DNA from: Prostheceraeus crozeri
Taxonomy: Eukaryota; Platyhelminthes; Polycladida; Euryleptidae
DNA length: 64,000 nt
Reading direction: 5' to 3'
Assembly: GCA_907163375.1 (NCBI GenBank)
Contig: CAJQUW010007317.1
Coordinates: forward strand, 170,692 to 234,691
Shown piece by piece: positions 1 to 64,000 of the stretch. Within the stretch, counting starts at the first letter, position 1, and every line of letters begins with the position of its first letter. Below the pieces are notes generated by a model that was given only the letters and a program-made list of their open reading frames with translations, made no database searches and had not been told where the DNA came from. The translations under genes and the position numbers were made by a program.

Positions 1-725
1 AAAAAGTTACATAATTTTAACAAACATTTGGCTAATACTTGACAACGTTTTATTAAATATTTATCAAGATTTTATCTATTTTATGAAATAGTTTGCAAAT
101 ATTAACAAACTTATGTAGATGTTTGCAAATCTTCATCAAAATTAAGTATTACTTTGCAAATTTTTATCAAAATTAAGTATTAATTTGTAGATCTTTTATC
201 AAAATTAAGTGATAATTTACAAATTTTCTGAAAATGTATCAAATACCTTGCAATTTTTGTCTATACAGGCCTGCCACTAGTGGTGCACTTATAATTGCTA
301 GATATGTCAAATGAATGAAAACAAAATCCATGCAGTGTACTCTTTTTATTCATGTGTTATTAGTTGACCAGAGTCCAGAAGTCATTTATGCACAATATAA
401 AGATAAGTCAGCGCTTGGATATCATTTTACTGGATCGACCGAGAATAATGTCGACAATCGTCAAGGGTTATCAAAATTGATAGTTGCTGCTGATTAATCC
501 ACGATCACCGTTCTAAAGACCAACCAAAAATCAAGGCTTATATGACTTATCAAAAATTGAAATATTTTTAATGTTTTTAATGAATAACCGGAAGCTCGCT
601 TTGAAGTAATTACCTGCAAACATTGACTTTAATACAGATTGTTTCATAAAAAATGGATCACCCTTAAACATCGCCTTAACTTCAACTTTGTCTAACTCCG
701 CCAAACTTGAACGAATTTCTCTGAA
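1..725. other. AT-rich host flank with short degenerate repeats
   Basis: No convincing gene. Between about 110 and 230 a unit of roughly 30 bp recurs: TTTGCAAAT, then ATCAAAATTAAG, then a TATTA-like end, with substitutions between copies. The remainder is ordinary AT-rich sequence up to the element boundary at 726. The 60-codon open frame at 315-497 has no recognisable domain. Confidence 0.5.
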
Positions 726-880
726 AGTAGTAAGAAAACGGCGAACACCAGATAGCGCAAGATGGCCGCCATCGCTGAGTCCCCCCCCCTCTGGTCCGCC
801 AGTGTCGTGATGTGCCGTCGAGGTTCTGCTGCCGTCCCCCCCCTCTGGTCCGCCAGTGTGTGAGTCTCGGGTGTCTGTGT

Positions 881-946
881 CCGACCGCCTGGTGGACTTG
901 GGCGACCGTCTAGGTTGACGTGGGCGACCGTCTAGGTTGTCTTGGT
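881..946 (+). repeat. 22-bp tandem repeat, three units
   Basis: Three consecutive 22-bp units start at 881, 903 and 925, all containing CGACCG, a (T/C)CT(A/G)G core and a G-rich end. The same array is present in reverse at about 24183-24248 and as six units at 59739-59870, always just inside a Polinton terminus. Confidence 0.85.
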
Positions 947-1251
947 TAAACTGTGGTATGTTTTGGTGTGTAGTGTCGAAACGCGGCCTCGGATGTGAAA
1001 ACGGAGGTCAGATTCGGATTCAGCGTGAAATTCTGCATCTGTATGGTGAATTTGAAAGCAATCGGAGATAAAAATTTTCCGCTGACGTCCCCCCCCTTTG
1101 ATCTAACTTTGGTTCTAGTGGACGGATTTTGTTCGTTCGACTTGCATTGGAAAGAGGATGAAACACTGCTCGACCGCATTTTTCGTTGCGAGTCAATCGG
1201 AGCAGCCGTTCAAAAGTTAGAGCGGTTACAAGATTTTAGGTCGGAGCTCAC

Positions 1252-1855
1252 CTGAAAAAATCCTAAGTGTCAGAGTGACTTTGTATGGGAAAAATTAAAA
1301 ATTTTCCAAAGTGTGGAATTTCGACCTGGGACCTTTACCAAAGTTTGTTTCATCAAATTTCGCTGACTCCCCCCCCCTTTGATCTAACTTTGGTTCTAGT
1401 GGACGGATTTTGTTCGTTCGACTTGCATTGGAAAGAGGATGAAACACTGCTCGACCGCATTTTTCGTTGCGAGTCAATCGGAGCAGCCGTTCAAAAGTTA
1501 GAGCGGTTACAAGATTTTAGGTCGGAGCTCACCTGAAAAAATCCTAAGATTTGTCCGAGTGAGCTCCGACCTAAAATCTTGTAACCGCTCTAACTTTTGA
1601 ACGGCTGCTCCGATTGACTCGCAACGAAAAATGCGGTCGAGCAGTGTTTCATCCTCTTTCCAATGCAAGTCGAACGAACAAAATCCGTCCACTAGAACCA
1701 AAGTTAGATCAAAGGGGGGGGGAGTCAGCGAAATTTGATGAAACAAACTTTGGTAAAGGTCCCAGGTCGAAATTCCACACTTTGGAAAATTTTTAATTTT
1801 TCCCATACAAAGTCACTCTGACACTTAGGATTTTTTCAGGTGAGCTCCGACCTAA
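1252..1855. repeat. Large inverted repeat (near-perfect palindrome, arms about 290 bp)
   Basis: The plus-oriented 281-bp unit ending near 1546 is followed, after about 15 nt (ATTTGTCCGAGTGAG), by the same unit in reverse from about 1561. The arms look essentially identical, including the C-run and G-run. Such a structure would fold into a hairpin and probably arose by fold-back repair or replication within the terminal array. Confidence 0.8.
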
Positions 1856-2403
1856 AATCTTGTAACCGCTCTAACTTTTGAACGGCTGCTCCGATTGACT
1901 CGCAACGAAAAATGCGGTCGAGCAGTGTTTCATCCTCTTTCCAATGCAAGTCGAACGAACAAAATCCGTCCACTAGAACCAAAGTTAGATCAAAGGGGGG
2001 GGGAGTCAGCGAAATTTGATGAAACAAACTTTGGTAAAGGTCCCAGGTCGAAATTCCACACTTTGGAAAATTTTTAATTTTTCCCATACAAAGTCACTCT
2101 GACACTTAGGATTTTTTCAGGTGAGCTCCGACCTAAAATCTTGTAACCGCTCTAACTTTTGAACGGCTGCTCCGATTGACTCGCAACGAAAAATGCGGTC
2201 GAGCAGTGTTTCATCCTCTTTCCAATGCAAGTCGAACGAACAAAATCCGTCCACTAGAACCAAAGTTAGATCAAAGGGGGGGGGACGTCAGCGAAATTTG
2301 ATGAAACAAACTTTGGTAAAGGTCCCAGGTCGAAATTCCACACTTTGGAAAATTTTTAATTTTTCCCATACAAAGTCACTCTGACACTTAGGATTTTTTC
2401 AGG

Positions 2404-2864
2404 TGAGCTCCGACCTAAAATCTTAAATGGCGTCTCACATGTAAACGAAGACAGATAGGAACAAGCCGATTCTTTCACTGAATTTGTCTCACTCTTAGCT
2501 TTCAAATGACACCTCACTCGACAAAATCCGTCCACTGGAAGCCAAGATCGAAGCAAGCTGTCCAGAGGGGGGGGGACGTCAGCGAAATTTGATGGAAAAT
2601 GTTTTGGTAAAGGTCCCAGGTCAAAATTCGGAAGTTTTAAATTTTTCAAAATTTTCACCACACTGGAGCTCCCACACTTAGGAATTTTTTCACTTGTGGC
2701 ATGTTACATGGTCATGTGCTGACACACCAACTTCCCGTGGTCATATGAGAATGGTTCAGGTGTCATATTGTAAAGAATGATGAGACAAATCGTTTGCAAC
2801 AAACCGCATGTCGCTACGATGAATACTTTCGGAGATAGAGCCATTTTAAGTTTTCTTCCGAGCA
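2404..2864. other. Junction of array and leftmost gene promoter
   Basis: Up to about 2690 this is the diverged, minus-oriented subterminal repeat. From 2690 to 2864 no gene is visible. This is the sequence upstream of the TATA box at 2865. Confidence 0.5.
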
Positions 2865-2913
2865 TATATAAACCCCCGACAACGCAAGTCTGATCACTTC
2901 ATCGAAAGACGAG
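2865..2913 (+). promoter_or_regulatory. TATA box and non-coding first exon of the 424-aa gene
   Basis: TATATAAA lies at 2865-2872. A TATA-to-start distance of about 30 bp puts transcription initiation near 2895-2900, and the short exon ends at 2913 (GAG before GTAAGC). The second element has the same arrangement at about 62778 (TATATAAG), with a donor-like GTAGGT and a shared GTCGTC, CTCTGAGCTCC stretch. This conservation supports a real promoter and leader. Confidence 0.65.
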
Positions 2914-2969
2914 GTAAGCGACGGTCGTCGCTCTGAGCTCCCGATATCGGGTTGCAAAGGACTCTATCT

Positions 2970-3002
2970 TTTGAAGTAGGCAAGCTATCTTCTTACTTCA
3001 AA
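2970..3002 (+). other. CTAT-loop hairpin A1
   Basis: TTGAAGTAGG, a bulged C and AAG pair with CTT and CTTACTTCAA around the loop CTAT (2985-2988). This gives about 13 pairs including one G-U. Confidence 0.65.
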
Positions 3003-3132
3003 GTTTGTGTGATAGAGTTTGATAGTGTCTTTACTACTGATAAAATTTTTTAAAAGTAGTATGAGTAGTAAAATGCGGAATTTTTTAAAAATTCTTAATT
3101 TTCAGTTTTTTCAAAGTTTTAACATGTAGACT

Positions 3133-3413
3133 AAGGTTTTCAAGTATGCTGAGTTCAAATCTGCTATCAGATTTGAAATGTAACTAAGTCTAAGGCAGCT
3201 TTGAGGGGTTGGATCCCAGCTACTGATCACTACCTTTGACTCGGCGTTCCTGTTACCACTTCGGGGCAGTGACAATGATGTCTTCAGCTGTAAAGAGCGG
3301 GTATCGGGGAAGATCTCTCACTTCCCTAGTGATCAGTACAAGGCCTTCGGGCTGTCGACGGGATCTAGTGCCACTCACTACACTCAAATCTATCATTCCT
3401 CACTAAGTGTAAA
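3133..3413 (+). repeat. 281-bp conserved leader block, copy 1
   Basis: Near-identical to 63565-63845, with the same length and only scattered substitutions. It contains hairpin A2, a GCGTTCCT motif near 3244 and several UUCG-type loops. It lies within the predicted 5' intron. Because the flanking sequence is much more diverged, selection or recent gene conversion is implied. Confidence 0.8.
3154..3177 (+). other. CTAT-loop hairpin A2
   Basis: Perfect 10-bp stem, TTCAAATCTG with CAGATTTGAA, around CTAT at 3164-3167. It is repeated with one stem change at 63586-63609. Confidence 0.75.
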
Positions 3414-3425
3414 ATCATTCTTTTC

Positions 3426-3441
3426 CGTTTGCTATCAAACG
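3426..3441 (+). other. CTAT-loop hairpin A3
   Basis: CGTTTG pairs with CAAACG around CTAT, a perfect 6-bp stem. It lies 41 nt before the predicted acceptor of the 5' intron. Confidence 0.65.
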
Positions 3442-3485
3442 TTTACGGAATTATAATCATTGTTTTCCCCTTTTCACTTCAGAAA

Positions 3486-4821
3486 ATGGTTAACTACAAC
3501 AATGCAAAGACGGCTTTTAAGCTTTGCGTCTGCTCAAAGATTTTTCGTAGCGATGCCTTTAAGAAGCATTCTTGTGCACATAAGCGAATGGTAGGGGGCA
3601 TTCGATACTTTTGTAGCAGCCATAATGCATCTCGCCTTGTCGAGACGCTACCGGAGTGGCATGCCAAGCATAGCAGCTGCAGTCAACCAGAGCTGACTGA
3701 GGAGGCGAAGCAAAGTCTCTTCAGCTCAGAGTTGAAAGCTCTGGAGACTCAGTGTGCTATCGAGGCTATCACGTCAGCAAAGCCTCCCTCATCTTGTGCA
3801 CCAGCAAAGGCTCTCTCGCCCACCCCGATTCTAGAGGCTCAGTCTGCTGTCGAGTCTATCACGACAGCAGAGGCTCCATCTTCTAGCATGCCAGCAAAGG
3901 CTCTCTCACCCACTCCGATTGAGTCTTCTCCGAAGTCGAGTAAATCCTCCTCCTCCTCCTCTAGCGATGAGTCGGCTACAAGTAGCAGCGACAGTGAGGA
4001 AGAGGAGGAGGATAAAGGCTCGACGAAGGTTGACCTAGTCGAGAGTGTCTACCTCGATAGCGAGGTAGAGGCGGTGAGGGACGTTGACCTCGATAGCGAG
4101 GTGCAGCCGGCTAAGTTATCAACCAGTGGTGGGATTGCGGCTCAATGTCGCAACTTCATTATGCGCCCACCACTGGTTGATAACTATGACAAGCTGAAGA
4201 ATGAGTTGGAGGTGTGGAAGAGGGACTGCTTCTTCTATAAAGCGAGTTCCGAGAACCTCTCGCGAGTCACTCAGGAGCTCAAGAAGACTCAAGCTAGTCT
4301 TTTTGAGAAAGAAGGAGAGCTCGATCGCGAGAGGTTCTCGCACCTCGCTAGTAAGGCTAAAGAAGAGCAGCTCCTCATCGAGAGAGAGAGTCAGGAGAAG
4401 GAGTTAAGAAAGATGAGGGAGGAGGTGGAAGGGCTGCGAAAGCAGTTGGGGAAGGTGGTGGCGACTAATCAGGAGCTGCACCAGCAAGTAATGAGTAGCA
4501 GTACTCGACGATCAAGTCGCCTCCACATTCCCCTTGACAAGAAAGGACGTGTGCCCGCAAGACCGCTCCTCTGTGAACGTGGCAGAGACGAGATGTGTTA
4601 TAGCAGGGCTAAAAAAGGTATCGAATGCCTTCACTTTACATTCGACCACAAGGAGGCGATCACAGGATTCCTGTTCGAGCCACGTCCTGAGAAGATCTGT
4701 AAGTTTAAAACAAGTAACTTAGAGTTCAAGATAATAACTAACAACTTCTTTCTTTACAGATATCAAAGAGAAGCGACCACCTGCTTCCGTGAACGAGCCG
4801 GAGGCGAAGCGGCAAGCTTGA
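3486..4821 (+). CDS. Spliced 424-aa protein: Cys/His-rich N-terminus, acidic Ser-rich middle, coiled coil
   Basis: Start at 3486 is chosen because the acceptor CAG ends at 3482, so the first 19 open codons upstream are intron. A second intron, 4699-4759 (GTAAGT to TTTACAG), interrupts the frame. Exons 3486-4698 and 4760-4821 total 1275 nt, giving 424 residues. The N-terminus has a compact Cys/His cluster (CVCSKIF, KKHSCAHK, CSSHN, EWHAKHSSC), plausibly zinc-binding. About residues 80-150 contain two similar repeats ending PAKALSPTPI. A Ser-run and acidic stretch follow, then duplicated DSEV blocks, then a long charged coiled coil (about residues 230-335). The C-terminal part is basic and has no known fold. 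I do not recognise a family; a regulatory or nucleic-acid-binding role is a guess. The gene is followed by the 531-bp cassette. Confidence 0.7.
4699..4759 (+). other. Short intron in the 424-aa gene
   Basis: Donor T|GTAAGT at 4699 and acceptor TTTCTTTACAG ending at 4759, 61 nt, with a T-rich tract before the acceptor. Splicing joins the frame to a short basic tail with TGA at 4819-4821. Read-through instead gives a slightly longer unrelated tail. Confidence 0.6.
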
Positions 4822-4942
4822 GTCCTTGAATTATCCCGAGAATGAACCATCGGCTCTCTTAAGGGCCACCATGGGGCAAGACATGATAGAACCTCCACGC
4901 GGTTTGCCCTGGGCAGTCTTCGGACTGGCGAATACTATCATT

Positions 4943-4968
4943 AAGTTGAATCTGCTATCAGTCAACTT
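4943..4968 (+). other. CTAT-loop hairpin A4
   Basis: AAGTTGA pairs with TCAACTT and CTG with CAG around CTAT (4955-4958). A two-base bulge (AT) separates the helices. Confidence 0.65.
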
Positions 4969-5012
4969 GAACGTTGCAAATGAAGTTCGGTGTAATACTT
5001 CCTTTCGACGGG

Positions 5013-5029
5013 CGTTCCTGTAAAGGGCG
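5013..5029 (+). other. Hairpin B1 (GTAA loop)
   Basis: CG, bulged T, TCCT pairs with AGGGCG around a GTAA tetraloop. It is preceded by TGTAATACTTCC at 4991-5002. The equivalent hairpins in the second element have a TTCG loop with compensating stem bases. Confidence 0.55.
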
Positions 5030-5408
5030 GCGGTGAAACCCGTAGCTATGTATACCGCAAGGGACATTCGGCAATGGTCAATCTTGTTAAACCTCTCTGC
5101 GTCATGTTTGCAAGTGATTGCCTCTGTCTCAACGTAGTATGCATTCGCGCCAGGGCGACATTTAGCCAACTGTCGAAGGTTGCCTAAAACTTTCCATTGC
5201 ATACGTTATGAGAGCCATGAGTTCTACCTGTCTCTATCAATGAGACGAATTGATGAATGGAATGAAAGGGAGGATACTCACGCGCCACACGCAACATAAC
5301 ACACTTCTCTCTTCCGTAGTCTAACAAGCTCTTTACACATGGATCGCAGTCGATTGCTATCCCTGAAGCATTCTGATTCGCTGTTGAGCAATTCATTGTT
5401 GAAAACCC

Positions 5409-5416
5409 TATATAAG
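5409..5416 (+). promoter_or_regulatory. TATA box of the 83-aa gene
   Basis: TATATAAG is 41 bp upstream of the ATG at 5457, with an initiator-like CTCATTC between them. This gives a short 5' UTR and no visible intron. Confidence 0.6.
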
Positions 5417-5456
5417 CTAGAAGATTGTAGCGCTTCTCATTCAATTTGAAGTCACG

Positions 5457-5708
5457 ATGGAAGCCACATCTGCCGACAACATTCCCGTCTTCATTGATGA
5501 AGATAACGCCATTCCCGAGTTCGTCATCCTCGACGAGTGGGATGAGGATGAGAAGAAGGGGAAGATCAAGAGGATCATTTGGACGGATGAGGTGTGGACT
5601 CCAAATACCACCCGCATCCGAAAGGTGCCGGATGCACCAGTACGACCTCGGCGGTATAGGGTTTATGACAATCTAAGCGTCATACCCCTTGACTATTCAA
5701 GCCAATAG
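5457..5708 (+). CDS. Small acidic/basic bipartite protein (83 aa), unknown
   Basis: The ATG at 5457 follows a good TATA box. The N-terminal half is acidic (FIDEDN, LDEWDEDEKK) and the C-terminal half basic with several Arg (RIRKVP, RPRRYRVYDN). No signal peptide, membrane segment or known domain is visible. It lies between the two 531-bp cassettes, the second of which starts eight bases after the stop. The context (short TATA-driven gene at the element's left end) suggests an accessory early function, by inference only. Confidence 0.55.
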   Translation: MEATSADNIPVFIDEDNAIPEFVILDEWDEDEKKGKIKRIIWTDEVWTPNTTRIRKVPDAPVRPRRYRVYDNLSVIPLDYSSQ

Positions 5709-5716
5709 TCAACCTA

Positions 5717-6247
5717 ATCCCGAGAATGAACCATCGGCTCTCTTAAGGGCCACCATGGGGCAAGACATGATAGAACCTCCACGCGGTTTGCCCTGGGCAG
5801 TCTTCGGACTGGCGAATACTATCATTAAGTTGAATCTGCTATCAGTCAACTTGAACGTTGCAAATGAAGTTCGGTGTAATACTTCCTTTCGACGGGCGTT
5901 CCTGTAAAGGGCGGCGGTGAAACCCGTAGCTATGTATACCGCAAGGGACATTCGGCAATGGTCAATCTTGTTAAACCTCTCTGCGTCATGTTTGCAAGTG
6001 ATTGCCTCTGTCTCAACGTAGTATGCATTCGCGCCAGGGCGACATTTAGCCAACTGTCGAAGGTTGCCTAAAACTTTCCATTGCATACGTTATGAGAGCC
6101 ATGAGTTCTACCTGTCTCTATCAATGAGACGAATTGATGAATGGAATGAAAGGGAGGACACTCACGCGCCACACGCAACATAACACACTTCTCTCTTCCA
6201 TAGTCTAACAAGCTCTTTACACATGGATCGCAGTCGATTGCTATCCC
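5717..6247 (+). repeat. 531-bp downstream cassette, copy 2
   Basis: Near-identical to 4833-5363, including hairpin A (about 5827-5852), TGTAATACTTCC and hairpin B (about 5897-5913). It ends at GCTATCCC, after which the sequence becomes unique AT-rich DNA (6248-6447, no gene seen). Confidence 0.9.
5827..5852 (+). other. CTAT-loop hairpin A5
   Basis: Same structure as A4 within the second 531-bp cassette; loop CTAT at 5839-5842. Confidence 0.65.
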
Positions 6248-6447
6248 AGAATCATGTAAGCTATCTTAATTTTATTTAACACTATTTCATCTACCATTAT
6301 CACCCATATGAAATGTTATAAGATTTGCAAGTTAAACTAAGCGTGCTACTATTTCCAAATGAAAAAGTATACATGGTTAAATTATTCACTAAAGCCCCAT
6401 TCAAGTAAGTCAGTATGAAAGCAAAGATAATACGAAATAAACATTTA

Positions 6448-6879
6448 TTATGGCATGTATTTTAAAAGGTCTTCATCGTCAATATCGTCCCAGAGTCTGA
6501 CTTCACATAGATCACAAAAACAGTTGAGCTGCTTTAAACGTTCTTCTGCAGCGTCCCTCACGTTGTCAATGTACGCCCACTCCGCCACGGTTCGCGGTTG
6601 GGAGTTAGGGGTGTACCACTCCCATATTTGATGCAACTGCGACTTGCTGGTCATCTCCATCACCCCTTCGACATCATATTGTAAATATTTCCACCGTATG
6701 CCTGTTAGGTCGGGCAACTCCTCTTCATCGTCCTCCGATAACTTTCGTATATTGTCGAGATTGTATGTCTTCTCCACCTTCGCCTTTCTTGGTGCATTTG
6801 GTGTAACGAGCACCTTTGCTGATGTGCATGGAGAGGAGAACTCCAATGCGGCATTTGGTGTTGTTGGAGGACTTGTCAT
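6448..6879 (-). CDS. 143-aa acidic protein, unknown, divergent from polymerase
   Basis: Complete frame with ATG at 6879, transcribed away from the polymerase gene across a shared 290-bp interval. About the first 40 residues are Pro/Ser/Thr/Ala-rich. Then an acidic run (SEDDEEELPD) precedes a Trp-containing region (IRWKYLQYD, QIWEWYTP) and a C-terminus with a CFCDLC pair and acidic DDIDDEDLL. No family recognised. Sharing the CCAAT-bearing interval with polymerase suggests co-expression with replication genes, by inference. Confidence 0.6.
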   Translation of the reverse strand: MTSPPTTPNAALEFSSPCTSAKVLVTPNAPRKAKVEKTYNLDNIRKLSEDDEEELPDLTGIRWKYLQYDVEGVMEMTSKSQLHQIWEWYTPNSQPRTVAEWAYIDNVRDAAEERLKQLNCFCDLCEVRLWDDIDDEDLLKYMP

Positions 6880-6952
6880 GTTGTCTTTGAAATGCTGACT
6901 TTGAATAATGATAACTTTAACATTTTTCTAATTCTTAAGTATCAACAAGCAA

Positions 6953-7000
6953 CCAATCAGAATGAACAGCCAATGAATGATGAGCATGAAAGGATATAAG
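6953..7000 (+). promoter_or_regulatory. Early-type promoter of polymerase: two CCAAT boxes and TATA
   Basis: CCAAT occurs at 6953-6957 and 6970-6974 (17 bp apart), then TATAAG at 6995-7000. The same arrangement, with the same 17-bp spacing of CCAAT boxes, precedes the 235-aa gene at the other end of the element. Confidence 0.65.
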
Positions 7001-7172
7001 CAAAGTGACATCCGTGTCATTTCACTCTGTCTTTGAGACGTATAAGTGAAGTATTCTCTAGCGAATTCTGCTATTATTTGAGGTGTACAAGTGAATTCCA
7101 AATTTGAGACATATTAATTGAGTGAAGTCTCTATCTTATTGAAGCATCAACCTTAAACTTGATTTCATTGAA

Positions 7173-10100
7173 ATGGTAAGTTGAAGATTTCCTCTCTCAT
7201 CTCCCTCAAACGTGTGGTTCATAGCATCTTCCTCAATTTCAGGCATCAACTTCATCACCAACGCCCTCCCTTCTCGAGGAAAGTTTAGAGTTATTGAGTC
7301 AAGGTAGGTTGCAACAATACACTGAGGCTTGAACAGAGATGATAGAATGATTTCTCTTTCAGGCGATGTGAGTTCCAGCTCAGAACTGTCGCGACATGGT
7401 AACGAGTGGGAATGTGCTGACTGTGGGCACATCTTCACGAGGAAATGGGATCTCACCCGACACATCAAGCGAGGTGTTTGTCGACCTAAGCCGGCATCAA
7501 TCTCCGGAGGTGGGGATGATTCTGTTAACGTCGTCTCCTTTTCTTGCGACTTGTGCGCTCAGTCTTTCGAGACACGTTTTGAACTATCTTCGCACAGACT
7601 TCAACATACACACACGAACGATAGCTACACCAACGGTACCTCCTCTATCCAACTCACTGAAGTGTCCATAAATAATTTAGTGAGGAACTACCAGATGGAC
7701 TCCTCAGAAACCATTGCTAACTTTGAGGAATGGTTTCATCAAAATTCATCATTGATAGAAGCGCTCTTCAACAATTTAGACAATTTTAGGATGAAGGCGC
7801 TCATCTATCTTAAAATAAAATATGTAAAAATCGATCACCATACTGGACAAATAATAGAGAGGTTGGAGTTTCACATACCCTCCTCTCCTGCAACCGAGGT
7901 TGTAGACTATGAGTCTTGGATAAATTTTCACATCCAAGGATTAAAATTAAATATTGATAAATTTAACGAGCGCGATAGCGGTCTCATTTTTGACGGCATT
8001 GAGTCCGCCTTATTTAAAATCAGTTTATTAGGAAATCATAGTGGTCGAGGCTCCTTTAAACTTCCAAAAAATTTAAAAAACAAAACAGCAGTCATCAATG
8101 TCGATTGCGAATCGCAATGTTTTAAATATGCTGTCCTCTCCATTCTCCACTATAATGACATCAATGCGAATCGAAATCGTACATATAGCTATAGGCAGTG
8201 GGAGAATGAATTAAACTTCGATGACTGTAATAGTGACGATATGAAAATTAAAGATATAGAAAAATTTGAAAAATTGAACAACATTAAAATAGTTCTCCAT
8301 GTTTGGGAAAAGGGATTGAAGGGTGTGCGCTACAACTCGCGTTCGAGTTGTTATGATCATGTTGTCAACCTTTTATTAGTAAGACAGGATGATAGTGAGG
8401 AATGGCACTACTGCGGCATTCCCAAAATCTCTCGCTTATACCACCACTTAAGAAATTCTACCTCATCAGAGATTTATTACTGTGACAGATGCATTCGGAA
8501 CTTTAGGAGTAAAAACAAATTTGAAACTCATTATGAGTGGTGTAAGCGAGGTAAACTGCAAATGGAACGCATGCCCAAAGATAAGGAGTTTTCATATAGA
8601 GAGAATGGTGATGAACTAAGTCCTCTTCGTGTCATCTATGCTGACATCGAATGTTATATCGATGATAACATCCATCGACCAGCAGCCATTTCCTGCTATG
8701 AAGTATGGCATGACCATTTCCAAAATAGAAAAAATAAAATGCACGTCTGGCAAGGTGAGGATTGTATTTACCAATTCCTACAATTCCTCGAACAGGCTGT
8801 AAAATTTCAACAAAAGTATGATGGTGAACTCTATCGCAGATCATTGCATATGACAGCAGATGATCAAGCAAAATTTGATAGTTGCAACGTTTGCCCCAAA
8901 TGTAGGAAAACATTTGACGATGATAAGATTAAGAAAGTGCGCGACCATGACCACATCACTGGTAAATTTAGAAACGCACTCTGTTCAAAATGTAATTTTT
9001 CGCTGAGGATGAAGCGGCGTACATTACCCGTCATTTTCCATAATTTCAAGGGCTACGACAGCCATATGATAATAAAAGGAGGTTTAGGTCAAATGAAAGA
9101 GTGGAAGCTTGATGTAATAGCACAAACGAGAGAGAAGTTTATGGCCATGACAGCAAAAGTGCCTGTCGATAAAACTAAAGAAAATAAGACGGTCTATTTT
9201 GATATAAAATTTTTAGATTCCTACCAATTTATGACTGCATCACTGGCCTCTCTCGTGCAAAATCTAAAGTCTCTTCCACTAACACAAAATCTTAAGAAAC
9301 AATATCCAAATCTAACCGATGAAGTCATCACACGGAAAGGAGTCTTTCCATATGCATATTTTGATGCAATTAGTAAACTCGGCGAGACTTCTCTTCCGCC
9401 CATAGATAAATTTAAAAATGATTTGACCGGCGCAGAATGTAAGACCGAAGATTATGATCATGCACAAGATGCATGGATAAAATTTGACTGCCATACATTT
9501 GGTGAATATATGATTGCCTACCTTAAGTTAGATGTATTTTTGCTGGCTGATGTATTTCAGGAGTTTCGACGAGTGGCATTAGAAGAAGATAAGTTAGATC
9601 CCGTCCACTTTGTCAGTCTGCCAGCCATGTCATTTAAGTCTGCTTTTAAAATGACTGGTGAGACCATTCATCTCTTACAAGATCCAGAGATGTATAATTT
9701 ATTTGAGCGAGGAATTCGCGGTGGTCTCACATTTGTAAATAAACATAGGTTAAAATCAAAAATAGTAGGTAATGACCAGACTCATCTGAAGTATTATGAC
9801 CAAAATAATTTGTATGGTAGTTCATTATCCAAACCGCTACCTCACTCTGAGTTTAGCTGGTTAGATGATAGTGAAATTCAACATTTCTCCAACCCTTCCA
9901 ACATACTAGCAATTCCAGATGAAGGTGAATGGGGATATTATTTTGAGATAGATCTAATCTATCCAAATAATATTAAACATAAAACCGTAGATTTTCCACT
10001 CGCACCCGAATCAGGTGAAGTGAGTAAAGATATGTTTTCCGACTTTATGAAACAATTTCATAAAGATTTAGAATCATGTGGACAACCCAAGTATAAGCCT

Positions 10101-11147
10101 TGTCGCAAACTTTTACTCACTCAATATGATAAGGAAAACTATCTAGTCCACTTTAGCATCTTAAAATTTTATTTAGAAATGGGCATGATTTTAAAAAGAG
10201 TTCACCGCATTATTAAATTTAGACAGAAAGCCTTCCTCAAACCCTACATAGATAGTAACAGTCAGAAACGTGCACTAGCCCAAAATAATTTTGAAAAAGA
10301 TTTTTATAAATATAAGAACAACAGTCTATTTGGTAAGACGATGGAGGATGTTAGAAAGCGCGTAAACTACAAACTAGTTAATGATGATCAAAAGTATCAC
10401 AAATTGATCTCATCACCTCTATTCATCGATAGAGACATAATCGATGAGGATCTTGTAGGTATTAAAATGATAAAATCTGAAGTTGAGTTGTGCAAACCCA
10501 TCTATATTGGTCAAGCTGTTCTAGATTACTCCAAGCTTGAAATGTATCAACTCTTCTATAAAATACTAAAACCGTGTCCTCTCGTAAAAGAGGTTCGTTT
10601 GTTGGGTGGTGACACAGATAGTTTCTTTTTAGGTATTACCACTCAAAAAGATTTAAATTTTAATGAAGTAGGAAAATCTTTAGAAAGATATTTTGATACA
10701 TCAAATTATCCTGCTAATCATCCACTATACTCCATCAAAAATAAGGCAAAACTTGGCTGCTTTAAGGATGAGACAGCAGGGAAGGAGATAGCTGAAATGA
10801 TTCTCCTCCGCCCTAAAATGTATTCTATGAAATTAAAGGATAGTGATGATAGCATTAAGCGCGCTAAAGGCATATCAAGATCATTGGTCTCTAACATGAA
10901 ACATAAGAATTTCAGGAAAGCCTATAGAAATAAAAATATAACGTTTGTCAATATGACAATCTTAAAATCTAAGTCGCATGAGATCAAAACTCATACTTTT
11001 AGGAAACGGGCGCTTTCAGCATGGGAGGATAAGAGGTGCTGGCTAGAACACAACATATCTCTTCCACATGGACATCCTGACACAAACATACCACCACCCA
11101 AAAGAATTAAACTCACACTACCACATTCAGGAGACGTCTTAGCATAA
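7173..11147 (+). CDS. Family B DNA polymerase (protein-primed type), spliced
   Basis: Replicates the element. Predicted structure: exon 1 is only ATG (7173-7175), intron 7176-7242, exon 2 7243-7303, intron 7304-7362, exon 3 to 11147. The frame is preserved, giving about 1282 aa. Two C2H2-type fingers lie near the N-terminus (CADC...H; CDLC...HRLQH), followed by the conserved Polinton N-terminal region and a Cys/His domain (ESQCFKYAVLSIL ... EEWHYCGIPK). A third finger follows (CDRC...H). Exonuclease motifs follow: YADIECY, HNFKGYDSHM and LKLDVFLLADVF. Between the first two is an HNH-like segment (CPKC, RDHDHITGKFRNALC, CNFSLR). Polymerase motifs are YYDQNNLYG (A), YKNNSLFGKTME (B) and GGDTDSFF (C). 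All catalytic acids are present, so the enzyme looks intact. It ends with a basic tail. Confidence 0.93.
7176..7242 (+). other. First intron of polymerase, immediately after the ATG
   Basis: AAATG|GTAAGT at 7176 and CTCAATTTCAG ending 7242, 67 nt. The following exon keeps the frame and begins GCATCAACTTC, very similar to the start of exon 2 of the 235-aa gene (GCATCTACTCC). Confidence 0.65.
7304..7362 (+). other. Second intron of polymerase
   Basis: Donor CAAG|GTAGGT at 7304 and acceptor TTTCTCTTTCAG ending 7362, 59 nt. Splicing gives an in-frame junction with the long exon. Confidence 0.6.
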
Positions 11148-11452
11148 TCATCCTTAACTTAGTATTTTGATGTTGATTTCTGTAGATAAACATTGTTGTT
11201 TTATGTATCGCATGAGATTGTTTTTTCCTTGTGAATATGTGTCCACATCTGTACATTCCCCATGTGATGACTTTTCCACTGAAAGACATTTTTCCTATCC
11301 CTGTATATTTCCACCCTTCACGAAGTAAAAAGACTTTTTGTATATAACAATGTTTATTGAAGTGCGCTCATGTATATATTTTCAGTGGATGTTGTATAAA
11401 GTCTATTCCTTCACATTCATGTACATATTTCAATAAATGTTGTATAAAGACT
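11148..11452. terminator. Convergent 3' ends of polymerase and the 516-codon ORF
   Basis: No gene. AATAAA on the plus strand lies at 11432-11437, and its reverse complement TTTATT (minus-strand signal) at 11353-11358. The convergent transcripts would overlap by roughly 100 nt. A GTTGTATAAAG motif is repeated around 11392 and 11440. Confidence 0.5.
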
Positions 11453-12973
11453 TCACTTTGTTTTCCGAAACACTAACGTTATGAGGGATTTAGTATCTTT
11501 CACATGGATGCACTCTTGTAAACCATTGGTAATTTTGATAGCAATAGAGGGTATAGTTTGTTTGACGACGGGATGATAGAAAATAGATTCAAACATCTTC
11601 TCGACTATTCCATATGAAGCGTCTTTATCATGAATGAAATCACGTAAAATGTATTCTTTTTTCTCGCCAACAGAAATAGGTAGAATCAAATCACTTTGAA
11701 TGTAAAGGTGCTGTTCATGTTTATCAAGTGTCATTGGTGTTTCTATACCAATCGTATGCGCAGCAGCAAACACAGTTTGTAGCATTGAAAAACCAAAGAG
11801 TTTTTTCAAATTTTTACTCAATTGACATTGAATGTCATCACCCAGTCTCAGAACAACGCGTTGATTTTCAATTGAAAACGAAATGTGGTGTGTCTTTACA
11901 TCATATTTACTTTTCATCACATGCTTCAACTTCTGTTGTATATAAGGATTTACTACATGAATGAAGCTTTCAACTGTATGATATAGACGCGGCATTATAT
12001 TGATAGCAACTTTAGATTCTTCATAAGACTGGTAAATTTTCTTGATGCGATCGCCATAGATGTCCACCCACCATTCATCATTAACTGAATCAGCTTTAGT
12101 GTGATATTCATGAGAAGCATATACCACACCGCTTCCAATAATAGGTGTATAATGTCTTACAAAATGACGCAAGGTTGGAGAGAAATAAACTGTAAGTTTG
12201 TCATTATATTTCTGAATAACCAACTTATTTTTGTCCGCCATAATTTTCTCTCCATACTTCTTACCCACAGTCTCATTCCATCGTTTTACTAACTCAATAA
12301 GTGATAAAGGTTGAACACCACGCTTTTTCAAAATGATGCGTTCTTCGCATTCTACAACATCTTCATCAAATATTTTAAATCTATAATGAAATTTGTTGAT
12401 TCGATTTGAATAAACTTTTCTAACATTTGCAGTAGCAATTGACGTTAGATGTAGTCCATGACCAAAACCGAGATGCGGATAGAATTCACTATCCAACCTC
12501 AGCGTAAGACCTTTAGTAAAAGAATGAAAGCGGAGGAACTGTCTCCCACTCCAATGATAGATAGTAAACTCATAAGCTTTCTGATTTTTATTCTTCATGA
12601 TGGAAGTATTACCACTGTTGAATGCCTTAATAATTTTCTCATTCCCAAATGGCTCATAAGAATCTGATTTTATCTGAATCCATTCATAGTTCCACTTTCC
12701 ATCTGATGTTAAATTGTATGGGAACTGAAATGCATTATTCATCGTTATTCCATCATGGGTGCGAGGAGTCAATATCATTTCTTCCAAATCATTCACATTC
12801 TGAATATTGCTATCATAGCAAATACTAGAAACGCCAACCTCCCATTCACCTTCTAAATGCAGTGGGCGATTTAATTCTACTCGATAGTCTGATGGTTTAT
12901 TTTTGGGAAATTTATTCATAGAAGCATTACTGGGCAAGTAGATTAGAAACGAGTCCTTATTTTCACTTTCCAT
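11453..12973 (-). CDS. WEVG-family Polinton protein, copy 1 (506 aa), probable virion component
   Basis: The frame is open from 13003, but the second ATG (12973) is preferred. From there the N-terminus aligns with the downstream paralogue: SFLIYLPSNASM here, SFYHILLSNAATK there, each followed by a GxWEVGV motif (LEGEWEVGV). The middle contains repeated motifs of the type VEEWW/VESFIHVVN and a C-terminal LGFSM segment also matched by the paralogue. No transmembrane segment. I know similar 'GEWEVG' proteins as uncharacterised neighbours in invertebrate Polintons. Length and tandem capsid-region position suggest a structural (penton, fibre or decoration) role, by inference. ATGCAAA lies 33 nt upstream of the chosen ATG. 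Confidence 0.75.
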   Translation of the reverse strand: MESENKDSFLIYLPSNASMNKFPKNKPSDYRVELNRPLHLEGEWEVGVSSICYDSNIQNVNDLEEMILTPRTHDGITMNNAFQFPYNLTSDGKWNYEWIQIKSDSYEPFGNEKIIKAFNSGNTSIMKNKNQKAYEFTIYHWSGRQFLRFHSFTKGLTLRLDSEFYPHLGFGHGLHLTSIATANVRKVYSNRINKFHYRFKIFDEDVVECEERIILKKRGVQPLSLIELVKRWNETVGKKYGEKIMADKNKLVIQKYNDKLTVYFSPTLRHFVRHYTPIIGSGVVYASHEYHTKADSVNDEWWVDIYGDRIKKIYQSYEESKVAINIMPRLYHTVESFIHVVNPYIQQKLKHVMKSKYDVKTHHISFSIENQRVVLRLGDDIQCQLSKNLKKLFGFSMLQTVFAAAHTIGIETPMTLDKHEQHLYIQSDLILPISVGEKKEYILRDFIHDKDASYGIVEKMFESIFYHPVVKQTIPSIAIKITNGLQECIHVKDTKSLITLVFRKTK

Positions 12974-13006
12974 ATTATTCACATTGGAAAAATATATTAG
13001 CATACG

Positions 13007-13013
13007 TTTGCAT
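13007..13013 (-). promoter_or_regulatory. ATGCAAA motif upstream of WEVG copy 1
   Basis: Minus-strand ATGCAAA, 33 nt before the preferred ATG at 12973. Confidence 0.4.
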
Positions 13014-14410
13014 TAACTCTTCATTCGGAAATGGAGTGTGATACTTGTCACAGCATCTTTATGAAAAGGAATCAACGCACCAGCATCGTCATAAATGGCA
13101 ATATCAATTTGTGGGATGTAGTTTGATTTCAGCTTTGTATAATGCACTTTCTTGAAAGTATGCTCAGATAAAATACTGCAGCTCTTTGGCTGGTATGGTA
13201 TCATTGCTAACAATGGAGCTTCAACATCTCCCACACGTACATCTTCACCAATATTGGAATATATCTGAAAATAGTTAATACGACGCGATAGCGACATGTC
13301 TGCGCTAGCTTTGGTTACAGTACCACTTTTAAAGATATTTTGGTCAAAACCCAAAATGTCCATTAGAGTTTTATCCATAATTAGTTCAATACCTTTTCCA
13401 CTTATAGTGAGAGACAAAGTACCTTCTTTTTCAGAAAATGAAATATGTTGGTCATTAATCACTTCATTTAAATAATCTACAACCAATTTAACTGAAGTAA
13501 TGATGCGAGGCATCAGCACTCTTGTTTCATGTAAGATACCACCGAAAGGCTCTACACACTTTCTGTATAAAGATACGCTCCATTCTGTATCAAATTGATT
13601 TGACCTTTCACATGGTAAATGTTGCATATTAAATTTTCCATGAACAGCTGCAGAATGATGTCGCAAGAACTGATGAAAATCTTTTGAACAAATTAATACT
13701 AGATCATCATCATTTAATTTACTTATTGCAATATGATTAGATGATTTAATATAAGTCAATGTTGCCACTTGTTTACCATCAACTCGAAGGAGATAATTAA
13801 ATTTCTTCAATAATGTTTCAGGAGTCATGTTTGTCTTTCTTGGCTTAATCACAATCTTCTTCACCAACGTCTTCTCATTTTTTGGAATAAGATCTACATA
13901 ATAAGCTTCCTCTCGATATATTAACTGTTTATGAGCACTTATGTGGTAATTAACGTTAAAATTATCATAGCTTGTCAAGGCGCTAGCGAGGTAACCTAAA
14001 TCATTTCTTAAACTTGGACTTAAACCAACAATCCAATCTTTCTCAACTACATGATGTATATAAGTATAATCATCATTGTGTGGAGTAAATTGGGCAATAT
14101 GTTTACACGCTTTATTCAAGAAATCATATATAAACTTTTTACATGATAAGAGATCTTTCTTTGACCACTGTGGAATGTATACTCGGCAGCCCTTTTCACA
14201 TTGGTAAGCAGCTGTACGTCTCATATTAATAGTCATCACCTCATGATCAAAAGTATAGACACAGTTGCTATAAACAAGTTGAGTGACACCCACTTCCCAA
14301 TTCCCATTTAGCTGTTGTGCATGATCAATGGGAGTAGAAAAGACTGCGGCTCGATTACTAGTAAATCTCTTTGTAGCCGCATTGCTAAGCAAAATATGAT
14401 AAAACGACAT
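13013..14410 (-). CDS. WEVG-family Polinton protein, copy 2 (465 aa)
   Basis: Start at 14410 (MSFYH) rather than the non-ATG upstream codon. It is paralogous to the adjacent 506-aa protein over its length: GNWEVGV near residue 40, an MPRI segment near 300, and LGFDQNIF near 360. The two genes are 39 bp apart (stop to the preferred ATG), consistent with tandem duplication followed by strong divergence. ATGCAAA is 22 nt upstream of the ATG, followed by AATATAAAA. The start is only 35 bp from the oppositely oriented PC4-like gene, so the interval must act in both directions. Probable virion protein, by context. Confidence 0.75.
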   Translation of the reverse strand: MSFYHILLSNAATKRFTSNRAAVFSTPIDHAQQLNGNWEVGVTQLVYSNCVYTFDHEVMTINMRRTAAYQCEKGCRVYIPQWSKKDLLSCKKFIYDFLNKACKHIAQFTPHNDDYTYIHHVVEKDWIVGLSPSLRNDLGYLASALTSYDNFNVNYHISAHKQLIYREEAYYVDLIPKNEKTLVKKIVIKPRKTNMTPETLLKKFNYLLRVDGKQVATLTYIKSSNHIAISKLNDDDLVLICSKDFHQFLRHHSAAVHGKFNMQHLPCERSNQFDTEWSVSLYRKCVEPFGGILHETRVLMPRIITSVKLVVDYLNEVINDQHISFSEKEGTLSLTISGKGIELIMDKTLMDILGFDQNIFKSGTVTKASADMSLSRRINYFQIYSNIGEDVRVGDVEAPLLAMIPYQPKSCSILSEHTFKKVHYTKLKSNYIPQIDIAIYDDAGALIPFHKDAVTSITLHFRMKS

Positions 14411-14432
14411 TTTTATATTGCTAATCTGCAAC

Positions 14433-14439
14433 TTTGCAT
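14433..14439 (-). promoter_or_regulatory. ATGCAAA motif in the 35-bp divergent promoter
   Basis: Minus-strand ATGCAAA (ATGCAAAGTTGCA), 22 nt before the ATG at 14410. The same bases lie just upstream of the plus-strand ATG at 14446, so one short interval serves both genes. Confidence 0.45.
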
Positions 14440-14445
14440 AACATC

Positions 14446-14802
14446 ATGAAGACTTGGATTTTGGACTCTCTACAATATATCAGAGTTGATCGTGATGGAA
14501 ACGTACATTTCAAAAATTCTCATGGTCATACATCAAGAGGAATTACATTAACATGGCGACAATTTGTCAACCTCAATGATATCATGAGGGATTTGGAATA
14601 TTTTGAAACATTAAGATTCATCTCCCTGGGTGATCAAGTTTGGCTTCAACATTACAGAAATGAAATTCAAATCTACCATTCTCATTCCGCAAACTGTTTC
14701 TCATTTCGCAAATACAATTGGGAGAAGTATAGAAGATACATACATCGCTCCATCATGACATTTATTCGTCGTGAGTTCATCGCCCTACTATGCAAATCTT
14801 AA
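14446..14802 (+). CDS. PC4-like duplicated-domain protein, 118 aa
   Basis: Start at 14446 (MKTWILDSL); the earlier open codon is not ATG. The protein shows two half-repeats. The first is YIRVDRDGNVHF followed by RGITLTWRQFVNL, the second VWLQHYRNEIQIY followed by FSFRKYNWEKYRRYI. The order (short beta strands, then a GI-L-x-QW/F-x-x-L helix start) resembles the single-stranded-DNA-binding PC4/SUB1 C-terminal domain, a cofactor of RNA polymerase II transcription. It is paralogous to the next gene. Position beside a TBP-like gene supports a transcription role. The PC4 assignment rests on pattern similarity only and needs a profile search. Confidence 0.5.
   Translation: MKTWILDSLQYIRVDRDGNVHFKNSHGHTSRGITLTWRQFVNLNDIMRDLEYFETLRFISLGDQVWLQHYRNEIQIYHSHSANCFSFRKYNWEKYRRYIHRSIMTFIRREFIALLCKS
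14790..14796 (+). promoter_or_regulatory. ATGCAAA motif upstream of the second PC4-like gene
   Basis: Plus-strand ATGCAAAT, 28 nt before the ATG at 14825. It overlaps the 3' end of the 118-aa frame. Confidence 0.4.
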
Positions 14803-14824
14803 TCAGACATGACTATCACGCACC

Positions 14825-15475
14825 ATGAGTTGGAAATTAGATTCCCTACAACGTATTGAAACGGATCATGATCGAAACGTCTATTTCAAAGATTCAACTG
14901 GAAATGTGAGAAGAGAGTTTGCTTTATCTTATCGCCATTTTCAATCTCTACATCATATCATGAAGGATTTAAAATACTTCTATATGAAAAGACATTCACG
15001 TATTGGAAATCGCATCTGGTTGCGCGTCAACAATCGGCGAATTCAACTCTATCATTCCCAACTTCATACTAACTTCACATTTCATCAAGGTAGTTGGGAA
15101 AAGTATAAAAGGAAGGTACATCGCTCAATTTACTCATTCTTTCATCATGAAGCGCCATCGCTACACCATCGTCAACATTCTCCGTCGCTTCAGACTCTAC
15201 ACCAAAATCGATCTCACAACATTACACCAACAGCTTCCAAACAGCAAGTATTACCCGGGTCGTCCTCAAATGTTAGTGGTGAAGATGAACAATTCACGGA
15301 ATCTTCAACTCTTCCCAAATGGGACTGTACAGATTCTCGGCGCCCTTTCTCATTCATCGGCGCAGTCAATGCGCTTAGAGCTACAAAGACTACTACGTCG
15401 GATATGGAAGAGGGAGAGGTGTGTGATGTCGAATCTGACTGTGGACAATATGGTGATCTCTACTCAATTGAGTGA
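14825..15475 (+). CDS. PC4-like protein with Ser/Thr-rich acidic tail, 216 aa
   Basis: Residues 1-107 align with the 118-aa neighbour throughout (WKLDSLQRIETD, LSYRHFQSLHHIMKDLKYF, RIWLRVNNRRIQLYH, GSWEKYKRKVHRSI). After that the protein continues with a His/Gln/Ser-rich linker and an acidic end (MEEGEVCDVESDC). The last 110 codons overlap the TBP-like gene in another frame (329 bp). The tail could be a genuine overlapping extension resembling an activation domain, or an accident of frame. The paralogue stops soon after the second repeat, which favours caution about the tail. Confidence 0.5.
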   Translation: MSWKLDSLQRIETDHDRNVYFKDSTGNVRREFALSYRHFQSLHHIMKDLKYFYMKRHSRIGNRIWLRVNNRRIQLYHSQLHTNFTFHQGSWEKYKRKVHRSIYSFFHHEAPSLHHRQHSPSLQTLHQNRSHNITPTASKQQVLPGSSSNVSGEDEQFTESSTLPKWDCTDSRRPFSFIGAVNALRATKTTTSDMEEGEVCDVESDCGQYGDLYSIE

Positions 15476-15692
15476 CAGTCTATCATTTTTGAAGATTCGT
15501 ACCAGCAGTTACAGTTTGTGTTATGAACCCGAACTTTTTCCTGCAGCTCTCATTAGTTGTTGGTTACCTGTGCATGTGGCAATCTTTCATAATAGTAAAG
15601 TGATCATTACTGGACTAAAATCTCATGTACAAGCAAATATGATCCTAGACTATCTCATTGAGTATGTACGTACCCAGCGGATTGTAAAATAA
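15147..15692 (+). CDS. TATA-binding-protein-like protein (181 aa)
   Basis: Start at 15147 (MKRHRY); the longer open frame has a non-homologous leader lying inside the PC4-like gene. The length equals a bare TBP core and it has two imperfect direct repeats. Repeat 1 (about 7-90): TIVNILRRF, KIDLTTLHQQLPNSKYYPGR, LQLFPNGTVQILGA. Repeat 2 (about 100-178): LTVDNMVISTQL, SSYSLCYEPELFP, VAIFHNSKVIITGLK. YEPELFP and the F-x-N/S-G/K-V-x-x-TG strands are TBP hallmarks. Of the four DNA-kinking Phe positions known in TBP, three are Phe here (LQLF, ELFP, AIF); the first is replaced in YYPGRPQ. No N-terminal extension. TATAAAAGG lies 43-35 nt upstream, though this also encodes a conserved motif of the overlapping gene. 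AATAAA overlaps the stop. Confidence 0.8.
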   Translation: MKRHRYTIVNILRRFRLYTKIDLTTLHQQLPNSKYYPGRPQMLVVKMNNSRNLQLFPNGTVQILGALSHSSAQSMRLELQRLLRRIWKRERCVMSNLTVDNMVISTQLSDSLSFLKIRTSSYSLCYEPELFPAALISCWLPVHVAIFHNSKVIITGLKSHVQANMILDYLIEYVRTQRIVK

Positions 15693-15723
15693 AAAAACAA
15701 TTTTTCCAACATGATGTTTTTAT
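15688..15723. terminator. Overlapping convergent poly(A) signals
   Basis: AATAAA at 15688-15693 overlaps the stop of the TBP-like gene. TTTATT at 15718-15723 (minus-strand AATAAA) overlaps the end of the protease gene. Only 27 bp separates the convergent stop codons. Confidence 0.6.
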
Positions 15724-16181
15724 TTCAAATCATGATAGAACTTACAAATCATTTTTTCATTAGAGGATGGATTACATGAAAAGTTTTGAATAACAGATAC
15801 AAATCGAGATACATGTAAACGTCTTAAGATGAAGTACAGTACAAAAGCACCACACGTTGATGAAAGTGGATGTTGTAGTATGCGTTCATTTCGCTGATAT
15901 TGACGCGTATGTTTTCTCAACCACTGCTGTGTTGGTATATTTGGAGGTTGAGCAAGAGAGTCAAATAGTTCACCACGTCGGTCTTCTCCAATAAAGATCG
16001 CTTTCCAATGCTCACCGCCTAAATTCTGTGAATGAGTGTTTAGCACAATAAAGATGGGATAGTGATTTACTGCAGGTGGTAAGGTATCGAGTGAATAGAC
16101 ATTATCGAAAGCTTTCAACGTCGCTTCGTCTGCATTACGCTGCACTTTAGTCTTAATATCGTCAGCAGTCAACCAACTCAT
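15720..16181 (-). CDS. Adenain-like cysteine protease (153 aa)
   Basis: Processes virion precursors in adenoviruses and, by homology, Polintons. The active-site order is as in the C5 family: His in GGEHWKAIFI (about residue 57), acidic residue in GELFDSLAQPP (about 72), Gln in RILQHPLSSTCGAFVLYF and Cys in the same motif (about 110). The length of 153 aa is short but complete for Polinton proteases. The ATG overlaps the stop of the capsid gene by one base (TAATG), indicating tight coupling in a late-type cluster. Confidence 0.85.
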   Translation of the reverse strand: MSWLTADDIKTKVQRNADEATLKAFDNVYSLDTLPPAVNHYPIFIVLNTHSQNLGGEHWKAIFIGEDRRGELFDSLAQPPNIPTQQWLRKHTRQYQRNERILQHPLSSTCGAFVLYFILRRLHVSRFVSVIQNFSCNPSSNEKMICKFYHDLK

Positions 16182-17458
16182 TAACGATTATACTGAAGAA
16201 TCACGTCACGATACTTTGTAATTTCAATATTTGAATCGAAGACTGCATAAATTAATACATTGATCGTCTCAGGTAGTGTTCTTTTGAACGTTAAATCCAA
16301 ACGAATATTATGAGGCACGTTCGCTTGACGATAGGGTGCACTAATATCGCTGTCAGCAGTCAAATCAAATGCATAAATAGTATATCCACTCTTAAACTCT
16401 TTCATAGTCAGTCCGTTGGTGTCATCCGTATTGTAAAAGCCAAAAACATCCATAAAATCAACATAACTGCGCATAAATTGATCTGAAGCAAAATCTGGTT
16501 TGTAGGGTGGACCAGGATGACTCACACCATTTACACGTAAAGCAATTTCACTTAACTGATTGTGTTTAAAATTGAAAGGATTCTTCTTTATATTACCATT
16601 AAATGCATCATTTTCAACCATTGCCACCATGAGGAGCTTCGGTGCTTCCGATGGAAAGAGGCCATCTTTCATGAAACTCTTTTGATCTTTCGGAATTGTA
16701 AAGGTGAGAAGCTTTGTATGCTGAATGGGGTAAATGGCATTTTGGCGGTTAAGGCCTTCAGCATGCCCTCTAATGACACTTGGATTCGGTACTACTCGAC
16801 GAATGTAAAGTGCAATATCTTCCACATGAATTCTAAAATTGTCAACTTTAGCAAATGCATTCAGCGCAAATTCAGGCTTATTCAATGTCAGCTTGAGTCG
16901 CATGCTGGTATTACACAGTAAAAACTTTGACTGTCTAAAGAAGTCTAAATTCAGCGGACCATATAGCTGACATACTCTACTATCTTTAATCATAGCAGAT
17001 CGCTTTACAAAGCCACTGTTTGTTTCAACATCAAATTTTCCTGCTTCATCTCTGTACCATCCCATGGCTTCCATATGACTTTTTTGTGCTGCTGGATGAA
17101 ACTGTGATACATGATTGAAATATGATTTATAGGGATAATCGCTTTGACCACCTTCCACTTGCTGCTCTCCAATCGTTAGAGAAACATCACGAAGTAATGT
17201 AGTCAATGGTAAATTGTTCAGTCCAACTTTATGTGCATCGTCAATAGCAGTTCCATCTGCTTGCTGAATTCTAAACCTCAAATCAAGCATCGCATAACTC
17301 AAATCTATGTAGTCATCACTACCACCAGGAATAACAAATTCAATGGGGCCAGCATTCTCAGCTGTTCGAGGATGATAATCTACAATACTTGAACTAAGAA
17401 TATCTGTCTGTATGGCTTGTTGATCGAACAAACAAAAACCGGAAGTTTTACACTCCAT
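16181..17458 (-). CDS. Double-jelly-roll (hexon-like) major capsid protein (425 aa)
   Basis: Matches the Polinton major capsid family, which also includes proteins annotated in animals as F54H12.2-like. The signature near residues 35-60 is ENAGPIEFVIPGGSDDYIDL, followed by LTTLLRDVSLTIGEQQVEGG and a PYKSYFNHV segment. The C-terminal half has the second beta-rich domain ending in DLTFKRTLPETINVLIYAVF. No signal or membrane segment. A full frame of typical length (400-450 aa) suggests particles could be assembled. It is preceded by the basic core-like protein with a 2-bp gap and followed by protease in TAATG overlap. Confidence 0.85.
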   Translation of the reverse strand: MECKTSGFCLFDQQAIQTDILSSSIVDYHPRTAENAGPIEFVIPGGSDDYIDLSYAMLDLRFRIQQADGTAIDDAHKVGLNNLPLTTLLRDVSLTIGEQQVEGGQSDYPYKSYFNHVSQFHPAAQKSHMEAMGWYRDEAGKFDVETNSGFVKRSAMIKDSRVCQLYGPLNLDFFRQSKFLLCNTSMRLKLTLNKPEFALNAFAKVDNFRIHVEDIALYIRRVVPNPSVIRGHAEGLNRQNAIYPIQHTKLLTFTIPKDQKSFMKDGLFPSEAPKLLMVAMVENDAFNGNIKKNPFNFKHNQLSEIALRVNGVSHPGPPYKPDFASDQFMRSYVDFMDVFGFYNTDDTNGLTMKEFKSGYTIYAFDLTADSDISAPYRQANVPHNIRLDLTFKRTLPETINVLIYAVFDSNIEITKYRDVILQYNR

Positions 17459-17460
17459 GA

Positions 17461-17916
17461 TTAGAAGTTATAGCAGCGTCGTCGTTTAGCGCCTGATGAA
17501 TGATTAGAGCCTCTGCGACGTTTGCGTGAATGCCTTTTGACTGAAGATCGCACCTTACCAGCTCCGCGATGTTTCCTCCTTCCTTTATTCATTCGTTTAG
17601 GTGATTTCTTTCCTTGAGTAACACCAGCAATGGTCTGCTTCAATGTTTTTAAACCGCGTTCCTTCCCACGATTCAACAAACTGCTCTTAAAACTTCTACC
17701 TCTGGAAAGATCACTAGCAACATCACCAGCAAAGCCAACGGCATTACTTAAAACATTTCGTTTTAAAGATCTACCGACATTGGATATGAGAGGTGCTACA
17801 ACAGATTTCAGTGCACCAAGTATGCTACCTCCACGTTGGCGGCGAGCACCGATGTAAATTTGTCCTCCGCCACTTACATAGGAGGGTCGTGAATAAAATG
17901 AGGCAGTTGGATTCAT
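17461..17916 (-). CDS. Basic virion-core-like protein with an amphipathic segment (151 aa)
   Basis: Very basic, especially the last 50 residues (KSPKRMNKGRRKHRGAGK and later KRHSRKRRRG). A Gly-rich, hydrophobic stretch lies near residues 28-45 (RGGSILGALKSVVAPLI). The layout resembles adenoviral pVI, pX or pVII-type precursors. The position directly before the capsid gene matches the Polinton/adintovirus gene order. A DNA-condensing or membrane-active virion role is inferred. ATGCAAAG lies 31 nt upstream of the ATG. Confidence 0.65.
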   Translation of the reverse strand: MNPTASFYSRPSYVSGGGQIYIGARRQRGGSILGALKSVVAPLISNVGRSLKRNVLSNAVGFAGDVASDLSRGRSFKSSLLNRGKERGLKTLKQTIAGVTQGKKSPKRMNKGRRKHRGAGKVRSSVKRHSRKRRRGSNHSSGAKRRRCYNF

Positions 17917-17947
17917 AGCTCAAACCCTAAACATTGTTAGTTACAAC

Positions 17948-17954
17948 TTTGCAT
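17948..17954 (-). promoter_or_regulatory. ATGCAAA motif upstream of the core-like protein and capsid
   Basis: Minus-strand ATGCAAAGTTG, 31 nt before the ATG at 17916. The 11-base word is shared with the motif at 14433. Confidence 0.45.
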
Positions 17955-17957
17955 GAA

Positions 17958-19046
17958 TCACTGTCGATCACTTAGATGAAAGATGTCGGCACGACGCATC
18001 CAAGAGTTCATACTTGAAGGATAACCAGTCCATTTAACAAGACACCATTCTTCACCTTGCCGTTTTTTACATCGAATGATTTTCTCTACCAAATATGTTT
18101 CACTTTCAGTGACTACCTCAATCTCATCGCGGTAAAAGCTACCCTCAATTTCTTCATTATCGTAATCTTTCAACTTGTAGGTGGTCGGAGAGTCTTTTTG
18201 ATTAATCCTTGATACTGTAAATACCTCCTCTGTCCAATTCGGAAGGTACCCTTTAGCAAAAACACTTTTCACTTTTGAGATACGAACTTTATCGCCAATT
18301 TTCACATCACTTTTCACATGAGTGCGTTTACGTTGGAATGATTCGCGCACTTTATCTACATTGTCAGCATTTACATCTACTGGTCTGAGTCCAATAGAAC
18401 GATGGATAGAGTGATTGTAGGCATGGAGTGTATCTTGTAGAACCTTTGTCCAATTTTGTGTCAAGTTGGCAGTAAAATGTCGCCACAAGCGATTTTTTAA
18501 TGTGCGATTAAAACGTTCAACGAGTGCAGCTTTATAAGCGCTCTTTACACTAAACAACTCAATGTCATGCCTCTCAAATAATCTTGTCACATGCTGATTT
18601 TCAAACTCTTTTCCTTGATCACTCTGAATTCTTTTTGGAATGCGACCTTCTCGAAAAATTGTTTGGAATGCTTTTGCTACTCCTTTCCCTTCTTTAGTTT
18701 TTAAAGGTTGAGCCCACGCATAACGCGAGAAAATATCAATGACGGTTAAAATAAAATTATTGCCCGAGTTATGTTTTGAAATGGAGGCAACATCGCACAA
18801 ATCTGCTTGCCACTGTTCATCGATGTCATGAACAATATAATGGCGGGTGCGGTACTTCTTTTTCGCTTGTTTGTGGAGTGTATAGGTAGCCTGACCCTTT
18901 AACCATCGTTTCACTTGTGATTGTGGAAGACCACTCGCTTTTGATAATTTCTTGATAGATGCAAATCCTGCCGGATGTTTTACATCATAATAGATTGACT
19001 TCAAACGTTCAGTCGATGACGGCTGACTCTTTTTCCTCCTTCTCAT
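17958..19046 (-). CDS. Polinton integrase with C-terminal chromodomain (about 362 aa)
   Basis: Inserts the element into the genome. Start at 19046 (MRRRKKSQPS) is preferred; the frame continues upstream to 19178 but there overlaps the Cys-rich gene. Domains in order: helix-turn-helix-like (LSKASGLPQSQVKRWLKG), retroviral-type core with D in QADLCD, D in SDQGKEFEN and E in ALVERFNRTLK (33 residues between the last two), SH3-like region (KVRISKVKSVFAKGYLPNW), and chromodomain at the end (YLVEKIIRCKKRQGEEWCLVKWTGYP). In the chromodomain the usual acidic residue after NSW is Met. The DDE triad is complete, so it looks functional. Confidence 0.88.
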   Translation of the reverse strand: MRRRKKSQPSSTERLKSIYYDVKHPAGFASIKKLSKASGLPQSQVKRWLKGQATYTLHKQAKKKYRTRHYIVHDIDEQWQADLCDVASISKHNSGNNFILTVIDIFSRYAWAQPLKTKEGKGVAKAFQTIFREGRIPKRIQSDQGKEFENQHVTRLFERHDIELFSVKSAYKAALVERFNRTLKNRLWRHFTANLTQNWTKVLQDTLHAYNHSIHRSIGLRPVDVNADNVDKVRESFQRKRTHVKSDVKIGDKVRISKVKSVFAKGYLPNWTEEVFTVSRINQKDSPTTYKLKDYDNEEIEGSFYRDEIEVVTESETYLVEKIIRCKKRQGEEWCLVKWTGYPSSMNSWMRRADIFHLSDRQ

Positions 19047-19224
19047 CTTTTTTCTTTCTTGCCTTTCTACATTTACAACAACTGCAGCATTTAGCTTTAG
19101 CGGTTTTGCGATCGTGTTCACATTGCTTAGGGGTTTCATTATGAGAGCTGGCGCAGCAAGTGCAAGTGACAACGACATTCACCTCTGGCGGCTCATTACA
19201 TGGCAAGCAACACATCTGCTTCAT
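19009..19224 (-). CDS. Small Cys-rich protein (71 aa)
   Basis: ATG at 19224 is one base from the stop of the 230-aa gene. It has about 14 Cys in 71 residues (CCLPC, CTCC, CEHD, CCSCCKC), then a very charged KKKDEKEEKE tail. This pattern suggests metal binding. It overlaps the start of the integrase in another frame by about 38 bp. No family recognised. The tight packing supports a real gene, but shortness leaves doubt. Confidence 0.45.
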   Translation of the reverse strand: MKQMCCLPCNEPPEVNVVVTCTCCASSHNETPKQCEHDRKTAKAKCCSCCKCRKARKKKDEKEEKESAVID

Positions 19225-19225
19225 A

Positions 19226-19918
19226 TTAATAGTCTGAGAACATGTATTTCCTAGGAGGAGCTGTTTTACGTTTTCCTTTTACCAGTTTTAGTGGCGATGT
19301 AGATCTACGTCGAGTTCTTCCTCTTGTTTGCTTAGTGAGTGTGGGAGGGGATGTAGCAGGTGACGTCTTAAACCAATTTGTTGGCATTTTCATCGCCTGA
19401 AGCATTGGAGTAGTAGCCACTGTTGAATCAAGTTCTTTCAATGTCTCATTATTTAAAGCAAATTTTGGCACATTATGCTTTTTCAATAGTTTAAGAAAGT
19501 ATGACCAACCAGGTGGAACATAGCCCTGACGGCGCTTTCTACGTGTCGCATACTGAATCAAGTCTTCATAACGTGAAGCATCAATCACTTTATTTTCATC
19601 TGTAATGATTTCTCCTCTATCATTTACATTGAGATGGGGTTCAATACTGTTGAAAAGAGATATGGCATGTGCGCGAGATGCTAAAGGTGTAGCAGTCGAT
19701 ACAGAGTCACGCATCTTATTCTTCAAGTTTTTCAATTGCTCAACAGTTTCCGATTGTAATAATACAGCACGATGTGGATCTTTGATGTGAACATTTTGCT
19801 GATAATCTATTTCTTTCCTATACATTTGATTTGCAAGAGGTTGCTTTACTTGCTGCATGGCAGTCAATTGTACATATTCATCCTGAGGAATAACAATCAT
19901 GCGAGAATAAGAACTCAT
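19226..19918 (-). CDS. Conserved Polinton protein of unknown role (230 aa)
   Basis: Overlaps the packaging ATPase by four bases (ATGA). The N-terminal half is Gln/Lys-rich and probably helical (VEQLKNLKNKM). A compact motif around residues 130-155 (RRQGYVPPGWSYFLKLLKKH, then NVPKFALN) is familiar from uncharacterised proteins in animal Polintons. The C-terminal 50 residues are basic and Ser/Thr-rich (RGRTRRRSTSP). The location between ATPase and integrase suggests a packaging or virion role, by inference. Confidence 0.65.
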   Translation of the reverse strand: MSSYSRMIVIPQDEYVQLTAMQQVKQPLANQMYRKEIDYQQNVHIKDPHRAVLLQSETVEQLKNLKNKMRDSVSTATPLASRAHAISLFNSIEPHLNVNDRGEIITDENKVIDASRYEDLIQYATRRKRRQGYVPPGWSYFLKLLKKHNVPKFALNNETLKELDSTVATTPMLQAMKMPTNWFKTSPATSPPTLTKQTRGRTRRRSTSPLKLVKGKRKTAPPRKYMFSDY

Positions 19919-20532
19919 AGTTTGTAGATAATCATGGGAGTTTTCAAAATATCACTTCGAAATCTAAATTCTTCCGGACACTCTTGCGTAAAGTCAATGA
20001 ATAAGTAACCGTATGGTTTTTCAGTAGCTGCTTGAAAAATTTCAATTAAGGCTTTTGATCCTCTGGGTGCAACTTGTCGCGCTAAAATTTCAAATTGACT
20101 TTTATCTCGCGGATTCTTGAAAATAGCATAATAGTGTGTATTCAGGTTTCGTGTACGAGCTTCTTTTCCATCAGGAAACAAATTTTGTGTAATATAGATG
20201 ATAAAACACCTTTTATGGTGTGCTGCGCGAGTGAACATATCTGTAACATCTTTTGAATTCTTACTTTCTTTTAATAAATCATCCAATACAACAACATCAT
20301 TAGACTGAAGTTTATCCACTGGAATAATTCCTTCATGTCGAATAAAGTTGCGACTTTGCAATTCCTGAAACAGCGACGGTTGATAAATACCATAACACCA
20401 AATCACTCGATTGATAGGTTCCTTAAACAACTCCCTTCTTTTATCCAATAAATTCAGCGTGAAAACAGTTTTACCTGCATGAGATGGACCTGATACAGTC
20501 AGAACTTTATCACATTGAAGTCTGAAATCCAT
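19915..20532 (-). CDS. A32/FtsK-like genome-packaging ATPase (205 aa)
   Basis: Walker A is VSGPSHAGKT, about residues 13-22 from the preferred start. Walker B is DVVVLDDLL, and a TQNLF sensor-like Gln follows. This is the packaging ATPase family of Polintons, adintoviruses and large DNA viruses. Start at 20532 (MDFRLQ) is preferred over 20580: family members start just before this strand, the upstream codons overlap the preceding gene, and ATGCAAA then falls 22 nt upstream. The motif set is complete. Confidence 0.85.
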   Translation of the reverse strand: MDFRLQCDKVLTVSGPSHAGKTVFTLNLLDKRRELFKEPINRVIWCYGIYQPSLFQELQSRNFIRHEGIIPVDKLQSNDVVVLDDLLKESKNSKDVTDMFTRAAHHKRCFIIYITQNLFPDGKEARTRNLNTHYYAIFKNPRDKSQFEILARQVAPRGSKALIEIFQAATEKPYGYLFIDFTQECPEEFRFRSDILKTPMIIYKL

Positions 20533-20554
20533 TTTATTACTTTGAGACTCAACA

Positions 20555-20561
20555 TTTGCAT
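20555..20561 (-). promoter_or_regulatory. ATGCAAA motif upstream of the ATPase
   Basis: Minus-strand ATGCAAAT, 22 nt before the preferred ATG at 20532. If the longer frame were used it would be coding. Confidence 0.4.
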
Positions 20562-20563
20562 AA

Positions 20564-20920
20564 TTAACGCTTAGAGCCAAAGATATTTCCCAATAGGTTG
20601 CCCACGGCAGGAGCTATCATTGGAAGTATTGCTGAAAGGAAACCGCCCTTTTGTGTTAGAGTTTTCCTCTTTCTTTGAAGGGCGACTTTAGGATTGGAGA
20701 TGAAACGCAATTTCGTAGCATATCGCTTAAGTAACTTTCGTTGTTTTGGCGCTAATTTCTTCGTCCTCAACTTCCTCACATGAGAAATAATTTCACAAAT
20801 GAATTTATCGTTAGCATGTCGTATAGCATTGTATCGCTGATTTGCTTTCATTCGTCGGAGAGCTTGAATGGCTGAAGAAAACTTTTGACTTTTACGTTTC
20901 GTCATTTTACGTTTCGCCAT
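20564..20920 (-). CDS. Basic protein with hydrophobic, membrane-active-like C-terminus (118 aa)
   Basis: Residues 1-95 are very rich in Lys and Arg (MAKRKMTKRKSQ; RKLRTKKLAPKQRKLLKRY). The end is hydrophobic and Gly-rich (QKGGFLSAILPMIAPAVG, then NLLGNIFG). Similar small proteins, sometimes called melittin-like, are typical of Polintons and adintoviruses and may be functional analogues of the adenoviral membrane-lytic protein; that role is inferred. ATGCAAAT lies 39 nt upstream. The gap before it (20921-20971) is short. Confidence 0.65.
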   Translation of the reverse strand: MAKRKMTKRKSQKFSSAIQALRRMKANQRYNAIRHANDKFICEIISHVRKLRTKKLAPKQRKLLKRYATKLRFISNPKVALQRKRKTLTQKGGFLSAILPMIAPAVGNLLGNIFGSKR

Positions 20921-20959
20921 TTTCCGTGTTAGTCTTTGCTAAAACCTATCTTTACCACA

Positions 20960-20966
20960 TTTGCAT
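20960..20966 (-). promoter_or_regulatory. ATGCAAA motif upstream of the 118-aa basic protein
   Basis: Minus-strand ATGCAAAT, 39 nt before the ATG at 20920. Confidence 0.4.
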
Positions 20967-20971
20967 AGGTA

Positions 20972-21301
20972 CTAACTATTGCGACATAAGTGACACTCGA
21001 AATGAGCAATGTCACAGTGGTTACATTGGCAAAGTTGAATGCAATTACGTATGAAACAGCGTTGACAAAAAGCATGCTTACATCTCTTGAAGATGCGCTT
21101 TTCATTTCCATCCTTTCGCTTACATACATCGCAACACATAGTTTCACCGTTACTGATGTCTATAGCAAGTCTTTTTGAAGATATGAATTTGCTAGCCTTT
21201 TCTAAATAATAGACGCATGTACAGAAGGAATATACTTCGAGAGTGAGCAGACATAGCTCGAAAACCAGTTGTGCTACAATCAAGTACCACTGCATTTTCA
21301 A
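20972..21301 (-). CDS. Membrane-anchored RING-finger protein (109 aa)
   Basis: About residues 4-31 form one strongly hydrophobic segment (YLIVAQLVFELCLLTLEVY). The rest is a Cys/His-rich C-terminal domain: CDVC, then ten residues, CKHAFCQRC, then CQCNHC and CHLC. The CxxC-x10-CxHxxCxxC spacing is RING-like, suggesting an E3 ubiquitin ligase tethered to a membrane. It overlaps the stop-start of the 136-aa gene by four bases. A second RING-like protein lies at 22378-22578. Whether it targets host or element proteins cannot be told. Confidence 0.6.
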   Translation of the reverse strand: MKMQWYLIVAQLVFELCLLTLEVYSFCTCVYYLEKASKFISSKRLAIDISNGETMCCDVCKRKDGNEKRIFKRCKHAFCQRCFIRNCIQLCQCNHCDIAHFECHLCRNS

Positions 21302-21708
21302 TTTTTCTTTATGGAAAGTTGAATGTGAATATCTGAAATCGCTTCAATCACTAGACTGCTACCATGATGGTTAAATGCGTTAAGACGTTCAGCAATTTTT
21401 ATCATATGTCTTTTAAAAAATTCTTGGGGGTGATCTACCACTTCCATTGAATAAGAAGCAAAATGGAAAGAGCGACTTTCCACCTCTTCCTTTCCAAAAT
21501 GACTAAACTTAATTTTCGCAACTAATCGCGCCATGATAATGCTATCAGAGAATGTATTCATTAACTCTAGAAATAGAGTGCTAGCATCATCGACCACTGC
21601 TTCGATGTCGGTCTCATCTTTATGAAATTTTATCACATAATCTTGAACAGCTCCTTTTAAACTTTGCCTATGAAAACGTAATGTTCCGCAGTCGTTTGAG
21701 AAAGACAT
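21298..21708 (-). CDS. Stand-alone homologue of the polymerase N-terminal region (136 aa)
   Basis: Residues 58-134 parallel residues roughly 125-205 of the element's own polymerase. Both have KIKF/KIKY, then ESRSFHF/IERLEFH, then EVVD, an aromatic, a Hxxx helix, LNAFN/LNIDKFN, GSSLV/DSGLI, then EAISDIHIQLS/DGIESALFKIS. In the polymerase this block precedes the Cys/His domain and the exonuclease. A free copy could compete with, regulate or act with the polymerase. The upstream region has ATGCAAT rather than ATGCAAA. No membrane segment. Confidence 0.55.
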   Translation of the reverse strand: MSFSNDCGTLRFHRQSLKGAVQDYVIKFHKDETDIEAVVDDASTLFLELMNTFSDSIIMARLVAKIKFSHFGKEEVESRSFHFASYSMEVVDHPQEFFKRHMIKIAERLNAFNHHGSSLVIEAISDIHIQLSIKKN

Positions 21709-21795
21709 GATTGCCCTTTATCTAACCCATCCATTGCATGAAAACAACAACTCTTCTCATAGTAACATTTATTGAATAATGGTAACAAGCATGCA

Positions 21796-22248
21796 TTATA
21801 AATCAATGGTTTGAAAGAGATAAAATAGATACAGCTGGTAACTATCATACAGCGAGCAATGATAACCATACAGGACTTTGGCAGTGTTGAGGTAAGGAGG
21901 AAAGAAGCATTGGTTATGAACGTAGCTACTACAACGAACAGACAAAATAGGAACACACAAATCCTTAAAACGTTTTGTGACTTCATGATAATGTTGATTC
22001 ACTCTACTATCCCAAGGTGGGAGCAAAATATCATCAATGATTAGATTGGGAAATACTTTCCTCTCCTTACCAGGATTAATACAAAAGATGCGTATAACAT
22101 TGAAAGCAGCTAACCATCGTTTAAAGTCAATAAGAAGAGCACTCTCACAAGAAAAGCCATAGTCTTGCAAATATTTCAGATTAAGTCCATGAATGTGTTT
22201 TCTCGCCCATTGATCAACATTGGGATCGCAGTGGCATGTTGATGATAG
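21796..22248 (-). CDS. Uncertain gene without an ATG, about 150 open codons
   Basis: An open frame from just after a stop near 22250 down to 21796 contains no ATG in its first part. It encodes a CHCDPNVDQWARKH segment, then CESALLIDFKRWLAAFNVIR and a Cys/Tyr/Phe-rich end. Either translation begins through splicing from an upstream exon, or the gene is frameshifted. An overlapping 49-aa frame (22176-22325) is a candidate partner. No family recognised. Confidence 0.3.
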   Translation of the reverse strand, partial: LSSTCHCDPNVDQWARKHIHGLNLKYLQDYGFSCESALLIDFKRWLAAFNVIRIFCINPGKERKVFPNLIIDDILLPPWDSRVNQHYHEVTKRFKDLCVPILSVRCSSYVHNQCFFPPYLNTAKVLYGYHCSLYDSYQLYLFYLFQTIDL

Positions 22249-22325
22249 ACACTAACAATCTGATATGTCCAATTGTTCATAAGCAATAGCACTGAGCTCC
22301 TGTACAGTTCACCCTCACAATCCAT
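22176..22325 (-). CDS. Possible 49-aa ORF or upstream exon
   Basis: ATG at 22325, stop at 22176-22178, starting MDCEGELYRSSVLLLMNN. It overlaps the ATG-less frame at 21796-22248 in another frame. Its position suggests an upstream exon or the 5' half of a frameshifted gene. No recognisable domain. Confidence 0.25.
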   Translation of the reverse strand: MDCEGELYRSSVLLLMNNWTYQIVSVYHQHATAIPMLINGRENTFMDLI

Positions 22326-22377
22326 AAAAATGATGATAGAAGCCTAAAACGGAAATTTACACATCTAAGGAAACGTT

Positions 22378-22578
22378 CTATAACATATTACAAAATGAAG
22401 AATTACATCGATGCTTTTCACGACAAAATACACAAATGATATGATGGCAACGAAGAAGTAAAATGTATCTAATAAGACCACGTCTACGACACTCAAAGCA
22501 CATAAGCGAATTGTCATAGGGTAGAGTTAGGAAAGGACTAGCAATTCTCCTTCTTTGATTTGCGTTTTGATGTAGCAT
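22378..22578 (-). CDS. Small RING-like protein (about 66 aa)
   Basis: ATG at 22578 (MLHQNANQ). The frame continues upstream without ATG and overlaps the end of the 235-aa gene by about 40 bp. The last half has CFEC, ten residues, CHHIICVFC, then CNSSFC, the same CxxC-x10-CxHxxCxxC pattern as the 109-aa RING protein but without a membrane segment. Probably a minimal RING/zinc protein; ligase activity is inferred only. Confidence 0.5.
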   Translation of the reverse strand: MLHQNANQRRRIASPFLTLPYDNSLMCFECRRRGLIRYILLLRCHHIICVFCREKHRCNSSFCNML

Positions 22579-23313
22579 TCTTCTCCGACTTGCGCTTCGT
22601 ACCACTGCTGTTAAGGATTTGATCAATTATGTCGTCCACGTTGGGTGGTTTCGGAATATATAGGATGGATTCCATATGCATGGAGAGAGAGGCTATTTTA
22701 TTATCCTTGTGTCGACCATAATATAGCCCATTCACTTTGAAAAGGATATCCCAAGTACCTTCTCCGAGCTCATCACATCTGATGGGTATTGAATGATCTC
22801 CCTCCTTCTTATAGTAAGTACACCAATGTGATACCGGTAGGCAAATGTGATTACCATCCCAAATCTTTCTATAGGGAGTATCCTTGTCATCTCTCGCCTT
22901 CCACTCTTGAGCAAGAGGAGTAGGAATGTCCATATTTAATGTCACGTACTCCTCAATAATATCAAGTTGGTGGCGAATGTACGGACTCACGGGGATCAGT
23001 ATGTAGTCCCCATACTGATTGTGCATTATCTTGACATCCGTGGAAGGGAGCATTCCCGTTTGGAGTACTACGCTATGATCATCATAACGCAAGGCTTGTT
23101 TAAATTTACGCTGTAGCGGTGTAGGATTATGTACCTTGGATGTTTCTTCCACTGGCCTCAGTTGTAGATGATCTGACCGTAGCGAACCTTGTAACGTTTG
23201 ACCGCCAATTTGTCCTACTAGTGCAGCAGATGGAGTAGATGCCTGAAAATGAAAAAAGATTGTATTAAGTTTACGTTCAAGGGAGGAGAGGGAGGGAAGT
23301 AGCGACTTACCAT
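22538..23313 (-). CDS. Spliced 235-aa protein with basic tail, probable early gene
   Basis: Exon 1 is just the ATG at 23313-23311, intron 23310-23243 (GTAAGT to TTTTCAG), exon 2 23242-22538, in frame for 235 aa. Without splicing there is no ATG near the start of the open frame. The middle is beta-rich with aromatic residues (GDYILIPVSPY, GTWDILFKVNGLYYG); the last 30 residues are Lys/Ser-rich (KRKSEKNATSKRKSKK). The promoter and leader architecture match the polymerase gene, so a replication-linked role such as single-stranded DNA binding is plausible but unproven. No enzymatic motif seen. Confidence 0.6.
23243..23310 (-). other. Intron directly after the ATG of the 235-aa gene
   Basis: ATG|GTAAGT then TTTTTTCATTTTCAG, 68 nt. 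The polymerase's first intron is 67 nt and is placed identically after the ATG. Confidence 0.65.
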
Positions 23314-23410
23314 TTTAGTTGGATAATAGAACAGGGAACTAGAGAGAGAAAATGTGCGTCCGTCACTCGTGTGATTCAACGATGGAATGATTCTCACTGT
23401 GGAAGGCTCG

Positions 23411-23459
23411 CTATTTATAAAGAAATGCTTGATTCTCATTGGATGATGATCCTCATTGG
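23411..23459 (-). promoter_or_regulatory. Early-type promoter of the 235-aa gene
   Basis: On the minus strand: CCAAT (23459-23455), CCAAT (23442-23438, 17 bp apart), then TTTATAAATAG at about 23421-23411. Initiation near 23385 gives a leader of about 70 nt. Confidence 0.65.
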
Positions 23460-23475
23460 ACAATAACATCAAGTT

Positions 23476-24504
23476 GATTCCAAATCTGGCATCCGTTTAC
23501 CCATCCGATGCTTCGTTTTGAAGCTAGAGCCCAAAACGTCCCAAATTCTAACTCTGTCGTTTTTCACCAATGTCCCAAAATCTTAAATGGCGTCTAACAT
23601 GTAAACGAAGGCAGATACGAACAAGCCGATTCTTTCACTGAATTTGTCTCACTCTTAGCTTTCAAACGAGCTATCGCACGACAAAATCCGTCCACTAGAA
23701 GCCAAAATCGAAGCAAGCTGTCCAGAGGGGGGGGGGGAGGTCAGTGAAATTTGATGAAAAATGTTTTGGTGACGGTCCCAGGTCGAAATTCCACACTTTG
23801 GAAAATTTTCAAAATTTTACCCATACAAAGTCACTCTGACACTTAGGATTTTTTCAGGTAAGCGAGCTCCGACCTAAAATCTTGTAACCGCTCTAACTTT
23901 TGAACGAAGACAGATAGGAACAAGCCGATTGTTTCACTGAATTTGTCTCACTCTTAGCTTTCAAACGAGCTATCGCACGACAAAATCCGTCCACTAGAAG
24001 CCAAAATCGAAGCAAGCTGTCCAGAGGGGGGGGGGACGTCAGCCGAAAATTTTTTCTCTCCGATTTCGCTGGAAACATCCTTCCTAACCCAAAATTTCAC
24101 GTAGATTCCGAATCTGGCCTCGGTTTTCTCATCCGATGCTTCGTTTGGGCGCTACACACCAAAAACATCACACACTATAGCCTCAAGACTAATCCTGGCG
24201 GTCGCCCACGTCAACCTAGACGGTCGCCCACGTCCACCAGGCGGTCGGACCCACTCACCCGAGTCTCACACTCTGTCGTTGCAGAGGGGGGGGGGACGTC
24301 AGCGAACATGTTGTGAACGTGGACCCACCCGGCCGGCACACCACGACAGACCACAACCTCTGTCGTTCCAGAGGGGGGGGGGGACTCAGACCCGAAGCAC
24401 CACGGCGGCCGACCACGACACTCTGCCGTGCCAGAGGGGGGGGGGACGTCAGCCACGACGGCGGCCATCTTGCGCGGTCCAGTATTTGTCACTTGCTTAC
24501 TACT
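23476..24504. repeat. Right terminal/subterminal repeat array of the Polinton
   Basis: G-run blocks at about 23727, 24025, 24284, 24372 and 24432 are embedded in the same units as the left array but inverted. Three 22-bp units (about 24183-24248) and the GGCGGCCATCTTGCGC end precede the exact terminus CTTACTACT at 24496-24504. Confidence 0.85.
24183..24248 (-). repeat. 22-bp tandem repeat, three units (inverted)
   Basis: Reverse complement of the array at 881-946. Confidence 0.8.
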
Positions 24505-24960
24505 GACATGACAGCCCTATAGCATACCTCGTGCACTGTTGTGATCAGGGGTGTGATCATACTCCCTTTTCTAGACTATGTTTATGCATGACTACCTGAG
24601 TACGGACACTTTGCATTTTCTTTATGCAGTGCATCATTTTTCAAAATGCATTGTCCAATATGAAAATCTATCAAAGATATTATGGCATATAACCATCTGC
24701 CTTTTGCATATGAATGCATGGAATGAAGTTCTGCATAACAAACATGATACATTCACGTTGAACCCCTTCGTCAATCGCAGTGTCTGCGGTGCATATCGGC
24801 GGTAGCGAGGAATTTGTGTAATCATGACAGCCAATGAGATTTCTACTAAATTGTCATGACCCGAGTATTAAAAAAAACTCTCTGGATGAAATTCGAGTCA
24901 AAATAGTGATAGAAAGACAACAGCGTCAGAATACGGTCACAAATCAAGTGGAGTAGATCT
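24505..24960. other. Host DNA between the Polinton and piggyBac remnant
   Basis: No gene or strong structure seen. Short open frames have no recognisable similarity. Confidence 0.4.
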
Positions 24961-24964
24961 GCTA

Positions 24965-26040
24965 ATGATGATGAGCAACCATCCGACATGGAAGAAGATT
25001 CAGATGAAAGCAGTGAGATGGGCTTATAGCAGTCAAAGCAGCAGTGATACCTCAGCGTCTGACGACGATGTACCGGTAGGCCTACAAAACGGTGAGCCTA
25101 CTATAGTGACATCACTTGCAGCTGGAATTTCGGATCTTCGCGGAAAGGATGGTGAAGAACACATAACAGATCCATCAGCGAATTCTGGAAGCTGAAGCAT
25201 TCAATTCCATTAGTAGAAGGACTGGTCCTACAGCGGATTGCAGAAATACAGTAGAGTCACAAACCTCTTGGTGACTGCTGATGGACATCATGGTAGCGTA
25301 CACAAGCGAGGGGAAAGAAAAGAAGGCAAAGGACAACAGGCATAAGAGTATGGCAGCAGCCGACGAAGCTTATAAATTTATCGGACTCATTGGACCTCTC
25401 TACCTCGATGGCAGTCAACTGGAGATTCGTTGCAAAGCTTTTGGAACAAAGAACGCACATGACCGCAGGGTATTCTTCGCTACCATGAGTCTACACAGGA
25501 TGAGGGAACTGCTGCAGAATCTAAGATTTGATTGTAAGGCGGAACGCGTGAGTACACGAAAAACAGATAAGATGGCTAATATGATGGAATTCTTGCTTTT
25601 TCGAAAACCAATTGTAGAAATTTTCAAGCCATGATTCTGTAACTGGTCTCATTCAGAGAGCGGTGTTGTTTTAGGAAATATTCTAAACAGACAGCCAAGT
25701 ATGCGGACTGTAAATTCTTTTTGAGGTACTGCAGCAAAGAACTTATTGTATGATGATAGGAATCATATCATATTTTGGAAAGGTTTATGACAGAATCACT
25801 TTCATTCGATGTTGTTTCTTAACTCATCTGTTCAGTAGAAGACAGTGACAGCATGGAGAACGCAAGCATCTTACAGCTTCTACACAAGTTTGTCTTTCGT
25901 AAGATTACGGAGCTTACTCTGGTTGGAACGATGAAGATAACGAAAGAGAATTGCCGCTTTATGTTTTACAGATGGCAGATTGAGCAGCACCAGATTTTTC
26001 TAGAAGGAGGCCACCTTCGTTTTGGAGGAAGTCTGTAGGA
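24965..26040 (+). pseudogene. Decayed piggyBac-type transposase
   Basis: Several frames show piggyBac (DDE_Tnp_1_7) patterns. An acidic Ser-rich N-terminus (SSQSSSDTSASDDD) comes first. Then follow YKFIGLIGPLYLDG, VFFATMSLHRMRELLQNLRF and TDKMANM (25380-25590), a region near 25700 reading QTAKYADCKFF, and a late TLVGTM motif near 25920. Frameshifts, stops and missing blocks make it non-functional. No terminal repeats were found. Confidence 0.6.
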
Positions 26041-26219
26041 GTAGGATACATTTTAGATCTCGAATCTAATGTGATAGATCAGTGACAGATATACCAAACT
26101 ATTCAAAAAATGTTCCATATATCTTCGAGCTTGCTTGTATTTCTGCAGGAGTATCTTGTCAGTTCGATCAGAAGTATAGGCTTGAGCTGTCATAAATACG
26201 ATTAGCGTTATTCACATTT

Positions 26220-27625
26220 TTTGTTCTTTTTTTGGTACACGACCTCTACATCGGTCGGTCTACAACCCAGGATCTCGGAATCCTACCAGGATTCAGGGAG
26301 ATCGAGAGTGCGTCTGAGGACATAGGCACTGCCCAACAGAGCAGCTTTCTGTAACTGAGGTACATGATGAAGTCCGGGTACTTCCCTCAAGTATTTTGCG
26401 AGATTCTGAGTGTGAGCACCCAATGCCCCAATGACAACAGGGATCACTTTCACCTTGATCTTCCACAACTTTTGGATTTCCAGTTTTAGGTCTAGGTACT
26501 TTGCGATCTTCTCTCTTTCTTTGTTCGTTGTATTTCTGTCTTCTGGTACCGAGATGTCAATTATGCATCCTCTTTTCTTCACCTCATCTATTATTACGAT
26601 GTCAGGTCTTCGTGCTGTGATTTTCTTGTCCGTTCGAATTTCAAAGTCCCACAAGATTTTAACCGAATTATTTTCTGTTACTGCAAGGGCATCTGCTGCC
26701 ATGACTCTCGTGGTGCGCTTGGATCATAGCACATGCTGATGTCTCTGTGAATGATTCTTGCCACCTCATTGTGCCGCTTCAGGTATTCACTCCCTGCCAG
26801 TTTTGAACATCCCGTGAGGATGTGAGAGACTGTTTCATCTGAGTACTTGCACATTCTGCACTTTGGATCTACACTTGTTTTCAGGATATATGTTGCGTGG
26901 GCTTTGGGTTCACTGCTTGATCTTGAGCAGCAGTGAGCAACGCTTCTGTCTCAATCTTGAGATTCACCGTTCTTAGCCAGCTGTAACATGCCTTCTTTGA
27001 TGTAATTTCATCCATGTGTCTTGTATATTGCCCATGTAGTGCTTTGTTTTTCCAACCTTGATATCGATCTTCTACTGTCTTCTTCTTCCAGTCTTCGAGG
27101 GTCTCGTGCCGTTGCCTATACAAGTCACCAGCTCTTGCCACCGCCATGCAGTGGGTCGCTGTTGCTGCCTTGCATACATGTATGCTCTGTAAGGCTTCGG
27201 TTCTCATGTTCTATGACTTCGGTCAAGTTTTTCAGACCTCTTCCTCCCCGATCCCGCGGTAAGTAGAGGCGGTCCACGTCTGCTCTTGGATGCAACCCTC
27301 CGTATATATATAATATCTTTCTTGTCTTGCGATTCAGTTCATCTAATCCTTGTTGCTTCCATTTCACCACTCCGCCAGTGTAACTTATTACAGGTACAGC
27401 GAATGTATTTATAGCTTCGATTTTTTTTCTTGAGTACAGTTTCGATTTCATCACTTTCTTAAGTCTTTTCTTGTATTCAGCTGTTGCCTTTGTCTTTGCA
27501 TCGTTATCGAGGTTGATATGCTGTTGAGGAATTCCCAGGTACTTGTATCCTTCATCGCTTACGTCATGTATACGAATCCCTTCTGCTTCGAATCCATCTG
27601 TGTGCACGATCCGACCACGACAGAT
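26220..27625 (-). pseudogene. 5'-truncated RLE-type LINE (R2/NeSL/Hero-like) 3' part
   Basis: Read leftward: end of a reverse transcriptase (YKYLGIPQQHINLD, KLYSRKKIEAINTFAVPVIS, DVDRLYLPRDRGGRGLKN). Next is a CCHC knuckle (CRMCKYSDETVSHILTGC, near 26850). Last is a restriction-like endonuclease domain (RPDIVIIDEVKKRGCIIDIS, EKIAKYLDLKLEIQKLW, VIPVVIGALGAH). The order RT, CCHC, PD-(D/E)xK endonuclease is diagnostic of R2-superclade elements. It is frameshifted around 26700-26880 and truncated near 27625. Confidence 0.75.
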
Positions 27626-27829
27626 GACGAGCCTTGCGCATTTATCGATATATATTTTTTCATTTTCACATAAATATAATGTTTATGAAAGTACGAGATA
27701 CGACTACATGCAAGCATCTACATGTACGGAGGCTCTGGACTTTATGCAAGATGCTTCGTTCAGCCTTGCACGTTCTCTTGAGCTCTCAGCGTTTTGTAAG
27801 TGGGGAAATCCATGATGAAGCATGAATAT

Positions 27830-30800
27830 TTTCACTCAACGAACGGCGGAGTCGATGCCGTCGATAGATGTGCTTCAACATACACAGTGAAACGAACAAT
27901 GGTCAATGGTGACTTTCAGTAGGCCTAACGTCCTTGATTTAGCAGACAAAAGGTTGCTTAAAATACGTAAAAAACGTAATACGTAAAAATACGTAAAAAA
28001 GGTAAATACGTTGTTTTAGGTTTTTAGTAAGTACAGGATCTTGATTGTCTTGTATAAATAGCTTGTTTAGTTTTCAGATGCGTATGTGATTTAATGTTCA
28101 TTTACATTCCTCTGGAATCAAGGAATCAGACAACGCAGACAATTTTTCTTGATGCAATCTGGTCTCTCTCTTGTAGATTATCAGTCTGTCGATTGAACAG
28201 TGTCTTTACCCGGAAGGACAGTCGTCGAAGGACAATCGAATAAACTATAGAATTTTTAAAGAAGAAGTTTTGAATCTTCAATTGATCTCTGCTAGATATA
28301 ATAATAATAATTACTTGGGGTCCACAGCGGACCCCATGAGTTAAACTTCTAAGTTTATATCTGCAGTATCGGATGGTTAAGATTGTTTTCCGTTGTCGTA
28401 ATTTCCAGCTATTGTCCATCTACGAGGCATTGTGCATTAAGCGGTTCGCACCCGACCTTTGTGTACAGAAGGACATCTTGTTCGCTCTACGTCTGCCTTG
28501 GTGAGTAACTGACTATTGATCTGTTGTACTGACATCATGATGCCGCGAATTTGTTATTCTTTTCTGTGTTCAACATGAAATAGAACGGACGAAAACGCTC
28601 GTTGATGAATTTGGTGTTTTTGTTTATTTATAATAAATTAGTAATAAAATGAAAGCATTTATAACGGGATACAATGTGGAAGTTGCTGCCAGAATGTTTT
28701 CGTAACTATTGACAAACTTTTATCAACTTGGCAAGCTAAGTCATTAGAAATTACACACAAAGTTCAAGAACTGAAGCGAAACCAAAGATATCTACCAATA
28801 ACTGACAAGGCACACAGCAATAGCGCTAATAATGTAAGATCAAAAGAAAAGTTAGGCTTTTTGAAATGATGTATATCATTCAATAAATTGAAGTAATGAA
28901 CGACTTTTGCGATGAAGCTAGAATTCTACATAGGAGAATGTCCAAACATGATAAAGAATAAATGTCGGATAAATGTGGAATATAAGCATCGATTGCTAAT
29001 GCACGTTCCTTGAATTTAACTCGACACATAGTGTTATCAATACATTTCAAAATTCGTCACTTGAAGTCTACTGAGCATGAGGGGTAGTACCAGTCATAGG
29101 CAGTTGGCGTTGTTGATCTAATTGTAAATCCGGCATTTGCAAGCTTGACGCGTGATCCTGGCACTACTGGTCAACAGTCCAGGAAGGGTTAAATTCATAA
29201 AACATGTAATACACCCGACGCTTCGCCTGTCGGCTTGATCATGGGAAATGAAATTGACATAGTACAGACAGCCAATATCATGACATAGAATAAAATTCAC
29301 ATGCAATCAAGATCATAAGTCAAATTAATAATAAGATAATTTTCACAAGACAATTTGACTGGGTATTACTATTTGACTGGTTACCTAACTGGAAAAATAA
29401 GTAGCACGTAAAAGAGAAAAAAATTAAGACCATGCCGGCACTTAGTGAGTGGGCAAATGGGATTTCCAATATCTTACAGAGATAGGAAAAAAAGTCACGC
29501 ATCGTTTGCGGATTGCTACAAATTCCATCAAAGGGATTCGATTACGACGATTCCATCAGATTCGAAGAATTCACATCATTGCGCTTAAGTTTCTCGATAA
29601 TGTTGGTCTTTCCGATCATTATTAAGGAAGATAGTAGGCGCTAAAATTGGTTCACCTGATAATTTCACCACCCTCTTCTTAAATTTCCTCATTGAATGTA
29701 ACATAGACAGCGACATAGAGGACAGCGATGTGTGACCGAAATCATATTACAACACGCACGCCAATGCTGGTGTCCAAAAGACGGCTGATAACTTATCATT
29801 TCAGTGTGTACCACTTCCAATAGTGGAGGATATGCGACTCTTTCCTTCTACGCAACGAAGACTGAACGAGCTAGTGACAGATTGAACGCCTGTCTACAAT
29901 AATGATGGTAATATGGATAGAGTCAGAATCATTTATTCATGTTTAAATTTTCGTCATATTTTGACAATCTGTTTTTCCACGATCACGTGATGGCTCCATG
30001 ACTGATATAACACAACCGAATCGTAAGTGGATGTGTAGAACTAAAGAAGCGGATCTTCGAGGAAAAAATGTAGGCCTTTTAAGCTTGTTGTGTTTGTATC
30101 AGCATACATTGTATTTAATCTATTGATAACAGCACATTCATTTTGAGTGTCGCGGAAGGAAACAAGTAAAATTGCAACAATGAAATTAGCGACAGTGCTG
30201 CCATCCGCTGCTGTTATCTGTTAACTTTTCTGTTATGAAGCTGATTGACTATCATTGCGAAAATTTGAGTTTACAGGTCTAAACTTCAACTTCGGCTCGG
30301 TTTGTATTATGGCCATTTCCACATAATAGAACTGTTTAAAAATCGATATTGTATGACATACCCCTGCATGACAAAATATAATTCTGTCAGCGGATGATCA
30401 AGACCAATTTCACAGGCACTTATTCAGTGCTTAACAAATGAGCGCGAATGATCATTTTCGACCCAATAAATTAGACTAACATGATGATAGGAGTCGAAAC
30501 ACAGCGGGTGAACCTGCACCTCTGAAACAACATCTTAGGGACAAGACGAATTCATGTAGGCCCTTTTACTATTTGTTCAACTGCAAATGAGCGTTTGAAA
30601 CTTTTTCAGCACATCCTACTAATATCACCCTACTTTATTTTCAAATCATCGAGACTTTCTTATGAATCGGATTTGCTGAGAATTTTGATGTGCCTCTATA
30701 CATTAAAGAGAGTTCATAACTCCGTATGCGCCTAGGATCTTGTTATGTATCACGGAAATCCTCTATTTTGATAATCCTGTGTAGTCGAAATTATGAATTA

Positions 30801-31260
30801 AAAGTGGCGTCAAGACTGAACGCTTTTTTTCAAGTTTTCTGTGGAATGACACATGTATTGTCTGCTTTATGCGCAAAGTATAAGAGAGATACTTTATTAG
30901 GACTTGTTTTACATCGTGATAAGGTGATCGTGATGATTAATCGCATTTATCACGCAGGTATGATTATGTCACATAATCATTATGAATCAAAATGATTCGA
31001 TCTACATGTAAGTGATTTACCGGCAATAAAGATCCGTGGGAATCAGCCTCCGTTCAGTTCTGCCCTTAGTAGCGCTCTTCCCTTTCAGACGTCCTTGACA
31101 TACCGAGGCTATTAATAGTCATTCAAAACCATTGTCAATGTGTCACGGATATGACATCAACACAGATATTTTATAGAATTTAAGCGGTGAGATGGTAAGC
31201 TGTTTGATAATTCGAAGACATAATTTATTTTGTGTGATAGAATGTCAGTTCTGATTGCTT
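27830..31260. other. No supported gene
   Basis: AT-rich host DNA. A short palindrome GGGGTCCACAGCGGACCCC lies near 28316, next to an ATAATAATAATAAT tract. Open frames here are short and lack recognisable domains. Confidence 0.4.
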
Positions 31261-31289
31261 CTAGTGAATCTCAAAAGTCATGACAATCC

Positions 31290-31412
31290 CCAAGGTTGAT
31301 ATGAGGCTTGGGTTGGGTCACCCCAAGCCAAGCGGCTTGGGTTTTGCTTGGGTATACCCCCAAGCCCCAAGCCCCAAGCAACCCAAGCAGATTTTTCATG
31401 ACCCAAGCAGAA
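31290..31412. repeat. CCCAAGC/GCTTGGG heptamer cluster 1
   Basis: Many copies of GCTTGGG and CCCAAGC in both orientations, so the block is imperfectly palindromic. A similar cluster is at 32025-32130. Confidence 0.7.
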
Positions 31413-32024
31413 TAATAATAATAATAATATAATTCTAAAAACAAAAAATAATGAACATGACACCAATGAAGGTCAGCCGTCATTGCATCTTTGCATCTAG
31501 CCTAATAGGCTATCCAATAGCAATTAGCCTACCTCCACTCGATCTATTGAAACTAGGCTTACAGCTGCAGACTGCCTTACTGCATTGAATATCAGTGCCC
31601 TGTAGGCCTACTTATTGATGCCGTTCTTGTGGCTTTATGAGACTAGGCTATATTGTAGACCAGCTAACGCCTTAGACACAACAATATACCGGTACGATAA
31701 ACTAGATTGTAGTAGGCCTGCTTAGCCTATAATACGACAAACGACCATACGATGGCTACAGAGCCTTAGACCCGTTAGACTTGATCTGCTATTATCTGGT
31801 TGTTCTCCCCATTCATATTTCCAGGAATTTGCGAATGAATGAATGGTCCTATTCATAATCTGACTGAACACAGGTTTGTGTGGGTGAAAAGCGACAGATC
31901 GCAGCCAGCCGCAACCAGTAATGCGGTAGCCTAGATCAGTAGTGGATAATCTATGGGGAATTCTCGTCGAAGAATTTAGCACGAGCAAGTCTACAGACAC
32001 AGCAAACAGTTGGCCTTGTCTTTT

Positions 32025-32130
32025 GGGGTCGTGCTTGGGTTGTGCTTGGGTCTGACACCCAAGCGCTTGGGTCCAAGACCCAAGCGACCCAAGCACCCAA
32101 GCAAACCCAAGCAAACCCAAGCACCCAAGC
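32025..32130. repeat. CCCAAGC/GCTTGGG heptamer cluster 2
   Basis: GCTTGGG copies on the left and about ten CCCAAGC copies on the right form a self-complementary block. The 600 bp between the two clusters shows no gene. Confidence 0.7.
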
Positions 32131-32447
32131 AACAACCTTGCAATCCCCACAGAATCCCTATAGAAGCGCTATGGGAGCTGTGCGGATGTTATCAGCACCC
32201 ACACCTACCCCTCATCCATGGGAACCCATACCCACGGCAACCCTACTAATAAGTGGATGTATTGAATCTTAAACATCGCTGTTGCTGATGCTATTTTCCC
32301 TTCAAAACCTGCATTATGCATTTTTGAATATGTCTGCAATGTGTATCTACATTGTAGTCAATGTAATTGAAAATTTAACATTTTCGATGATAATTTGTTG
32401 ACATAGATTTTAGCATTGAATGAATTGAAATCGTTTAACATTATATA

Positions 32448-32484
32448 CTCGTATTTAACATTACCTTTTTGACATCACCTTCAA
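32448..32484 (+). repeat. 37-bp direct repeat, left copy, flanking the Crypton-like region
   Basis: Identical to 34400-34436; begins CTCGTATTTAACATTACC and ends CACCTTCAA. Confidence 0.85.
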
Positions 32485-32514
32485 GATTATTTTCCTGAAA
32501 TTGGAAAAGTGCTA

Positions 32515-32590
32515 CTTTTCCATACGAGGATTTCTATTCACACGAGAGAGCGCCAGCGATCGAGTGTGAATAGAAATCCGAGTATGGAAA
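32515..32590. repeat. Short inverted repeat near the left end of the Crypton-like region
   Basis: TTTCCATAC(G/T) with ATTTCTATTCACAC on the left pairs with GTGTGAATAGAAAT and GTATGGAAA on the right; arms of about 28 bp around a GC-rich loop. TTTTCCA/TGGAAAA words recur at both ends of the region. Confidence 0.7.
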
Positions 32591-32762
32591 TAGTACTTTT
32601 CCAATGAAGGAATGATATTTTTTCTTATGCATTCAATTACTATCTATGGCAATTTCTCATTTATTCACCTTTCTGGTGGTCACAAATTATTGCAAAGAAA
32701 TCACAATCCATGAAATCTACACTACAAATTTCAAATTCGAAATATTGCTGTGATGCAGGCTT

Positions 32763-33745
32763 TTGTATTCATTAGATGTTGCAATCGTCTTGAGGATGAA
32801 GAGATCAAGTGATGAAATAATTGCTGATATTAATCCAATGAAAAGTTCTAAAAAGTATAGCACCAGATGGCAAGAATTCGTCGACTATGCAGAACTCAAT
32901 GATCGAAGACCAACTGAAGGAGATTTCCTGCAATATTTTGACTACTTGAGGAACATCAAAAAATTTGCGAGTTAGTACTTTGTGGTCAGTTTATTCAATG
33001 ATAAATAACAAATTTCAATTAAATTTTGGTGAGAAACTTCAGAAATTTCCTCGTCTTACGATGTTGCTCAAATCATTCGAGTCGGGGTATATCAGAAAGA
33101 CAGCTAGTACTTTTACAAAGGAGGAAATTTTGTCGTTCTTAAAAGACGCTCCAAATACAGATAAATACATCCATATAAAAGCAGCTATTGTTGTTTGTTA
33201 TTACGGTGGACTGAGGTGCGCTGATTTGGTGTCTTTAGATGTAGACGATTTTGAATTCGATTCACATTCAGGAAAATGGGCAAACTACATCGTATCGAAG
33301 CAAAATGGTAACAGATGAAAAATAAATTCAATATTCCGATTGAGATGTGTCAATACCTTGAAAAATATGACAATTTATTGGCTCAATTTTCGGTCTCTGA
33401 CGGGCGTTTTATGAAATGTTTTCGCTTCCGAAAGGATGGTTCAGGCTATTACACCAAGCAGCCTATGGGTGTACATATGTTAGCGAAAATGACAGTCAAA
33501 ATGGCTACTTTTCTGGGTCTTCGAAATCCATCTAGTTATACGGGACATGCAGTGAAGTGAGAAGAAGCGCAGCTAACGTGCTAGCAGAAGCTGGAACATC
33601 TTTAGTAGTTCTGAAGAAGCACTTTAATTGGAGAAACGAACAAACAGCTATCAAATATATTGATAACACCAATTCTTCGAAATTAGCCATATCAAGCAAA
33701 ATGGGTCCTTCTAGTGATTTAGACAAATCAACGTCAAGCAACTAG
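32763..33745 (+). pseudogene. Broken tyrosine recombinase, Crypton-like
   Basis: Four overlapping frames together resemble a tyrosine recombinase. A SAM-like N-terminal part comes first (STRWQEFVDYAE...). Then follow CYYGGLRCADLVSLDVDDF with the first catalytic Arg (about 33205), a GHAVK motif (His, 33544), RRSAANVLAEAGTSLVVLKK (second Arg) and NEQTAIKYID (Tyr, near 33660). Eukaryotic Crypton recombinases have this R...H-x-x-R...Y layout. Breaks at about 32970, 33315 and 33560 inactivate it. The region between the 37-bp direct repeats (32448 to 34436) is the likely extent of the element. Confidence 0.6.
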
Positions 33746-33876
33746 GCTGTTGCGACCAGTGATTCGTCGAAAATTATTACCTTTTCTAACTATCACAATG
33801 TTGTGCTCAATTTTTAGACATTGTTTTGCCGATTTTGATTCATTACAAACTCATGTAAACGCAATATAGTGTTGTT

Positions 33877-34260
33877 TTGAAAGTGTTCTACATAAATTAT
33901 GAGCAGTGTGATTCTCTAATACAAATGATGTGTTTTAAAAAGAGAATTCAAAAACATGATAAAGTGTATGGAAAAGTAAAAAGAGTAAGGAAAAGTGACA
34001 CTTTTCCAGACACTTTCTGTATTGGAAAGTCAACTTTTCCAACGATGCTCTTCAAGGCTTTATCACCAAAGACAATTGAAAGTCGTTCAGCAATATTGGA
34101 GGATGCATTGCCTTCCTTCCACAAGAAAAAGATGATGGCTCTCGGTTGCGAGACGGCGTCTTCCATTGCACAAAACAATTTGAAAATCTTCTGCAGATTT
34201 GTGATTCTTAAATTGGCGGATAGCAAAGCTATCTATCTGACAGACAATAGACATCTATAA
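33877..34260 (+). CDS. Open frame of 127 codons inside the Crypton-like region
   Basis: Continuous frame with internal TTTTCCA palindromic words and the segment IGKSTFPTMLFKALSPKTIE. No domain recognised. It could be part of the mobile element or chance. Confidence 0.2.
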   Translation: MKVFYINYEQCDSLIQMMCFKKRIQKHDKVYGKVKRVRKSDTFPDTFCIGKSTFPTMLFKALSPKTIESRSAILEDALPSFHKKKMMALGCETASSIAQNNLKIFCRFVILKLADSKAIYLTDNRHL

Positions 34261-34399
34261 AAAAATCACTTGCGCTAGAGATTTGAAATTTGAATGCCCA
34301 ATTGACAGAGCACTACCATAGATATAATAAGTGCTAGCTTCGTCGCGGCGTCATTTCTCAATGTTAAAAATTCAAAATACGGACACTTTTCTAACGACC

Positions 34400-34436
34400 C
34401 TCGTATTTAACATTACCTTTTTGACATCACCTTCAA
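34400..34436 (+). repeat. 37-bp direct repeat, right copy
   Basis: Exact copy of 32448-32484. Confidence 0.85.
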
Positions 34437-34767
34437 ATGAATATCGCCGATTATACTTCTATGCCAAAGACATTCATTTCATGGATATCTTGGCTACACA
34501 TCTCTGTAAATCTATGATTTAATTCATTAATATGATTTGTTTTAAATATCATTTCTATAGCTAATCGCGATGTCTATATTCAACAATTGCAATGTTAATA
34601 CTCGTCTATACTCATTGAAGATGTAGAACTCGCTTCGCTCGTTTTACATTTTCAATGTGATAGAGACATCGTATTAACATCGCTATAATTCAGGATTAAG
34701 AGTGATGATTTCTCACATTTTCAGAGTCTGATTGAGTATTTTATCAATGTAAAAGTATGCAACTCAC

Positions 34768-35664
34768 CTTTGCATTTCCATTTTTTCTCTGCCTTTAAAT
34801 TCAAGGATCTCTGACTACAGCAGTCTATATTGAGAGGCTGATCCTCATGTCTAATTCGTCGTCCGCATCCGGTACATACATAAACATTTTTCGACAGTGT
34901 ATATCTGGTAATCTTGGACACATCCGCGAGTTTAGCGATGAATTCGTGAAAAGGGATTTGGTCCTTACTAACATACCACTGAAATTTATTCTCTTCAACG
35001 GTGACCGAAAGCTGTGGAATGTGAAGCTTATTTGGTTCTATGACTCTTTCCAACAATTCTTTGAGACGAGGAGTGCCGTTCTCTTTTGATAAAGAAGTGA
35101 AGGTTTCCTCCTCAAACTTCTTAATGATTTGCTGGAATTGATAAGTGAAGAATGAATCAGATCGTAAATGGATCGGCTGTTGAATTCCTTCTGACTGCTC
35201 CGTGCTCGTTGTCTTTGTGGCAAATATAATTCCATTTTGAGGAATGCCTAGCTGACTAATTGTTCGGTTCCCGTCGAGAGGCCTTCCATTGTATTGAAAA
35301 GCCACGTCGTGAGAGTCTGGAAGTATTCTTCGCAGCTTATACTTGGGATTGACTGCATGGTGTGTCGTTTTACCGTTAATATTCATGAAGATGTCTATAG
35401 TTAAAGTTTGATGATCAGATTTGTATGCGTTAAGGAGAACCGTTCGGGAACCTGGCCATGTTTCACCAATTTCTTTTAACGTCATTAAGCAGTCATTATC
35501 GTAGCTGGCGGCTTTGTCTTGGGATTCGAACATCCAGCTGTCAACGCTTGAGTCCTGACTGACCTGCCAAGTATCATATATTTCAATCAGACGCGTATCC
35601 GGTGACAGTTTGTACGTTTTCCCCAATGACTCATCTTCAGCTTCGATGATCACTCGCCAACGTT
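34768..35664 (-). CDS. Host exon with a ubiquitin-like domain and Cys-rich end
   Basis: An 897-nt open exon. Acceptor TTTTAG ends at 35665 and donor AAAG|GTGAGT starts at 34767, both good matches. About residues 110-165 of the open frame form a ubiquitin-like fold (YKLRRILPDS, VAFQYNGRPLDGNRTISQLG, NGIIFAT). Near the end CTGCGRR, CCSQRS and KWKCKG suggest a zinc-binding ribbon. The frame continues past the donor only briefly. It is probably a middle exon of a host gene transcribed leftward whose other exons lie partly outside. The gene is not identified. Confidence 0.55.
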
Positions 35665-35699
35665 CTAAAACATGAGAAAATATTCGTTGTTGCAATAAG

Positions 35700-37015
35700 G
35701 ATAGTAAGTCAGAAAAAGATTCAGTTCTCTATTAAGGCAAGTGATAACAATACTTTATCTTGGATGCGATTCTGAGCAGAATTTGAACCGGCCGGGTTCG
35801 GCTCGCCGGACCGGGGATGGACCTAGATTCTAAAGCCCGCGGGTCTTGATTATGATGTCAATTTTGATGACATCACAGTGTAATATATAAGCCTAGGAAT
35901 AATAATTGACTGCATCTTATTGCATGCATCGTACCATTCGTATTGTATATTTCACTTGGTGTATCCTTTCATATCCTGTTGCATTTAATGAAAGACATGC
36001 ATGCTTGATAATGATCCTTTTGAAGAATCGAAGCACTTCTTCAGGAGTAGCCTATCCATCTACTGAGGAATATATCGCTATTGAAGCCTCCTACAGCAAC
36101 TCATCAACATCTGGAAAAAATTCTTTCATTTTCCCCATTTTTTGTGCCAGAGACATCAAATAAAATACATTTTTTAATTGTAACAAAAAGCATATTGTAA
36201 ACATTTGTAATCCGACTGCCGAATTTTGTTTTTTGCGTTACAATATAGACATCAGAGCATCAGATTATAGCCTTTCTAGACAGAACCATATATTGTGTGA
36301 AATATGCGGCGTTGTGTGGAATAAGTGCTAGTAGTTGAGCAACAGTATAGTTTAAGATTTCCATTTTTGCCATCTAATGCATTCTCTCGCATTGATTTCA
36401 AGAAGCATGCAAAATTATTGCATAAGTAGTAGTCTCAAATCGAATACAGTAGGGACAGCTATCAGTCACTATCCAACACATTTCACATGTCAAAATTTGG
36501 TGGCAAAATCCGACCGGGAAATATCTCAAATTTCATTTTAAGAAAGAGATCAGGAGAGTGTCTGGATAGTTTTGAACACTAACATGTCTTCCATCCTACA
36601 TACAGTTATCGTGGAACAAGGTGTTCGAGATCTCAAAAACTAGGATAATCGATGTATATTTAGATCACAGATTATAGGTTATTTGAATTGATTAATATCG
36701 GCAACCGCTTGAAAATACTTTTGCTAAACATTTAAGAAAGATGTGCTGTACACATGATTCACTTGTATCTTAAAAATTCGTGACATATTAGCTGGCCTAC
36801 TTGCAATGATTACAGAGGCAGTAAGACATAGATTTTACCCGCGAAAAGAAAATTTCCTAAGAGTATCAATTTAATCGATACGAATCTCTAAGTTTTGCCT
36901 ATATGTGGCATGACTTCAGAAAAAGATTTTAAGGAGGCGAAGTTATTTCCCATGAGCCGATCGGAGTTTGATGCAAAGTCAACACCCAAGTAGCAAAACT
37001 TGTCCTCAGCTAATA
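35700..37015. other. Intron-like interval, no supported gene
   Basis: AT-rich, with no coding pattern recognised on either strand. It lies between two exons that may belong to one leftward host gene. Confidence 0.35.
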
Positions 37016-37019
37016 CCGA

Positions 37020-37132
37020 CCTAATAACTTCACCAGAAAAGTGACAGGGAGTATGTCTTTAACGACATACTTCTTCTCCAACCCTTTAAACAAAAATGGA
37101 ACTTTCGTCTTACCTTCAGATGCTGTAGCCAT
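37020..37132 (-). CDS. Possible first coding exon of the host gene
   Basis: ATG at 37132 in context AAAATGG. The product starts MATASEGKTKVPFLFKG and continues LEKKYVVKDILPVTFLVKLL. An acceptor (GTCTTGCAG near 37158) would place an intron in the 5' UTR. The donor at the right edge is unclear (GTGAAG or GTCGGT), so the 3' boundary is approximate. Linking it to the ubiquitin-like exon at 34768-35664 is by position and orientation only. Confidence 0.35.
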
Positions 37133-37676
37133 TTTGATATGTGAGGATTGATATGATCTGCAAGACAAATTAACAGCAATGAAATCACAGGTGAACGAAG
37201 TAGTTGGCATTTCAACCTAGAGAGCAATGAAGTACGAATTCACCTTGTAATATCATTTAAAAAAGTAACTTGAGGAATCGAAGAGACTTACTCACAGAAA
37301 TGCAAGAAGATAGAAAGGAAAAATAAACTTTATTAGTCAATACAGCGTGCGGTATATAATAGGGAGAATATTATGTAATCAAGAGAAATAAAACAACTCA
37401 AAAGTTTCACAACACAACCCGAGCAACTTTCGGAGTACCTGGAAAATTTCACAAAGGAGTTGTTATAGCATTTAAGTCTTCTTTGCTGCGGTAACGAAAC
37501 TCGTTGATGACGAACAGACATATAGGAGTCACAGTGCCTCACGATAAAAAATTTGGAGAGGGGATGCATTTATCTATTTTTAACAATTTTTCTTATCAAT
37601 TTAATGCAAATATTATTTACCAAATCACCGAAACAGGGTTTCCTAGGGTCGGGAGTCCATCGCCTCACTACACGAT

Positions 37677-38009
37677 TTAGCCTCTCAAGCTTTTTAAACA
37701 ACAAAAAGGAGATATCACAAACAACGGGCCAGCATATGCCACATGGCAAAAAACGAGGCCTGCGTTGGCTTGCCAAATGATAGCTGTATTTTCATTATTA
37801 CATTTGAGACGTTTCACTAAAGAAAGTGAACGACAGCATTTGTTGTGCAGATTATGGAAATGAACTTGCCATGACAAATTATGAGAAAAAGTGACACCCA
37901 AATTTTTCAAATGTCGGACTTCGTCAATGACATTTGAGTGCACGGAGATCGGAGGAGTAACAAAGAAATCACATTTACGAGAGACAGTCATAGACTTGGT
38001 CTTTTGCAC
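37677..38009 (-). pseudogene. CR1/L2-type LINE reverse transcriptase C-terminal fragment
   Basis: EVRHLKNLGVTFSHNLSWQVH is the familiar RT thumb motif (LGVxxDxxLxWxxH), preceded by KTKSMTVSRK. Only about 110 codons remain, with no flanking domain. Confidence 0.55.
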
Positions 38010-38627
38010 ATTATATTAATAGACAGTTTTCCTAGTAGACCATGAAACAAACTCGTCAACAAAACAACAAAATCTTGAGTGGTATGTCTTCAGTGATAAA
38101 GTGCAAAGTTTGATAGTAGATCAGAATAACAGAACACTGCCAAGGTTCATTAGCTCTCCTGACGCAGCCCTGATTTCATTTGGTTTTTAGCTTTGTACCA
38201 CTGCGAAATGTTGAGCGGGTAAGTAATTTTATTCTAAATTTCTTTGCCAATGAAGTCTTAAGAAAGCACCACGTCTTACTTTTGAACCACTGAAAGGCTA
38301 AAAAGTCTTTTGTTTACGGCTATTGATAAGATATCTATTGCAGCTCCTCAGACGAGTCAGTGCATAATTAATTCATAAATCGATCACTGGTTTGTTCCAC
38401 GTTGATATCGTGTTAGCAGTGGCGTCGCGTGCTCCCAGACCATAGGACTTCGCACGGCATTGGAACACTATTTCTATTCAAGACATTTTTTTATTTTACG
38501 ACATTAATTTTCATAAGAGATGAATTTTCAATTACAATTCCGAACATTTTTTAAGGCCAAGTGAATGTGCACATGAGAAGTTGATTTCATATGTCGCTTA
38601 ACCGCCTTTCTCAAGGAGCTGAGATTA

Positions 38628-39045
38628 CGGTGCTTCTATTCTTCCCCCCCCCACATTTTTCAAGTTTTCCAAAATCATCAAATTTTATCAAACTTAGTCA
38701 CATTGGGTATAGAATAGACTTGATCTGTCACTGAGTGACACTACAGCACGACTGAGAAGTCTTACTTGAACCCTGGGATGAAGGATTGGTCCCTTGGATA
38801 ATCAGTTAGAATACAAGGTACAGCTGTGATAATGAACTTCGTGTGATTGTTGTCTACCGACAAATGACGAGCAGTTGTCTAATTCTGAGGCTGTAAATGT
38901 TCTGCAAGTCAGATAAGATGAGTTTTACACACTCAACGCTATGCCACATCAGAGAACAGGTAGGAGCAAGAGAAGATCGTTGCCGATGCAACACTTTCGG
39001 ATGTCAACAACAGAAATGTGGGGGGGGGAAAGAATAAAAGTACCG
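38628..39045 (+). mobile_element. 418-bp MITE, copy 1, with 6-bp target duplication
   Basis: Ends are inverted (CGGTGCTTCTATTC left; right end reversed CGGTACTTTTATTC), each followed by a C-run of 9-10 and CACATTT. The insertion is flanked by AGATTA at 38622-38627 and 39046-39051. A second copy in opposite orientation is at 42790-43207. Confidence 0.85.
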
Positions 39046-41970
39046 AGATTACTATATCTCCTCTCTGTCTAAACCACATTTTCTCGAGAAAAAAGGAGGC
39101 AAGGCCAGCAGTTTCTTGCGTCTCACGGCCGGTCAGCCACTCACATGTTTGAAATTTCGATGCACTAAAATGTTTTGTGTATTTCTTTTCTTTCTATGTG
39201 AGTACTTCCAATTTTTATATCAGGTGTTGGCTTGTGCTAACAAGTGCCAGTCTTTAATATGAAAGCAAAGTGTGGTAGGTGGCTTCTGCAGGTACGCATG
39301 AATCTTCAGCAAAATAGTAGCAAGTACATAAAGTTCCGAAATTAGGAGAACTTCAATTGCTCTGCAATCACTTACGAAATTCCCGAAGCTACACTATAAA
39401 TTTTCCCGGCTATTCTAAGGTCAATTACAATTGCTTCCTGAAAAAGATGTCCCTCCACTCTTGCACCTTGCACCTTGCAACTTTATCTTCTTCCCCTCAG
39501 TGGTTTTGCCTTACATCTCTGCTAAGATTCAAGCTAAAGATACTTACAATACGGTACTGAGATGTCGAGGCTTGTGGATTCCAAGATACTTTATTGAGTT
39601 TCCACTTATATCTCTGCTAAGATTTAAATTGATATAAAGATTTAGACCGGGCTACTAGAAGAATCTATTTTCCTCCTCTCTTTATTAGAGGATGAAATTA
39701 AGTATAAGTAGTTCTCTGATTTACATTTCCAGCATTATATTTCCAGGTCAGGAAGCTTCGCCGTACAATTCTTTGAGAATTTTCGGTAATTGTACACTTG
39801 ATACCAGGGATGCGGAGTCCTATCATTTTGATAGGACTCCGACTCCGGGGGTTGATAGGACTCCGGCTTTTGATAGGACTCTGACTCCAACTCCGGGCGG
39901 CAAGTATATAAAGCCCAATTTTTTGAAAAACAAACCAGCAACCTACATCATAGGTCATTATAGGTTTAGCTGAACCTATTTTTAGTGATCATTGCTGCAT
40001 GAATTATCAATCATTTTCGATGAAAGTTTATCCAATGTCGCTTTATGTTGGATGCATGCGACTCGGCTCCTACCATCTTTTTTATGTGTGCTTCACATGG
40101 TTTTTCTCCAGTCTCTACCAGGCAGGAAAATCCCACATCTTTCTCCAAAAAATATGATTACACTTTCGATTTTAATATGTGCTTTGGAGGAACCATCACA
40201 TACTATTAACGTGAGGGTGAGAGGTAATGTTCTCAAACAAACTAGCATTTCATTTTTGTCTCTGATGTGACCTTTGGCGCGTAGGTGTACGTGATCGAGG
40301 CTAGGAAAGCTTGTCTTCTCTACTAAATCACCAGTGAAAAGACAATCCTGTTTTTCACTGTCACGGTTCATTCCCTCAACTATTACAAACTTTGCATGCA
40401 CTGCTGCCTCTGTACCTTTGTTTGACGTAGAAAGTTGACATCAAGACCGTGACAGCTATGCACGAGGATAAATAATTTGTTTGTATTATATTTCGGGTCT
40501 AGTTATAGGCCGAAATTTAACTATATTATTAATTATATTATAGGCCGAATATTATGACACGAGTCTGAGGTAGATATACATGTATTTCAAGTAATGGGTC
40601 TACTCAAGTCACTATCCAAATTCGCATAAGCTGTTATGCGTCTCGTATAGTATATTGGTCTACCCAATGTAGTCCCTCTTGAAAGTGAAATATCAAAGTA
40701 AAAAAATCGAATCAAGAATTCGTATATTCTAATGGTGATGTCTAACTATTGCAATTCATTGATTGCTGTTATCAAATAATTGCAATTGAATGATTGAAAT
40801 GAATTATTATTTCCTATTTTGTGCATGAATTCCATTAATGCATTTATGGGCAGTGTGGATGAGGTTTGCATAATCCATGTCATAATCCTTAATCTTGAAC
40901 CAATGAAAACCACTGGGAAGCAGCCCCAATCTCTGCCAGCCATCCAAAATAAGATTCTTTACATCAAAGTTAACCAGAAAGCACAAAGTATCTTTTCGAA
41001 TGCATGCTGACCAAAGGAAGAGCAGATAATATCTGAATTTCAACTATGAAAACTACCTAAAATCTGAATCTCAGTGATCAACTTTTTGAAAGGTAATAGA
41101 GAAACTTATTTCGTATTGCATCTATCGACAAGAGCAGTTCGACGCAGTCATCTCATCGCATCAAAATGACAGCAAGGTTGGACAAAACTTGTGTTCGGTA
41201 TACCCAATACAGGTTTTGGGCCAAAACTTGGGGGTCCAGAGCCATAAACACAAGCCTAAGTTTAAATAAATGAATGAAATCAAGTAAACGAAGTGCATTC
41301 TTTGTATTTTTGATGATATAAAGATTCTTCTATAGGCCAAAATTCCTATTGGGTCCATGAGAAGTGTGGTATTGGTGGGAAACGATTTATTATTGCAATC
41401 ATTGTAATTATAGTAGCCTAAGCACAGGTATTACGGCATAGCGTTTTCTTTTAATTTAACATACACTGATATACTGACTAATTGAAGATCTCTGATTTAA
41501 TTATGATTGAGTTACACAGTGCTCATGGCATAACGATTGTTTTCATTGTTATCATTCAGAAATATAAACAAACTTGATAAATATTATAGAATACGAAATC
41601 GAAATAAATTTTTTTTGGATAAATGTCGGCTATCGCAGAAAACTAAGGGTGCGAAGATAACTGCGAAGATAGAAAATATGCGGAATATATAAAAATTCAA
41701 TATGCACAAATGCAACAAAATACATGTAAGCTTACAGTAGATACAATATGTATGAACTTCAATCCGCGGAATAGTCAAGCCCAGAATGAAATTGCCAATA
41801 ATCACAAGCATTTCATTTTTGAAGTATTCTGTGAATCCGGTGGAAATTTGAGTAAATATCAGAACGTTATGATCTATTCCTGTAGCTCTCCTAAGATTCA
41901 AATAAAATATTAATTTTTGTAACTTGATCTGTATATTTTCCAGCAGGAAGCCCACTATAAATTTTTGTAG
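39045..41970. other. Mostly unannotated host DNA
   Basis: No supported gene. It contains a small minisatellite at about 39818-39901, with GATAGGACTCCGACTCC-like units repeated four times. The rest is AT-rich. Confidence 0.4.
39818..39901 (+). repeat. Minisatellite of TGATAGGACTCCG-type units
   Basis: TGATAGGACTC occurs three times with GACTCCGGG-type spacers. The block is short and imperfect. Confidence 0.6.
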
Positions 41971-41976
41971 CAAATA

Positions 41977-42312
41977 AAATAGCAAAATGACCACTTTTCA
42001 TCGCAAATTGTACTTAAATAATTTTGAATGCAAACCAAGGCCTTTCTGTAGGAACAACCTACCGTCATCAGGGAAACAATCTAACTGAAGGGTACATGCA
42101 CATAAATTTCTACAAAAGATATTCAAAATTATGAAGCTATAGAGTACTATAAAACCTAGATAAATCTATGGTCAGCAAAGACTATGTTCCAAACACCAAA
42201 GAAATGATATAACTATTAAAAAGTATATAAAAAGATATAACAGAAAGGCCTTGGTTTGCATTCAAAATTATTTAAGTACAATTTGCGATGAAAAGTGGTC
42301 ATTTTGCTATTT
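41977..42312. mobile_element. 336-bp fold-back element with 73-bp inverted arms
   Basis: Arms 41977-42049 and 42240-42312 are reverse complements with no mismatch seen, from AAATAGCAAAATGACC to CCTTTCTGT. The centre has no coding content. It looks like a MITE or a fold-back element. Confidence 0.75.
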
Positions 42313-42789
42313 GATCTGTATATATTCAGCATTAATAGAAAACCCAAGTTTTGTATCACTTACCAAAGGTCCAACCTTGGATTCAGCATGTGTTTACCAC
42401 ACCAAGATGCTGCATGTACTGTAGGCTTGACCCGTCAAGAAAGAGCTTTGATCTTTCAAGATTGATAATGCTATTTCAAAGTGCAGCATTCGAAAAGAGC
42501 TTGCGTCATTGCCGTTTTAAATGCACTTTTGATTGCGCAATGATTGCGTAATCTTCTGCTCTTTGCCAAATCAACTGTATCATTATCGTTTCAAATGCAA
42601 AAGAAGCAATTAAAGTAGTAAATACTCAGTTCCTTCCTTATTCATTTTAACTTTTTGAGTCACAGTTACACAGATTGCTTGTAAATGTAAACTGACAGTT
42701 GCGTGACATAAAAAAAACCTGCGTCATTCTTCCTTCTTCCGAGGTGACTGGTCTTTTTCGAATGACTGCACATCCTTCAAATGTGCTCT

Positions 42790-43207
42790 CGGTACTTCTA
42801 TTCCCCCCCCGCCCCACATTTCTGTTGTTGACATCCGAAAGTGTTGCATCGGCAACGATCTTCTCTTGCTCCTACCTGTTCTCTGATGTGGCATAGCGTT
42901 GAGTGTGTAAAACTCATCTTATCTGACTTGCAGAACATTTACAGCCTCAGAATTAGACAACTGCTCGTCATTTGTCTGTAGACAACAATCACACGAAGTT
43001 CATTATCACAGCTGTACCTTGTATTCTAACTGAGTATCCAAGGGACCAATCCTTCATCCCAGGGTTCAAGTAAGACCTCTCAGTCGTGCTGTAGTGCCAC
43101 TCAGTGACAGATCAAGTCTATTCTATACCCAATGTGACTAAGTTTGATGAAATTTGATGATTTTGGAAAACTTGAAAAATGTGGGGGGGGGAAGAATAGA
43201 AGTACCG
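42790..43207 (-). mobile_element. 418-bp MITE, copy 2, inverted
   Basis: Same element as 38628-39045 in the other orientation. It is flanked by TGCTCT at 42784-42789 and 43208-43213, a perfect 6-bp target duplication. Confidence 0.85.
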
Positions 43208-43213
43208 TGCTCT

Positions 43214-44335
43214 CTATTCAATTTGGTCAGTGGGGGAATGAAATCGACTGCTTAACCGATTTGATGGATTCAATAGTAGTCTATGGACAATGCACGCTTT
43301 CATCAATCACACTTGTGTAAATGATGATTGAACTGTGAGGATACTGAAGTGAATGACGGATGTGAATCCTCGGGGCTAAGCAGATTAAAGTATTGGACTA
43401 AGCTGATACCAATATTATAATTTTTATCTTTCAATCGATGTATGATATTAATTTTCTGTTCTTCTATGTCTCGATGAACTTGCAGCACAGATGGATTCTA
43501 GTTGCTATATTCAATGATAGCTAATCGTTTTACTTGAAGTCAAAACTCTAATAATATTCATTGAAGTATATTTTACATACTTCTATATTTTTATACTGAA
43601 GAAGTATTTCATATAAATATGTTTCATAAAGCATACAGATAATGAGATCATTCGACAAATGTTTAATGAGTATTGAATCCTGCCATACCGTTTATCGCGA
43701 AGATAGACATTTTAATGTTGTCCACTTTACTTGTACAAGCCCTTTTTTGCTATAGTTGTTATTTCCCTCGGTGCTGTGTTATTAGGCCAGGTAAAGATAA
43801 GTTTTTGATTTAATCCAATCAGAAAAGGTAAAAATTTCAATGAATTGCTTGATTTATAATTTTGGTCAAATGTCAAGAAGCTAATGAGAAATGCATTCTG
43901 ATCTAATCAAAGTTCTTCCAAGCTTAGTCACAATGTATTTAGATTGTACATATCAATTGCAATATTCGTATTTGAATAAATTGTATTCTGCAACAGAAAA
44001 CGGTCACTTATAACCTAGTAGTCAATTCATTATGTGTGACAATGAAAGAACATGTTTAGTAAAAGAAGCTTGTGGATGACTGCTTTTTAGCCAGATGATG
44101 ATTTTTGTCTAAATGGCAAACTTTCATCATAGAAACAGTCTTCTGGCATGGCGAACAGCTTCGAGTAAAACATAGATTTTGCTGCTTTTTCTGATTTACT
44201 TTGAAGCTGAGATGCTCATCTGCTATCGAGTCAGCTTGCAAGTACAGTCAAGATTAATCTGCATGATATATTTTAATCTATGGTTACAATAATTTCACTT
44301 GAAATGAGAATGTTGCACTTGATTTGGAAGTTTTG
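43214..44335. other. No supported gene
   Basis: AT-rich host DNA without recognised repeats. Confidence 0.35.
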
Positions 44336-44337
44336 TA

Positions 44338-44985
44338 CAGTGCATCTTCGATTATCCGGATGGTCAAAACCCGATAGATCAGTAAAAGATCCGGATACGC
44401 GAATTTTTAAATCCCATGTTAGCAAAAGCTTGTGGGTATAGGTCAAAGACATTTGATTATATGCCAAAAACCCCCTTGAATATGATCTACATTTATCTAT
44501 ATAATCTGTATGTATATATCCATCCTGCATATCTACCTAGAATGTAATACTTGATATATTTGCTTCCGATTCTGCGACTGTTTCACGAAATTATGAGCAT
44601 CAATTGTGCATGTTTGCTATATATTCACTGTTGTTCCTATTAAAGCACAAACATGCACGTATACAAACAATGACCGTGAACCGAGACAATGAATTGAAAG
44701 TGATTTTTCAAAGCTGTTTCCCAGCTTTGACTATCATGCATAGCCTACTTAGTAATGCTCCAATCATCTAGCTGCTTGCCTATTATTTGGCTCAGAGAAC
44801 GGGTAGAACCGTACATTGATCCAATGAGGTAAAGCAAGAATACTACCTAATGTGTACTACCTAAAGAGGAGAGCAATGCTAAAATGAACATTCGATTCCA
44901 TGTATGTACAAAGTACATGTTTTGATAGAATCACGGAGAATCGAACGGATTCTGAAATTACGTCCGGATAATCGAAGATGCATTG
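44338..44985. mobile_element. Pogo/Tigger-like MITE (648 bp)
   Basis: Terminal inverted repeats CA(G/A)TGCATCTTCGATTATC followed by CGGA, flanked by TA on both sides (44336-44337, 44986-44987). The ATTATCCGG core and TA duplication fit pogo-type mariner elements. No transposase inside. Confidence 0.7.
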
Positions 44986-45429
44986 TATCTGCTTTGCAGA
45001 TCGCCATTCATTGGGGTGAATTAACGTCAGATTTTGTTTTCATCATGCTGTTGATATGGCAATCTGCATTTGAAACAGGAAAGCTTCACCTCGTTTCGGC
45101 AATTCTGCTGTTGAAAAGTCAGCGATGAACTCGAGGTGTTAATGCTGCGAACTGTTATGTCATTCTCCAGTTGAAATGTCTTTACTTAAAATGAAAGGGA
45201 TGATAAGCTTGTTGATCGGTCAAGCCTACATTATGCATCAGATGATAGGAAATATTCTGCAGACAACTGAAATAAAAAGTTCTTTATCGAAAATTATCTA
45301 TTTACAGCTCACAAAACAGTTGATGTGAACTTGACATAGATGTGAACGTGTTCGCCATATCATTACCAGCATACAAATACATGCATCAAATTGGACATCA
45401 ACAGAGACAGATTTGCTTTTTCTACTCAG

Positions 45430-46620
45430 AATAACAACGGAAGAGGCACTTGATGCTCTGTCCAATAACGAGAATGGCAAGAGCTGCAGCCCGATGTAAT
45501 CCCTATAGAAGCGAGCCAAGTTTTACAGCGGCTGGGTTGATTGATATAGATGACAATCAATTCGGATTCAGACCGAGTTTGAGAACGACAGATGCCTTGT
45601 TTGTCTTTGCACCACAACGGAGAAGTTCCGCGAAGACAACACCTCTCTCCACATAGTTTTCATTGACCTGTAAAGACACATTATTCAATTCCACATCTGA
45701 TCCTTTGGAATTGTGTGAGAAAATGAGGTATATGCGCGTGAAATTGATCCAAAACAACGAAAGTGAGATTTATGCAAGTCCTAAGTGAAGCGTTCGTGGG
45801 TCCGTTCCTCTTTGCTCTGGTCGTGGACACGATCTCGCAAGCGCAAAGATCAGGTTCACATTGGGAACTGCTATAATCAGGTGGCATTGGACTAGAAGAT
45901 GGATCGAAGTCATCTCTGGAGAGGAGGTTGAACCAGTGGAATCACACCAGCGAGCGTTATGGACTCAAAGTAATAGTTCATAAGAGGGAGTGCATGCCAA
46001 CCAAGACCATGACGATGCGATCTTCCTACCATTAGGACAGGTGAAGAAGGTCATTTCAAGTACCAGGGATCTGTACAGTGCCATCGACAAGGAAGTCAAT
46101 AGAATGATCCAAGCGACTTGAGGAGGCTGGAGAAGGCTAGCAACGGAACCGCATGACAGGAAGATGCCAAAAAAATTGAAAGCAAAGGTCTACAGAGCCA
46201 TGTTACCCCCGATGATCCTGCATGGAAGCGAGTGTTGGTCAGACAACGAAGAGAATCACCACAAGATCGGCGCAATAGAGATGAGAATGTCCTCTTGTAG
46301 CAAGAAGAGACTGATAAAGAAATAAAAACAATCGCGGAGCACTTCAGATTCCTCCAATAGATGTGATTACATATGCAGTGACACACACTGAGGTGGTTCG
46401 GGTACGTGGTACACAGACCTTGCGAACATCAGACCCAACTAGTATTGGGAATGCCCGTGCCAGGGCCACGAAGCAGAGGGCGACCAAAAAATCCTGGGAG
46501 CGCCAAGTGCGAAAGAACATTAAAATCATTGGAGCCTCAACCACGGATGTAGTGAACCGCTCTGTATGGAAGGGGAAAATAAGGCCGCCCTTTCACTGGG
46601 ACAATGCCTTTTAAGGTAAG
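45430..46620 (+). pseudogene. Decayed RTE/CR1-like LINE fragment
   Basis: Scattered frames show reverse transcriptase pieces: DDNQFGFRPSLRTTDALF (45550), GPFLFALVVDTI (45800), a HGSECW-type motif (46220) and the terminal GRPKKSWERQVRKNI pattern (46470-46520). Many frameshifts and stops. Confidence 0.6.
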
Positions 46621-49600
46621 CAAGGTGAGCATGTGCAGAAGATCGATTAGAGTTGGACGGAATGTAAAAGAAGACATGATAAGTGCTGTATAGTTTTTTC
46701 AGAAGTAGGCTATTCAAAGCTGTAAAAGCTTGGCTTTTATAGAGGTCTATTTTCCAGCTAGGAAAATTGCCTGGATTAGTTTCACTCTTAGACGATCAAT
46801 GATGATTATGAAAAACGTAAATAAAAACTCCTCGTATACACACAAATGCTAAAATTATGGCAGAGGAAAGTGCAATCGCCCATTCAATTTATGATAGGAT
46901 TCCCTCAGATTCTACAGAGCAGCATGAATTATTGTTGATAACCTTTCCTGCCATCTGACTCCTTGTCGTCTGACCTGTATTAAGTAATGGTAGCTCCGAG
47001 GAGAAAAACTGCGGAATTTTGTTGTATTTTCAAAAGCCTAGCTTGTAATTGCAATAAGTAATACTTTGTTCCATGAAAATGAGATGAAACTCCAATTACC
47101 TACATTTTCAACTGAAGAAATGCTCGAAAGCAAAGTGTGCTTTGTCGATAAGCGCTGCCTTTTGCAGCTTCATTTAAAGAAATGCAAAAGAGATTTGCTT
47201 TCAGAAAATTGCTTTCATTCATCAGAGACTGAAAGCAACTGAAAGTGGTTTCATGTAATGTGTCCTATAGCATACATGCATAGGTCACAGGAGAAATGGG
47301 ATCAAAATCGTAGGCCTACCGGCAGTGCATTCATAACTTAATTTGTGGTTTTACGCTTTTTCAGTGGATTGAATGTTAAGAAAAAATCGACGTTAAATCG
47401 TAATTTCACCGGGTACTGTTTTTTCTGCTAAGTGCTGCATGTTTTACCTTCTATAACTTAGAAATGGCTTTGACGCCATATCACGGGTTTGCGGACGGTT
47501 CATAACTTAACTTCTGAACTAAGCACGTGTCAACCAACATTCTTGTAAATTTGAATCAAAAAATCTCTGTAAAATTCTGCATAAAGACAGTTGATGTTAG
47601 ATAGAGAAATTACTTTCGCATGCTGTGCTTTTCAGTGCTTAATTTTTTGGGCCCTCCAGTCAGGGAATTTTATCTGTCTTTCTTGTTTTATGCTATCTTT
47701 GAGGTGAAATATTTACAATTTAGGGGAATGAATTGTTTTCTACAATAACATTTCGTATCACGGACACTTTAATGTATCAGCAAGTAACCATGAGGTGCCT
47801 ATTATACACGAGACGTCTCTGCAAACTTTCCTTTGTCCGTTATGAATATGGCATCTCGAACGAAAAATATAAAAAGAAGGGAGACTCGACGGCAACTTGA
47901 TTGCTCTGAACATGCCATTAAACTAACTCCTGCTTTAATCTACTCTCAACTATCCTTTCGCAAGGTTATTCGAATTTTCGCTAACTAAAAAATATAACTA
48001 AAGTAATGAATTAACCCTCTTCAAATTACTCGACAATTTGGTCGATTTAAATTATGAGACATATTCAGAGAATTGGCTTTTTATCTAAATAAACAATAGT
48101 TAATTAAAGTCGATGAAATTTCAGTTCAATAATTCAATTTTGAAATTATCTCAAATTTGTTATCATGATAATTAGGCAATTAAGAAAATAGATTGATAAA
48201 TCTCAGCTTCAATAAGATCTCTATGACTCAAAAATCTAAATGAATAGTTAAGCTAGAATACACAAATATTTTATGCTTAACTAAAATGCAATATACATGA
48301 AAATACGCTGTCTGCGATTGTAAAATAAATAGCATTTATGATAATTCGTGAGATATTGATGATGGACTGAATATCATTCCGCAGATCTTAGCTTATTTTA
48401 TGATTGCATAAATCGTATTAACACATGTTCTCATATGTTCTCTGTGTGCTGTTCTCAACTTGAAAAGTTACTTACACGAGAGAAGTACACACAAGTCAGC
48501 GCTCCGACGGTGAAGTTTATCAAGATTGCTGTGTTCATTCAATAACAATGACGTCAGCAACCAATGATTTCTGAGCGTAAGCTGCGCAGGCTTCATTGCG
48601 TAAAATTGATTGTACTGTCTGAGTCATGGCAACATTTTCTAAGGTTCTTTTGTCAAACTCTAAATGATTGTAGTGCAGATGATAAGAGACTTCAAAGCTT
48701 TTGTACAAAAGGAATATGAAGGAGACCTCCTCAAAAAGGCTAATAGCTGGATGATCCGATATACCAATCTCAGCTAACTGTATGATTCATTACCTATCCG
48801 CAAGCTTGCAAGCGGCCGGGTCGGGCTTCGATCTGATATTTTCGAACGAAATTGTTGGAGCAAATAAATCATGGCTAATAAATCTTGTTACTAATGAATA
48901 AATCTTTAGCAAGTTCTGCTCGAATCACACGCATTCAAAGCAGCCACTGTCGTGATCCAATGGAATAACACGATGTGAAAACAGCATGGTAAGTAAATAA
49001 AAACATGGGCGACCGCACAGAAACAGTGTTAAATAAAGAGTTGTTAGTGACAAGCAAATTTCAATGGATGAATGATGCTGTTAGAGATTTGTTTGTTAGC
49101 TTAGCAGTGCTGATGTGCGATCGCCCATTGTTTTTTGGAAATTAAACAACGAAACATGCTCTTTTCGTTTCAAACATGCTTTTACATTTTTTTTTCAGCT
49201 GTGAAAGAGTTTTACTATTTCAGAGGTCGACAATAGACTTCTGAACACTATTTTGATGTTTCGTCTTCAATGTGTCTGATTGTCTTATTATTTAATTGAA
49301 TTTATCATTAATCTTTCATTTAGATGCTATCATATGAATGTATTGACTGCTATAAAAGGATTGCTCTATTTACTTACTTTTCGAATTTCGAAATCATGTT
49401 AGACATTGACTAGCTTCATTTTTGACTTTTATCAAATGTAGAACAACGCTTAAAAAACAGGAAAACTGCATTGTCTCAACTCAACTACCAAAATATGAAA
49501 AATTGCTTGAAGGCTTGTTGTATGCGTGTATGAAAGGTGAGTTCGTCTTAGCCTAAACCTTGGTCACCGTGGTTAAGTAAGCTATGTAGGTCAATAGTGA

Positions 49601-49725
49601 AACTGGTAAAATACAGATTTAGCTGAAAAATAGAGTAATTTGCATAAATTGCACACATTAAAATGAGCCTACATTGTTGTCAACAACGGACAGGATCACA
49701 ACAATCTTAGATGGTGTTTTACGCT
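46620..49725. other. No supported gene
   Basis: Long AT-rich interval. No domain, RNA gene or organised repeat was recognised. Confidence 0.35.
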
Positions 49726-49732
49726 CAGAGAC

Positions 49733-50675
49733 CTGAGGGGGGGGATCCAGTGGACCCCGGAGGCACATTTTTCTATTTCATTTTTTACGCTGACGATATA
49801 TCTACCATTCAAGCCCATACAAAATCATCATTTCTGACAGTGAATCTGCATGTGTTGTTTCATTTCAATTGAATCAGTAGAAGTATGCCAGATAGGCCAA
49901 GGGGGTCCACTGGACCCCCCTCAGGTCTCAGAGGGTGTAGAAATTCCATCACAAAATTTTTGTAATTAGATGAAAAATGATTTCGAACATGTCCACAATG
50001 GTGTATAAAGAGTGAAAGTCATTTATTCACTGTTTGCATCATGCTCGTAGATGTGCAATGTGTTGGAAGATCGCAAAATGTGAATATTTTGCTTTCACAC
50101 ATGATCTCACGTGACTGGTTGGCCTATATGAACAACTCGACATAAATCGATGTCCGAAATGAAAGCTATCATTATATTCATAGTTGAGCACCAAAAACTG
50201 ATTGATGACACAACAGTAACAGTTTTCACAGCAGTAATGAAAAGTTTGAGATCTCCACAGCTGTTTTTGGTTCTAGAAGTACAGCAATTTTGATTCATTT
50301 TAGGTCTATTTCTGATAGCTTTGGATAAATTTGAAGGAATGTACAAATGGGAAGGATTAGCTGCATGAATTAAATCAATTTCATAAAAATCAACTATCTG
50401 AGGCTTTATGGTGACACAAAATATCATAAAGCCGCCTCCTAGTACAAATGATGCTGTACTAAATGTGGTTGACTTACAAAAACAGCATATTTTCGCACGT
50501 GTTTACTGAGAAGGCTGAAAGTCACTTAAGGGATTCGTTATACCGACCTGCTACACGCAAACATCATTGTTTTACTTAAAATCAACTTTCCTAATGTTTT
50601 GATATCGATTTAAGCAGGCAAACTAAGAATATGGTAAAGGGGTCCACTAGACCCCCCTCAGGTCTCAGAGGGTGT
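49733..50675. repeat. Three copies of a GGGGTCCA(C/G)T(G/A)GACCCC palindrome block
   Basis: The word with CCTCAGGTCTCAGAGGGTGT attached occurs at about 49897-49936 and 50638-50677, and partly inverted at 49729-49760. Each has a self-complementary GGGTCCACTGGACCC core. Spacing is about 165 and 740 bp. Confidence 0.7.
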
Positions 50676-50699
50676 GAAAAAGCTCAGGTATCTGAGGGT

Positions 50700-51650
50700 T
50701 ACACACATGTCCACTATGGGAATCAGTATTAGTCAATATAATCAACAATCATTATGAATACATGTTCATCTGTGCAGGCCTTTGTAAGCTCACGGGATTT
50801 CGCTTTTAGCACATCGATTAGCGTATAGGTCTAAAATCCTGCGTTTTGTGTAGACATTTTAGCAGTTATCTTAGAACAGCCATGTAGAACAATCGGTAGA
50901 GGCGCTACACCGCCTCAGAAGTTTATTAGAAGAGTGACATGAATGCAATAATGACTAAACCGGCGCAAATTGCCAAATTGCAAGCACCGATAGGCAGTTG
51001 ATAATTGATATCAAAAGACGTCAGATGAAAATTCTCGGGCTTGTCATGAGAAAAACAGCGACAGAAAACCGTGCAAACACTGGAATGGTGTACGGTTAGC
51101 AAGGTATGAGTAAGCAAAAGCCTCCATTTGTGAAAGCGATATCAGAAGACTGAAATTTATTACCCATTAGTGTCATCCAAAACCACGAAATTTAGAGATC
51201 GATGGGGAAAGCTGGTCATGTCATGATCCTCACGTTCCGGTGGAATATGGGCAAAAAGGAGTAACCCATTAAACTATCAGCCAATAAAAAGAGCATGGCT
51301 ATTGGAAATTACATTGATACCATGAAACTCAATTAAACAAGTATCAAAACATAACTAGACCTTTTTCGAATGACATATAATTTGCCCTAGATTATCTGTC
51401 AGACATACAGTGAATGTTGATTTGACCTGCGAATTCAAATTGGTCTTGTTATGCAATTGCTTTATTATGAAATAATAATCAAAAGCCTTGTCGCAAAAAG
51501 ACAGTTCCTTATAAATGGACATAAAAAATGCTTGACATTTGATAAAACTTTGTTTGATTTAAACTGGTCATTACTATCTACCACATTAATGTTGAGACTA
51601 TGAATGTGAATGAAATATACGCAGGAATGTTGAAAATAAAAGATCATGCA
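50700..51650. other. No supported gene
   Basis: AT-rich host DNA without recognised features. Confidence 0.35.
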
Positions 51651-51840
51651 TTAAACCGAAAAGCCAAAGTTCATATGTCTATGTATCGATCCTGAGGATT
51701 TAGCAAGACTAAGAAAATTTTCGAGACTGAAAGTTCGAAAATACAAAAAAAACAAATCAGATGAAGACTTGGAAAAACTTCAAGGAGAAACTTACACAAA
51801 GAATTGAAGCGTGAAAAACGAAAACTAAAAAATGATAATA

Positions 51841-53202
51841 AGGTGGGTGAGGTGAATAAGGCCCACCTAACAGACTTAGAGGTCTACAGTCTTGAATTTT
51901 TGATTAAACACTACGAATTCATATTCAAATGATCTATTTGTGGCGCAGTTGACATGTGTGAGAAGTTTATGTCGATTATTGCGAAACTTCTGGTGTATGA
52001 GCAAAAAGATGAAAAATCACCGAGTGGGCCTTATTACCATGCTTATTACCGACACGTGTAGGCAATAAGGCACCCCTCTTGTTTTATCTGATGTATTCAA
52101 TTTACGTAGCTTATAAGTCATTTCTAACATCTGGCTATATACAATGGATTGTATTCACCTTCTGGTACGCAAATTGGTATGATGAGATTAGATCTAATGT
52201 GTTCTTGTAATTCAGAGTTAGGACTTAAGTTAAGCCCTATGTAAAAAAAACAAAATTGTTCATTCAAAAACATCGACTTTTATTGAAAAACAAAAGATAT
52301 TTTTAACACGAGGAAAAAATTACTGTATGATGGTGAAACCTTGTTTTTGGTATTGCATAATCTCTGTATTATATTATCAGTCATAAACACAGACTTTATA
52401 GGCCTACACTGGAACAGTCAGGACAAACAATTGGGAACTCATCTTCGTCACTTCCATGACTTAGACCAATACAATCTGATCAATTGTGTGTACCCAATTA
52501 GTCATCATATGCCATACACTGTCTCATAGGCCTATCTAACTTTTCATCCTCCTCACAAATTTTTCAATCCCACGATTCATTGCCAGCTTGCTCATCTTTT
52601 CTACAATTAAGCTTGGGCCTACTGTTTTGCTTCTTGGATAGAACAGGTGCTTGCCTAAAGCGCTTTTTATCAGTAAAAAGTTCTTTTGTAAGTAGTTGTG
52701 CCTTCTACGTAAGACTACGCTTACGTTTACGTGGATCTGACTTTCGTTGGAATTTCAGAGTACTGATTATACTGTGATAGGCCCGGGCCTTATTACCAGT
52801 ATTTTGTATGGGCCTTATTGGCTACATTGACATCGTTTTATAATCAGTGTTTTTTCGTACTTTCCCGAACTCAAAAATCAAACTACTACATAAGGTTATA
52901 GAGAGGATACGCCAGAGATAATTTTCCATGTTAAGAGCTCATCTACATCAATATTTTGTGTCATGAAATCCTTGAACAGATGAAGAGAAAATGTTAGATC
53001 AAAGAAGAAATTTGAATGTCCTTTTTTGAGATGCTGTAGAATCTGATCCACTTGACCAAAATCGATAAAACTTCTGACACTTATTTGAAATTAGATATAT
53101 TTTCACTTCTTTTATGTTGCGCTTAAATTCGTTAAGCAGTTTCCGAGATCCAGCAAGTGGGCCTTATTACGAGCTGGGCCTTATTCACCTCACACACCTT
53201 AT
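51841..53202. mobile_element. Non-autonomous DNA transposon nested in the LINE
   Basis: Inverted ends of about 25 bp: left GGTGGGTGAGGTGAATAAGG, right end reversed GGTGTGTGAGGTGAATAAGG, each followed by CCCA. GGGCCTTATT words recur inside (52026, 52786, 52810) as well as at the end. LINE sequence continues on both sides. No transposase found and no clear target duplication. Confidence 0.65.
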
Positions 53203-53964
53203 AAAACAATTAATAATTGCTAAAGAAAATATGGACAACAAAGCATATTGGCAATTAATTAACAATAAGAAAAAAACAGTGATACAAGCAATTTAAAATC
53301 TTTCGATTTCTTAATTGAACTGACAAAAATGTAATCGATAACATAGAAATAATAACATAGACAAAGTACTTTTGAAATCCAAACATACTATTTTTAATGA
53401 AATTTTAGACGAAAATATAGCAACAAATGAAATAAAGAAGAATTTAAGGAATGTCAAAAATTATAAATCAAGCAGTCCCGACAAAATTGTATCAGACATA
53501 CTGAAAATATCCAAAAAAATATTACCCATATTACAAACGCTATTCAACCGACTCTTAAATGATAGAGATGAATTCCCATTTTCAGAAAGTTAGGGGTTGC
53601 CTACATACAAGAAAGGCGGAAAAAATTTTACAACTATCTACCTATCCATGCATCTAAGTTCCAATGTTGAAAAATTACTAGCAAAAATTTTAAATGAACG
53701 GTCAGACAGGTGGCTATATGAGAATAATATCATTCATAATTGCATAATTGTCAAACAGGAATTCGAAAGGGAAGCTCAGCATTGGATGATATCTACGTAG
53801 TCAAAGAAATAATGAAAATAAGAGCTATAAACATCCTTTATACATGAGTTTGTAGATTTATCGAAGGCTTTTGACTCAGTTCCTAAGAAGCTATTGATGA
53901 ATGAGTTGCATGCATTACTTCCAAACAGTAACTTTCTCCACTTGCTAACGAAATTGATAACTTA

Positions 53965-54140
53965 GTATGTCAAAAATAGCCTCTGGCTTTCCCAGGAATA
54001 AAAAAAATCTAAGATACCAAGCTTTCGTATTCCTTCAACAGGGTATTCAATACAATGTTGAAGGAATACGAAAGCTTGGTATCATAGAAATTTGTTTTTT
54101 TTTATTCCTGAGAAAGCCAGAGGCTATTTTTGACATACTG
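53965..54140. repeat. Near-perfect palindrome inside the LINE
   Basis: AGTATGTCAAAAATAGCC at the left matches its reverse complement at the right, with arms of about 75-80 bp through GGTACCAAGC-like sequence and a short centre near 54045. It interrupts the RT frame. Confidence 0.75.
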
Positions 54141-54624
54141 TATTATATCCAGGAATGGCCAAACAATTACGTACATTATATCAAATTGATAACTGAAAAG
54201 AAATACAAAATATTATTCAATGGTGATGAATCTGAAGCGTTTGGCTTGCAAGATGTTTTACCTCAAGGTGATAGTTTGTCTCTGACCTTGTTTTCTATGT
54301 TGATAAATGATTTGGCAAAGGAAATTCATTCCAATATTGGAATAACAAAGGCTGCAATAATCAGTGATTTTCATGTGCCATATTTAATCTATGCTGATGA
54401 CATCCTCTTGATGAGTAACGATGAAAGCTGATTGATAAGGCAAATAGAGTTAGTGCAGAAAATCTGTAATTACAATGGTCCAGAAATAAATTGCGATAAA
54501 GCAAAAATCATGATTCAAAATGCTAAATATGGCAATGATTACATCAGCATTGATCGTAATAATGACATCAAGCAGATTAAAATAGTTGAGGAATGCAAAT
54601 ACTTAGGATCATAGAGTAGGGACA

Positions 54625-55705
54625 TATAGGTAGAGTGTTGACTCAAAAAAGTATCCGTATACAGTGAAAAATTTTATATCAGAAGATTCAGTTTTTTGCG
54701 TAGATCACGCTCCCGTGGTCCAAAAAATTATTTGAGCAGTTTTTAAAAAGTCAAAATTCTGCCAATTTACTACCGAGATGACTCTCCAATATAAGTAGTA
54801 TGAGTCAAGTTGGATATCAAAAGGAATGATTATTTGATAATAAGCATCCTAACTAAACGGAAATCAAGCTGATTAACAAGGGGAATTCATGACTTGTATT
54901 ATAATGACAGTCTTCATTAAAAAGTTGCGATATTATTCATGCTTTCTTGGCTGAAATTTTAAGATTTTAATTCAATTTTCACCGTCATGATTATATCATT
55001 CATTCAATTCATGTTTCATTTCTTGAATCTGAATAGTGATGTGGAATCCAAGTTATCTTTGATTATGTGATTTTGCTCTGCCAGTGGCAGGTTGTCTGTG
55101 ATATGATGACGCTTAAGAAAACACTCTTGAGCATGAAAGTAGTAGGTACCCATCCATCGAATTGCTAATTTAACAAACATTAAATCTCCAAAGCTGTCAA
55201 GAGAGTCTGTGAAATACCATCATTCCTTCTGCATTACCATCATGATCACTCAATTCCGTTGTAATTACTGCAAAAATGCTAAAATTTGCATATCTCACAT
55301 TTGGTGACAATACCACCTGTGCCTCCCTTGAGTTCATTTAATAAAATCGAAAGTGTATACACATTGGAGATTTAATAAATGCGGAGTTACCACTCTACCT
55401 AATATACTTACTCTATGGTTAGAGGTATCAGTCTAAAGTCTAAAGTGTTTGCGAGGTCTGAAACAATTATTTCAGTCACACTCAGCTGCACAACTCGTGT
55501 GCTCCGTTTCAGGGGAGATGATTAGAAATGTGAATTTCTTAGTGTTGTAATATGCATTATTTCATTAAAAATCCATATTCCGGACCTTTTGATAATTAGG
55601 CTTACTAACTAGGTATGAATAGTATTTTAGGATGCGATAAATAATTTAATATTATATCGGACCGCTTTGTATTTATATGGACCTGTGATCTCTAATTGGA
55701 AATGC
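54625..55705. other. No supported gene
   Basis: AT-rich host DNA; nothing recognised. Confidence 0.35.
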
Positions 55706-55709
55706 ACAA

Positions 55710-56163
55710 CACGAGGTGACATGCCACGCGTAATTCACGCGTAATTACGGAACACCCCAAACATCCGTGGTTAAGGACATTCTATTCTTCTACGCGCGTA
55801 CATGCGCTGCACTAAGAGTCAAAAATCACTTGATCTGATGCTGTTAAAACATGGGGAATATCTATGAATACGCGCGGGTGAGCGCTTATAGTTTGCGCGT
55901 CGTCTACAGTTGTATTCGTTGCCGCTTGAACCACGGATGAACCGCTAAGCATGTTCTGTCTTCCCTGAGCATGAAATTTAGGTCCTATCACATTGTTTAG
56001 CCTCTGATACATGCAGACACATGAGACGCAAAGTCTATATGACAGCACTGCCGACATATGTTGCAGCAATGTCCCGCATAGCCACGGATGTTTAGGGTCA
56101 TGTGTAATTACGCGCAGTTTACGCTTGAATTACGCGTGATTGAGCGTGGCCTGTCACCTAGTG
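55710..56163. mobile_element. MITE-like element with imperfect 55-bp inverted ends
   Basis: Left CAC(G)AGGTGACATGCCACGC, and right reversed CAC(T)AGGTGACAGGCCACGC. In both, ACGCGTAATT-type words follow and then AAACATCCGTGG. About 454 bp, no coding sequence, no matching target duplication. Confidence 0.6.
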
Positions 56164-56169
56164 AATTCA

Positions 56170-58245
56170 TGTGACTCATGTTATGATTAAATCCAAATAC
56201 CATTCATATCATAGAAATAAACTGTTTATCTGAAGTTCGCTAGAATGGAAATTGACTCAAGGTCGCGGCACATCCGAGGGAACTAAGTTGGGGCATGAAG
56301 AACCCATTAAAGGCTTCGATTTACTCATGTGACTGATTCTAACCCAATGATACAGACGTTGGCAGTTGCATCCAAGTGAAAATGCGTGCGATTTATGTGC
56401 CGTTATTGTGCATTGCATGAAGCTTCATTTCCATTCTGGAGGTTTTATTGATGTCAATTTCTATGATTCATATCAATGCAATGTCCTCTACTTCCAGTGT
56501 CAAAATGTACATGACTACATGCATGTATTTCCAATGTTTGTACGAAGCCATTGTTAATATCCTGTGTTCTCTTGTCAAGAAATAAACGCTTTTCACTTTT
56601 GACTTAACTAGGTTTGCAACCTTAAGCTTGCAGGGCCCCGCTCAGGTGGGTTTGAGTGTTCAGGAATTGGGGCCGAAACACGAATCCTACCTGAGTTCCT
56701 GCTGATGACTTCCTATCTGGTACAGGGAACGCAAAACCAGTCCTTTTAAGGACTAATTTCATTTTATTTTCAGTATGTATTACATTATTCGCTTGCACTA
56801 ATTTTTTTTGTTGCAGTCTACTCATTTATTTTATACTAGTTTCTAGTGACTATCAATTTTATTTATTTATTCAGATTTTGATTTTTTTTACCTAATAATT
56901 TTCGTTTGTGCTGCATGTTTCCTTCCTTTTTTTAATTAATTTATTTATTCATTCATTCAATTTTTTTCCTTATTATTATTATTTTTTCTTTTGTTGCAAT
57001 TTCAATATTCCATTACAGTCGTACTTGACTAATCAATTTCAGCAGTTAATTTTTCAGAATTTATTACCCATCACCTTCCTTTTTTTCTGTATTTCAATTG
57101 TTATCACGATCTACACTTTGATAATTTCTTGGTTAGCTTATTTTCTATATTAAGTTAGGTAACAACGTGAATAATTATCTCCTTTCCCATCTGCAGTGAA
57201 ATAGGTGATTGATGGCATCTTCCGTCGTATGCAGATTACGCTTGTCATAATTGTTTGCGGATTAAGGCTAGATATGATGGGACACAGACCGGTCCTCTTG
57301 AGAGATAGATTAAATTTCATGAATAGTTAGACACCAATTGGTCCATTTATAACAAGTCTAGTTCCTTATTTCATTTTCTTCATGGAGTAGTTCCAATTGA
57401 GACGTTGTAGGTCGATTCTAGCAAGTTCAGTACCCATACTGTAGTTTCACATGTATTTTAATTTCTTTTTTTTCTTCAAAGTTCATTACAAATTTATTCA
57501 TTGCAGTTATATTTTGTACAGTAGGCTTAATCTTAGTTTGTTTTATGTAGCTGTAACTGAGATTCCTAGAGGATGATGATTTTCATTTAAATTGTAAAAG
57601 TCCTTTTAATCGCATGGGTGACTGGAAGCGCAACCTCCTTCAATTGTTCCTTTACTTAAATCATGAGCCTGGGAAAGCGCCAAATTTTCATGAGCTGAAA
57701 ATCAGAAGATTCTATCATTTCTATTTTAATTTTTTGAAAACAAATGTAATTTTTACTACAAGTCCTTTTATATTATATCGATAGACTATCTTCCCAATAA
57801 TGCTTGTAGCTTCCCATTTCATCGCTGTCCGTAATTACTTTCCTTTTATTCAGGCCGAATTCACAGCAATATTAAGCTAAAATGTATCGACTTCCGAATT
57901 CGTCACTCAAAGTCATACTAGAACAAGTATAGAGGATTGCAGAAGACTTTGAGCAGCTTATAATGTAGACTAAGATCCTCCGACAAACTTGGACTAGACT
58001 GGGCCTGGGAAATGAAAATTATGGAAGCTCGGGTTCATATAATCAAAATTTGATTTAGAAAGTTTTTACGAACCCGAGCTTTTGTAACGCCAAGTCATCT
58101 GAGCAACATGTAGCACTCACCTGCATGTAACGACTAACTTTTGTTTGGCAACCTACGTGTTCAATCGTTTTCATTGAAAACCTACTCGTAGAAACATAGG
58201 CTTGTTACAGCTTCAAGTGAAACCCGTATCATTGATATAGATGAG
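56170..58245. other. No supported gene; T-rich tract
   Basis: 56860-57130 is strongly T-rich. A short inverted word (AAGCTCGGGTTC with GAACCCGAGCTT) flanks 58022-58081. No coding sequence recognised. Confidence 0.35.
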
Positions 58246-58249
58246 GAAA

Positions 58250-59280
58250 AGGTCCCAAGAACGACTCATGAGTGACTCCACTCTATACGGGAATGGTGGA
58301 AGATAATGCATCCTTGATCTTGACTTGCTAGTTGCTGATGACGTCCAGTAATAAATTCGGTAATCCAATACAGTAGTTCATATCCGATGCCAAAATGCTT
58401 CAATTTAATGATAAGTTTGCGGAAGCACAACGAATCAAAGGCTCGGGCGAAGTCAATATGCATCATGTTCGTTAGGGATTTCCTGTCAGTCGACATTGAC
58501 CATTCGTTTAGGGATTGTAACAATTGAATTCATGGAGATCTCCTTCTCATAAAGCCACAGTGAGCATCAGAAATAAGATGGTTTGATTGCAAATGAGTTG
58601 ATAAAGTATCGACGATAATGGATTCCATCCTTCTACATGTACAGTAGTAAGGGCGACAGGATGGTTTGCTGGTATGGACTTGCTACCTTCTTACTTATGT
58701 AGAGGCAGTATAATAGATGACTTCCATTAATAAAACCAGCACTGGTAAAAGAAGACTCATATAGAAGCTGCAATGGCAAGAAAGCTTATGCGCCTTCTAG
58801 ACATTTCAAAAAATGTGGAGGATAGCCATCAGATGTGAAAGTAAACTCTAAGGGCAGAGAGTTTAATTTTTCAAAAATCACTTTGACTGGGAAGTTCACA
58901 AAGCACAGTGAATTTTCAGTAGTCCTGGAGTAAACGTGGGGCGTTGAATTGTCGTCATCAACGAACAGGTAAATAACTCTGATGCTTCAGTTTTGTGACC
59001 GTCTTCGAAAACCAGAATCACATTTTGGTCATACAGCGGAGGAATGTTTGAACTGCGTTTGAATTTGCTTTTCAAATAAGAATAGTTTAGAATACTTTTC
59101 AAATAGTTTCGAATAACGTCTATAAACAATATTTTGCCCATAAGTGACGTGGAAATTGAGTTCGGCGTCCTTGAAGGCTTACTATTGACAGGTGATCTTA
59201 AGATATTCAGCTTTCGCTCGGAAGTCCGATAGAAGCTCGGAAAGTTGGCATGCCAAGCTGGTGCATAAGTTGGCAACCGA
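58250..59280 (-). pseudogene. CR1-like LINE reverse transcriptase fragment
   Basis: Read leftward: SNIPPLYDQNVILVFEDGHK and ASELFTCSLM (59000), FEKLNSLPLEFTFTSDGYPP (about 58850), then HIDFARAFDSLCFRKLIIKL with GIGYELLYWITEFITGR (58450-58330). This is the usual CR1/jockey RT order. Frameshifts between blocks; both ends missing. Confidence 0.6.
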
Positions 59281-59617
59281 AATTGGTCCCATTTCCCTCA
59301 GAGTTTGGCAACAAAATTAATAGTTCTGCTTACTTCTGTGTTGTCGTTGGTTTGGCATTATATATTTTTGCCTCTTTGCATGAATTGTTTGCCATTGTAT
59401 GCCAATAAGGTGGAGAAGTGATACAATTTTCACCATAATTGGAATAATTTTCAATTGCGATTATGTATAATGCATTGACTAAATTTTCAGAATAAATTAT
59501 TTGCATATCACTTAAACTTACCGGAATACCGGCACTATTTTTAACAAATGCATCAATTTGGCCTTTTCGGGCCTACTTAATTAGTAGTAACAAAAGGTCC
59601 AGAATAAACACAGCGCG

Positions 59618-62600
59618 CCCCCCCCCCCTCTGGAACGACAGAGTCTGTCGTGGTGTGCCGGCCAGGTTGGTTCACAACATGTTCGCTGACTCCCCCCCCC
59701 CTCTGGAACGTCAGAGTGTGAGACTCGAGTGCGTTGGTCCGACCGCCTGGTAGACTTGGGCGACCGTCTAGGTTGACGTGGGCGACCGTCTAGGTTGACG
59801 TGGGCGACCGTCTAGGTTGACGTGGGCGACCGTCTAGGTTGACGTGGGCGACCGCCTAGGTTGTCTTGGATGGTGAAACGGTGGCCAGATTCGGATTCAG
59901 CGTAAAATTCTGCATCGGTAGGGTGAGTTTCAAGGCAATTGGTGAGAAAAAATTTTTCTTCAAAATTTTAACAGAGTTAGAATTTGGGACGTTTTGGTGT
60001 GTAGCGCCCAAACGAAGCATCGGATGAGAAAACGGAGGCCAGATTCGGAATCTACGTGAAATTTTGGGTTAGGAAGGATGTTTCCAGCGAAATCGGAGAT
60101 AAAAAATTTTTCGCTGACGTCCCCCCCCCCTCTGGACAGCTTGCTTCGATTTTGGCTTCCAGTGGACGGATTTTGTCGTGCGATAGCTCGTTTGAAAGCT
60201 AAGAGTAAGACAAGTTCAGTGAAAGAATCGGCTTGTTCCTATCTGTCTTCGTTTAGGTGTGAGACGCCATTTAAGATTTTGGGACATTGGCGAAAAACGA
60301 CAGAGTTAGAATTTGGGACGTTTTGGGCTGTAGCTTCAAAACGAAGCATCGGATGAGAAAACGGAGGCCAGATTCGGATTCAGCGTGAAATTCTGCATCT
60401 GTATGGTGAGTTTCAAGTCAATCGGAGAGAAAAAATTTTCAACATTTTTCGAAAAAACGACAGAGTTAGAATTTGGGACGTTTTGGTGTGTAGCGCCCCA
60501 ACGAAGCATCGGATGAGAAAACGGAGGCCAGATTCGGAATCTACGTGAAATTTTGGGTTAGGAAGGATGTTTCCAGCGAAATCGGAGATAAAAATTTTTT
60601 CGCTGACGTCCCCCCCCCCTCTGGACAGCTTGCTTCGATTTTGGCTTCCAGTGGACGGATTTTGTCGTGCGATAGCTCGTTTGAAAGCTAAGAGTTAGAC
60701 AAATTCACTGAAAGAATCGGCTTGTTCCTATCTGTCTTCGTTCAAAAGTTAGAGCGGTTACAAGATTTTAGTTCGGAGCTCGCTTACCTGAAAAAATCCT
60801 AAGTGTCAGAGTGACTTTGTATGGGTAAAATTTTGAAAATTTTCCAAAGTGTGGAATTTCGACCTGGGACCGTCACCAAAACATTTTTCATCAAATTTAG
60901 AAATTTCACTGACGTCCCCCCCCTCTGGACAGCTTGCTTCGATTTTGGCTTCCAGTGGACGGATTTTGTCGTGCGATAGCTCGTTTGAAAGCTAAGAGTG
61001 AGACAAATTCAGTGAAAGAATCGGCTTGTTCCTATCTGTCTTCGTTCAAAAGTTAGAGCGGTTACAAGATTTTAGGTCGGAGCTCGCTTACCTGAAAAAA
61101 TCCTAAGTGTCAGAGTGACTTTGTATGGGTTAAATTTTGAAAATTTTCCAAAGTGTGGAATTTCGACCTGGGACCGTCACCAAAACATTTTTCATCAAAT
61201 TTAGAAATTTCACTGACGTCCCCCCCCCTCTGGACAGCTTGCTTCGATTTTGGCTTCCAGTGGACGGATTTTGTCGTGCGATAGCTCGTTTGAAAGCTAA
61301 GAGTGAGACAAATTCAGTGAAAGAATCGGCTTGTTCCTATCTGTCTTCGTTTAGGTGTGAGACGCCATTTAAGATTTTGGGACATTGGCGAAAAACGACA
61401 GAGTTAGAATTTGGGACGTTTTGGGCTGTAGCTTCAAAACGAAGCATCGGATTGGAAAACGGATTTCAGATTTGGAATCAGCGTGAAATTCTCTATCTGT
61501 ATGGTGAGTTTCAAGTCAAACGGAGAGAAAAAATTTTCAACATTTTTCGAAAAAACGACAGAGTTAGAATTTGGGACGTTTTGGTGTGTAGCGCCCAAAC
61601 GAAGCATCGGATGAGAAAACGGAGGCCAGATTCGGAATCTACGTGAAATTCTGCATCTGTATGGTGAATTTGAAAGCAATCGGAGAGAGAAAATTTTTCG
61701 CTGACGTCCCCCCCTCCCCCCCCCCTCTGGACAGCTTGCTTCGATTTTGGCTTCCAGTGGATGGATTTTGTCGTGCGATAGCTCGTTTGAAAGCTAAGAG
61801 TGAGACCAATTCAATGAAAGAATCGGCTTGTTCCTATCTGTCTTCGTTTAGATGTGAGACACCATTTAAGATTTTGGGACATTGGTGAAAAACGACAGAG
61901 TTAGAATTTGGGACGTTTTGGGCTCTAGCTTCAAAACGAAGCATCGGATTGGAAAACGGATTTCAGATTTGGAATCAGCGTGAAATTCTTTATCTGTATG
62001 GTGAGTTTCAAGTCAATCGGAGAGAAAAAATTTTCAACATTTTTCGAAAAAACGACAGAGTTAGAATTTTTGCGATGGCTGCCTACTGTAGAGCCAAAAC
62101 GAAGCATCGGATGGGAAAACGGAGGCCAGATTCGGATTCAGCGTCAAATTCTACATGGAAATGGTTGTATTTCCAGCGAAATCGGAGAGAAAAAATTTTC
62201 ACTGCGTCCCCCCCCACCCCCCCCCTCTGGACAGCTTGCTTCGATTTTGGCTTCCAGTGGACGGATTTTGTCGTGCGATAGCTCGTTTGAAAGCTAAGAG
62301 TGAGACAAATTCACTGAAAGAATCGGCTTGTTCCTATCTGTCTTCGTTTAGATGTGAGACGCCATTTAAGATTTTGGGACATTGGCGAAAAACGACAGAG
62401 TTAGAATTTGGGACGTTTTGGGCTCTAGCTTCAAAACGAAGCATCGGATGGGAAAACGGATTTCAGATTTGGAATCAGCGTCAGATTCTTTATCTATATG
62501 GTGAGTTTCATGTCAATCGGAGAGTTTCAAGTCATCGGCGAGAAAAATTTTCAACATTTTTCGAAAAAACGACAGAGTTAGAATTTTTGCGATGGCTGCC

Positions 62601-62705
62601 TACTGTAGAGCCAAAACGAAGCATCGGATGGGAAAACGGAGGCCAGATTCGGATTCAGCGTCAAATTCTACATGGAAATGGTGTATTTCCAGCTCAATCG
62701 GAGCA
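59618..62705 (+). repeat. Subterminal repeat array of the second element
   Basis: C-runs of 8-13 at about 59618, 59691, 60119, 60608, 60915, 61218, 61708 and 62207, most followed by TCTGGACAGCTTGCTTCG and preceded by GCTGACGT. Two unit types alternate: a C-run unit and a unit with CGACAGAGTTAGAATTTGGG and CGAAGCATCGGATG. Open frames of up to 184 codons here are products of the repeats. Confidence 0.85.
59739..59870 (+). repeat. 22-bp tandem repeat, six units
   Basis: Units at 59739, 59761, 59783, 59805, 59827 and 59849; the middle four are identical (CGACCGTCTAGGTTGACGTG plus GG). Same family as 881-946. Confidence 0.9.
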
Positions 62706-62739
62706 CTAGAACCGGAGATAGACGGGATTTTTAGTGTTT

Positions 62740-62840
62740 GGATGATGGGTATTACGTCATCAGCTGATCGCCACACACTATATAAGCTGGGAACCAACGG
62801 AGACTTGTCATTTAGAGGAGAACGACTGTCAGAGGTAGGT
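62740..62840 (+). promoter_or_regulatory. Promoter and leader of the second element
   Basis: TTACGTCAT (CRE-like) near 62750 is followed by CTATATAAGC near 62777. A donor-like GAG|GTAGGT near 62833 leads into GTCGTCTCTCTGAGCTCC, matching the leader at 2911-2940. Confidence 0.55.
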
Positions 62841-63295
62841 CGTCTCTCTGAGCTCCGATGATAGCTTCGGACATTCCAAATTCCAAGTTTCTGTAAGAAA
62901 CCGACTTAGAAAATTTCATTGCTGATATCAGCTAAGGCGTCAGACTTAGAGGTTCGCCAGGAGATGGCCTTCGTCTCCAGGCCATAAAAGACTCCAAAAC
63001 TTTAAAGGCTCGTAACTTTGCTTCTACAAGTCCGTTTGACTTGATTCAAAAAAGGTTCGGTCGCTATTGACCTGCCCTAAGTGATGGACTACTTATAAAA
63101 TTTCATAAGTAGTGCTAAAAAGTTGAAAATTTTAAATTCACTAGTTTTGGAGGTTTTCTGGGGTTTTCGACCCTGCTGAAGTCAATGAAAGCATTTTTAA
63201 TGATGTCTGAGCCAGTCTTCTCATGGTATAAGCGAACTTTTCACTGAAAGCGAGCAAGACACGGAGAGTTTTGCTGTAATATTCCACTGACAGGG

Positions 63296-63310
63296 TGTTC
63301 CTTCGGGACG
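63296..63310 (+). other. Hairpin B (TTCG loop)
   Basis: TG, bulged T, TCC pairs with GGACG around TTCG; preceded by CTGTAATATTCC at about 63274. Confidence 0.5.
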
Positions 63311-63519
63311 GCGGACGATGCCGTAGTGATAAGTGTGGCAAGGGAATGTGTCATATTTAAGACCGTAACCGCTGGGACAACTCATGTCTCATGTTGGGCA
63401 TTTGACACAGCTCTCAACGTAGCACTTTGAACGCCAATCGGTTGAGTCTTAGCTATCTTGTCATGGGTGGCCTCTAAACATCTCCATTGCAAAAACGCTG
63501 GTGAATCAAGCTCTCTACG

Positions 63520-63533
63520 GCTTGCTATCAAGC
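63520..63533 (+). other. CTAT-loop hairpin A6
   Basis: GCTTG pairs with CAAGC around CTAT. Confidence 0.6.
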
Positions 63534-63564
63534 AGATCAAAGCAATAACTTGGGATGTTTCCTC

Positions 63565-63845
63565 AAGGTTTTCAAGTATGCTGAGTTCAAATCTGCTATC
63601 AGATTTCAAATTTAACTAAGACTAAGGCAGCTTTGAGGGGTTAGATCCCAGCTACTGTTCACTACCTTTGACTCGGCGTTCCTGTTACCACTTCGGGGCA
63701 GTGACAATGATGTCTTCAGCTGTAAAGAGCGGGTATCGGGGAAGATCTCTCACTTCCCTAGTGATCAGTACAAGGCCTTCGGGCTGTCGACGGGATCGAG
63801 TGCCACTCACTACACTCAAATCTATCATTCCTCACTAAGTGTAAA
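63565..63845 (+). repeat. 281-bp conserved leader block, copy 2
   Basis: Same length and nearly the same sequence as 3133-3413; contains hairpin A7 (63586-63609). Confidence 0.8.
63586..63609 (+). other. CTAT-loop hairpin A7
   Basis: TTCAAATCTG with CAGATTTCAA around CTAT at 63596-63599; one mismatch near the base of the stem. Confidence 0.65.
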
Positions 63846-63864
63846 TTACTGACTATACATTTGT

Positions 63865-63876
63865 CCTGCTATCAGG
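63865..63876 (+). other. CTAT-loop hairpin A8
   Basis: CCTG pairs with CAGG around CTAT. Confidence 0.5.
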
Positions 63877-63885
63877 TTATTTTTG

Positions 63886-63899
63886 ACTTGCTATCTAGT
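63886..63899 (+). other. CTAT-loop hairpin A9
   Basis: ACTTG with CTAGT around CTAT; one T-T mismatch. Confidence 0.45.
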
Positions 63900-63906
63900 T
63901 GAATAG

Positions 63907-63924
63907 TCTCTTGCTATCAAGAGA
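63907..63924 (+). other. CTAT-loop hairpin A10
   Basis: TCTCTTG pairs perfectly with CAAGAGA around CTAT. Hairpin B follows at 63977-63991. Confidence 0.65.
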
Positions 63925-63976
63925 TTCACTTCTGCTCATAAAGCATATCATCGCTGTAATACTTCCTTTGCTCGAG

Positions 63977-63991
63977 CGTTCCTTCGGGACG
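63977..63991 (+). other. Hairpin B (TTCG loop), last copy
   Basis: CG, bulged T, TCC pairs with GGACG around TTCG; preceded by TGTAATACTTCC at about 63955-63966, as in the 531-bp cassettes. Confidence 0.5.
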
Positions 63992-64000
63992 GCGGGTACT

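Follow-up and report, generated by a model that had tools for sequence, protein, structure and literature searches.

A Polinton-like element of ∼23.8 kb, bounded by terminal inverted repeats (Table 1), lies in the window, i.e., the whole 64,000-nucleotide stretch of Prostheceraeus crozeri DNA analysed here. The two repeats match each other in pieces of 78 to 100%. A 6-bp target-site duplication was not found at the element's borders (TCTGAA at positions 720 to 725 versus GACATG at 24505 to 24510), and the element is called Polinton-like for this reason; an old or rearranged insertion, or misplaced ends, could account for the mismatch. A near-perfect palindrome of ∼946 bp (positions 1072 to 2017; 98.1%) with 281-bp tandem units lies beside the left end, and a 539-bp direct duplication (4833 to 5371 and 5717 to 6255; 99.3% identical) flanks an 83-aa open reading frame (ORF) at 5457 to 5708. 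From ∼59583, where AGTAGTAAC is found, what seems to be a second Polinton-like element extends past the end of the window (64000). Terminal-repeat-like stretches between 59618 and 62477 are 77 to 97% identical to the ends of the first element (the longest spans 616 columns), and positions 63565 to 63845 are 97.9% identical to positions 3133 to 3413.

Several genes of the element were identified by profile matches (Table 1), some of them weak or sub-threshold, and others by motif. The 1,272-aa ORF, which we take from its motifs DIE and DTDS to be a protein-primed DNA polymerase B, has no polymerase match in Pfam, PHROGs, or the PDB; C2H2 fingers and an endonuclease VII motif are fused into this polymerase-type ORF. 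The 425-aa ORF is presumably, again by motif, the major capsid protein, and the 516-aa and 472-aa ORFs are taken to encode Polinton PX/PY-type proteins. Two small Cys-rich, RING-like ORFs are found on the minus strand at 20972 to 21301 and 22378 to 22626, with a RING E value of 0.34 for the second and no RING match for the first. No match to TFIIB or to an RNA polymerase subunit was found among the 19 element ORFs scanned with Pfam, out of 48 ORFs of at least 70 aa listed in the element region, and Rfam and tRNA scans gave no matches.

Table 1. Features of the Polinton-like element, in order of position in the window
Feature	Positions	Strand	Remarks
Left terminal inverted repeat	726..1377		Begins AGTAGTAAG
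Second TATA/initiator pair, TATATAAG (5409)...TCATTC (5437)	5409..5442	+	Upstream of 83-aa ORF 5457..5708
1,272-aa ORF	7329..11147	+	C2H2 and endonuclease VII matches
516-aa ORF	11453..13003	-	Related to neighbouring 472-aa ORF (tblastn 35%, E ∼1e-5)
ATGCAAA	13007..13013	-	10 nt before first ATG of 516-aa ORF
472-aa ORF	13013..14431	-	ATG at 14410
ATGCAAA	14433..14439	-	29 nt before ATG (14410) of 472-aa ORF
122-aa paralogue of 216-aa ORF	14434..14802	+	42% identity; first ATG at 14446
ATGCAAA	14790..14796	+	35 nt before ATG of 216-aa ORF
216-aa ORF	14825..15475	+	C-terminal 108 codons overlap TBP gene in another frame
TATA box of TBP gene, TATAAAAG	15104..15111	+	43 nt before ATG; inside 216-aa ORF
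TCATTC initiator-like site of TBP gene	15134..15139	+	A lies 32 nt after first T of TATA box
TBP gene	15147..15692	+	181 aa; two PF00352 repeats; F99 equivalent is P40
Ulp1/adenovirus-protease-like cysteine protease	15720..16181	-	Sub-threshold PF02902 and PF00770
425-aa ORF	16181..17458	-	No Pfam match
Basic protein	17461..17916	-	ATGCAAA upstream
ATGCAAA	17948..17954	-	38 nt before ATG of basic protein 17461..17916
rve integrase with C-terminal chromodomain	17958..19178	-	rve 1.2e-10; Chromo 6.5e-07
Packaging ATPase, A32-like	19915..20580	-	Weak, sub-threshold Pox_A32
ATGCAAA	20555..20561	-	29 nt before ATG (20532) of ATPase
118-aa basic protein	20564..20920	-	Weak, sub-threshold Adeno_PX (mu core protein) match
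ATGCAAA	20960..20966	-	46 nt before ATG of 118-aa basic protein
Right terminal inverted repeat	23730..24504		Ends CTTACTACT

The first-pass annotation had read one 181-aa ORF of this element as a bare TATA-binding protein (TBP) core, and that reading is borne out. The ORF is intact, without interruption, and PF00352 matches it in two stretches (71.6 bits; cut-off, 22.9; Pfam E value, 4.9e-20). Its AlphaFold model has a pLDDT of 94.7, and the 44 best Foldseek matches in the PDB are TBPs; a TBP profile match and a predicted saddle were both found. The YEPELFP signature occupies residues 126 to 132. The earlier count of three out of four DNA-kinking Phe residues is correct: F56, F131, and F147 correspond to F116, F190, and F207 of yeast TBP (the reference for residue numbering, whose core was checked against PDB chains), and the first is lost (F99 to P40). 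The same annotation had placed the gene among virion genes; it does lie inside the element, and its setting can be refined in that the TBP gene is on the plus strand, flanked by a pair of small plus-strand ORFs and by a minus-strand block of protease, capsid, integrase, and ATPase genes.

By sequence family and predicted fold, the 181-aa protein is a TBP. Because it has only three of the four DNA-kinking Phe residues, we do not class it as a canonical TBP that reads TATA. Chance resemblance is ruled out by the Pfam match, 61 homologues, the AlphaFold model, and the Foldseek matches, and a decaying gene is ruled out since the ORF is uninterrupted and conserved and overlaps a second conserved frame. 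The assignment of residues to TFIIB, TFIIA, and the wedge is assumed here: E127, E129, and L130, which form the stirrup, are equivalent to yeast E186, E188, and L189, presumably TFIIB contacts; F99, L114, V122, and T124 are taken to be DNA-face positions; and K138 is taken to face TFIIA, NC2, and Mot1.

The protein belongs to a large family. Of 95 candidates in a first search, 61 were relatives (34 to 82% identity), each carrying PF00352, and a profile search returned 565 relatives among 3,481 candidates. Most relatives are unnamed metagenomic proteins, and a few were named by annotators, e.g., as TATA-box binding protein. Eight of the listed relatives (P0020 to P0022, P0046, P0047, P0106, P0108, and P0109) come from contigs of 13.7 to 24.7 kb. 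Residue conservation was counted in 137 proteins (the window's own, the 61 from the first search, and 75 from the best 120 of the 565 profile matches), and the figures lean to the family core because these are the best-scoring part of the 565 matches. F99 is replaced by P in 131 of 134 proteins (F in 61 of 62 archaeal TBPs), L114 by Q in 133 of 137 (L in all 62), V122 by Q in 137 of 137 (V in 50 of 62), and T124 by L, M, or F in 137 of 137 (T in 59 of 62). Similarly, L205 is A in 114 and K138 is E in 106 of the 137, against L in 62 and K in 43 of the archaeal proteins. The wedge Phe residues are kept (F116 in 137, F190 in 136, and F207 in 137 of 137), as are other residues of the DNA face (N69 in 116 of 116, N159 and V161 in 137 of 137, and T215 in 135 of 137) and the TFIIB-contact residues (E186 in 134, E188 in 136, and L189 in 122 of 137). 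Set against the archaeal counts, the changes cluster in the half of the DNA-binding face nearer the N terminus and are themselves conserved, and replacements so uniform across the family look like the outcome of selection for another function rather than of decay. A DNA-gripping surface that has been changed so consistently suggests that the element may use it to switch on its own genes.

Phylogenetic analysis covered 52 rows: 31 of the 137 family members, 16 of the 62 archaeal TBPs, two viral loci, and three eukaryotic rows, one of which (TBPL1) was a sequence entered by hand. The 31 family rows sampled all fall into a single clade (support, 100/100), apart from cellular and archaeal TBPs, on a long stem of 2.13 changes per column where, according to a program warning, long branches meet. 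Recent capture of a host TBP is without support, given this single clade and its long stem. Two IMG/VR contigs (L001 and L002; 79.7 and 35.5 kb) encode a TBP that is ∼48 to 52% identical to yeast TBP and falls outside the family in the tree. Scans of viral contigs with the TBP family, PolB, capsid, integrase, PX/PY, the overlapping ORF, and a single relative yielded no relative; scans of bacterial and archaeal genomes found no relative of the TBP family, and phage records likewise gave none.

The TBP gene shares part of its length with the 216-aa ORF, whose N-terminal ∼108 aa may adopt a Whirly/PUR-type (Whirly/PUR/MRP) fold that binds single-stranded DNA. The overlapping frame is not an accident: a stretch of 108 open codons arose in 1 of 20,000 synonymous permutations and in 0 of 20,000 resamplings. 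In four additional relatives, co-encoding of the tail together with family TBPs is possible over 18 to 30 consecutive residues, versus at most 9 in controls, and the best co-encoding partner is the window's own TBP for three of the four (two tied with P0003). This support is weaker, since the partner is mostly the window TBP, only part of the overlap is covered, and no exact partner TBP was found. In P0072, a relative of the region from 14434 to 15475, the ends of the two Whirly/PUR-like ORFs appear to be joined in one frame.

The TBP gene is preceded by a TATA box and an initiator-like site (Table 1). Their 32-nt distance is the textbook TATA-to-initiator spacing, and the initiator consensus is likewise textbook knowledge. 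The pattern TATAWAAG-N17-26-TCAKTY occurs 3 times in the window versus 0.13 expected, with 0 of 100 shuffles containing as many, and 2 times in the element alone versus 0.11 expected (as many in 3 of 300 resamplings). Taken by themselves, TATA-like strings show no enrichment across the window (23 versus 18.6 expected). The third pair in the window, TATATAAG...TCATTT, is found at 62779 to 62813 on the plus strand, inside the second element's left-end region. A TATAAATAG...TCATTC pair on the minus strand at 23385 to 23419, near the right end and reading leftwards, is a possible host-type promoter. Traces of the arrangement can also be sought in relatives, 24 of the 137 family proteins having at least 15 residues before the start Met. 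Thirteen of these have Ile-Lys at exactly position -14, compatible with ATAAAA, and 16 have His at -4, compatible with TCATT, in both cases like the window; in seven of the 24 the start Met is probably misplaced or the upstream region differs. These signals fit a conserved TATA box and initiator, and a conserved overlapping frame could be an alternative cause.

A second class of candidate promoter element is ATGCAAA. Six of its eight copies in the element lie 10 to 46 nt before an ATG on the same strand (19 listed ORFs), and none of 100,000 random placements was as good at limits of 50, 70, and 100 nt (one at 150 nt). Among 3,500 heptamers with 5 to 20 occurrences it ranks first, and its binomial P value is 7.4e-08 among 1,126 heptamers tested; the motif was spotted in 100-nt upstream regions before being tested in this one element, and the tests over all k-mers are the correction for this. 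Four of the six upstream motifs read TATGCAAA, i.e., TATATAAA with GC replacing the central AT. ATGCAAA marks genes of the PX/PY, packaging, and core types, and the TBP gene has the standard TATA box. Thirteen of the 19 ORFs, including those for capsid, protease, integrase, and polymerase, have no ATGCAAA on their own strand within 70 nt. Its density within the element is no higher than elsewhere (8 in 23.8 kb versus 20 in the 40.2 kb outside), only its placement being unusual, and ATGCAAAK occurs 19 times in the whole 64 kb versus 10.2 expected. If the motif acts at -30, two genes would have almost no leader, as it stands 29 nt from their ATG; in the 516-aa ORF it is as close as 10 nt to the first ATG, and a second in-frame ATG follows 30 nt beyond.

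The first-pass annotation had also suggested that such a protein would redirect RNA polymerase II (Pol II) to the promoters of the element. We infer the same, with anatomical support from the conserved TFIIB-binding residues and the two promoter classes. With moderate confidence, we propose that the TBP would be a promoter factor specific to the element and acting by way of host TFIIB; that ATGCAAA is its binding site is a tentative addition, with the chances somewhat against it. The proposed sequence of events is as follows. (i) In an active element, host TBP/TFIID and Pol II would read the TBP gene from its TATAAAAG plus TCATTC promoter, whose sites are present in the sequence and whose use is presumed. 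(ii) The element TBP would then bind non-consensus boxes, using a C-terminal half that is conserved and an N-terminal half that has been re-specified. The best candidate box is (T)ATGCAAA, TATA-like with a GC middle and located upstream of six genes; motif and placement are observed, and recognition by the element TBP is conjectural. (iii) The retained TFIIB stirrup would recruit host TFIIB and Pol II, host factors being invoked because no TFIIB or polymerase subunit was matched in the scanned ORFs of the element. Changed residues facing TFIIA, NC2, and Mot1 may release the element TBP from host regulators, and the neighbouring Whirly/PUR-like proteins may aid promoter melting or handle single strands. 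In terms of timing, the TBP gene would be early and host-read, and its product would then pick the element's own promoters. The complete scheme, i.e., a TBP re-specified to (T)ATGCAAA, a two-stage programme with host TBP early and the element's own TBP late via host TFIIB and Pol II, and a design common to the elements of hundreds of metagenomic relatives, is slightly less likely again and is offered as a possibility.

The main rival separates the TBP from the motif: the TBP would serve other boxes, and ATGCAAA would be the site of a POU/Oct-type factor of the host or of some other protein of the element. ATGCAAAT is the consensus octamer of POU/Oct factors, and both the abundance of ATGCAAAK across the window and a density of ATGCAAA that is no higher inside the element than outside agree with this explanation. 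However, the motif stands 29 to 46 nt before five of the six starts, as a core promoter box would, and enhancer-type octamers typically lie farther away; we regard separate recognition as unlikely, if less so than any other rival. An ordinary substitute for host TBP, which would read the same TATA boxes and raise the supply of TBP, fits the TATA and initiator promoters in the element, but it leaves unexplained why F99 to P, L114 to Q, V122 to Q, and T124 to L are fixed or nearly so on the DNA face, and its probability is accordingly low.

Under host shut-off, the protein would act as a decoy. It would draw TFIIB, or other partners of TBP, away from the promoters of the host, and its own DNA binding would be poor, as half of its DNA face is changed. 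A retained TFIIB stirrup beside a partly altered DNA face is what a decoy would look like, and yet the three wedge Phe residues, both central Asn residues, and T215 are kept almost without exception, none of which a pure decoy would need; this is improbable, though somewhat less so than a simple substitute. Least probable of all is an architectural or replication role, in which the saddle protein would bend element DNA for replication or packaging rather than for transcription. The adjoining ORFs, which may have a fold that binds single-stranded DNA, are in keeping with it, but it does not predict TFIIB-contact residues as conserved as the retained residues of the DNA face.

With the TBPs of human, yeast, and archaea, the element TBP shares the bare-core two-repeat saddle, three of the four wedge Phe residues, the central Asn pair, and the EPELFP stirrup. 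Unlike them, it is only ∼21% identical to yeast and human TBP (37 of 176 and 37 of 177 aligned residues), has F99 replaced by P, a changed N-terminal DNA face, and Glu for K138, and is encoded by a mobile element. TRF2/TLF (TBPL1) is a TBP relative with altered wedge residues in which the TFIIB stirrup is still kept; unlike the element TBP, it falls on the cellular side of the tree branch, as judged from the sequence entered by hand. Chain H of the vaccinia intermediate transcription complex (8p0j; 382 residues), which we read as VITF-3, is 12% identical to the element TBP. The vaccinia intermediate factor works with a viral polymerase.

Polinton/Maverick elements and adintoviruses have in common with this element a chromodomain integrase, inverted ends, and, putatively, genes of the PolB, ATPase, protease, capsid, and PX/PY types. 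The TBP gene and the Whirly/PUR-like ORFs set it apart, as neither was found in the Polinton literature searched. Giant viruses and mirusviruses share a virus-borne TBP fold; the named BFVD structural matches to the element TBP include giant-virus TBPs, and the best match, which is unnamed, is 20% identical over 189 alignment columns. A TBP gene cluster is reported in 59% of mirusvirus genomes (PMC10132985), Megavirus chilensis has a TBP alongside its own polymerase and TFIIB (PMC11464507), CpV-BQ1 has a TBP with two TFIIB (PMC12085832), and TBP is sporadic in elements of putative mirusvirus origin from an alga (PMC10675990). For the Megavirus polymerase and TFIIB and the CpV-BQ1 TFIIB, no counterpart was recognised among the scanned ORFs of the element. 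No Polinton TBP was found in open-licence papers on Polinton/Maverick elements, adintoviruses, and virophages, and the main text of PMC11071296, PMC11071308, and PMC10120064 contains no TATA, TBP, or TFIID. Viral TBPs are thus already known, and a Polinton-like carrier is new as far as these searches go.

The conserved GRP-x-M signature provides a marker with which such elements can be found in metagenomes. Few transcription factors are as conserved as TBP, and to our knowledge there are hardly any natural cases in which its DNA specificity has changed. A family whose saddle is half rewritten, with its TFIIB side kept, would be a natural experiment on the DNA choice of TBP. It would also illustrate how a class of genes can be commanded by an element that has no RNA polymerase of its own.
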